A stretch of DNA of 35,190 nucleotides from Phycisphaera sp. (GTDB lineage Bacteria > Planctomycetota > Phycisphaerae > Phycisphaerales > Zrk34). Position numbers and translations under genes: made by a program. Of the stretch, positions 1-35,190 are shown piece after piece; position 1 is the first letter of the stretch, and each line of letters begins with the position of its first letter. The notes under the pieces were generated by a model that searched no databases, was not told the DNA's origin, and saw only the letters and a list, made by a program, of their open reading frames with translations. The DNA is taken from assembly GCA_016125285.1 (NCBI GenBank), contig WGMA01000077.1, forward strand, positions 1-35,190, given 5' to 3'.

Positions 1-2052
1 TCCGAGCCCGCGTGGCACTTCGTGGCGTTGCTCGACGGACGCCGCACCGTCACCGAGGCGTGGAAGCTGTCCAACGAGCAACTCGGCGACCCGGCGCCGA
101 CGCAGGGCGAGGTCATCCGGTTGCTCGGCCAGCTGTCGACGTCGAACCTGCTGTATGGCGATCTGCCGCCCGACGCCGAGCAGATGTTCGACCGTTACCG
201 CAAGCGTGTCCGGCGCGAGATCGGCGGATACCTGATGAACTTCCTGTTCGTCCGCATCCCGATCTTCGATCCGACGCCGATCCTCAAGCGGTGGACCGCG
301 GTGTTCGGCTGGGTGTTCGGGCCGATCGGCATCGCGCTGTGGGCGATGCTGCTGAGCGTCGCGGCGTACTTTTTGATCGGCCGGTGGGACGACCTGTTCC
401 GCGAAGGCCAGACGATCATGTCGCGGGCGTTCCTGCTGAACGTCGACAACGTGATCTCGATGTATCTGTGCTTCGCGTGTGTGAAGGCGATCCACGAGTT
501 CGGTCACGGCTTCGCGTGCTCGCATTTCGGGCGCAAGGGCGGCGCGGGCGGCGCGGTGCACACGATGGGCATCATGCTGCTCGTGTTCATGCCGGTGCCG
601 TACGTCGACGCGTCCAGCTCGTGGGCGTTCCGCAACAAGTGGCACCGCATGTTTGTCGGCGCCGGTGGCATGTACGTCGAACTCGCCGTCGCGGCCGTCG
701 CGGCGATGATCTGGTCGCACACCTCCGACGGCACCTTCGTGCACAACCTGGCGTACAACGTCATGTTCATCGCGTCGGTCTCGACGCTCATCTTCAACGG
801 CAACCCGCTGCTCCGTTTCGACGGCTACTACATCCTCAGCGACTGGCTCGAGATCGCCAACCTCGCCGACCGCAGCAAGCAGTACCTGTATTACCACGTG
901 CGGCGCTACATCTACGGCGTGCGGCACGCGATCAGCCCCGCGCACACGACCGGCGAAGCCTGCTGGATGTTCTTCTACGCCATCGCCGCGTTCATCTACC
1001 GCGTGCTGATCTGCACACGCATCATCTTCTTCGTCGCCGACCTGCTGTTCATCCTCGGCGCGATCATGGCGGTCGCGGCGATCTTCACGTGGGTCCTCAT
1101 GCCGATCGGCAAGTGGATCAAGTACCTGTTCACCAGCCCGGAGCTGACGCGGACACGCGGCCGCGCGCTCGCCGCGTCGTTTGTGTTCCTCGCCGCGCTC
1201 GTCACGGGCCTGGGCGCGATCAGCCTGCCCGAGCACGGTCGCGCCGAGGGCGTCGTCGAGCCGGTGCACATCGCCAAGGTGTACACCGCCGCCGATGGTT
1301 TCGTCGACGCCACGCTGCCCTCGGGCACGAGCGTGAAACCGACCAGCGACGCGCTGATGCGATCGCACAACACCGAACTCAAGCACGAGCGTCGCGAGGT
1401 CGAGGCCCGGCTCAAGGGCGCGATCATTCAACGCGACCTGGCCCGACGCGAAGACCCCGCCGTCGTCCAGGCCCTGACCGAACAGATCGCCGCCCTCCGC
1501 AGCCGGCTCGACCGCATCGACACCGAGCTCGCCTCGCTCGACGTTCACGCGCCGTTCCCCGGCACGTGGATCAGCCCGAAGGGCGATCAGATGTACGGCG
1601 TGTTCCTGCCGCGCGGCCAGGAGATCGGCATGGTCGCCGACATGTCCGAGCTGATCATCCGTGTCGCCGCCGACCAGGACCTCGGCCCGCGCATCCGCAG
1701 CGAGATCGGCACGGGCGCGGAGGTCGAGCTCCGCGTGATGGGGCGGCCCGATCTGCAGTTCACCGGCGTCATCACGCAGGCCCCCGAGGCGGGGCACACG
1801 AAGCTGCCCTCCGCGGCGTTGAGCTACCTGGCCGGCGGTAATATGGCGGTGTCCGGTGACGACCGCGAGGGGTTGACGACCACCGAACCGTTCTTCGAGG
1901 TGCATATCCAGCCGAAGACCGCAGCCGACAAAGCCATACAGCTGTTGATCGGTCAGCGTGTGGTCGCACGCTTCAGTCTGCCCGAGCGGCCGCTGCTGCT
2001 GCAGTGGTACCGCAACGTCCGACAGGTGATCCAGCGACGCTTCGCCATCTGA
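1..2052 (+). CDS. PqqD-like / M50 site-2 protease / HlyD-type adaptor fusion (5' partial)
   Basis: The reading frame is open from base 1, so the start lies upstream; a GTG at 22 is in frame but falls inside conserved-looking sequence. Counting from base 1, residues 1-60 resemble a PqqD-like winged helix (LLDGRRTV, then an acidic helix). Next comes a multi-pass membrane region with the zinc-protease motif HEFGH at about 165-169 and the second S2P ligand motif NPLLRFDG at about 268-275, so the peptidase M50 site looks intact. After further membrane segments (about 320-405), residues 415-650 look like a HlyD/biotinyl-lipoyl adaptor with a coiled-coil hairpin (about 460-515) and a beta-barrel. 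Members of the M50 family cleave within membranes, and HlyD adaptors bridge inner-membrane exporters to the envelope. The PqqD resemblance (a peptide-recognition fold) is by eye. The gene lies 12 bp before a SecA-like gene, presumably in one operon. Substrate unknown. Confidence 0.85.
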   Translation, partial: SEPAWHFVALLDGRRTVTEAWKLSNEQLGDPAPTQGEVIRLLGQLSTSNLLYGDLPPDAEQMFDRYRKRVRREIGGYLMNFLFVRIPIFDPTPILKRWTAVFGWVFGPIGIALWAMLLSVAAYFLIGRWDDLFREGQTIMSRAFLLNVDNVISMYLCFACVKAIHEFGHGFACSHFGRKGGAGGAVHTMGIMLLVFMPVPYVDASSSWAFRNKWHRMFVGAGGMYVELAVAAVAAMIWSHTSDGTFVHNLAYNVMFIASVSTLIFNGNPLLRFDGYYILSDWLEIANLADRSKQYLYYHVRRYIYGVRHAISPAHTTGEACWMFFYAIAAFIYRVLICTRIIFFVADLLFILGAIMAVAAIFTWVLMPIGKWIKYLFTSPELTRTRGRALAASFVFLAALVTGLGAISLPEHGRAEGVVEPVHIAKVYTAADGFVDATLPSGTSVKPTSDALMRSHNTELKHERREVEARLKGAIIQRDLARREDPAVVQALTEQIAALRSRLDRIDTELASLDVHAPFPGTWISPKGDQMYGVFLPRGQEIGMVADMSELIIRVAADQDLGPRIRSEIGTGAEVELRVMGRPDLQFTGVITQAPEAGHTKLPSAALSYLAGGNMAVSGDDREGLTTTEPFFEVHIQPKTAADKAIQLLIGQRVVARFSLPERPLLLQWYRNVRQVIQRRFAI

Positions 2053-2064
2053 GACCCACCCGTC

Positions 2065-4131
2065 ATGTCGATCTTCTCCAGCCAGAACGATCCCGCGATG
2101 CCGGCGCCGCACGCCACGCAGGCCGAGGAACAGGCGATCCTCGACCAGGGCGAGCAGGACACGACGGCGCCGCTGCTGCCGACGGGCATGTGGCGGACGC
2201 TGGCGATGGACCTGCGCGCTCCGAAGATGCACAAGGGGCTCGACAAGGCGTGGTCGATCCTCGAATCGAAGGTGCAGGCGTGGGCGCCGCGCCGGACGAA
2301 GTTCATGTGGCGGGCGCGGCGGGTGCAGAAGCTGCAGTCACGGTTCGAGTCGTGCACCGAAGAGCAGCTGCGCGAGCACGCCGAGGACCTGCGTGCGTTG
2401 TTCCGCCGCAACCGCGACAAGCGGGCCGACATCGAGGCGGCGATGGCGCTGATCGGCGAGGTGGTGTACCGACGCATGGGCTTCCGTCTGCACCTCGTGC
2501 AGTTTGCCGCGGCGTTGGTGATGGAGTCGGGCGCCGTCGCGGAGCTGGCGACCGGTGAAGGCAAGACCGTCTCGGCCGTGATGCCCGCGGTGATCGGCGG
2601 CTGGCGCGGGCAGGGCTGCCACGTCATCACCGTCAACGACTACCTCGCCCAACGCGACGCCGAGTGGATGCAGCCGATCTACGGAAACCTCGGCGTGACC
2701 GTTTCGTTCATCACCGGCGAGTCGCAGCCGCACGAGCGCCGACAGGCGTACATGGCCGACGTGACGTACACGACGAACAAGGAAGTGACCGCCGACTTCC
2801 TGCGCGACCGCCTCGTGCTCGGGCGCGTACGCCGACTGCCCAGCGTGCTGCTGCACCGCATGGCCGACCGCGACAAGCCCGCCGGCGCCGACCGCATGGT
2901 GATGCGCGGCCTGGCCTGCGCGATCGTCGACGAGGCCGACTCCGTGCTGATCGACGAGGCGGTCACGCCGCTGATCATCTCCGGCGAGTCGCCCAACGCC
3001 GAGCAGGTCGAGTCGTTCTGCGAGGCCGCCGCCGCGGCGCGGGAGCTCGAGCCCGGCCGCGACTTCCGCATCGACCGCAAGTGGCGAGAGGTCCGCCTCA
3101 CGCGCCACGGCGAAGAGCGCACCGAGCAGTTGACGGCGCGTCACGGCGGCATCTGGCACGGCCGCCGTCGTCGCGAGGAACTCGTCACGCAGGCCCTCTC
3201 CGCCCGCGAGCTGTTCCTCAAGGGGCAGCACTACGTCATCCAGGAGGGCAAGGTCGTCATCGTTGACGAGTTTACGGGGCGACTCATGCCCGATCGCACC
3301 TGGCGCGACGGATTGCATCAGGCCGTCGAGGCGAAGGAAGGCCTCGAGGTCCAGCCGCCGAAGCAGACGCTCGCACGCGTCAGCTTCCAGCGGTTCTTCC
3401 GCACGTACCGAAAGCTGTCGGGCATGACCGGCACGATGTGGGAGAACAACGCCGAATTGTGGCAGACGTACCGCATCCCCGTCGTACGGATCCCGACGCA
3501 CAAGCCGTGTATCCGCCGCCAGCCGACCGATCGCGTGTTCACCAACGCGGACCGGCGATGGGAGGCGGTGGTCAAGGAAGTACAGCGGATTCACGCCGAG
3601 GGCCGTCCGCTGCTGATCGGCACGCGCAGCGTCGAGTCGTCCGAGCACCTCAGCACGCTGCTCGAGCGCGAGGGCCTGGCGCATCAGGTGCTCAACGCCG
3701 TGCGGCACGCCGAGGAAGCGGAGATCGTCGCGCAGGCCGGTCAGCCGGGCCACATCACGATCGCGACGAACATGGCTGGCCGCGGCACCGACATCAAGCT
3801 CGGCGAGGGCGTGCGAGAGCAGGGCGGTCTGGCGGTGATCGCCACCGAGCGTCACGAGTCCGGCCGCATCGACCGACAGCTGTTCGGCCGCGCCGGTCGA
3901 CAGGGCGATCCCGGCAGCGCGATTGCCATCATCAGCATCGACGACGAACTGTTTATGCGGTACGCCCCCGCGTGGATGCGCAGCCTCGCCCGCAGCACGC
4001 CGACGCTCGCCCACAGCGTGCGACGCATTGCCCAGGGACGCTCCGAACGCATGGCCCGTCGTCAGCGCGCCCAGGTGCTCGTCACCGACGACTGGCTCGA
4101 CGAAAACCTCTCCTTCGCACGCCCCGAGTAG
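2065..4131 (+). CDS. secA: SecA-family preprotein translocase ATPase, C-terminally short
   Basis: SecA motors push preproteins through SecYEG using ATP. The 688-residue protein has the SecA signatures: Walker A ATGEGKT (about 162-168), VNDYLAQRDAEWM, DEAD-type Walker B VDEADSVLIDEA (about 288-299) followed by TPLIISG, the preprotein-binding region (about 305-440) including VDEFTGR, then KLSGMTGT, TNMAGRGTDIKLG and GRAGRQGDPGS of the second RecA fold. It stops at DDWLDENLSFARPE, about where the long helical-scaffold helix and zinc-tail region would begin; housekeeping SecA proteins are usually about 850-1000 residues. An N-terminal extension of about 60 residues precedes the usual start of homology. 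It lies 12 bp downstream of the M50/HlyD fusion, which suggests a dedicated accessory SecA rather than the essential copy. The ATG at 2065 is the only good start after the upstream stop. The ATPase core is certain; the partnership is inference. Confidence 0.93.
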   Translation: MSIFSSQNDPAMPAPHATQAEEQAILDQGEQDTTAPLLPTGMWRTLAMDLRAPKMHKGLDKAWSILESKVQAWAPRRTKFMWRARRVQKLQSRFESCTEEQLREHAEDLRALFRRNRDKRADIEAAMALIGEVVYRRMGFRLHLVQFAAALVMESGAVAELATGEGKTVSAVMPAVIGGWRGQGCHVITVNDYLAQRDAEWMQPIYGNLGVTVSFITGESQPHERRQAYMADVTYTTNKEVTADFLRDRLVLGRVRRLPSVLLHRMADRDKPAGADRMVMRGLACAIVDEADSVLIDEAVTPLIISGESPNAEQVESFCEAAAAARELEPGRDFRIDRKWREVRLTRHGEERTEQLTARHGGIWHGRRRREELVTQALSARELFLKGQHYVIQEGKVVIVDEFTGRLMPDRTWRDGLHQAVEAKEGLEVQPPKQTLARVSFQRFFRTYRKLSGMTGTMWENNAELWQTYRIPVVRIPTHKPCIRRQPTDRVFTNADRRWEAVVKEVQRIHAEGRPLLIGTRSVESSEHLSTLLEREGLAHQVLNAVRHAEEAEIVAQAGQPGHITIATNMAGRGTDIKLGEGVREQGGLAVIATERHESGRIDRQLFGRAGRQGDPGSAIAIISIDDELFMRYAPAWMRSLARSTPTLAHSVRRIAQGRSERMARRQRAQVLVTDDWLDENLSFARPE

Positions 4132-4310
4132 CGATCGATCGCGCGTCGCGTTCGGCCTCTCAAATCGCAACACAGCGATCGATCCGCTCAAGCCGGGCGA
4201 CGGGCGTGCCGATGTCATGGGTGCGTTTGCCCCGTGGATCCTCTGCGGAATGCAACGCCAGATCGCCGATTAACCGCCATCTCAGGCGAACCCCCCCTCG
4301 CATGATGAGA

Positions 4311-4364
4311 CGATTCGGGACTATTGCCGAGCGCCGCTGACGGCCGATTCGGGAATATTGCCGA
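4311..4364 (+). repeat. Pair of 20-bp direct repeats, candidate activator-binding sites
   Basis: Two copies of CGATTCGGGAnTATTGCCGA lie at 4311-4330 and 4345-4364 (19 of 20 identical, starts 34 bp apart). They sit about 110-160 bp upstream of the -24 element at 4472. That is the usual distance for enhancer-binding-protein sites of sigma-54 promoters. Function is inferred from position; the repeats themselves are direct observation. Confidence 0.65.
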
Positions 4365-4448
4365 TTCTTGCGCGGGGATCGGGTGGAGACGTCTTTTGCC
4401 TGTGATTCTAAGCGACTCTGATCAAATCAATTACATCACTTGTTGCCA

Positions 4449-4469
4449 AATTCGATAGGCAATCGAATT
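4449..4469. promoter_or_regulatory. Perfect dyad next to the sigma-54 promoter
   Basis: AATTCGAT (4449-4456), a 5-bp spacer, and its exact reverse complement ATCGAATT (4462-4469). It ends 2 bp before the -24 element, so a dimeric protein bound here would contact or block sigma-54 polymerase. The binding protein is unknown. Confidence 0.5.
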
Positions 4470-4471
4470 GA

Positions 4472-4487
4472 TGGCACCACGCTTGCA
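4472..4487 (+). promoter_or_regulatory. Sigma-54 (-24/-12) promoter
   Basis: TGGCACCACGCTTGCA fits the RpoN consensus TGGCACG-N4-TTGCA with one mismatch and has the invariant GG-N10-GC spacing. Transcription would start near 4499, giving a leader of about 48 nt before the sigma-factor ATG at 4547. A sigma-54 activator gene (6015-7178) lies 1.5 kb downstream. Confidence 0.75.
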
Positions 4488-4546
4488 TTTTGACATACGA
4501 CGCCGTGAGGAGCGGCAACTGACCCAGACACGAATTGAGGATTCCG

Positions 4547-5341
4547 ATGATCCTTGCCACCGAACAGCTCAACGACGAAATGACCACCGGCCGCAACGAC
4601 TCCGACGCGGAGCTCAGCGGGGCGTGGGCACGCTACATCAGCGACCGCGACGAGGACGCCCGCGGCGAGATCGCGATGCACTACATGCCGCTGGTCGAGC
4701 GGTGTGCCGCAAAGGTCGCCCGCACGCTGCCCCGGCACGTCGATCGCGACGACCTGGTCTCGGCCGGCATGGTCGGGCTGATGGACGCGATCGATGCGTT
4801 CGACCCGGACCGTGGCGTGGCGTTCGGCGCGTTCTGCCTGCGTCGTGTCCGCGGCGCGATGATCGACGAGCTGCGTTCGGCTGACTGGCTGCCCCGCACC
4901 GCCCGTCGCAAGGCGCGCGAGCTCAGCGACGCTCGCCAGGGCCTCGAGCAACGTTTCGGCCACAGCCCCTCCGATGAGCAGGTCCGCGACGAACTCGGTC
5001 TGACCGTCAAGGAGTTCCGTCGTTACCGCAAGGTCGACCGGCGCACCAGCTTCGTGACGCTCAGCGATCTGCAGCGGACGAACACCGACAGCGACCGCGG
5101 TATCGCCATCGCCGACCCCGCGTCCGAGCAGGCCGCGGTTGATCGCCGCCTGATGATCGAAGACCTCAAGCGCATCATCGCCGAGGAACTCGAGGCCGAT
5201 GATCGCCTGATCGTCGTGCTGTATCACTTCGAGGGGATGACGCTCAAGGAAATCGGCTTGACGCTCGGCCTGACCGAGTCTCGCATCTGCCAGCGCCTCC
5301 GCTCGATCCACAACCGCCTGCACGATCGCGTGTGCGGCTGA
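4547..5341 (+). CDS. fliA: FliA/WhiG-family RNA polymerase sigma factor (sigma-28 type)
   Basis: 264 residues with region 2 at about 60-115 (DLVSAGMVGLMDAI, then RGAMIDELRSADWLPR, the FliA/WhiG core-binding and -10 recognition stretch), region 3 at about 120-185, and region 4 helix-turn-helix at about 205-258 (LKEIGLTLGLTESRICQ). FliA-type sigmas drive late flagellar, chemotaxis or developmental genes. The start is ATG 4547, because GAGG at 4537-4540 is a well-placed ribosome site; the in-frame TTG at 4535 overlaps that site and is not the start. The sigma-54 promoter upstream resembles the flagellar hierarchies of Vibrio and Campylobacter, where sigma-54 acts in the cascade ahead of or alongside sigma-28. 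No flagellar structural gene is in the window, so a role in motility is inferred. No anti-sigma (FlgM-like) gene is seen beside it. Confidence 0.9.
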   Translation: MILATEQLNDEMTTGRNDSDAELSGAWARYISDRDEDARGEIAMHYMPLVERCAAKVARTLPRHVDRDDLVSAGMVGLMDAIDAFDPDRGVAFGAFCLRRVRGAMIDELRSADWLPRTARRKARELSDARQGLEQRFGHSPSDEQVRDELGLTVKEFRRYRKVDRRTSFVTLSDLQRTNTDSDRGIAIADPASEQAAVDRRLMIEDLKRIIAEELEADDRLIVVLYHFEGMTLKEIGLTLGLTESRICQRLRSIHNRLHDRVCG

Positions 5342-5475
5342 CACTGACCGAAACGCATGCACCCTCACAGGGGGGATCGCGTGAATGCTCGCCGATCGTT
5401 CGGAAGTTAGGTCGACTAAAGTGGATAGGGCAAAGAACCCCCGTGAGCAAAAGTGGTCTTCGCAGCATTTTGTTG

Positions 5476-5505
5476 TTGCTGTGTGGAGTGACGAACTGGT
5501 ATGAT
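5476..5505 (+). promoter_or_regulatory. Housekeeping-type promoter with extended -10
   Basis: TTGCTG (5476-5481), an 18-bp spacer, and TATGAT (5500-5505) preceded by TGG, an extended -10. Initiation would fall near 5512. That argues against the upstream in-frame ATG at 5501 as start of the receiver gene and implies a leader of roughly 97 nt. Confidence 0.5.
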
Positions 5506-5557
5506 GTGCTTATCAAGTTGCAGTATCCGTGGGGGACATTGCAAGGGAAGTTCCTAC

Positions 5558-5589
5558 TGGTCGGTGGGGGGAGTCATTACCGCCGACCA
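5558..5589 (+). other. Leader hairpin before the receiver gene
   Basis: TGGTCGGTGG (5558-5567) pairs with CCGCCGACCA (5580-5589) through ten pairs, one of them G-U, around a 12-nt loop. It ends 7 nt before the GGGAG ribosome site (5597-5601), so it could affect translation. It does not match a riboswitch class I recognise. Confidence 0.45.
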
Positions 5590-5608
5590 AACAACCGGGA
5601 GTGGCACC

Positions 5609-6010
5609 GTGGGGTTAGAATCTGTGACCACCGTCAAAAAAATACTTATCGTTGACGACGAGCGCATCCTGCGATTGCTGGTGCGTACGACTCTCGAAAG
5701 CGATGAGTTTCAAATCATCGAAGCCGAGAACGGCGCGACGGCGCTGGAACTGGTGTCTGAACACCAGCCAGATCTGGTTTTGCTTGATCGGATGATGCCG
5801 GGGATCGACGGACTCGAGGTGGCTCGCAAGCTGCGTGACCAGCGGCGCACCGCGGACATCCCCATCATCATGCTCACCGCCAAGGGGCAGGAGCACGATC
5901 GCGCCGAGGGCGAGAGCGCCGGTGTCTACGCGTACCTCGTCAAGCCTTTCAGCCCGCTTGAATTGATGCAGAGGGTCGAGGACGCGCTCGGTACGAACCA
6001 GCAGGACTGA
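5609..6010 (+). CDS. Single-domain response regulator (CheY-like receiver)
   Basis: 133 residues forming only a receiver domain. Acid pocket D16/D17, phospho-acceptor D60 (in LVLLDRMMPGIDG), switch Thr T90 (MLTAKG) and K112 (YLVKPF) are all present, so it should accept phosphate. The start is taken as GTG 5609, with GGGAG 7 nt upstream; starts further up would lie in the promoter and hairpin. There is no output domain. The gene ends 4 bp before the start of a sigma-54 activator that lacks its own receiver, so this protein probably supplies that receiver in trans, or also serves the HD-GYP protein further downstream. The matching histidine kinase is not evident: the only kinase-like gene nearby lacks the acceptor His. 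Confidence 0.9.
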   Translation: MGLESVTTVKKILIVDDERILRLLVRTTLESDEFQIIEAENGATALELVSEHQPDLVLLDRMMPGIDGLEVARKLRDQRRTADIPIIMLTAKGQEHDRAEGESAGVYAYLVKPFSPLELMQRVEDALGTNQQD

Positions 6011-6014
6011 GTGG

Positions 6015-7178
6015 GTGGATGGTATGACCGCTCCACTGCCGCAAAAGGCCCGACGCCGCGACGATCGAGACCTGGAGCTCGAGCGGGCCTATGCCCAACT
6101 CGTCCGATACGCCGCAGACGTTCGCACGCTGACGAAGCAACTCAAGCAGCTCACCGCGGAACTCCCGCCGAATCCAGGCGAGACGCCATCCTCTCCCGAA
6201 ATCGAGCACCCCGAACTGCCGCCGGCCACGGTGACCATCGTGGGCCAGTCTCCGTCGATGAAACGCGTGGTGGAGATGTGCCGCAAGGTCGCCAGGGCGC
6301 CGACCACCGTGCTTGTGTGCGGCGAGACCGGCACCGGCAAGGAACTGACGGCACGACTCATCCACGATTGGTCGGATCGACGCGACGGACCGTACCACGC
6401 GCTGAACTGCGCCGCGCTGACCGAGACGCTGCTCGAGAGTGAGTTGTTCGGCCACGAGAAGGGCGCGTTCACCGGCGCGACGCACCGCAAGGCGGGCATG
6501 TTCGAGCTGGCCAGCGGCGGCACGCTGTTCCTCGACGAAGTCGGCGAGATGTCGCTCACGCTGCAGGCCAAGCTGCTGCGTGTGCTGGAGGATCGCACGT
6601 ATCGACGCGTCGGCGGCGAAGAAACGCTCAAGACGAACGTCCGTATCGTCACGGCGACCAATCGCGACCTCGAGAAGGAGGTCGACGCGGGGAATTTCCG
6701 TCAGGACCTGTATTACCGGCTGAACATCTTCGTGATCCGCATGCCGTCGCTCAGCAGCCGCGTCGACGACATCCCCGCGCTGGTGCAGCACTTCCTGCGT
6801 CAGCACGCCAAGGCGATCGGTGTCGGCACGCCGCCGACGATGAGCCAGGCGGCGTTGGGCCGGCTCGCGACGCACGGCTGGCCGGGCAACATCCGCGAGC
6901 TGCGGAACGTGATCGAACGCTCGATGCTGATGGCCGAGGGCGGGGTGATCGAGGTCGCCCACCTTCCCGACGACATCCGCGGCGCCGCGGGCGAGCACGA
7001 CGAAGGCGATGGCGAAGACCGCGAATCGAAGCTCGAGCAGACCGAGCGTGGCATGATCCTCAAGGCGCTCGAAGACAGCGCCTGGAACAAGGCCGCGGCG
7101 GCCCGCGAGCTGGGCATCAGCTGGGACAACCTGCGGTATCGCATCAAGAAGTACGGCCTGACGCGGCCGAAGACCTGA
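6015..7178 (+). CDS. Sigma-54-dependent activator (NtrC-type AAA+), no receiver domain
   Basis: 387 residues. Residues 18-50 form a helical, coiled-coil-like segment (ELERAYAQLVRYAADVR). The AAA+ domain at about 75-315 has Walker A GETGTGKE (103-110), the sigma-54-contacting GAFTGA loop (150-155), Walker B GGTLFLDE (168-175) and WPGNIRELRN. A Fis-type helix-turn-helix follows at about 343-382 (NKAAAARELGISWDNLRYRIKKYG). Such proteins bind upstream sites and remodel sigma-54 polymerase with ATP. The start is GTG 6015 (AGGA 8 nt upstream) or ATG 6024; both give the same domains. It directly follows the receiver gene and probably shares its transcript. A likely target is the sigma-54 promoter at 4472-4487 with the repeats at 4311-4364. 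Confidence 0.94.
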   Translation: MDGMTAPLPQKARRRDDRDLELERAYAQLVRYAADVRTLTKQLKQLTAELPPNPGETPSSPEIEHPELPPATVTIVGQSPSMKRVVEMCRKVARAPTTVLVCGETGTGKELTARLIHDWSDRRDGPYHALNCAALTETLLESELFGHEKGAFTGATHRKAGMFELASGGTLFLDEVGEMSLTLQAKLLRVLEDRTYRRVGGEETLKTNVRIVTATNRDLEKEVDAGNFRQDLYYRLNIFVIRMPSLSSRVDDIPALVQHFLRQHAKAIGVGTPPTMSQAALGRLATHGWPGNIRELRNVIERSMLMAEGGVIEVAHLPDDIRGAAGEHDEGDGEDRESKLEQTERGMILKALEDSAWNKAAAARELGISWDNLRYRIKKYGLTRPKT

Positions 7179-7243
7179 ATAAAACACGGCACGGGGCTAC
7201 AGCCGCCCGGAGATGTGCCGATAGCAGTGGCGAGGACGACATC

Positions 7244-8026
7244 GTGGAGCCTCAAGAGACGGACGCCGACATGATTTCAGCGCAAGGACATACCGCCGAC
7301 ACGCAGGAAGAGTCCCGCGTGTCGAAGGAACTGGAACTCGCCTACAAGGAGTTGATCCAGTACGCCCGCGATCTGCGTGAAACCGTGCAGCGTGAGCAGC
7401 AGAAGACACGCGAACTCGAGGGCGCGTACTTCGACACGGTGATGCGGCTGACGCGCGCCTGTGAACTGCGTGACAACGAGACCGGCGCCCACATCAACCG
7501 CCTCGGCGAGTACACGTTTCTCGTCGCTCGGTGCCTGGGGATGCCGGTCGACCAGCAGAAGCTGCTGTCCGCGGCGGCGCCGTTGCACGACATCGGCAAG
7601 ATCGGCGTGCCCGACTCCGTGTTGCTCAAGGCCGGCGGCTACACGACCGAAGAGTTCAACATGATGAAGCAGCACACGGTGATCGGCGCGAACATCCTCG
7701 CGGGGTCGGTGTCGCCGCTCCTCGAGGCCGCGCGCGAGATCGCGCTGACCCACCATGAACGTTTCGACGGCACCGGCTACCCGCAGGGGCTGTCCGGCGA
7801 GCAGATCCCGCTGTCCGGGCGGATCGTCATGCTCGCGGATGTTTACGACGCGTTGCGGTCGCAGCGGCCGTACAAGCCTCCGTACGAGCACGACGCGGCG
7901 TGCAACATCATCCTCAACGGCGACGGGCGAACGCTGCCCGAGCACTTCGATCCGACGATCCTCGATGTGTTCCGTTCGGAGCACAAATGGTTCGACGAGA
8001 TCTTCCGCAACACACGCGGCAAGTAA
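7244..8026 (+). CDS. HD-GYP domain c-di-GMP phosphodiesterase
   Basis: 260 residues. An N-terminal helical segment (about 24-60) contains ELELAYKELIQYARDLR, very like the N-terminus of the activator encoded just upstream. The HD-GYP domain follows (about 60-255) with HDIGKIGVPD (115-124) and HHERFDGTGYP (170-180); metal ligands and the GYP triplet are intact, so activity is expected. HD-GYP enzymes hydrolyse cyclic di-GMP and generally favour motility over sessile growth. They often carry an N-terminal receiver; here it is missing and a stand-alone receiver is encoded two genes upstream. The start is GTG 7244, because GAGGA at 7232-7236 is spaced 7 nt from it; ATG 7271 is a poorer alternative. 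The gap to the activator gene is 65 bp. Confidence 0.94.
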   Translation: MEPQETDADMISAQGHTADTQEESRVSKELELAYKELIQYARDLRETVQREQQKTRELEGAYFDTVMRLTRACELRDNETGAHINRLGEYTFLVARCLGMPVDQQKLLSAAAPLHDIGKIGVPDSVLLKAGGYTTEEFNMMKQHTVIGANILAGSVSPLLEAAREIALTHHERFDGTGYPQGLSGEQIPLSGRIVMLADVYDALRSQRPYKPPYEHDAACNIILNGDGRTLPEHFDPTILDVFRSEHKWFDEIFRNTRGK

Positions 8027-8277
8027 GCAACAATACACCTGATTGCGGGAAGCGAAATATGCGCGGCGTAAGCCGTGATGTTGTAGGCATTAGCGTATAA
8101 ACCCGACATCTAAAAACGTTTGTAGCGCACGGGAGGGGTTGCGGGATCAGGTTTATTCACTATTGTTACGCTTCTGCTACGAGACGCCTGTGGACGCTTA
8201 GGATCCAATAATCCACGATTCCGTCGGTGTTCTGTTTGCTCTGAAACTGTGCGAACAGCATCCGCAAGAACGTTGAT

Positions 8278-8892
8278 ATGCAGAATTCGTCTGCCATGCC
8301 GCCCACTGATCCCAACGCATGTTTGCACGCGGTTTTCGCTGTGATGCGAGGCTCGAGCGATGGGTATTGCGCGATCGACGACGAAATGCGGGTGCTGGCG
8401 ATCAACCCCGTGTTGCGACGATACCTGTCGCTGTCCGCCGAGGATGGCGACGGCTCGCCGTCCCTGTTTGCGTTGGCGAATGGTCGTCTGGACGTTTCGG
8501 AGATGCGTGCGTTCCTCGCCGGAGCCATGGCGCATCCGCTCGATCTGAACCTGGCCGGTGAGCCGCGTTTTGTCGCACGCGTGTCGGCGCAGCGAACGAA
8601 CGTCGTGGACAGGGTCACATTCCGTCAGTTCCGGTTCCAGACCGACCACTCACGGCACCTGGCCCGTAAACGCAATGAGATCCGCGAGCTGGCCTGCGAG
8701 ATCCGCACGCCGCTGACCAGCGTGTATGGATTCTCCGAACTGCTGTTGAGTCGTGAGTTTCCGGCGGAGAAGCAGCGCGAGTTCATCGAACTGATCTACG
8801 AAGAGGCCGGTCGCCTGGCGCGGCATGTCGAGCAACTGCTGCATCTGGAACTGGACGTTGTCGACGGGGATGGCGACGGCGAGGCGAGCTGA
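8278..8892 (+). CDS. Degenerate histidine-kinase-like protein (PAS-like plus HisKA, acceptor His replaced by Cys, no ATPase domain)
   Basis: 204 residues. Residues 15-110 look like a PAS sensor (DGYCAIDDEMRVLAINPVL). Residues 120-190 follow a HisKA dimerisation domain: RNEIRELACEIRTPLTSVYGFSELL matches the usual SHELRTPL H-box, but the acceptor His is Cys140 (codon TGC). The protein ends after the second HisKA helix with an acidic tail, and no HATPase_c domain follows in any frame before the next gene. It cannot act as an ordinary kinase; it might dock a receiver, form heterodimers with a kinase, or be decaying. The PAS call is tentative. ATG 8278 has a poor ribosome site, and ATG 8296 is possible. 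Context: last gene of the signalling block. Confidence 0.8.
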   Translation: MQNSSAMPPTDPNACLHAVFAVMRGSSDGYCAIDDEMRVLAINPVLRRYLSLSAEDGDGSPSLFALANGRLDVSEMRAFLAGAMAHPLDLNLAGEPRFVARVSAQRTNVVDRVTFRQFRFQTDHSRHLARKRNEIRELACEIRTPLTSVYGFSELLLSREFPAEKQREFIELIYEEAGRLARHVEQLLHLELDVVDGDGDGEAS

Positions 8893-8958
8893 GGCGGTCG
8901 AGGCGCGGTCACATCACGATTCTGAAGGCTAAGGGATTTCGCGTGGAACTTGTCCTGA

Positions 8959-8985
8959 GCGGACTTGCGGGCTAACGTCCGCAAG
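8959..8985. repeat. Extragenic stem-loop with two alternative pairings
   Basis: GCGGAC (8959-8964) can pair with GTCCGC (8977-8982), or CTTGCGG (8964-8970) with CCGCAAG (8979-8985). The 12-mer TCCGCAAGAACG spanning its right side (8978-8989) also occurs at 8261-8272 before the preceding gene. It has no T-run, so it is not a standard terminator. A dispersed extragenic repeat is possible. Confidence 0.45.
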
Positions 8986-9000
8986 AACGAATGTTCGTTC
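8985..9000. promoter_or_regulatory. Palindromic operator-like site upstream of the oxidoreductase gene
   Basis: GAACGAATGTTCGTTC has perfect 7-bp arms around TG and lies 30 bp before the ATG at 9031. The core GAAC-N4-GTTC has the layout of a Gram-positive-type LexA box, but the gene is not an SOS gene. The bound factor is unknown. Confidence 0.4.
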
Positions 9001-9030
9001 TATGGAGCTTAGCTTAAGGAGCTTAGAGGT

Positions 9031-10317
9031 ATGTCGGACATGATCCCTTCACGTAGACAGTTTTTGGGAACCACGTCGGCGCTGGCTGCGGCCGCGGCGT
9101 TGTCTTCGCGGACCTACGCGGCGGACTCGAACACGATCCGTATCGGCCTGGTGGGCTGCGGCGGTCGTGGCAGCGGCGCGATCGGCAACGCGCTGGACGC
9201 CGATCCCCATCTCCAGGTCGTCGCCGTCGGCGACGTGTTCGAGCACAAGGTCGCCGCCGCGGCGGATCGCTTCACCAAGATGGATCCCAAGCGGGTGGAC
9301 CTGCCGCTCGACAAGCGCTTCGTCGGCCTCGACGCGTACAAGAACGTGATCGATAACGTCGACGTGGTGCTGTTGGCCACGCCGCCCGGCTTCCGCCCGC
9401 TGCACATCGAGTACGCCGTCAAGCAGGGCAAGCACGTGTTCGCCGAGAAGCCCGTAGCGACCGACCCGGTCGGCGTGCGGCGGGTGCTCGCGGCCTGCAA
9501 GGAAGCCGAGAAGAAGAATCTGACCGTCGTGTCGGGTCTGTGCTACCGCTACGACGCAGGCAAGCAGGACACGATCAAGCGTCTGCACGACGGCGCGATC
9601 GGCGACATCCGCGTCGTCAGCAGCAAGTACTGGTCGGGTACGCCGTGGTTCCGCGATGCGCAGCCGGGGTGGTCGGGCATGCAGAAGCAGCTCAACAACT
9701 GGTACTTTTACGTCTGGCTCTGCGGCGATCAGATCGCCGAGCAGGCCGTGCACTCGATCGACAAGTGCGCGTGGCTGATGAAGGACGAATCGCCCGAGCG
9801 CGTCGTGGCGTCCGGCGGTCGCGCCGTGCGTACCGACGAGAAGTTCGCCCAGATCTGGGACAACATGTCCGTGACCTACGAGTACGCAGACGGTCGTCTG
9901 GTCCACCTGGGCTGTCGCCAGTGGGACGGCAACGGCATCTACCACACGGTCGAGGACCGCGTGATCGGCGCCAAGGGCTGGGCCAACGCGCAGTCGCACG
10001 ATATCTACCCGGATGGCGCCGAGAAGTGGTCGTGGCGCCGCGACAAGGACGATCCCCGCGCCCGCAACATGTACGTCGAAGAGCACGTGCAGATGTACAA
10101 GGCGATCCGCAGCAACACCACGATCAACAACGGCAGCTACATGTGCAATTCCACGCTCATGGGCATCGCCGGGCGGATGTCCGCGTACGCGGGCAAGGCG
10201 TTGAAGTGGGAGGACGTGGTCAACTCGAAGCACGACCTGACGCCCGCCGACATGAGCATCGACGGGCCGGGCTCGACGATGGGCGTGCCCGTCCCGGGCA
10301 AGTATGACATCGGCTGA
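9031..10317 (+). CDS. Gfo/Idh/MocA-family oxidoreductase, Tat-exported
   Basis: 428 residues. The N-terminus has a twin-arginine signal (SRRQFLG, Arg 8-9, then an Ala-rich hydrophobic stretch ending near TYAADS), so export in folded form, with cofactor already bound, is expected. The Rossmann domain starts at about 36 (IRIGLVGCGGRGSG), followed by the family's EKPVATD motif with its conserved Lys and the C-terminal alpha/beta domain (SKYWSGTPWF, VHSIDKCAWL). These NAD(P)-dependent enzymes oxidise, reduce or epimerise sugars and inositols, and some cleave glycosidic bonds redox-neutrally. The start at ATG 9031 has TAAGGAG 9 nt upstream. It is monocistronic, with its own terminator, and faces a XylR-type regulator, fitting a carbohydrate role. 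Substrate unknown. Confidence 0.92.
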   Translation: MSDMIPSRRQFLGTTSALAAAAALSSRTYAADSNTIRIGLVGCGGRGSGAIGNALDADPHLQVVAVGDVFEHKVAAAADRFTKMDPKRVDLPLDKRFVGLDAYKNVIDNVDVVLLATPPGFRPLHIEYAVKQGKHVFAEKPVATDPVGVRRVLAACKEAEKKNLTVVSGLCYRYDAGKQDTIKRLHDGAIGDIRVVSSKYWSGTPWFRDAQPGWSGMQKQLNNWYFYVWLCGDQIAEQAVHSIDKCAWLMKDESPERVVASGGRAVRTDEKFAQIWDNMSVTYEYADGRLVHLGCRQWDGNGIYHTVEDRVIGAKGWANAQSHDIYPDGAEKWSWRRDKDDPRARNMYVEEHVQMYKAIRSNTTINNGSYMCNSTLMGIAGRMSAYAGKALKWEDVVNSKHDLTPADMSIDGPGSTMGVPVPGKYDIG

Positions 10318-10342
10318 TTGTTCGCGCCGCAGAGGAAACGAC

Positions 10343-10377
10343 GAAACCCCGGTCGCGAGGCCGGGGTTTCTTTTTTT
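10343..10377 (+). terminator. Rho-independent terminator
   Basis: A perfect 10-bp stem, GAAACCCCGG (10343-10352) with CCGGGGTTTC (10361-10370), an 8-nt loop and seven T residues. It ends the oxidoreductase transcript 25 bp after its stop codon. It sits at the 3' end of the convergent regulator gene but has no matching A-run on its left for strong action on the minus strand. Confidence 0.92.
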
Positions 10378-10379
10378 GG

Positions 10380-11558
10380 TCACTCGCCGATGCGGTACCG
10401 GCTGCGATACTGTCCGGGCGTGACGCCGACCTTGCGCTTGAACAGCGAGTTGAGGTACTCGGCGTGCTTGAACCCCGCGAGTTCCGCGATCCGCGCGAGC
10501 TTGAAGTCGGTCTCGCTGAGCAGTAGTTTCGCCTTGTCGATCTGGACGCGAAGGATCTCGGCCTTGGGTGACCGGCCGATCAACTCGTTGAATCGCCGCT
10601 CGAGCGTGCTGCGCGACAATGTCAGGTGCGACAGCACCTGCTCGACCGTCAGTCCATCGCAGGCGTGCTCGCGTATGTAGCGCACGGCCTGTGCGATCTC
10701 GGGGTCGGCGATCGCCAGCACGTCGGTCGACTGACGTGTCACGGCCGCGATGGGATCGATGAGCGTGACGGCCTCTTCGGGCGCCTCGCCGCGCATCAGC
10801 CGGTCGAGCGTCGCGGCGGCGGTGTAGCCGATGCGTTCGGTGTCGAGTTCGATGCTCGACAGCGGCGGATCGCAGAGCTGACAGAGTTCCAGATCGTTGT
10901 CGACGCCGATGACCGCGATCTCGTCGGGGATCGCCACGCCCATGTCGCGACAGACCTCGAGGATCTGCTGGGCGCGCACGTCGTTGCACGCCATCACGCC
11001 CACCGGGCGCGGCAGGCTCTTGAGCCAGTCCGCGATCGCCTTCCACTGGCGCTCGCCGGGCGCCTCGAACGTCGGCGTCATCGCGTCTTCGGTGAACGAG
11101 CGCCCGTGAAACACGTGCACGTCGTGCCCGCTGGCCTTGAGCCGCTGCACGAAGCAGTCGCGTCGCCGGTCGGAGTACTTCACGCCGTTGAATCCACAGA
11201 ACGCGAAGTGTTCGAAGCCGCGCTCGCGGAGGTGATTCGCCGCAAGGTCGGACACCGCCTTCTCGTTGACGTCGACGATGGGGATGTTCTCGATCTCGTG
11301 CATACCGCGGACGTCGACGATCGGGACGTCGAGTTTCCGCAGCGAGCGGATGAGTTTCGGCGACTCAAGGCGGGCGATGATCCCGTCGCCGTCCCAGCCC
11401 CGCATCCAACGCGGGGCGTCGTCGGCGAGCATGCGTTCCTGATGGTAGATCGACCACGCGTCGTGCGTGCGGACGTACGCACCGATGCCGCGTAGCACGC
11501 CGCGCCCGTACCCGCGGGAAGACTCGACCAGCAACGCGATCTTGGGTCTCTTGGCCAT
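10380..11558 (-). CDS. XylR-type transcriptional regulator (LacI-like sensor plus AraC helix-turn-helix)
   Basis: 392 residues. Residues 5-275 resemble the periplasmic-binding-protein/LacI sugar-sensor fold (KIALLVESSRGYGRGVLRGIGAYV, VGVMACNDVRAQQILEVCRDMGV, IAVIGVDND). The last 100 residues are an AraC-type double helix-turn-helix (LTVEQVLSHLTLSRSTLERRF; LARIAELAGFKHAEYLNSLFKRKVGVTPGQYR). This architecture is that of E. coli XylR, a sugar-responsive activator. The start is ATG 11558 (MAKRPK), with AAAGG just upstream; the in-frame extension to 11600 has no support. It is divergent from the prepilin/sulfatase genes across 233 bp holding inverted repeats, and convergent with the oxidoreductase. 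Likely role: regulating the adjacent carbohydrate genes in response to a sugar. Confidence 0.93.
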   Translation of the reverse strand: MAKRPKIALLVESSRGYGRGVLRGIGAYVRTHDAWSIYHQERMLADDAPRWMRGWDGDGIIARLESPKLIRSLRKLDVPIVDVRGMHEIENIPIVDVNEKAVSDLAANHLRERGFEHFAFCGFNGVKYSDRRRDCFVQRLKASGHDVHVFHGRSFTEDAMTPTFEAPGERQWKAIADWLKSLPRPVGVMACNDVRAQQILEVCRDMGVAIPDEIAVIGVDNDLELCQLCDPPLSSIELDTERIGYTAAATLDRLMRGEAPEEAVTLIDPIAAVTRQSTDVLAIADPEIAQAVRYIREHACDGLTVEQVLSHLTLSRSTLERRFNELIGRSPKAEILRVQIDKAKLLLSETDFKLARIAELAGFKHAEYLNSLFKRKVGVTPGQYRSRYRIGE

Positions 11559-11624
11559 GTGCACCTTTGGCGGAAGAGGTCTGTGAATTGACGCAAACAT
11601 TCAGGCAGCCCAACGGCACGCCGC

Positions 11625-11727
11625 AGACATTATTGCACAGATTCGAGAAAATGTCTGTGTTTTGCCGTCTGCCAGAGGCGAGAGCTATGACGGAAACACT
11701 CATTGTCATTCCGCTATTGCACAATGA
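11625..11727. promoter_or_regulatory. Divergent control region with two inverted repeats and a repeated 9-mer
   Basis: CAGACATT (11625-11632) is mirrored by AATGTCTG (11651-11658), and TCATTGT (11700-11706) by ACAATGA (11721-11727). TATTGCACA occurs at 11632-11640 and 11715-11723, each overlapping an inverted repeat. The layout suggests paired operators for the XylR-type regulator controlling itself and the divergent prepilin/sulfatase genes. No strong -35/-10 pair stands out. Confidence 0.45.
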
Positions 11728-11791
11728 TATCCGCCCGGCAGCGCAGGATAATGCAACGGTGCGATTCACATCCGCCACGGAGCTTAGCGTC

Positions 11792-12565
11792 ATGCCAACG
11801 TCCGACCGACACAATCAACATCGCCGTCACGCGGGGTTCACCATCGTTGAACTGATGGTGGTTGTGTCCATCATCGCACTGCTGATCGCGATCATGTTTC
11901 CCACCATGGACCGAGCCTTCGAGGCGTCCCGCCGCGTGGTCTGCTGCAGCAATCTGCGCCAGATCGATTTCGGCATGCTCGGCTACACCGAAGACTACGG
12001 CCGCGTGTTCCCGCCGCACCGTGGCGTGAACATGAACACCGAACCCAACTGGCCGCAGCTCGTCGCGAAGTACGCGCCCGGCGAGCAACTCGCACGCTGC
12101 CCGAACCTCAAGGGCATGCAGAAGGACTTCGGCGTCGAGTGGGAGTGGAAGTACGACTTCAATAACATCGGCTACGGCTACAACGGCTTCTTCCTCGGGC
12201 ACTGGTACCACGGCCACGGCGACCCGGACACGGGCAACTGGTCCGAGGGCACCTATATCAACGCCAAGCCGTGGGAGAAGCTGTCGCGCGTCAAGCAGCC
12301 GGCAAAGTGTATCTCGTTCGGCGACTCGAGCCCCAAGACGTCGGGCGGAGTGAACTACGGCGTGTCGCTGACGCTGTGGTGGCCCTACATCAACAAGTAC
12401 CAGGAAGAGGTCAACGGCACGCGTCACAAGAACGCGGGCGTTGTCAGCTTCGTCGACGGTCACGCGGAGGTGATCCTGGACCCCGACGCGACCATCAACC
12501 CCAAGGCCGACAACACCGATGAGTTCATCGAGTATTGGGACCCACAGGTCCGACTCAAACCGTAA
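11792..12565 (+). CDS. Prepilin-like H-X9-DG family protein
   Basis: 257 residues. The type IV prepilin signal is a short basic leader followed by G15/F16 (AG-FTIVELMVVVSIIALLIAI), with Glu at mature position 5, cut and methylated by PilD-type peptidase in the families known. The C-terminus has RHKNAGVVSFVDGHAEVI, matching the H-X9-DG motif of the large planctomycete DUF1559/SBP_bac_10 family. These are thought to be surface or periplasmic pseudopilins; their roles are mostly unknown. The start is ATG 11792 (GGAG 9 nt upstream); the longer in-frame ORF from 11567 adds a non-conserved leader crossing the regulatory region. It precedes a second prepilin-like gene and the sulfatases. Confidence 0.9.
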   Translation: MPTSDRHNQHRRHAGFTIVELMVVVSIIALLIAIMFPTMDRAFEASRRVVCCSNLRQIDFGMLGYTEDYGRVFPPHRGVNMNTEPNWPQLVAKYAPGEQLARCPNLKGMQKDFGVEWEWKYDFNNIGYGYNGFFLGHWYHGHGDPDTGNWSEGTYINAKPWEKLSRVKQPAKCISFGDSSPKTSGGVNYGVSLTLWWPYINKYQEEVNGTRHKNAGVVSFVDGHAEVILDPDATINPKADNTDEFIEYWDPQVRLKP

Positions 12566-12570
12566 TCTTC

Positions 12571-12597
12571 ACCGCGACGCGCGTGACGGGTCGCGGT
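12571..12597 (+). other. Intercistronic stem-loop
   Basis: ACCGCGAC (12571-12578) and GTCGCGGT (12590-12597) form a perfect 8-bp stem with an 11-nt loop, 5 bp after the first prepilin stop. No T-run follows. It may stabilise or attenuate the transcript between the two prepilin genes. Confidence 0.45.
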
Positions 12598-12617
12598 AAC
12601 ATGACATGAAGGCACAC

Positions 12618-13463
12618 ATGTCCACACGCCCCAAATCCCGTGGATTCACGCTGATAGAGATGCTGATCGCGGTCGCCATTATCGCGATGCTGATCGGGAT
12701 TCTGCTTGTGTCGCTGTCCAAGGCGAAGGATCGCGCCGAGGACCTGGTCGGCTCGTACCCGACGAAGGGGATGTGGGCGTTCTGGGGCATGGAGGAGGGC
12801 AGCGGGCCGCGCGTCGGTCGCACGCTGCCGGGCAACATCGAGGGACCGGGCGCGGTGACCGGCCACGGCGTCAAGTGGGTGATGGACAAGGACCGCGGCT
12901 CGGTGCTGTCGTTCCCCGGCGGAGACGAGTGTGTCGTGTCGGGCACGCGTGTGCTCGGCGGGTCGTTCTCAATCGGATGCTGGGTCAAGCCGCGAAACGT
13001 CGGCACCAACTGGGCGGGGTTCCTGTCGAAGAGCGCGAAGATCGGCGGCAGCCGCGTGTTCTGGTTCGGTCAGCACGCCACCGACGGCATGATCCGCTTC
13101 GGCGTCTACCTCAACAACACCAACGAAACGCCGCTCGACGCCAACGTCGGACTTAAGAACGGCGAGTGGCAGCACGTCGCCGCTTCGTACGACGGGCACT
13201 TCCAGAAGATCTACTACAACGGTCAGCTCATCGCCACGAGCCCCGACCGCAACACGCCACTGCTCGACGGCGACTCGCAGTTCTGGATCGGCAAGTCCAC
13301 CGCCACCGGATTCGACGGGCTGATCGACGACGCCTTCGTCTACGAGCGTGCGTTGACCGACGAAGAGGTCAAGACGATCTACGAGGCGCGCTCGGCGGGC
13401 ATGGCGGAGTACAACCAGAAGCTGCGCCCCGCGTTTGATGAACTGCCATACGACTCGCGCTAG
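12618..13463 (+). CDS. Prepilin-like protein with LamG / concanavalin-like domain
   Basis: 281 residues. Prepilin signal G9/F10 with Glu at mature position 5 (GFTLIEMLIAVAIIAMLIGILLV), then a LamG-3-type beta-sandwich at about 60-265: GGSFSIGCWVKPR, WQHVAASYDGHFQKIYYNGQLIA, FWIGKSTATGFDGLIDDAFVYERALTDEEV. LamG folds bind glycans or act as adhesion modules. Fused to a pseudopilin, it suggests a carbohydrate-binding surface or periplasmic fibre component. The start is ATG 12618, because AAGG lies 5 nt upstream; ATG 12606 is in frame but overlaps that site. It ends 14 bp before the first sulfatase, so co-transcription is likely. Confidence 0.88.
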   Translation: MSTRPKSRGFTLIEMLIAVAIIAMLIGILLVSLSKAKDRAEDLVGSYPTKGMWAFWGMEEGSGPRVGRTLPGNIEGPGAVTGHGVKWVMDKDRGSVLSFPGGDECVVSGTRVLGGSFSIGCWVKPRNVGTNWAGFLSKSAKIGGSRVFWFGQHATDGMIRFGVYLNNTNETPLDANVGLKNGEWQHVAASYDGHFQKIYYNGQLIATSPDRNTPLLDGDSQFWIGKSTATGFDGLIDDAFVYERALTDEEVKTIYEARSAGMAEYNQKLRPAFDELPYDSR

Positions 13464-13477
13464 CCGCCAGGAGAGTC

Positions 13478-14986
13478 ATGACGAAGCTGAATCGCTGTTT
13501 GCCGACGCGTTGGGTGGGGATATTGATCGCACTGTGCGCGGCCTGCGTAATCGCGCCCGAACGTTCGGCGCATGGCGCCAGCGATCGCCCGCCGAACTTC
13601 GTGCTCATCTTCGCCGACGATCTGGGCTACGGCGATCTGGGTTGCTACGGCAGCGAGCTGATCCGCACGCCGCGCATCGATCGGATGGCGAAGGAGGGCA
13701 TGCGGTTCACGAATTTCTACGCCCAGCCGATCTGCGGACCCAGCCGCACGGCGATCATGACCGGCTGCTACCCGCTGCGTGTCGCCGAGCGGCACAACAT
13801 CAAGCAGATCCACCCGATCGTACACTCGAAGGAGATCACGATCGCCGAGGTGCTCAAGCAGAAGAACTACGCCACCGCGTGCTTCGGCAAGTGGGACCTG
13901 GCCAAGCACTCGCAGACCGATTTCTACCCCGAGCTGATGCCCAACCACCAGGGCTTCGATTACTTCTACGGCACGCCGACCAGCAACGACGCCTTCGCGA
14001 ACCTCTATCGCAATGAGGAGTTGATCGAGCCGAAGACAAATCTGTCGACCATCACTAAACGCTACACCGACGAGGCGATCGGTTTCATCGAGAAGCATCG
14101 CGACGAGCCGTTCTTCGTGTACCTGCCGCACTCGATGCCGCACGTGCGCCTCGCCGCGTCGGACGACTTCCGCGGCAAGTCGAAGCGCGGGTTGTACGGC
14201 GACGTCGTCGAAGAGCTCGATTTCAACGTCGGACGTCTGCTCGACGCGCTGGAACGCATGAAGCTCGTCGACAACACCTACGTGATCTTCACGTCGGACA
14301 ACGGGCCGTGGCTGATCAAGAACAAGGACCATCGCGACGGGATCGAGGACATCGACCACGGCGGGTCGGCCGGGCCGCTGCGCAGCGGCAAGGTGTCGAC
14401 GTGGGACGGCGGCGAGCGTGTGCCGTGCATCGTGTGGGCGCCGGGCCGCGTGCCCGCGGGAACGACGTGCGAGAATGTCGCGGCAACGATCGACATGCTG
14501 CCGACGTTCGCCGCGATGGCCGGCGCGTCGCCGCCGACGGATCGCGTGATCGACGGCGTGGACATCCGGCCGCTGTTTGCCGGCGAGTTCGACAAGGCCG
14601 ACCCCGAACGCGTGTTCTACTTCTATATGCTCAACCACCTGCGCGGCGTGCGCGTGGGGCAATGGAAGCTGCACGCGGCGATGCCGGAGCACCCCAAGTG
14701 GCTCGGGCCGTTCGCCGTCAACAAGCACATCGCGCCGGAGGACGACATCGGCTTCGCCAAGCCGGCGCTGTTCGACCTCGCGTCGGACATCGGTGAGACG
14801 CGTGATGTGGCGGCGGAGCACCCAGACGTCGTGAAGAAGCTTTCGGCGCTGCTGGACGCGGCGCGCGAGGATATCGGCGACTACGACCGCGTCGGCAAGA
14901 ACGCGCGGTTCTTCGATCCGTACGACGAGCGGCCGAAGGTGTTCGACACGGCGTACGCGGGTGGATCGCGCAGGCCGAAGGATTGA
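13478..14986 (+). CDS. Exported sulfatase (formylglycine-dependent), first of three
   Basis: 502 residues with a signal peptide (about 1-34, ending near AHGAS). Sulfatase signatures: metal Asp pair in FADDLGYGDLGCYG (D47, D48), the C86-G-P-S-R motif whose Cys becomes formylglycine, LPHSMPH, and TSDNGPW. The enzyme should hydrolyse sulfate esters, probably on polysaccharide, outside the cytoplasm. One oddity: the usual GKWHLG box reads GKWDLA, putting Asp140 where an active-site His normally sits. It is clearly related to the third sulfatase (shared CGPSR, MTGCYP, HSxEIT and PELMPN blocks), so they are likely duplicates. AGGAG lies 4 nt before ATG 13478. No formylglycine-generating enzyme is encoded in the window. 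Confidence 0.94.
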   Translation: MTKLNRCLPTRWVGILIALCAACVIAPERSAHGASDRPPNFVLIFADDLGYGDLGCYGSELIRTPRIDRMAKEGMRFTNFYAQPICGPSRTAIMTGCYPLRVAERHNIKQIHPIVHSKEITIAEVLKQKNYATACFGKWDLAKHSQTDFYPELMPNHQGFDYFYGTPTSNDAFANLYRNEELIEPKTNLSTITKRYTDEAIGFIEKHRDEPFFVYLPHSMPHVRLAASDDFRGKSKRGLYGDVVEELDFNVGRLLDALERMKLVDNTYVIFTSDNGPWLIKNKDHRDGIEDIDHGGSAGPLRSGKVSTWDGGERVPCIVWAPGRVPAGTTCENVAATIDMLPTFAAMAGASPPTDRVIDGVDIRPLFAGEFDKADPERVFYFYMLNHLRGVRVGQWKLHAAMPEHPKWLGPFAVNKHIAPEDDIGFAKPALFDLASDIGETRDVAAEHPDVVKKLSALLDAAREDIGDYDRVGKNARFFDPYDERPKVFDTAYAGGSRRPKD

Positions 14987-15029
14987 CAGGACGCAAGGTG
15001 CGTCGCGGGTCACGGTAGAGGACGACACG

Positions 15030-16454
15030 ATGAGTTTGCACGCGACATGGACGGCTGTGGTGTTGGCGGGGGTCGTCGCGTGCGCGGTACACGTGTCGGC
15101 GGCCGCGGCGGACAGACCGAACGTGATCGTCGTGCTTGCCGACGACCTGGGCTACGGCGACCTGGGCTGCTACGGCTCGCCGCGCCGCAACACGCCGCGG
15201 ATCGACCGCATGGCGGCGGAGGGCGTGCGATTCACCGATTTTCTCGCGGGATCGAACGTCTGCAGCCCGTCACGCGCCTCGCTGTTGACCGGTCGCTACC
15301 CGCAGCGTTGCGGCGTGCCGCTCGCGGTCAACATCGACCAGAAGCACTACGAATACGGCCTGAACCCCGACGAGATCACCCTCGCCGATCTGCTGCACGA
15401 CAACGGATACACCACCGCGTGTTTCGGCAAGTGGCACCTGGGCTACCGCGAGCGGCACCATCCCATCCACCAGGGCTTCGATCACTACTTCGGGATCATC
15501 TCGAACTACCACGTGACCCATAAGCTCCAGGTCGAAGAGAAGGTCGTCGAACCGAACGCGGACATCCACCTGATGACCAAGCGGCTGACCGACGAGGCGA
15601 TCGCGTTCATCGAAAAGAACCGCGATCGGCCGTTCTTCATCTATCTCGCGCATTACGCGATGCACAACCCGATCTCGCCGCATCCGGACTTCTCGCCGAA
15701 GGGCAGCAAGGACATCTACGGCGACTGGCTGGGCGAGTTGGACCACCGCGTGGGTGAACTGCTCGACGCGATCACGCGGCTCGGTCTCGACGAACGCACG
15801 CTCGTGGTGTTCACGTCGGACAACGGCCCGGTGCCACAGAGCAGTTCCGGCCCGCTCAGCGGCACGAAGTACACGACGCTGGAGGGCGGACATCGCGTGC
15901 CGTGCATCATGCGGATGCCGGGCCGGATCGCGCCGGGCGTGGTCGACGGCGCGACGACGTTGAATATGGACATCTTCCCGACTGCGGCGGGTGTCGCGGG
16001 CGTGGAGATGCCGACCGACCGTGTTTACGACGGCGTCGACCTGATGCCGCGGATCGGGGTCGGCGCCAAGCCGGAGCCCGCGGGTGACCGCGTGGTCTAC
16101 TATTACAGCGGCATCAATCTCCAGGCGGTACGGCAGGGCCAGTGGAAGCTGCATCTGCCCCGCACGAAGGATGACCAGCCGTTCTGGGGCACGACGCGCG
16201 GCTTGGTCGAACTCGCCGAGCCGCGGCTGTTCAACCTCGGCACGGACATCGGCGAAAAGCAGGACGTGGCCGGCGCGAACCCCAAGATCGTCGCGGCGTT
16301 AGAAGCGGTCGCGGATCAGGCACGCGAGGAACTGGGCGACGTGAACACGCCGGGTCGCGATGCACGCTCAACCGGCGTGGATGACCCGCAGCACCTGTCG
16401 AGTTTCGGCAAGCCGAAGAAGGCGCCTCGGAAGAAGACGGAACCTACAAACTAA
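15030..16454 (+). CDS. Exported sulfatase (formylglycine-dependent), second of three
   Basis: 474 residues with a signal peptide (about 1-27, AAAADRPNV). The catalytic motif is C78-S-P-S-R, with LADDLGYGDLGCYGSPRRNTPRIDR before it, an intact GKWHLG box (about 133-138) and FTSDNGPVPQ. It is more distant from the first and third copies, so it probably has a different substrate. The C-terminus ends in a basic, Lys-rich tail. The start is ATG 15030 with GAGGA 7 nt upstream; the longer in-frame ORF from 14961 overlaps the preceding gene and lacks a signal peptide at its end. It lies 43 bp after the first sulfatase. Confidence 0.94.
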   Translation: MSLHATWTAVVLAGVVACAVHVSAAAADRPNVIVVLADDLGYGDLGCYGSPRRNTPRIDRMAAEGVRFTDFLAGSNVCSPSRASLLTGRYPQRCGVPLAVNIDQKHYEYGLNPDEITLADLLHDNGYTTACFGKWHLGYRERHHPIHQGFDHYFGIISNYHVTHKLQVEEKVVEPNADIHLMTKRLTDEAIAFIEKNRDRPFFIYLAHYAMHNPISPHPDFSPKGSKDIYGDWLGELDHRVGELLDAITRLGLDERTLVVFTSDNGPVPQSSSGPLSGTKYTTLEGGHRVPCIMRMPGRIAPGVVDGATTLNMDIFPTAAGVAGVEMPTDRVYDGVDLMPRIGVGAKPEPAGDRVVYYYSGINLQAVRQGQWKLHLPRTKDDQPFWGTTRGLVELAEPRLFNLGTDIGEKQDVAGANPKIVAALEAVADQAREELGDVNTPGRDARSTGVDDPQHLSSFGKPKKAPRKKTEPTN

Positions 16455-16485
16455 TTGACACCAGCGGATGACAGTAAGGAAAGCC

Positions 16486-19400
16486 ATGAAAGCCATACTC
16501 CGAATCGTAATCTTTGCCGTGATGTTGCTAGCGAGCGGCGGCGTCGCCTCGGCGGCGGACAAGCCGAACATCGTGCTCATCTTCTTTGACGACCTGGGCT
16601 ACGGTGATCTGAGCTGTTTCGGATCGAACGAGACGCCGACGCCGCGCATGGACCGTATGGCGTCAGAGGGCATGCGGCTGACGAGCTTCTACGCACAGAA
16701 CGTGTGCGGACCGAGCCGTGCTGCGCTGATGACGGGGTGCTACCCGATCCGCGTCGCCGAGCCGCAGAACCACAAAAACCCGCACACGGTGGTCCATTCG
16801 CAGGAGATCACCGTCGCGGAAGTGCTCAAGGGCGCCGGCTATGCGACGGGGATGTTCGGCAAGTGGCACAGCGGCGGCAGCGGGGCGAACAAGCACGGCC
16901 AGGGCACCGGTCCGTTCGATCCGGAACTGATGCCCAACGCGCAGGGTTTCGATTACTGGTTCGGCACGCCGCTGCACAACGGCTATACGCGCGAGCCCGG
17001 CAAATTCAAGGTTGAACTCCAGCGGAACGGCGAGGTGCTCGAGGAATCGACGGACGTCGACATGCTGACGAAGCGCGAGACCGACGAGGCGCTCGCGTGG
17101 ATCAAGGCTCACGCGAAGGGCGACAAGCCGTTCTTCGCGTACGTGCCCTACAACATGGTACACGTCGTGCTCGGCGCGTCGGAGCAGTTCCGCGGCACGA
17201 CGAAGCGCGGCGTGTTCGGCGATGCGATCGCGGAGCTGGATTACAGCGTCGGACGGATCCTCGATACGCTCAAGGAACTCGGCGTCGACGACAACACGCT
17301 GGTGGTGCTGACGTCGGACAACGGCCCGTGGGTCGAGGGACACCTGGCGGGCAAGACGCCGGCGGACAATCACTACGGCAGCGCGGGTCCGCTGCGCGGG
17401 TCGAAGATGATGACGTGGGAGGGCGGGCTGCGTGTGCCGGCGATCGTGCGCGGGCCGGGCAAGGTGCCGGCGGGCGTGACACGTGACGGGATCGTCACGA
17501 CGATGGACCTGCTGCCGACGTTCGCGAGCGTCGCGGGCGTTGCGCCGCCGAGCGATCGCAAGCTGGACGGCGTGGACGTCTCGGGCTATCTGCTCGGCAA
17601 GTCTGACACGTCGCCGCGTGACACGTTCTACTACTACGGCTGGACATACCTGCAGGCGGTGCGGCAGGGCGATTGGAAGCTGGTGCTGCCGCGGCCGGCG
17701 CATCCGAAATGGACGTCGTGGTACGCCCGGATGATCGACGAGGTGCCCGCGCCGCAGTTGTACAACCTCGCGTCGGACATCGGCGAGGAGCACGACGTGG
17801 CGTCGGCGAATCCGGAAATCGTGGCACGGCTGACGAAGCTCGTGGAGAGCGTGCGTGACGACCTGGGCGACTACAACCGCGTCGGCAAGGGGGCGCGGTT
17901 CTACGACCCCGGCGAACACCGGCCGGAGGTTGAAAAGTGGGCGAACGTGACCGTGCAGGTCAACGCGTCACCCGCGCCAGGTGCGGCGCGGCATGCGGTG
18001 ACGGCGGCGGCGGTGTCGGTGAGCGACGCCGCCGATGCGGCGAGCGCCGGATCGCTGCGGTTCGACTTCGAGTCGGGCGACATGCAGGGCTGGCGGGTGG
18101 TCGATGGCGGGTTTGAGGCGCTGATCAACGATCGTGACAAGTTCCACAACACCGGCAAGCCGTACAACAAGCAGGGCAAGTGGTACCTGTCGACGCTGGA
18201 GACGCGGGGCGATCGCGGCAACGACAACCAGACCGGCGTGGTGGATTCGCCGGTGTTCCGCGTCAACGGCGATCACGCGTCGCTGCTGGTCGGCGGCGGG
18301 GCGCACGAAGACACCTACGTCGCGATGGTCGACGCGGCGACGAACAACGAGGTCATGACGGCTCGCGGCGACAACACCGAGACCATGAAACGCGTCACGT
18401 GGGAGACCGGCACGCTCAAGGGCAAGCTGGTTTACCTGCGCGTCGTCGACCAGAACCACGGCGGCTGGGGACACGTGACGCTCGACGACTTCTCGATCGA
18501 CGGCACGATTGACGAAGAGGCGACGAAGAAACACTTCGCGGCCGTGAAGGCGACGCCGCCGACGGTCGTGGTGTCGAGGGCGCCCGCGGCGAAGCCGGTC
18601 CCGTCGACGCCCGCGGTGCCCGACGCGGCGCCGCCGGTCGAGACCGACATCACGCACGGCTTTTTGGCCACCGGCGGCGAGACGTACATCCTCGACACGC
18701 ATGGCAAAGAGGTCTGGCGCTACAACGGCGCGACGCGCGACGGCTGGGTCCTTGACAGCGGCAACGTGCTGCTCGCGGTGAATCCCGGCAAGGGCTTCCC
18801 CGGCGGCGGTATCGTCGAGGTGACGCGGGAGGGCGAGGTCCTCTGGTCGTGGAAGGGACTGCAGAAGGAGACGCAGGCGGTCGAACCACTGGCGAACGGA
18901 CACGTGCTGGCGGTCGAGGGCGGCAATAGCCCGCGTCTGGTCGAGCTCGAACGCGACGGTTCCGGCGCGAAGGTGGCGCTGGAGTTCCCGCTGCAGTGCC
19001 AGACGGACAACACCCACATGGAGACCCGCATGGCGAGGAAGCTGCCGAACGGCAACTACCTGGTGCCGCACCTGCTCGACTTCGCGGTCAAGGAATACGA
19101 CCCGAAGGGCAACGTGGTGAAGGTGCTGCGGACGGATCTCAACGGACGCGAGGTGCACGATTGGCCGTTCACCGCGATCCGCCTCGACAACGGCAACACG
19201 CTGATCGGCTGCACGCACGGCAACAAGGTCATCGAGCTCGACCCCGACGGACGGCTCGTGTGGCAGGTCACCAACGAAGACCTCGGCGGAAACTACATCA
19301 AGGACGCGTGCGGCGTGCAGCGCCTGCCCAACGGCAACACCGTCATCACCGCGTACGCCTCGCACGGTAAGGCGGTGAAGCTGATCGAGGTCACACGCGA

Positions 19401-19506
19401 GAAGAAGATCGTCTGGACGTGGTCCGACGACAAGGGCCACGGCATACACGACTTCCAGATCCTGGATACGAACGGCAAGAAGCTGACGGACGCCACGATG
19501 AAGTAG
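16486..19506 (+). CDS. Three-part exported protein: sulfatase, GH32-associated-type beta-sandwich, beta-propeller
   Basis: 1006 residues. Signal peptide about 1-24. Sulfatase domain about 25-490 with C74-G-P-S-R, FDDLGYGDLSCFG, GKWHSG and TSDNGPW. At about 520-680 comes a beta-sandwich (LRFDFESGDMQGW, LLVGGGAHEDTYVAMV, GGWGHVTLDDFSIDG) like the module that accompanies GH32 levanases. After a Pro/Ala-rich linker, about 720-1000 is a beta-propeller with repeated GEVLWSWKG / NGNTLIGCTHGNKVIELDPDGRLVWQV blades, resembling PQQ-type or arylsulfotransferase-like propellers. Ordinary sulfatases are about 450-550 residues, so this is an unusual fusion. The start is ATG 16486, with TAAGGA 5 nt upstream; ATG 16468 is in frame but overlaps the region before that site. 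Propeller function is unknown. Confidence 0.9.
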   Translation: MKAILRIVIFAVMLLASGGVASAADKPNIVLIFFDDLGYGDLSCFGSNETPTPRMDRMASEGMRLTSFYAQNVCGPSRAALMTGCYPIRVAEPQNHKNPHTVVHSQEITVAEVLKGAGYATGMFGKWHSGGSGANKHGQGTGPFDPELMPNAQGFDYWFGTPLHNGYTREPGKFKVELQRNGEVLEESTDVDMLTKRETDEALAWIKAHAKGDKPFFAYVPYNMVHVVLGASEQFRGTTKRGVFGDAIAELDYSVGRILDTLKELGVDDNTLVVLTSDNGPWVEGHLAGKTPADNHYGSAGPLRGSKMMTWEGGLRVPAIVRGPGKVPAGVTRDGIVTTMDLLPTFASVAGVAPPSDRKLDGVDVSGYLLGKSDTSPRDTFYYYGWTYLQAVRQGDWKLVLPRPAHPKWTSWYARMIDEVPAPQLYNLASDIGEEHDVASANPEIVARLTKLVESVRDDLGDYNRVGKGARFYDPGEHRPEVEKWANVTVQVNASPAPGAARHAVTAAAVSVSDAADAASAGSLRFDFESGDMQGWRVVDGGFEALINDRDKFHNTGKPYNKQGKWYLSTLETRGDRGNDNQTGVVDSPVFRVNGDHASLLVGGGAHEDTYVAMVDAATNNEVMTARGDNTETMKRVTWETGTLKGKLVYLRVVDQNHGGWGHVTLDDFSIDGTIDEEATKKHFAAVKATPPTVVVSRAPAAKPVPSTPAVPDAAPPVETDITHGFLATGGETYILDTHGKEVWRYNGATRDGWVLDSGNVLLAVNPGKGFPGGGIVEVTREGEVLWSWKGLQKETQAVEPLANGHVLAVEGGNSPRLVELERDGSGAKVALEFPLQCQTDNTHMETRMARKLPNGNYLVPHLLDFAVKEYDPKGNVVKVLRTDLNGREVHDWPFTAIRLDNGNTLIGCTHGNKVIELDPDGRLVWQVTNEDLGGNYIKDACGVQRLPNGNTVITAYASHGKAVKLIEVTREKKIVWTWSDDKGHGIHDFQILDTNGKKLTDATMK

Positions 19507-19586
19507 GGTTTCTGGCGTGACGCATTGTCTCAGTGACAAAGGTAAAAAACTCAGTAACCCGCACGCCCCGGACGCCTAATATTCAT

Positions 19587-22500
19587 ATGACCATCATGGC
19601 ACGCCACACCACGATCTTGAGTGCGATCGCGACCGTAACCCTGTTTTCGGCGGGTGCTTGGGCTACCAAGCCCGACGCCGCGTCGCTGGAGTTCTTCGAG
19701 ACCAGCGTGCGGCCCATCTTCGCCGACCATTGCTACGAGTGTCACGGGGCGCACAAGCAGAAGTCCGGCCTGCGCCTCGATCACATCAGCCTCATCCTCA
19801 AGGGGGGCGACAACGGCCCGGCGATCACGCCCGGTCGCCCCGACGCCAGCCGCATGATCGAGGCGATCAGCTATACGAACGTCGATCTGCAGATGCCGCC
19901 GAAGACGGGCAAGATATCCGACGCCGAGATCGCGACGCTGACAAAGTGGGTGGCGATGGGGGCGCCGTGGCCGGACGAGCCGGTGCCGAGCGCGGACAAG
20001 TCGGGCAAGACGTTCGACCTCGAGGCTCGGAAGGCGGCGCACTGGTCGTGGCGACAGGTCACCAAGCCCGAGTTGCCGACGGTCAAGCTCGCCGACTGGC
20101 CGACGAACGCGATCGACCGGTTCATCCTCGCGAAGCTGGAAGAGAAGGGGCTGACGCCGGCCGCGCCCGCGGAGCGTCGCACGCTGATCCGTCGGCTCTA
20201 CTTCGACATCACCGGCCTGCCGCCGTCGCCCGACGAGGTCGACGCGTTCGTCGGCGACACGGACCCGAAGGCGTATGAGAAGCTCGTGGACCGCCTGCTG
20301 GCGAGCCCCGCTTACGGCGAGCGCTGGGCGCGGCACTGGATGGACCTGGTGCGTTACGCCGAGTCGCGCGGGCACGAGTTCGACTACGACGCGGCCAACG
20401 CGTGGCAGTACCGCGACTACCTCATCCGTGCGTTCAACGCCGACGTACCGTACGACCAGTTCGTCACCGAGCACATCGCCGGCGACCTGATGCCGCAGCC
20501 GCGCACCAACCCGCAGCAGGGCTTCAACGAGTCGATCCTCGGCACAGGCTTCTGGTACCTCGGCGAGTGGGTTCACAGCCCGGTCGACATCCGCAAGGAC
20601 GAGACCGACCGCTTCGACAACATGGTCGACGTGATGACCAAGACGTTCACCGGCCTGACGGTGCACTGCGCCCGCTGTCACGATCACAAGTTCGACGCGA
20701 TCGGCACGGCCGACTACTACGCGTTGTTCGGCTACCTCCAGTCGACCAGCTACCGACAGGCGCGGTTCGACACGCTGGATCACAACCGCGGCGTTGCGCA
20801 GCGGCTGGCCGACCTGCACGAGCAGCGCGACGGCGAGCTACGACGGGCGACCGTCGAGGCGATGCGGCCGACACTCGCGAAGCTCGACGCGTATCTCGCA
20901 GGGGCGGTGGAGGCCTGGGCGTCGAATCCGGTAGCGGCTGTCGGTGAGACGCCGGACGCGAACAAGCCGCGCGCAGACATCGTCTACGACGACTTCGAAC
21001 TCGGGTCGCTCGACGAGTCGAAGTGGAGCGCGCATGGCAAGGCGTTCGGGCAGGGCCCGGTCGCCGGCACGCTGCCGAATCAGCAGGCCGTCAGCGGATT
21101 CCTCGGCAAGTATCTGATCAACACGTACGTCGGCGGCGATGACAGCACGGGCATCGCGACGTCCAAGCCTTTCACGATCGACCGCCGCTACGTCCGCTTC
21201 CTCATCGGCGGCGGAGCGCACAAGGACGAGACGTGCCTGAACCTTGTCGTCGGGCGCAAGGTCGTGCGGACCGCGACCGGCAAAGAGAACGAGCGGCTGG
21301 ACCCGCAGGCGTGGGACGTGAGCGACCTGATCGGCCAGCAGGCGCAGCTGCAGATCGTCGATCGTCGCAAGGGGCCCTGGGGTCACATCAACGTCGACCA
21401 CATCGTGTTCAGCGACACGACCGACGCGCCGGTGCAGGCCTCGGACCTGAAGATCACCAAGGCGCCCGACGACGCGACCGTCGTCCAGGTCGCACGTCGA
21501 CGCAATCTCGACGTCGCGCTGCTCAAGCGGTGGGCGGCGTATCTCGACGATGCGGCCGAGCACCCCGAAGATCCGCTGTACGCGTTCGCCAACGCGGCGC
21601 TGCGGCGGGGCGGCAACGTTACGGCGACGGTCGAGCCGCTCGTCAAGAAGTGGCGTGATCTCGATGCGGCCTACGCGCGATCGCTCGAGGCGGCCAACGC
21701 CTCGGTCGTCGTCGACTACGGTGAACTGTCGGCCGACCACTGGCTGCAGGACGGCTCGGCGTACGGCACGCGGCCGAAACGCCCCGGCGACGTGCAGATC
21801 GGCAACGACCCCACGCGGCCGATCGAACGCGTGTTCGACGCGGGTATGGCGTCGCGCCACCCGGCGTGGTCGAAGCTGAAGTGGGCGCCCGGCACGGAGG
21901 GGGAACCCGGCAGGCTCGGGTTCGAGAAGTACGGCCAGATGCTCCGCACGCCGACCTACGACCTGCGATCGGGCCGCGTGTACTACCTCGTGCGTGGCAA
22001 GGGCACGGCGTTCGCCGCCGTCGACTCCCACCGCATGGTGCAGGGCCCGCTGCACGGCGAGACGGTCGCGCATTTCGACACAAAGGGCAAGTGGCAGTGG
22101 TTCTCCAGGCAACTCGACCGCTACAAGGACCACCGCATCCACACCGAATTCGTTCCCGATGGCGACGAGCCGTTCGAGGTCCGCAAGGTTGTCGTCGCCG
22201 ACAACAACCCGGACGTCACCGACGACGCGAATGACGTGCTGCTCGGCATGATGACCAGCGGGGCGGCGAAGTCGCTCGACGCGCTCGCCGCGGGCTATCG
22301 CGACACGCTGTTGAGCGTCGCGGGTCGGTTCGCCGACGGCCGCCTCGCCGGGACGCGTGACGGCGAGGACGTCGCGGCGCTGGCCGACTGGCTCGTCGGT
22401 CACAGCGAGCTGTTCTACAACACCAGCGACGCGGCGGCGCAGGCGCTGGCGGGCATCGCCAAGCCGATCGTCGACGAGCACACCCGCGTGCTGGCGGACT

Positions 22501-23534
22501 TGAAGCTCGCGTCGCGACTCGCTCCGGCGATGCTCGAGGGCGACGCCGAGGACGAATACACGCTCATCCGCGGCAACTCGAATACGCCCGGTCCGATCAC
22601 GCCGCGCCGCTTCCTCGAGGGCATCTCCGGCAGCAACCAGCCGATCATTACCTCCGGCTCCGGCCGCCTCGAACTCGTCCAGCGCATGCTCGACGAGAAC
22701 GATCCCTACATCACGCGCGTGATGGTCAACCGCATCTGGCACCACCTGTTCGGCCGCGGCATCGTGCCCAGCGTCGACAACTTCGGCGTGCTCGGCCAGG
22801 CGCCCACGCATCCCGAACTGCTCGACTGGCTCGCGTACACCTTCCGCCACGATGCGCAGTGGTCGGTCAAGCGCATGATCAAGATGATGGTCATGTCGAG
22901 CACGTACCGGCAGTCGAGCAAGCCGACGAACGACACGGCCACCGCCGCCGATCCGCCCAACGACCTGCTGCACCGCATGCGCGTCAAGCGGCTCGAAGGC
23001 GAGGCGATCCGCGACTCCGTGCTGGCGATCAGCGGCCGGCTCGACTCGACGATGTATGGCGCGCCCGTGCCGGTGCACCTGACGGACTTCATGACCGGCC
23101 GCGGCCGCCCCGGTCAGAACGGGCCGCTCGACGGCGCCGGTCGGCGCAGCATCTACACGTCGGTCCGACGCAACTTCCTTTCGCCGATGATGCTCGCGTT
23201 CGACACGCCGATCCCGTTCAACACGATCGGCCGCCGCGCCACGTCCAACGTGCCCGCGCAGGCGCTGATCCTCATGAACGACCCGTTCGTCGTGCAGCAG
23301 GCCGAGGTGTGGGCGAAGCGCGTGCTCGCGGAGGGCGGCACCGCCGAGCAGCGCGTCGAGCGGATGTACACGCAGGCCTACGCCCGCCGCCCATCGCAGG
23401 CCGAGCTCGCCGACGCGCTGGGCTTCGTCGATGCGCAGGCGAAGGCGCTGAACGCCAAGCCGGACGACCCGCGTGTCTGGACCGACCTCTGCCACGTGAT
23501 GATGAACGTCAAGGAGTTCATCTTCGTGAACTGA
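19587..23534 (+). CDS. PSD1 / planctomycete cytochrome C protein (PSCyt1-DUF1549-DUF1553) with inserted beta-sandwich
   Basis: 1315 residues. Signal peptide about 1-26. PSCyt1 domain with haem-binding motif C49-Y-E-C-H; DUF1549 at about 165-385 (AIDRFILAKLEEKGLTP, RLYFDITGLPPSPDEVDAF, HWMDLVRYAES) carrying a second CxxCH at C361-A-R-C-H; DUF1553 at about 985-1310 (YITRVMVNRIWHHLFGRGIVPS, STYRQSS, SNVPAQALILMNDPFV). Between them, residues 465-610 are the same GH32-associated-type beta-sandwich seen in the preceding sulfatase (FLIGGGAHKDETCLNL, GPWGHINVDHIVFSD), and about 770-870 looks like another beta-rich module. The family is abundant in planctomycetes and suspected to act in extracytoplasmic redox steps of polysaccharide use; the reaction is unknown. 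The start is uncertain: ATG 19587 or 19596, neither with a clear ribosome site. Confidence 0.92.
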   Translation: MTIMARHTTILSAIATVTLFSAGAWATKPDAASLEFFETSVRPIFADHCYECHGAHKQKSGLRLDHISLILKGGDNGPAITPGRPDASRMIEAISYTNVDLQMPPKTGKISDAEIATLTKWVAMGAPWPDEPVPSADKSGKTFDLEARKAAHWSWRQVTKPELPTVKLADWPTNAIDRFILAKLEEKGLTPAAPAERRTLIRRLYFDITGLPPSPDEVDAFVGDTDPKAYEKLVDRLLASPAYGERWARHWMDLVRYAESRGHEFDYDAANAWQYRDYLIRAFNADVPYDQFVTEHIAGDLMPQPRTNPQQGFNESILGTGFWYLGEWVHSPVDIRKDETDRFDNMVDVMTKTFTGLTVHCARCHDHKFDAIGTADYYALFGYLQSTSYRQARFDTLDHNRGVAQRLADLHEQRDGELRRATVEAMRPTLAKLDAYLAGAVEAWASNPVAAVGETPDANKPRADIVYDDFELGSLDESKWSAHGKAFGQGPVAGTLPNQQAVSGFLGKYLINTYVGGDDSTGIATSKPFTIDRRYVRFLIGGGAHKDETCLNLVVGRKVVRTATGKENERLDPQAWDVSDLIGQQAQLQIVDRRKGPWGHINVDHIVFSDTTDAPVQASDLKITKAPDDATVVQVARRRNLDVALLKRWAAYLDDAAEHPEDPLYAFANAALRRGGNVTATVEPLVKKWRDLDAAYARSLEAANASVVVDYGELSADHWLQDGSAYGTRPKRPGDVQIGNDPTRPIERVFDAGMASRHPAWSKLKWAPGTEGEPGRLGFEKYGQMLRTPTYDLRSGRVYYLVRGKGTAFAAVDSHRMVQGPLHGETVAHFDTKGKWQWFSRQLDRYKDHRIHTEFVPDGDEPFEVRKVVVADNNPDVTDDANDVLLGMMTSGAAKSLDALAAGYRDTLLSVAGRFADGRLAGTRDGEDVAALADWLVGHSELFYNTSDAAAQALAGIAKPIVDEHTRVLADLKLASRLAPAMLEGDAEDEYTLIRGNSNTPGPITPRRFLEGISGSNQPIITSGSGRLELVQRMLDENDPYITRVMVNRIWHHLFGRGIVPSVDNFGVLGQAPTHPELLDWLAYTFRHDAQWSVKRMIKMMVMSSTYRQSSKPTNDTATAADPPNDLLHRMRVKRLEGEAIRDSVLAISGRLDSTMYGAPVPVHLTDFMTGRGRPGQNGPLDGAGRRSIYTSVRRNFLSPMMLAFDTPIPFNTIGRRATSNVPAQALILMNDPFVVQQAEVWAKRVLAEGGTAEQRVERMYTQAYARRPSQAELADALGFVDAQAKALNAKPDDPRVWTDLCHVMMNVKEFIFVN

Positions 23535-23584
23535 CCGAGTGAACCGCCGCGACGATCCGCGGCACCCCATTGAGTGTGTGAGAC

Positions 23585-25057
23585 ATGAGCAAGCATTCGC
23601 CATACCCCTGCAACCGACTCCGCCCCGCGCCGCTGTCGCGTCGTGACCTGCTGCGTCAGTGCGCCGCGGGCTTCGGCACGGCGGCGTTGACCGGCCTGAT
23701 GTCGAGCAAGGCATTCGGCGGCGCGGTCTCCGCGAGCCTCACCGACGACGAGATCCGCAAGCACGAGCCGTTTGCCCCGCGCCGGCCTCACTTCACGGCC
23801 AAGGCGACCAGCGTCATCTTCCTCTACATGGACGGCGGGCCGAGCCAGGTCGACACCTTCGACCCCAAGCCGCGCCTCCAGGCCGACGACGGCAAGCCCT
23901 TCGCGATGAAGATGGAGCCCACGCAGTTCAACAACAACGGCAACACGCTCGGATCGCCGTGGAAGTTCAAGAACCACGGCCAGTCCGGCATCCCCGTCAG
24001 CTCGCTGTTCCCCAACGTCGCCAAGCACGTCGACGACATGGCGATCATCCGCTCGATGACCTCGCTGTTCAACGAGCACACCAACGCGAACTACTTCCTG
24101 CACACCGGCATCGGCGTGCAGGGACGCCCGAGCATGGGCGCGTGGGTGACGTACGGCCTCGGCAGCGCGTGCGAGAACCTGCCCGGTTTCGTCGTGATCA
24201 ATACCGGCCTCACGCCGCCCGGCGGCCTGGATAACTTCAACAGCGGCTTCCTGCCCGCGACGTATCAGGGCTCGGTGTTCCGCCCGCAGAACCCGCCCGT
24301 CGCCAACATCCGCCGCACCGAGGCGACCGAGCAGCAGCAGCTCAACAAACTCGCGCTGATGCGCCAGCTCGACGGCGAGGTGCTCGAACGCATGGGACGC
24401 ATCGACCCGCTCGAGTCCGCGATCGCCAACTACGAGATGGCCTTCCGCATGCAGGCCGCCGTGCCGGACCTGATGGACTTCTCCGACGAGCCGCAGCACA
24501 TCAAGGAGATGTACGGCCTGGAAACGAAGACGAAGGGCACGGCGCAGTTCGGCACGGGTTGCCTGATCGCTCGCCGCCTCGTCGAGCGCGGCGTCCGCTT
24601 CATCGAGCTGACGTGCCCGTCGATCGGCCACGACCGATGGGACCAGCACGGCGGCCTCAAGGCGGGGCACGCCGACAACGCGATGGCGACCGATCAGCCG
24701 ATCGCGGCGCTGCTGGCCGACCTCAAGCAGCGCGGCATGCTCGACGAGACGCTGGTGATCTGGTCCGGCGAGTTCGGCCGCACGCCATTCGCGCAGGGCA
24801 AGGACGGCCGCGACCACAACCCGTACGGCTTCACGTCGTGGATGGCCGGCGGCGGCGCGAAGGGCGGCACGATCTACGGCGAGACCGACGAGTACGGCTA
24901 CAAGGCCGTGCGCGACAAGGTCGAGATCTACGACCTGCACGCCACCATGCTGCACCTGCTCGGCGTCGACCACACGCGACAGACCTTCCGCTACTCCGGC
25001 CGCGACATGCGCCTCACCGACGTGCACGGCGAACTGATCGACGGCGTCATCGCGTGA
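23585..25057 (+). CDS. DUF1501 protein with twin-arginine signal
   Basis: 490 residues. Twin-arginine signal LSRRDLLRQ (Arg 19-20) followed by a hydrophobic Ala/Gly stretch. DUF1501 hallmarks: SVIFLYMDGGPSQVDTFDPKP, GIPVSSLFPNVAKHVDDMAIIRSM, TANYFLHTG-like region, WSGEFGRTPFAQGKDGRDHNPYGFTSWMAGGGAKGG. The family belongs to the alkaline-phosphatase/sulfatase-like fold and is almost always encoded next to a PSD1 gene, as here (50 bp downstream). Partner function with the PSD1 cytochrome protein is inferred from that constant pairing; no reaction is established that I know of. The ribosome site is weak. Confidence 0.92.
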   Translation: MSKHSPYPCNRLRPAPLSRRDLLRQCAAGFGTAALTGLMSSKAFGGAVSASLTDDEIRKHEPFAPRRPHFTAKATSVIFLYMDGGPSQVDTFDPKPRLQADDGKPFAMKMEPTQFNNNGNTLGSPWKFKNHGQSGIPVSSLFPNVAKHVDDMAIIRSMTSLFNEHTNANYFLHTGIGVQGRPSMGAWVTYGLGSACENLPGFVVINTGLTPPGGLDNFNSGFLPATYQGSVFRPQNPPVANIRRTEATEQQQLNKLALMRQLDGEVLERMGRIDPLESAIANYEMAFRMQAAVPDLMDFSDEPQHIKEMYGLETKTKGTAQFGTGCLIARRLVERGVRFIELTCPSIGHDRWDQHGGLKAGHADNAMATDQPIAALLADLKQRGMLDETLVIWSGEFGRTPFAQGKDGRDHNPYGFTSWMAGGGAKGGTIYGETDEYGYKAVRDKVEIYDLHATMLHLLGVDHTRQTFRYSGRDMRLTDVHGELIDGVIA

Positions 25058-25102
25058 CGCCGCGGCGTGACGCACCCGCCTGTTCTTGCTAAAAGACATT
25101 CC

Positions 25103-25489
25103 ATGACGACATTCGCCCACCTGACCATCGCCACGCGGGACGTCTACGCCACCGCGGAGTTCTTCGAAAAAGCGCTCGGCTGGAAGGACATCGCCGTGCC
25201 CAACAACACGCCGCTGCTGGCGCGTTGGCTGGCGATGGGCGACGGGCAGCAGCTGCACATCATCAACGTCGACGGGTTCGAGCCGTCGCCGTTCGAGCAG
25301 GAGTTCGGGCGGCACTTCGCGATCTTCCACGCGTCGTACGACTTCGACGATCTTCAGGCGCGTCTGCGTGAGCACGGCGCGGAACTGATCGCCGCGGTGC
25401 GCCCCACGCCGTTCCGTCGATTCTTCTTCCGTGATCCCAACGGCTACGTGTTCGAGGTCATCGATCGCGACCAGTACGTGATAGAATGA
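25103..25489 (+). CDS. VOC (glyoxalase/bleomycin-resistance) family protein
   Basis: 128 residues, no signal peptide, so cytoplasmic. Two beta-alpha-beta-beta-beta repeats: FAHLTIATRDVYATAEFFEKALGWK at the N-terminus and FFFRDPNGYVFEVIDRD at the C-terminus. Metal-ligand candidates are H6, H52 and/or H71, and E118. Members isomerise, cleave or bind small molecules such as methylglyoxal adducts, and the substrate cannot be told from sequence. The start is ATG 25103 (MTTFAHL), where homology begins; GTG 25067 is in frame but adds unconserved residues. It sits 45 bp after the DUF1501 gene, possibly as a passenger of the operon. Confidence 0.85.
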   Translation: MTTFAHLTIATRDVYATAEFFEKALGWKDIAVPNNTPLLARWLAMGDGQQLHIINVDGFEPSPFEQEFGRHFAIFHASYDFDDLQARLREHGAELIAAVRPTPFRRFFFRDPNGYVFEVIDRDQYVIE

Positions 25490-25562
25490 CTCCGTAGCGG
25501 CGCGCGCCTAGGGTTCGACGACCGCGGTAGATCCCATCACATACAGACGGATGAGGCACGCC

Positions 25563-26465
25563 ATGACCAGACTGTTGTTGTTGACGACGCTGTTGATCGG
25601 GGCGCTGTCCGCCCCGTCGGTTCACGCCGCGGAGCGGATCCTGCTCTGGCCGCAGGGGCAGGCGCCGGGCGAGATCGTCGACGCGGAGGACAGCGAGTCG
25701 CGCCCCGCGCGGCCGACGCTCGACCTCTACCCCGTCGACAAGGACAAGGCGAACGGATGCGCCGTGGTCGTGTGCCCCGGCGGCGGGTACGGCGGGCTGG
25801 CGATGGATCACGAGGGCAAGCAGGTCGGCGAGTTCTTCAACAGCCACGGCGTGTCGGCCTTCGTGCTGCGGTACCGTCACAGCCCGCAGTACAAGCACCC
25901 GGCCCCGATGCTCGACGTCCATCGCGCCCTGCGCTACGTGCGCGCCAACGCCGACAAATACGGCATCGACCCCAAGCGGATCGGCGTCATGGGCTTCAGC
26001 GCCGGCGGACACCTGGCGTCGACCGCCGCGACGCACTTTGACGACGGTGACGCCAACGCCGCCGATCCGATCGACCGCGTGTCGTGTCGGCCGGACTTCG
26101 CGATCCTCTGCTACCCGGTCATCAGCATCGACACCACCAAGCCCTACACGCACAAGGGATCGAGCTACAACCTCGTCGGCAAAGAGCCCGACCCGGCCCT
26201 GATCGAACAGCTGAGCAACGCACGGCAGGTCACGAAGGACACGCCGCCGTGCTTCATCTTCCAGACCGACGCCGACACCGCCGTGCCCGCGGAGAACAGC
26301 GTGTACTTCTACCTCGCGCTGCGTGAGCACAAGATCCCCGCGGAGATGCACATCTTCCGCCCGGGGCGTCACGGCCTCGGCCTGGCGCCGAACGACCCGG
26401 TGCTGAAGGTCTGGCCGGACCTGCTGATCAACTGGATGAACCTCATGAAGTACCTCGGGGAATGA
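25563..26465 (+). CDS. Exported alpha/beta-hydrolase, esterase / acetyl-xylan-esterase-like
   Basis: 300 residues with a signal peptide (about 1-22, SVHAAERIL). Oxyanion region CPGGGYGGL (about 71-79), nucleophile elbow G-F-S146-A-G-G, acid D238 (DADTAVP) and H270 (RHGLGLA) make a full catalytic triad. Relatives in the BD-FAE/lipase-like group remove acetyl or other acyl groups from plant or algal polysaccharides, which would suit a sulfatase locus; substrate is inferred. The start is ATG 25563, since GAGG at 25553-25556 precedes it by 6 nt, and the in-frame ATG 25551 overlaps that site. It is followed after 26 bp by the lipoprotein gene. Confidence 0.9.
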   Translation: MTRLLLLTTLLIGALSAPSVHAAERILLWPQGQAPGEIVDAEDSESRPARPTLDLYPVDKDKANGCAVVVCPGGGYGGLAMDHEGKQVGEFFNSHGVSAFVLRYRHSPQYKHPAPMLDVHRALRYVRANADKYGIDPKRIGVMGFSAGGHLASTAATHFDDGDANAADPIDRVSCRPDFAILCYPVISIDTTKPYTHKGSSYNLVGKEPDPALIEQLSNARQVTKDTPPCFIFQTDADTAVPAENSVYFYLALREHKIPAEMHIFRPGRHGLGLAPNDPVLKVWPDLLINWMNLMKYLGE

Positions 26466-26491
26466 CGCCCGATACGCGAGAAGGAACGAAC

Positions 26492-27166
26492 ATGATGCGA
26501 GAGACGATGCGTGTGTTGGGCGCCGCGGCGCTGGTCGCGGCGATGACAGCGGTGGGGTGCGGCAAGGGTGATGCGCCGGGTGGTGCGGCGAAGCCGACCT
26601 CGCCGAGCGCGCCCGCCGTGACGGAGGCCGCGCCGGATAAGCCCGCCGAGTCGACCACCACCGCCGCCGAGGCGCCGTCGCCCGACGCGCCGCTCGAGCC
26701 GACGTACACCGAACTGAAGTCGTCCGTCGAACTGACGACTTCGTGGGACCACGAGGCGATGACGCTCGGCCTGCCCGCAGGTTGGACGGTCGCCAAGGGC
26801 GAGAACCGCCTGCGGATCGCGTCGATCGTGCCGGAGAACCCGGAGATGCCGCAGATCGCGGTCTCGAAGCTCGGCATCGATTACGGCGGGCTCGAGGCGA
26901 ACCTCGCGCTGTGGCGCTCGCAGGTCGGCATCGGCACGAAGGCGTCGCCGGAAGAGATGGCCAAGGAGATCACGGCGGTGAAGGTGTCGGACCGTCCGTC
27001 GGCGCTGGTCGACATCGCCGGTCCGCAGGGACGCATGCTGCTGCTCGTGCTGCCCGACGAGACGAACAGCCGCACGTGGTTCTTCAAGATGAGTGGCCAC
27101 AACGAGCACGTCGCCCAGCTGCACGACGCGTTCATCGCGATCGTCAAGTCGATCAAGCTCAAGTAG
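26492..27166 (+). CDS. Putative lipoprotein of unknown function
   Basis: 224 residues. The lipoprotein signal ends in A-V-G-C23, so diacylglyceryl attachment at Cys23 is expected. Residues 25-75 are a Pro/Ala/Thr-rich linker, and residues 80-224 form a compact domain (LGLPAGWTVAKGENRLRIASIVPENPEMPQIAVSKLG, ending in HDAFIAIVKSIKLK). The pattern of a predicted extracellular domain that reads amphipathic beta then C-terminal helix recalls planctomycete proteins annotated only as hypothetical; I do not recognise a function. The start is ATG 26492 with AAGGA 6 nt upstream. An in-frame ATG 26462 overlaps the esterase stop but would bury the signal peptide. Last plus-strand gene before the convergent operon, 14 bp from its end, with no visible terminator. 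Confidence 0.82.
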   Translation: MMRETMRVLGAAALVAAMTAVGCGKGDAPGGAAKPTSPSAPAVTEAAPDKPAESTTTAAEAPSPDAPLEPTYTELKSSVELTTSWDHEAMTLGLPAGWTVAKGENRLRIASIVPENPEMPQIAVSKLGIDYGGLEANLALWRSQVGIGTKASPEEMAKEITAVKVSDRPSALVDIAGPQGRMLLLVLPDETNSRTWFFKMSGHNEHVAQLHDAFIAIVKSIKLK

Positions 27167-27180
27167 AGTCCGTCAAGCCG

Positions 27181-28656
27181 TCACGCCATCACGCCTTCCG
27201 CGACCACGCCGTGCACGTCGGTCAGGCGGTAGTCGCGTCCCTGGAAGCGGAACGTCAGCCGCTCGTGGTCCATGCCCATCAGGTGCATGATCGTGGCGTT
27301 GAAGTCGTGCACGTGCATCGCGTCGCGCACGGGCGCGTAGCCGAAGTCGTCGGTCTCGCCGTAGATGTGCCCGCCCTTCACGCCGCCGCCCGCCATCCAC
27401 ACGCTGTACGCTTCCTTGTGGTGGTCGCGACCGACGGACGTCTTCTTGCCCTCGCCGTTGTTGCCCTGCGCCATCGGCGTCCGCCCGAACTCCGCCGACC
27501 ACACGATCAGCGTGTCGTCGAGCATGCCGCGCTGCTTGAGGTCCTTGATCAGCGCCGCGATCGGCTGGTCGACCTGCGCCGTCTTCTTCGGCAGCGATCC
27601 GAACACGCTGCCGTGCATGTCCCAGCCCTGGTCGAACAGCTGCACGAACCGCACGCCGCGCTCCACCATCCGGCGCGCCAGCAGGCAGTTGTTCGCGAAG
27701 CTCGTCTTGCCCGGCGCCGTGCCGTACATCTCGTGGATGTGCTTCGGCTCGTGCGAGATGTCCATCAGCTCCGGCACCGACGTCTGCATGCGGTAGGCCA
27801 TCTCGTACTGCGCGATGCGCGTGGCGATCTCCGGGTCGCCCACGTCCGCGAGCTGCGCCTTGTTGAGCACGTTGACCGAGTCGATGATCCGCCGACGGTC
27901 GCCGGAGTCGATGCCGCTGGGGTTCGACAGGAACAGCACCGGGTCGCCCTGGCTGCGGAACTCGATGCCCTGGTACACCGTCGGCAGGAACCCGCTGCCC
28001 CACGCGCTGTTGCCCGCGCCGAGCACCTGCCCCGTCACCATCACCACGAAGCCCGGCAGGTTCTGGTTCTCGCTGCCCAGCCCGTACGTCGCCCACGAGC
28101 CGATGCTCGGCCGGCCGAACCGGTTGAAGCCCGTCAGCAGGAACATCTGCGCCGGCGCGTGGTTGAACTGGTCCGTGTGCAGCGTCTTGATCACGCACAT
28201 CTCGTCGGCCACCGTCTGCAGGTGCGGCAGCAGGTTCGACAGCGGGATGCCCGACTCGCCGCACCGGCTGAAGTTGAACTTCTTGTCGGTCGGCGTGCCC
28301 AGCAGCGTCGGCTGCTCGCGGATGAACGCCAGCTGCTTGCCCTTGAAGAACTCGTCCGGGCACAGCTCGCCGTTGCGCTGCTGCAGCACCGGCCGGTAGT
28401 TGAACAGGTCCAGGTGCGACGGCGCGCCGACGAGATGGATGTAGATCACGCTCTTCGCCCGCGCCGGAAAGTGCGAAGGCTTCGGCGTCATCGGCGACTC
28501 ATGGACGAAGCGCTTGTGCGCGGGCGCCGCGATCAGGTCCTTCGCCAGCAACGACCCCAACGCCGCGCCGCCGATGCCCATGCCGAGGCGCTGAAACATC
28601 TGGCGGCGGGCCATATCGATTGTGGATTTCGGAGTTCGGATTTCGGATTGGTTCAT
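27181..28656 (-). CDS. DUF1501 protein, last gene of the ECF-sigma operon
   Basis: 491 residues. DUF1501 landmarks: [98 protein letters not shown] and [18 protein letters not shown] signal-like stretch [23 protein letters not shown] follows the start, with a twin Arg. It is only moderately similar to the copy at 23585-25057. The start is taken as ATG 28656, with GGTG 6 nt upstream; GTG 28665 and ATG 28614 are possible. Oddity: the first dozen residues before MARRQ are encoded by one arm of an inverted repeat (28618-28649). It follows the PSD1 gene by 128 bp and is presumably its partner. Confidence 0.92.
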
Positions 28657-28781
28657 GTCGTTCACCGTTCCTGTTTAGCGACGACCCGCAGGCTGTGTGT
28701 CGTCGGATCTTTGTTGTGCCTTATATGGTCGAACCTCGGCGGGATTTCAAATCCGAAATCCGCAATCCGAAATCCGCAATC
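28618..28781. repeat. Inverted pair of 32-bp repeats around a gene junction
   Basis: The 32 bp at 28618-28649 match the reverse complement of 28750-28781 at 29 positions. Each arm is built from short units of the type GGATTTCGGATT. The left arm lies inside the start of the DUF1501 gene; the right arm begins 3 bp after the PSD1 stop codon. In RNA the arms could form a long hairpin with a loop of about 100 nt. The low-complexity units recall A+T-richer extragenic repeats often found between planctomycete genes (recollection, not searched). Confidence 0.8.
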
Positions 28782-28784
28782 AAA

Positions 28785-31700
28785 TCACCCCTTGGTGACG
28801 GTCTCATCCAGGTTCAGCAGCACGTTCGCCACGCGGAACCACGCCGCGAGTTCGACGTGGTCGAGCTGCTTCGGCGGCGTGTAGCCCTTGACGGTGCGGA
28901 TCAGCTCTTCGGCTTCCTTCGGCGACTTCTTGAGCTGCGCCAGCTCGCGCTCGTACACGCCGGCCAGGTGCTCGGCCTCGAACGACGTCGGCTCGCGGAC
29001 CAGCACGCGGCGGAAGGCGTAGGTGACCTTGTCACGCGTGTCGGCGCCGGCGCGGTCCTGCATCACGCGTGCCGCGAGGGCCAGGCCCATCTCCACGTAC
29101 GCCTCGTCGTTCAGCAGGGTCAGCGCCTGCAGCGGCGTGTTGGTGCGGGCGCGGTTGGGCACGCACGCGGCCCGGTCGGGCGCGTCGAAGTTCACCATGC
29201 TCGGGTACGGCGCCGCACGCCGCCAGATCACGTACACGCCGCGGCGGAAACGATCCTCACCCGTTGACGTGTTGAACTTCGGTTCGTTGCGGCCGACCTG
29301 TCGCCAGATGCCCGGCGGCTGTGGCGGGTACACAGGCTCGCCGTACATCTTCTCGCTGAGCAGGCCGCTGACCCGCAGCGCCGAGTCACGGATCTGCTCG
29401 GCGGACAGGCGGAACCGCGGCCCGCGGGCGTACAGCAGGTTCACCGGGTCGCGCTCGACGAGCTCCGGCGTCACCTTCGACGACTGGCGGTACGCGGCCG
29501 ACATCGCGATCAGCTTGTGCATGTGCTTCATCGACCAGCCGGACTCGATGAACTCCACCGCCAGCCAGTCGAGCAGCTTCGGGTGCGTCGGCGGCTCGCA
29601 CTGCGTGCCGAAGTCTTCCTGCGTGGCGACGATGCCGCGGCTCATGAACGCCGCCCACCAGCGGTTGACCGTCACCCGCGCCGTCAGCGGGTTCTCCGGG
29701 CTCATCAGCCACTGCGCAAAGCCCAGGCGGTTCTTCGGCAGGTCCGGGTCGAGCGGATGCAGCGTCGCGGGCGTGCCGGGCTCGACCTCCTGGCCCGGGT
29801 GCAGGTAGTTGCCGCGCATCATCACGTGCGTCTCGCGCGGCTTGTCCATCTCCACCATCACCAGCGTCGTGGGCGGCTCGATGTTGTCCAGCTCACGCTT
29901 CACCGCCTCCATCTCCGAGCGGATCTTGTCGGCGACGGGGTTGGCCTTCGCGTAATAATCGTCGATAACCTTCTGTTCCTTCTTCGACCGCTTGTCGTCC
30001 TTCATCAGAAGGGTGGCGACCTCCTTCGGCAATCCCAATGCGTCGCCCGAGCCGGTCAACGCGGACAGACGCAGTCGTCCGATGACCCGGCCGCGGCCGA
30101 AGTTCTGGTCGAGCGTGAAGGTGAGCACCGTCTCGCCGCCGTCGGCGTTCAGCGGCTTGTCGGTCTGGAAGGTCGCCCAGTGCGGTTTGTGGAACTGGTC
30201 GGCGATCGCCCAGCCGGTCTTGCCGTTGCCGTCGATGAGGCCGCCGACGTCCCAGTTCGGCTGGCTGTAGTCGGCGCGGGGGTCGGTGAGCTTGACGGGC
30301 GCCGCCTTGCCGGGCGTCTTCGCCGTCGCCGCGGTGACGGTGAACTCGTTGAGCACGAAGTTGCTCCGCTCCTCGTCGCCGCGCCCGGGCCCCTTGCCGG
30401 GCAGGCTGTCGTCGGTGAGGGTCTCGATCTTGAAGCCGGTGATGTTCGTCAGCGAGGTCTGGGCGGTGAAGGTGTAGACGGTGGTGCCCGGCACGGTGCC
30501 GCCCAGCAGCACCGATCCGTCGTCGAGCACCTCGTACGTCTCGCCGCCGGTGGTCTCGAACGCCGCGGGTCGGAGCGTCGTCCACTTGGGCGGGTGGCGC
30601 AGCGCCTCGGCGGCGTCGCGTTCCCAACGCTTCTGATCGGCCGCGGCCTGCGTCGTCGCCGCGTCGTACTTCGCCTTCAGCGCCGCGTATTTGCCGTGCA
30701 GGTCCGCGTACTTGCCGCGCTGCTGCTCGGGCAGCGGCAGGGCCATCTTCGGCCCGACAAAATCGAACGTGACGCCCGCCTTCTGCTTGACCTCCAGCGG
30801 CGTGTTGTTGAAGTACGCGAACAGCTGGTAGTACTCGTTCTGCGTGAACGGATCGTACTTGTGGCTGTGGCACTGGCAGCACTCGATCGTCGTGCCGAGC
30901 CAGACCGTGCCGGTCGTGTTGACGCGGTCGAACACCTGGTTCGTGCGATTCTCTTCGGGATGCACGCCCGCCTCGACGTTGCACGTCGTGAGCCGGTGGA
31001 ACCCCGTGGCGACGCGCGTGTCGACCGTCGCGTCCGGCAGCAGATCACCGGCCAACTGATCGATCGTGAACTCGTCGAACGGCATGTCCGCGTTCATCGC
31101 CTTGATCACCCAGTCGCGATACGCCCAGTTCTCGCGGATCTGGTCGGCCTGGAACCCGTTCGAGTCCGCGTAACGCGCCAGATCCAGCCACTGCCGCGCC
31201 CATTTCTCGCCGTAGCGCGGCGAGGCCAGCAGGCGGTCGACCACCTTCTCGTAAGCTTCGGGCGATTGGTCGGCGAGGAACGCGTCGGCTTCTTCCGGCG
31301 TCGGCGGGATGCCGATCAGGTCGAGGTACACGCGCCGAAGCAGCTTCGCGGGGTCTTCCTCGCGGCTGGGCGTCAGCTTCTCGGCGTCGAGCCGCGCCAG
31401 CACGAAGCGGTCGATCGGCGTGCGGCACCACGACGCGTCGCTCACCGCCGGCAGCTCCGGCCGCACCGGCTTGATGTACGCCCAGTGCTTGCGATGCGAT
31501 CCGTCGTCCGGCCACACCGCGCCCTCCTTGATCCAACGACGCAGCAGGTCGACCTCCTCGGCCTTCAGCGGCGCCTTGCTCGGCGGCATACGCTCGTCGT
31601 CGTCCTGCAGCGTGAGCCGACGGATCATCTCCGACGCGTCGGGATCGCCCGGCACGATCGGCTTGTGCGCCAGATCGCTCTCGGTCATCGCCGCGGCGCG

Positions 31701-31913
31701 ATACGTCAACAACACGCCGCCCTTACGCTTCTCGCGGCCGTGGCATTTCATGCACTGCGCGTCGAGCAGCGGCTTGATGTCACGCGCGAAGTCGACCGGC
31801 TCGACGGCGCGCGCCGTCGGCGTCAGCACGGTCAGCATCGTCAGCGACAGCGTTGTCGCCGACAGCAGCGTCGTGAGCGGGGTGTTACGGAGGCAGCGCA
31901 TGATCTGAGTCAT
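28785..31913 (-). CDS. PSD1 / planctomycete cytochrome C protein (PSCyt1-DUF1549-DUF1553)
   Basis: 1042 residues. Signal peptide about 1-36 (PTARAVEP). PSCyt1 with haem motif C54-M-K-C-H and RMPPSKAPL; DUF1549 at about 160-370 (PIDRFVLARLDAEKLTPS, RVYLDLIGIPPTPEEADAFLAD, QWLDLARYADSNGFQ) with a second CxxCH in CCQCHSHKYD (about 345); a middle beta-rich part, roughly 430-630, with discoidin-like features (TNITGFKIETLTDDSLPGKGPGRGDE); DUF1553 at about 730-1035 (ARVTVNRWWAAFMSRGIVATQEDFG, MSAAYRQSS, NTPLQALTLLNDEAYVE). Its middle differs from that of the other PSD1 protein, which carries a GH32-associated-type module, so the two pairs probably handle different targets. The start is ATG 31913 with GAGG 8 nt upstream. 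It sits 9 bp after the FecR-like gene, in the same operon. Confidence 0.93.
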   Translation of the reverse strand: MTQIMRCLRNTPLTTLLSATTLSLTMLTVLTPTARAVEPVDFARDIKPLLDAQCMKCHGREKRKGGVLLTYRAAAMTESDLAHKPIVPGDPDASEMIRRLTLQDDDERMPPSKAPLKAEEVDLLRRWIKEGAVWPDDGSHRKHWAYIKPVRPELPAVSDASWCRTPIDRFVLARLDAEKLTPSREEDPAKLLRRVYLDLIGIPPTPEEADAFLADQSPEAYEKVVDRLLASPRYGEKWARQWLDLARYADSNGFQADQIRENWAYRDWVIKAMNADMPFDEFTIDQLAGDLLPDATVDTRVATGFHRLTTCNVEAGVHPEENRTNQVFDRVNTTGTVWLGTTIECCQCHSHKYDPFTQNEYYQLFAYFNNTPLEVKQKAGVTFDFVGPKMALPLPEQQRGKYADLHGKYAALKAKYDAATTQAAADQKRWERDAAEALRHPPKWTTLRPAAFETTGGETYEVLDDGSVLLGGTVPGTTVYTFTAQTSLTNITGFKIETLTDDSLPGKGPGRGDEERSNFVLNEFTVTAATAKTPGKAAPVKLTDPRADYSQPNWDVGGLIDGNGKTGWAIADQFHKPHWATFQTDKPLNADGGETVLTFTLDQNFGRGRVIGRLRLSALTGSGDALGLPKEVATLLMKDDKRSKKEQKVIDDYYAKANPVADKIRSEMEAVKRELDNIEPPTTLVMVEMDKPRETHVMMRGNYLHPGQEVEPGTPATLHPLDPDLPKNRLGFAQWLMSPENPLTARVTVNRWWAAFMSRGIVATQEDFGTQCEPPTHPKLLDWLAVEFIESGWSMKHMHKLIAMSAAYRQSSKVTPELVERDPVNLLYARGPRFRLSAEQIRDSALRVSGLLSEKMYGEPVYPPQPPGIWRQVGRNEPKFNTSTGEDRFRRGVYVIWRRAAPYPSMVNFDAPDRAACVPNRARTNTPLQALTLLNDEAYVEMGLALAARVMQDRAGADTRDKVTYAFRRVLVREPTSFEAEHLAGVYERELAQLKKSPKEAEELIRTVKGYTPPKQLDHVELAAWFRVANVLLNLDETVTKG

Positions 31914-31922
31914 AAGTAAACC

Positions 31923-33620
31923 TCAGCGGAGTGGCGATCGCGTAGCGGGCGTCGCGGGGGCGCGGGCGACGTCCCGGTCGTTGACGATGTCGAGCTTCAC
32001 GTCGTCGATGAGCACCTGACGCATGCCGGGCTTCGCACCGGGCACGGCTTCGATCACGATAAACAGCGTCTGGCCGCGGAACGGCGTGTGCAGCGGCGAG
32101 TGGAACGTCATCGTGGCGGTGGACGCGCCGCCCGGCGGGGGCATCACCGGGTCGCGCCAGACCTGCAGCGGCAGCCGCGGCCCCGACTCGAGCGAGCCGG
32201 TGTAAAGACCCACCGTGTACAGCGACCCGTGCAACCGATCCGCGTGCGCCAGTCGGCCCACCGTCAGCGACAGCCGATACGTCACGTCCTCCGCGATCTC
32301 GCCCACGGCCTGGTGCATCGACGCGTGCGCGAGGCGGCCGTCCTCGAACGTCTTGGCGTTGAGGTACGCCCACTGCTCGCCGTTGGGCGGCGTGGGGGTG
32401 GTGCCCGCGACGTCGACCGCCGCACGCTCGGCGCCGATGACACCGGCGTTGACATGCATGCCTACGGCGTTGGCTACCGGGTGCGACATCAGCGTCCAGC
32501 CCGACGCCGCCAGTTGGGCGTGGTCCGTGTGCGGGTATTCGAAGCTCGCGTTGGCGATGGTCGGGGCGCGGCTCGACGTTGGCTCACGCAACGCGGCGAA
32601 CCGCCCGGCGTCGGCGATGATGGCGGTCGTGATGTAACCGTCAGGCGCGATGTCGAGGCCGTCGTCGCGGGTGAGCGTCACGTGCTGGGTGATGCCGACG
32701 TAGCGGTCGGCCACGTCGGCCTTGATCTCACCGCGAAACACGCTGGCGCGGAGACGGCCGGTCGCATCAACGTCGACGCCCAACTCCGTGCCCGCATCCG
32801 TGAACGTGGCGCCGGGGGCGTCGAGCTTAAACCCGCCGGGCGTGTGGGTCGTGGACAGGACGACCCGGCCGCGGATCAGCTCGGCGTGATGTGCGCCACG
32901 AATCGCCAACTCCGTCGGGCCCTGCACACGCAGCGTCGCGCCGTCGTCGAAGGCCACGACCGCCCGCGCGTCGGCCGCCAGCGTCAGCGCCTCGATGCCG
33001 ATCGGATCGTTGCGGCGAAGGGCGGTCTGGTCCGCGGTGATGATCACGCCGGTCGCCTCACGCAGCGTCGCTACCGCGTCGTCGATGATCCGCGGACCAT
33101 CGGGCTGCGCGGGTTGCGTTGCCGGGGTGGGCGGCGTGGTCTGCGTGGCTTGCGGCGACGCGTCGGGCCGCGTCGTGCCGGGCGTCGGCGCGCGTGTCTG
33201 AGTCGTCGCGACGATCGGTCCGCCGCCGTCACCGGCGTCATCGGGCGACGGCGTGGGAATGCTCGTCACGTTCACCGCGATCAACGCGCCGAACGCGATC
33301 ATCGCCGCGAGGCCCACCACCCAGGCGAAGCGACCGATCGTCGCGACGGGGCCGTGCGCCGCGTCGTCGCGCGTCACGCCGTCCGGCCCGACGCCCGCCG
33401 CACGCAGCTCGCCGATCGCGCGCCGCGTCGCCTCCGACTCGATCGTCCAACGAAGCGTGTTGTGCAGGTCGACACGCCGGAGGTAGTGCGACTGCGCCGT
33501 CGTGTCGCCGTCGAGCAGCGTGTCGAGCCGCGCGTAGTCCGCGTGGGTCGCCGCGCCCTCGATGACCGCATCGATCAGCGTGTCGAGCTCGCTCGGGTTG
33601 TCGGGGTGTGCGTTTTGCAT
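31923..33620 (-). CDS. FecR-domain anti-sigma-like membrane protein with C-terminal beta-sandwich
   Basis: 565 residues. Cytoplasmic N-terminus (1-95) resembling anti-sigma regions that bind the partner sigma factor; one membrane helix at about 96-120; a Pro/Thr-rich linker (about 121-175); a FecR domain at about 195-325 (ALTLAADARAVVAFDDGATLRVQGPTELAI, RGRVVLST, FTDAGTELGVDVD); and a C-terminal region from about 365 (NASFEYPHTDHAQLAASGW ending VLIDDVKLDIV) that reads like a carbohydrate-binding galactose-binding-like sandwich. FecR proteins carry an envelope signal to an ECF sigma. The sigma gene lies 36 bp upstream and the PSD1 gene 9 bp downstream, so the system probably controls that operon. 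Ligand binding by the C-terminal domain is inference. The ribosome site is weak. Confidence 0.88.
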   Translation of the reverse strand: MQNAHPDNPSELDTLIDAVIEGAATHADYARLDTLLDGDTTAQSHYLRRVDLHNTLRWTIESEATRRAIGELRAAGVGPDGVTRDDAAHGPVATIGRFAWVVGLAAMIAFGALIAVNVTSIPTPSPDDAGDGGGPIVATTQTRAPTPGTTRPDASPQATQTTPPTPATQPAQPDGPRIIDDAVATLREATGVIITADQTALRRNDPIGIEALTLAADARAVVAFDDGATLRVQGPTELAIRGAHHAELIRGRVVLSTTHTPGGFKLDAPGATFTDAGTELGVDVDATGRLRASVFRGEIKADVADRYVGITQHVTLTRDDGLDIAPDGYITTAIIADAGRFAALREPTSSRAPTIANASFEYPHTDHAQLAASGWTLMSHPVANAVGMHVNAGVIGAERAAVDVAGTTPTPPNGEQWAYLNAKTFEDGRLAHASMHQAVGEIAEDVTYRLSLTVGRLAHADRLHGSLYTVGLYTGSLESGPRLPLQVWRDPVMPPPGGASTATMTFHSPLHTPFRGQTLFIVIEAVPGAKPGMRQVLIDDVKLDIVNDRDVARAPATPATRSPLR

Positions 33621-33656
33621 GATTGCTTGCGTTGCCGCGTCATCGCGGCGTGTCGT

Positions 33657-34205
33657 TCACTCGCCGGCCACCTGCCGGTCGATGCATTCGCCGAGCAGCC
33701 GGCGGATGCGCCGCAGCGAGCGGTACACGCTGGTCGCCTTACGCTCGAGCCGCGACGCGACGTCCAGCACGTTGCCGTCGTCCGCGTAGCACCGCTCGAT
33801 CAGCTCGCGGTCGTCGTCGGCCAGCTTGCCGAGGCACGTCCGCAGCGCGTCGCGGCGACGCTCCAGCAGCGGCTCCTCGCGTGTCAAAGTCGCGGCCACC
33901 TGCTCCATCACCTCCGGGCTCAGCGACGCGAGTCGCCGCCCGAGTCGCCGCCGGTAGTCGAGCGTCTGGAACTGGGCGATGCGGATAGCCCACGACAGGA
34001 AGTCGCTGCCGGGCGCGTCGGGGTCGAACTGGTCGAACTTCTTCCAGATCACCACGTTCGTCTCCTGCAGCACCTCGTCGACGTCGGCCGGGCTCGGCAG
34101 CATCGCCTGAATGTACAGACGCAACCGCCGCTGGTGCCGCGCGAACAGATCCATCGCACGCTCCAGCCGCTCGGCATCGCCTTGCTCGCCAGACCCTTGG
34201 CTCAA
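33657..34205 (-). CDS. ECF-type sigma factor (Rhodopirellula-like subgroup)
   Basis: 182 residues. Region 2 at about 15-80 (RHQRRLRLYIQAMLPSPADVDEVLQETNVVIWKKFDQF, then FLSWAIRIAQFQTLDYRR) and region 4 at about 115-170 (CLGKLADDDRELIERCYADDGNVLDVASRLERKATSVYRSLRRIRRLL). ECF sigmas direct polymerase to a narrow regulon, usually including their own operon, and are held by an anti-sigma; here the FecR-like gene is next. The start is taken as TTG 34205, because GGAGG (34215-34211) is spaced exactly 5 nt before it. Upstream in-frame codons to 34301 cross the promoter. Genes that follow are FecR-like, PSD1 and DUF1501, a common planctomycete order. Confidence 0.9.
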   Translation of the reverse strand: MSQGSGEQGDAERLERAMDLFARHQRRLRLYIQAMLPSPADVDEVLQETNVVIWKKFDQFDPDAPGSDFLSWAIRIAQFQTLDYRRRLGRRLASLSPEVMEQVAATLTREEPLLERRRDALRTCLGKLADDDRELIERCYADDGNVLDVASRLERKATSVYRSLRRIRRLLGECIDRQVAGE

Positions 34206-34268
34206 TACCACCTCCGTCACCCTGAAACTGCACGAAACCGCGACGTGTGAACATCCCCGCTGAAAAAA

Positions 34269-34274
34269 ATTGTA
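34269..34274 (-). promoter_or_regulatory. Extended -10 promoter of the ECF-sigma operon
   Basis: Read on the minus strand, TGG-TACAAT is a near-consensus extended -10 element. No good -35 is visible at 17 bp, which extended -10 promoters tolerate. Initiation near 34262 gives a leader of about 57 nt before TTG 34205. An ECF-type autoregulated promoter could also be present but I cannot identify one. Confidence 0.45.
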
Positions 34275-34644
34275 CCACGCCCACCTCGCTGCGCCGTCCA
34301 CGTCGCGAGTCCGTGGGATTGACGCAAAAACTCAACGCCCGGTTTTCGCGCCGCGCCGCAACGGACAATGTCGCTCCGGGGCACGTGATGACAGGGGGTT
34401 ACGACGCGAACCCGGTCCGCGGCGCGTTGTAAGTGCTTAAACCACGTATCGCGACGGTTCGCGAACGGGGAGTGGATGGTCGTTTTCGGGTCTGATGTTC
34501 AACGTCATCAGGCCTCGATGGGGCGCGAAAGGGGCGCCAACGGAGCGCACCGGGACGCGCGCGGCGGACAAAAAAACTCAATGACGCGCCGCGCCGGTGC
34601 GCACCGATGTGGTGCTGAGTGAGCGGTCACCCCGCATCACACGG

Positions 34645-34673
34645 TCGAACGTCGCACGGGATCGCGTTACAAT
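34645..34673 (+). promoter_or_regulatory. Candidate promoter of the small ORF before the transposase
   Basis: TCGAAC (34645-34650), a 17-bp spacer, and TACAAT (34668-34673). The -10 is good and the -35 weak. Initiation near 34680 leaves a leader of about 55 nt to GTG 34735. Confidence 0.45.
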
Positions 34674-34734
34674 CGCGTGGCGTTCCCCGGGGGTCGGGGA
34701 CACTTCAGATTCACCGAGTCAACGGGGGCAAACT

Positions 34735-34872
34735 GTGACGCTTAAGATTTACACAGACGAAGAGATCGCGCGCCAGGAGGAGATGGAGTCGGAGGACGCC
34801 GAAGTGGGAGGAAAAAAGGGGTCGGGAGTCATTTTATTGATCACCGTGCGATCGGCTGCTAGGCTGCGGTGA
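34735..34872 (+). pseudogene. Small acidic ORF, probably the 5' end of a gene cut by the RAYT element
   Basis: 45 codons from GTG 34735, with GGGGG (34724-34728) 6 nt upstream and a promoter candidate behind it. The first 24 or so residues (MTLKIYTDEEIARQEEMESE...) are acidic and gene-like. From about 34812 the sequence changes to AAAAAAGGGGTCGG, of the kind I recall just upstream of RAYT transposase genes, and the remaining residues look like read-through. Its stop TGA shares the A of the transposase ATG (TGATG), which would couple translation. It could instead be an intact small gene; function unknown. Confidence 0.45.
34812..34871 (+). mobile_element. Presumed left end of a RAYT transposon
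   Basis: An A6 run followed by GGGGTCGGGAGTC and an A+T-rich stretch, immediately before the transposase ATG. The sequence type is familiar to me as a leader of RAYT-type transposase genes in several phyla (recollection, not a database result). The left boundary is approximate, and the right end is outside the window. Confidence 0.45.
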
Positions 34873-35190
34873 TGCCAAGGCGACGTCGAGTAGCGATGGG
34901 CGGGCTGGCGTACCACGTGATCAACCGGGGCGTGGGGCGGATGACGCTGTTCGACGACGAGGCCGACTACGACGCGTTCCAGCGCGTGCTGGGCGAGTCC
35001 GTCGAGCGCCGGCCGGACGCCCGCCTGCTGGGCTACTGCGTCATGCCCAACCACTGGCACCTTATCCTCTGGCCGCGCCGCGACGACGACCTGTCCGAGT
35101 TCATGCGCTGGCTGACCGTCACCCACACCCAACGCTGGCACGCCCACCGGCACTCCGCCGGGACCGGGCCGGTGTATCAGGGACGCTTCA
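34872..35190 (+). CDS. REP-associated tyrosine transposase (RAYT, Y1_Tnp family), 3' partial
   Basis: Open from ATG 34872 to the window end, 106 codons visible. Features: basic start MPRRRRVAMGGLAYHVINRG, then FDDEADYDAFQRVLGE, and the metal-binding HUH-type motif GYCVMPNHWHLILWP (H-x-H), followed by LSEFMRWLTVTHTQRWHAHR and GPVYQGRF. This is the Y1 single-strand transposase family related to IS200/IS605 TnpA. RAYT members are typically single-copy and act on REP palindromes. The catalytic Tyr lies beyond the window. No ribosome site is obvious; translation may be coupled to the small upstream ORF through TGATG. Confidence 0.92.
   Translation, partial: MPRRRRVAMGGLAYHVINRGVGRMTLFDDEADYDAFQRVLGESVERRPDARLLGYCVMPNHWHLILWPRRDDDLSEFMRWLTVTHTQRWHAHRHSAGTGPVYQGRF

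Follow-up and report, generated by a model that had tools for sequence, protein, structure and literature searches.

By domain and residue tests, one gene of the planctomycete Phycisphaera sp. encodes a complete FGly sulfatase, for which sulfate ester hydrolysis is predicted, followed in the same frame by a jelly-roll module and a six-bladed propeller (Table 1; positions refer to the window, i.e., the whole stretch of 35,190 nucleotides of contig WGMA01000077.1 that was analyzed). Profile comparison makes the propeller a remote homologue of arylsulfate sulfotransferase (ASST), with a site that is conserved and yet is not the ASST site, and planctomycetes have fused it to sulfatases and to other enzymes repeatedly. 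On balance, with modest confidence and on computation from sequence throughout, we suggest that this propeller is a recurrently recruited partner in the breakdown of sulfated glycans, its conserved pocket binding sugar near the sulfatase. A preliminary description of the window had proposed a normal-length sulfatase, a GH32-associated-type module and a propeller within one gene, and the single open frame, the Pfam matches and the predicted folds all agree with it.

Table 1. Features of the fused gene and of its neighbors in the window
Feature	Position	Strand	Basis
Secreted sulfatase of 502 aa (50% identity with the sulfatase domain of the fused gene)	13478..14986	+	PF00884 E 1e-59; blastp
Secreted sulfatase, 474 aa, 41% identical, ending 13 bases before the fused gene	15030..16454	+	PF00884 E 1.5e-63; gap
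Whole gene, 1012 codons: sulfatase, jelly-roll module, six-bladed propeller	16468..19506	+	Single open frame; Pfam; uniform GC3; alternative start 16486
Putative signal peptide, about residues 1-30, end ASA-AD	16468..16557	+	Sequence reading; inference
FGly sulfatase domain, residues 33-470	16564..17877	+	PF00884 E 7e-55; Sulfatase_C; solved sulfatases, E down to 1e-66; motif positions
Ala/Ser-rich linker, residues 481-530	17908..18057	+	Sequence
Jelly-roll (MAM/CBM-like) module, residues 531-690	18058..18537	+	Model pLDDT 85; 8xmz Z 11.0; MAM and CBM61 Z 9-10; same module on GH32 proteins
Pro/Ala-rich linker, residues 691-722	18538..18633	+	Sequence; GC 0.82
Six-bladed propeller, residues 723-1012	18634..19503	+	Model pLDDT 80, 24 strands; 3no2 Z 26.1; Cpz4/ASST Z 22.9; conservation in 85 orthologues
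PSCyt1-PSCyt2-module-PSD1 protein, 1315 aa	19587..23534	+	Pfam; module match
Second jelly-roll module copy, inside the PSD1 protein	20997..21449	+	28% identical to the first copy; profile E 1.6e-61 (the copy itself is in the profile)
DUF1501 protein	23585..25057	+	PF07394 E 6e-147

The frame reads through its 1012 aa without interruption. Met7, the start at 16486 that the preliminary description took, is a reasonable one and may be the true one, because AAGGAAGG lies directly upstream of its codon. Secretion of the whole sulfatase-module-propeller protein is predicted. GC content (0.64-0.65) and GC3 (0.88-0.91) stay even over all three domains and match those of the neighboring genes, so no chimeric join is visible. 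That separate genes were wrongly joined during assembly has, in our judgment, a negligible probability. Such an error would fit with the complete three-part form being met in the source genome alone, and with a relative (G004) that carries sulfatase and propeller as separate genes, but the frame stays open through two domain linkers at even GC3, and sulfatase-propeller, module-propeller and sulfatase-module fusions are all present on other assemblies. We discarded an artifact between two genes, which the preliminary description had named as the possible undoing of its claim, on the fusions in other genomes (three of them with sulfatase-propeller proteins), the separate neighbors in G004 and the even GC3.

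The sulfatase part matches PF00884 over the full length of the model (1-301 of 301; residues 33-358) and Sulfatase_C at residues 382-467, and it aligns with about 60 solved sulfatases. The motif C80-G-P-S-R84 (CGPSR) is present, as are D41, D42, K132, H134, H232, D284, N285 and K313, which we take to hold the metal-binding and catalytic roles typical of the family. The source genome contains eight matches to PF03781, the family of the formylglycine-generating enzyme (FGE), although this Pfam family is broader than true FGE; 165 places in the same genome match the query, mostly other sulfatases.

No Pfam model covers residues 520-690. Structure prediction for residues 524-695, with a model built from four sequences, gave a jelly-roll, and in the fold search its best match was the porphyran-binding CBM 8xmz, followed by MAM domains, gingipain adhesin domains, CBM61 (Z 9.6) and CBM16. 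Searches of the module against solved structures by sequence and by profile returned no credible relative. Since MAM and other non-CBM domains score about as high as the CBMs in the fold comparison, carbohydrate binding by the module is only likely. The module profile is present in 38 of 149 planctomycete genomes, and the closest relative of the module in the window is one fused to a propeller in another genome (L160, 52% identical). GH32 domains occur in half of the module-bearing proteins scanned (5/10), the other hosts carrying GH116, GH43-type, phosphatase-type or DUF7133 domains; several genomes have sulfatases with the module fused to them, and it is present on the PSD1 protein encoded by the next gene, where the second copy lies between the PSCyt2 and PSD1 parts. 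The link to fructan-cleaving GH32 enzymes made in the preliminary description holds, but its label was too narrow: the sulfatase, GH116, DUF7133 and PSD1 hosts rule out a module specific to fructan enzymes. The same description had sulfate removal coupled to substrate binding; the sulfatase is indeed joined to a CBM-like jelly-roll in an arrangement that recurs, and such coupling is plausible.

The propeller has one propeller-type Pfam match (PF22701, residues 781-961, E 7e-10), and its predicted structure, modeled from two sequences only, arranges the strands into six four-stranded blades. Cpz4 (9kf6) and Escherichia coli ASST, the latter aligned over 268 residues, are among its top structural matches. 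A profile of the orthologues aligned with true planctomycete ASSTs at an hhalign probability of 99% and in the same N-to-C register, ASST position numbers having been checked by aligning one planctomycete ASST to 3elq. H850 is thereby paired with ASST H356, E852 with N358 and H868 with R374, and non-histidine residues stand at the propeller position aligned with His252. Only His356 (as H850) is thus retained from the sulfuryl-binding set of ASST, which we take to be His252, His356, Asn358 and Arg374. At the place of His436, the catalytic residue that is transiently sulfated in ASST (PMC13426309), the propeller has Thr902, invariant in 85 orthologues, with no conserved histidine nearby. Because His436 and His252 are both replaced, the former by an invariant threonine, we conclude from the alignments that the site is not that of ASST. 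The propeller also misses both ASST cut-offs in Pfam (PF05935, 21.3 versus 24.2 bits; PF14269, 24.7 versus 27 bits).

It is very improbable, then, that the propeller works as ASST does, by PAPS-independent sulfuryl transfer, and that the protein moves sulfate instead of releasing it. The profile homology, the rank of ASST and Cpz4 in the structural search and the H850 counterpart of H356 would all suit such an enzyme, but the two lost histidines and the missed cut-offs argue against it, and the structural score is level with that of unrelated six-bladed propellers (megalin, Z 22.8, versus 22.9). As for redox chemistry, the Pfam scan gave no PQQ family for the fused protein or its propeller, and one propeller relative narrowly passes PQQ_2/BamB (28.9 versus 27.6). 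PQQ dehydrogenases are eight-bladed propellers; the six blades found here, together with the empty PQQ scan, leave PQQ redox unsupported. We rejected ASST and PQQ activity alike, given the residues, the number of blades and the scores relative to the Pfam cut-offs. Where the preliminary description had seen PQQ/arylsulfotransferase-like blades and a possible second chemistry, sulfuryl transfer or redox, the ASST relationship therefore stands, the PQQ part falls, and neither chemistry is borne out; the search for active-site residues that it had proposed recovered a single ASST histidine. An ASST-like fold beside sulfatases need not imply sulfotransfer.

The residues that the propeller does conserve are of another kind. 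Across 85 orthologues H730, E801, E817, R823, H850, R854, R857, T902, R905, C948 and H994 are near-invariant, and among these H850, R854, R857, T902, C948 and H994 are invariant and R905 is kept in 99%. H850, R854, R857 and R905 are also kept in nearly all of 14 distant paralogues; E852 is Q in most relatives, and position 868 is H or Q. From the blade register and the homology to ASST we infer that these residues share one central, cationic pocket. A propeller with no ligand pocket, the other outcome feared in the preliminary description, does not fit with so many invariant residues of pocket type.

We searched for the propeller in four overlapping samples of planctomycete genomes (41, 392, 397 and 397 genomes). 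Most copies are stand-alone frames of 300-380 aa, with about 50-60% identity, and the complete three-part form was found in the source genome only. Sulfatase-propeller fusions occur in three further planctomycete genomes: L269 (903 aa), L270 (795 aa) and L272 (833 aa), whose sulfatase domains are, respectively, 34%, 26% and 50% identical to that in the window. On the question of how widespread the fusion is, the answer is thus that sulfatase-propeller proteins are recurrent. Other fusion partners of the propeller are a GDSL esterase (L271, L277), ThuA (L165), a metallo-beta-lactamase fold (L276) and the module alone (L160). Parsimony on a tree of 99 propellers gives eight partner changes, four of them to sulfatase, the supports of the sulfatase fusions being moderate (0.79-0.88). 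Two further long frames (L273, 1368 aa; L274, 542 aa) were rejected as fusions: they are upstream extensions in GC-rich DNA, and each has a signal-peptide-like start ahead of the propeller. In three related genomes, a frame of 857-892 aa with a distant propeller paralogue lies just before the orthologous propeller gene (L283:1818-5455, L284:4630-8204, L288:180-3706).

In G004, which belongs to the same family as the source, the orthologues of the sulfatase (62%) and of the propeller (61%) are separate neighbors with overlapping frames, in the same order and without the module. G377, too, has a related sulfatase ahead of a separate propeller, and the sulfatase of the L272 fusion is 72% identical to the G377 one. 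Judging from these two pairs of separate neighbors and the L272 likeness, sulfatase genes of one subfamily have probably fused with adjacent propeller genes on two or more occasions. Our literature search, which covered the field in part, found no report of sulfatase-propeller fusions or of this propeller family, and we provisionally regard the fusions as previously unreported. Multi-sulfatase proteins were also seen: two genomes, one of Verrucomicrobiales, have sulfatase-module-sulfatase, and a further genome has two sulfatases in tandem (L272:2627-6394, L011:5881-9336, L158:6679-9831).

The stand-alone genes provide a second view of the partners. Among 66 such loci, eight have a same-strand sulfatase within 300 bases, seven adjoin a PSD1 or DUF1501 gene, and 51 have neither. 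Sulfatases elsewhere in the flanks of these loci number 21 in 704 kb, which gives an enrichment of the adjacent slot of roughly five- to tenfold, a rough estimate in which some loci come from one genus and not all are independent. The window has both types of partner, two sulfatases upstream of the fused gene and PSD1, then DUF1501, downstream. Two loci (L149, L151) show a cluster of four genes, one for a sulfatase-module protein, two for sulfatases and one for a stand-alone propeller, that mirrors the three sulfatase genes of the window. In Verrucomicrobia, PSCyt genes with sulfatases nearby and PSCyt proteins with CBMs have been reported, with no function assigned (PMC5615132). Elsewhere in the window, a second PSD1/DUF1501 pair lies on the minus strand (27181-34301) behind a FecR-type protein and a sigma-70-type factor; an AraC-type regulator with an XylR-like sugar-binding part (10380-11600, minus strand), upstream of the cluster, is a candidate regulator; and a 688-aa SecA-like protein (2065-4131), beside a multi-pass membrane protein that resembles part of an exporter, may be a second, specialized SecA.

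Because fusion and adjacency recur, we suggest that the propeller, secreted sulfatases and certain other hydrolases all work in one process. In our preferred reading, the protein would be a secreted sulfatase of the FGly type, acting on a sulfated glycan, that has gained two C-terminal domains, of which the jelly-roll would most likely keep the enzyme on the polysaccharide. The other would come from a planctomycete family of normally small secreted proteins, encoded in some of the genomes in the same kind of glycan-breakdown clusters and fused several times to varied secreted enzymes. Its central site, presumably lined by H850, R854, R905 and H994 with E852 and H868 beside them, would most likely bind an anionic or newly desulfated sugar, next to a sulfatase that makes or uses such sugar. 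The complete set of sulfatase residues, the FGE-family matches, the separate neighbors in G004 and G377, the repeated fusions, the stand-alone loci that adjoin a sulfatase or PSD1/DUF1501, the CBM/MAM-like fold and the invariant pocket-type residues count for this reading. Against it stand the 51 of 66 stand-alone loci with no sulfatase, PSD1 or DUF1501 gene in the adjacent slot, the metallo-beta-lactamase and ThuA fusions, which widen the possible partners beyond sulfated glycans, a nearest solved relative (3no2) with no known function and the moderate tree supports.

Two other explanations of the propeller were weighed. The propeller could itself be an enzyme of non-ASST chemistry (e.g., a lyase, epimerase, lactonase or hydrolase) that acts on the sugar before or after desulfation, making the protein a two-step catalyst. 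This we consider possible, although rather unlikely: the stand-alone form is the commonest and stays about 50-60% identical across families, residues of polar, catalytic-site type (H850, R854, T902, R905, H994) are invariant, and the partners (sulfatase, GDSL esterase, ThuA) belong to carbohydrate-type pathways, but it has no close relative among characterized enzymes, 3no2 again offers no function, no catalytic set is recognized, and specific binding would also explain the invariance. A still bolder proposal, which we put forward as speculative and slightly more doubtful, is that the propeller founds an enzyme family that shares an ancestor with the PAPS-independent sulfotransferases, has a different active site, acts in one step on sugars that are sulfated or newly desulfated and was welded many times by planctomycetes to sulfatases and other hydrolases. 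It is improbable that the propeller is instead a protein-docking domain that ties secreted enzymes to a complex at the surface, which may include PSD1/DUF1501 proteins. Propellers often scaffold complexes, the partners are enzymes of unrelated chemistry, and stand-alone copies adjoin PSD1/DUF1501 in seven loci, but the best-conserved residues are polar ones on the inner strands, at blade positions that face the channel, as they do in ASST. Sulfatase sets of planctomycetes are very large, and their partners are mostly uncharacterized; that one conserved propeller has been joined to different sulfatases again and again points directly to a component still missing from the picture of sulfated-glycan breakdown, and, since the protein commonly stands alone, testing it is easy.

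Each part of the protein has known counterparts. The catalytic domain and the CxPSR motif are as complete as in the FGly (type S1) sulfatases of PF00884, such as GalNAc-6-sulfatase (4fdi) and arylsulfatase A (1auk), whereas here a jelly-roll and a propeller come after the catalytic domain. The module belongs to the same family as the N-terminal jelly-roll of planctomycete GH32 proteins, but lies here between sulfatase and propeller, and the family is also found on GH116, DUF7133, PSD1 and other proteins. The planctomycete pairs of PSCyt/PSD1 and DUF1501 genes adjoin the fused gene here and some stand-alone propellers elsewhere, a link that we did not find in the papers searched. The nearest solved relative of the propeller, 3no2 (BACCAC_01654 of Bacteroides caccae; sequence E 1e-14), has the HxxxR motif of blade 3 in common with it, but stands alone and lacks equivalents of H868 and R905 in the alignment. 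ASST (3elq/3ets) and Cpz4 (9kf6) are likewise six-bladed, in the same N-to-C register and with H356 at the place of H850, from which the propeller differs in lacking the His436 nucleophile and His252, in having H868 for R374 and in scoring under the Pfam cut-offs.
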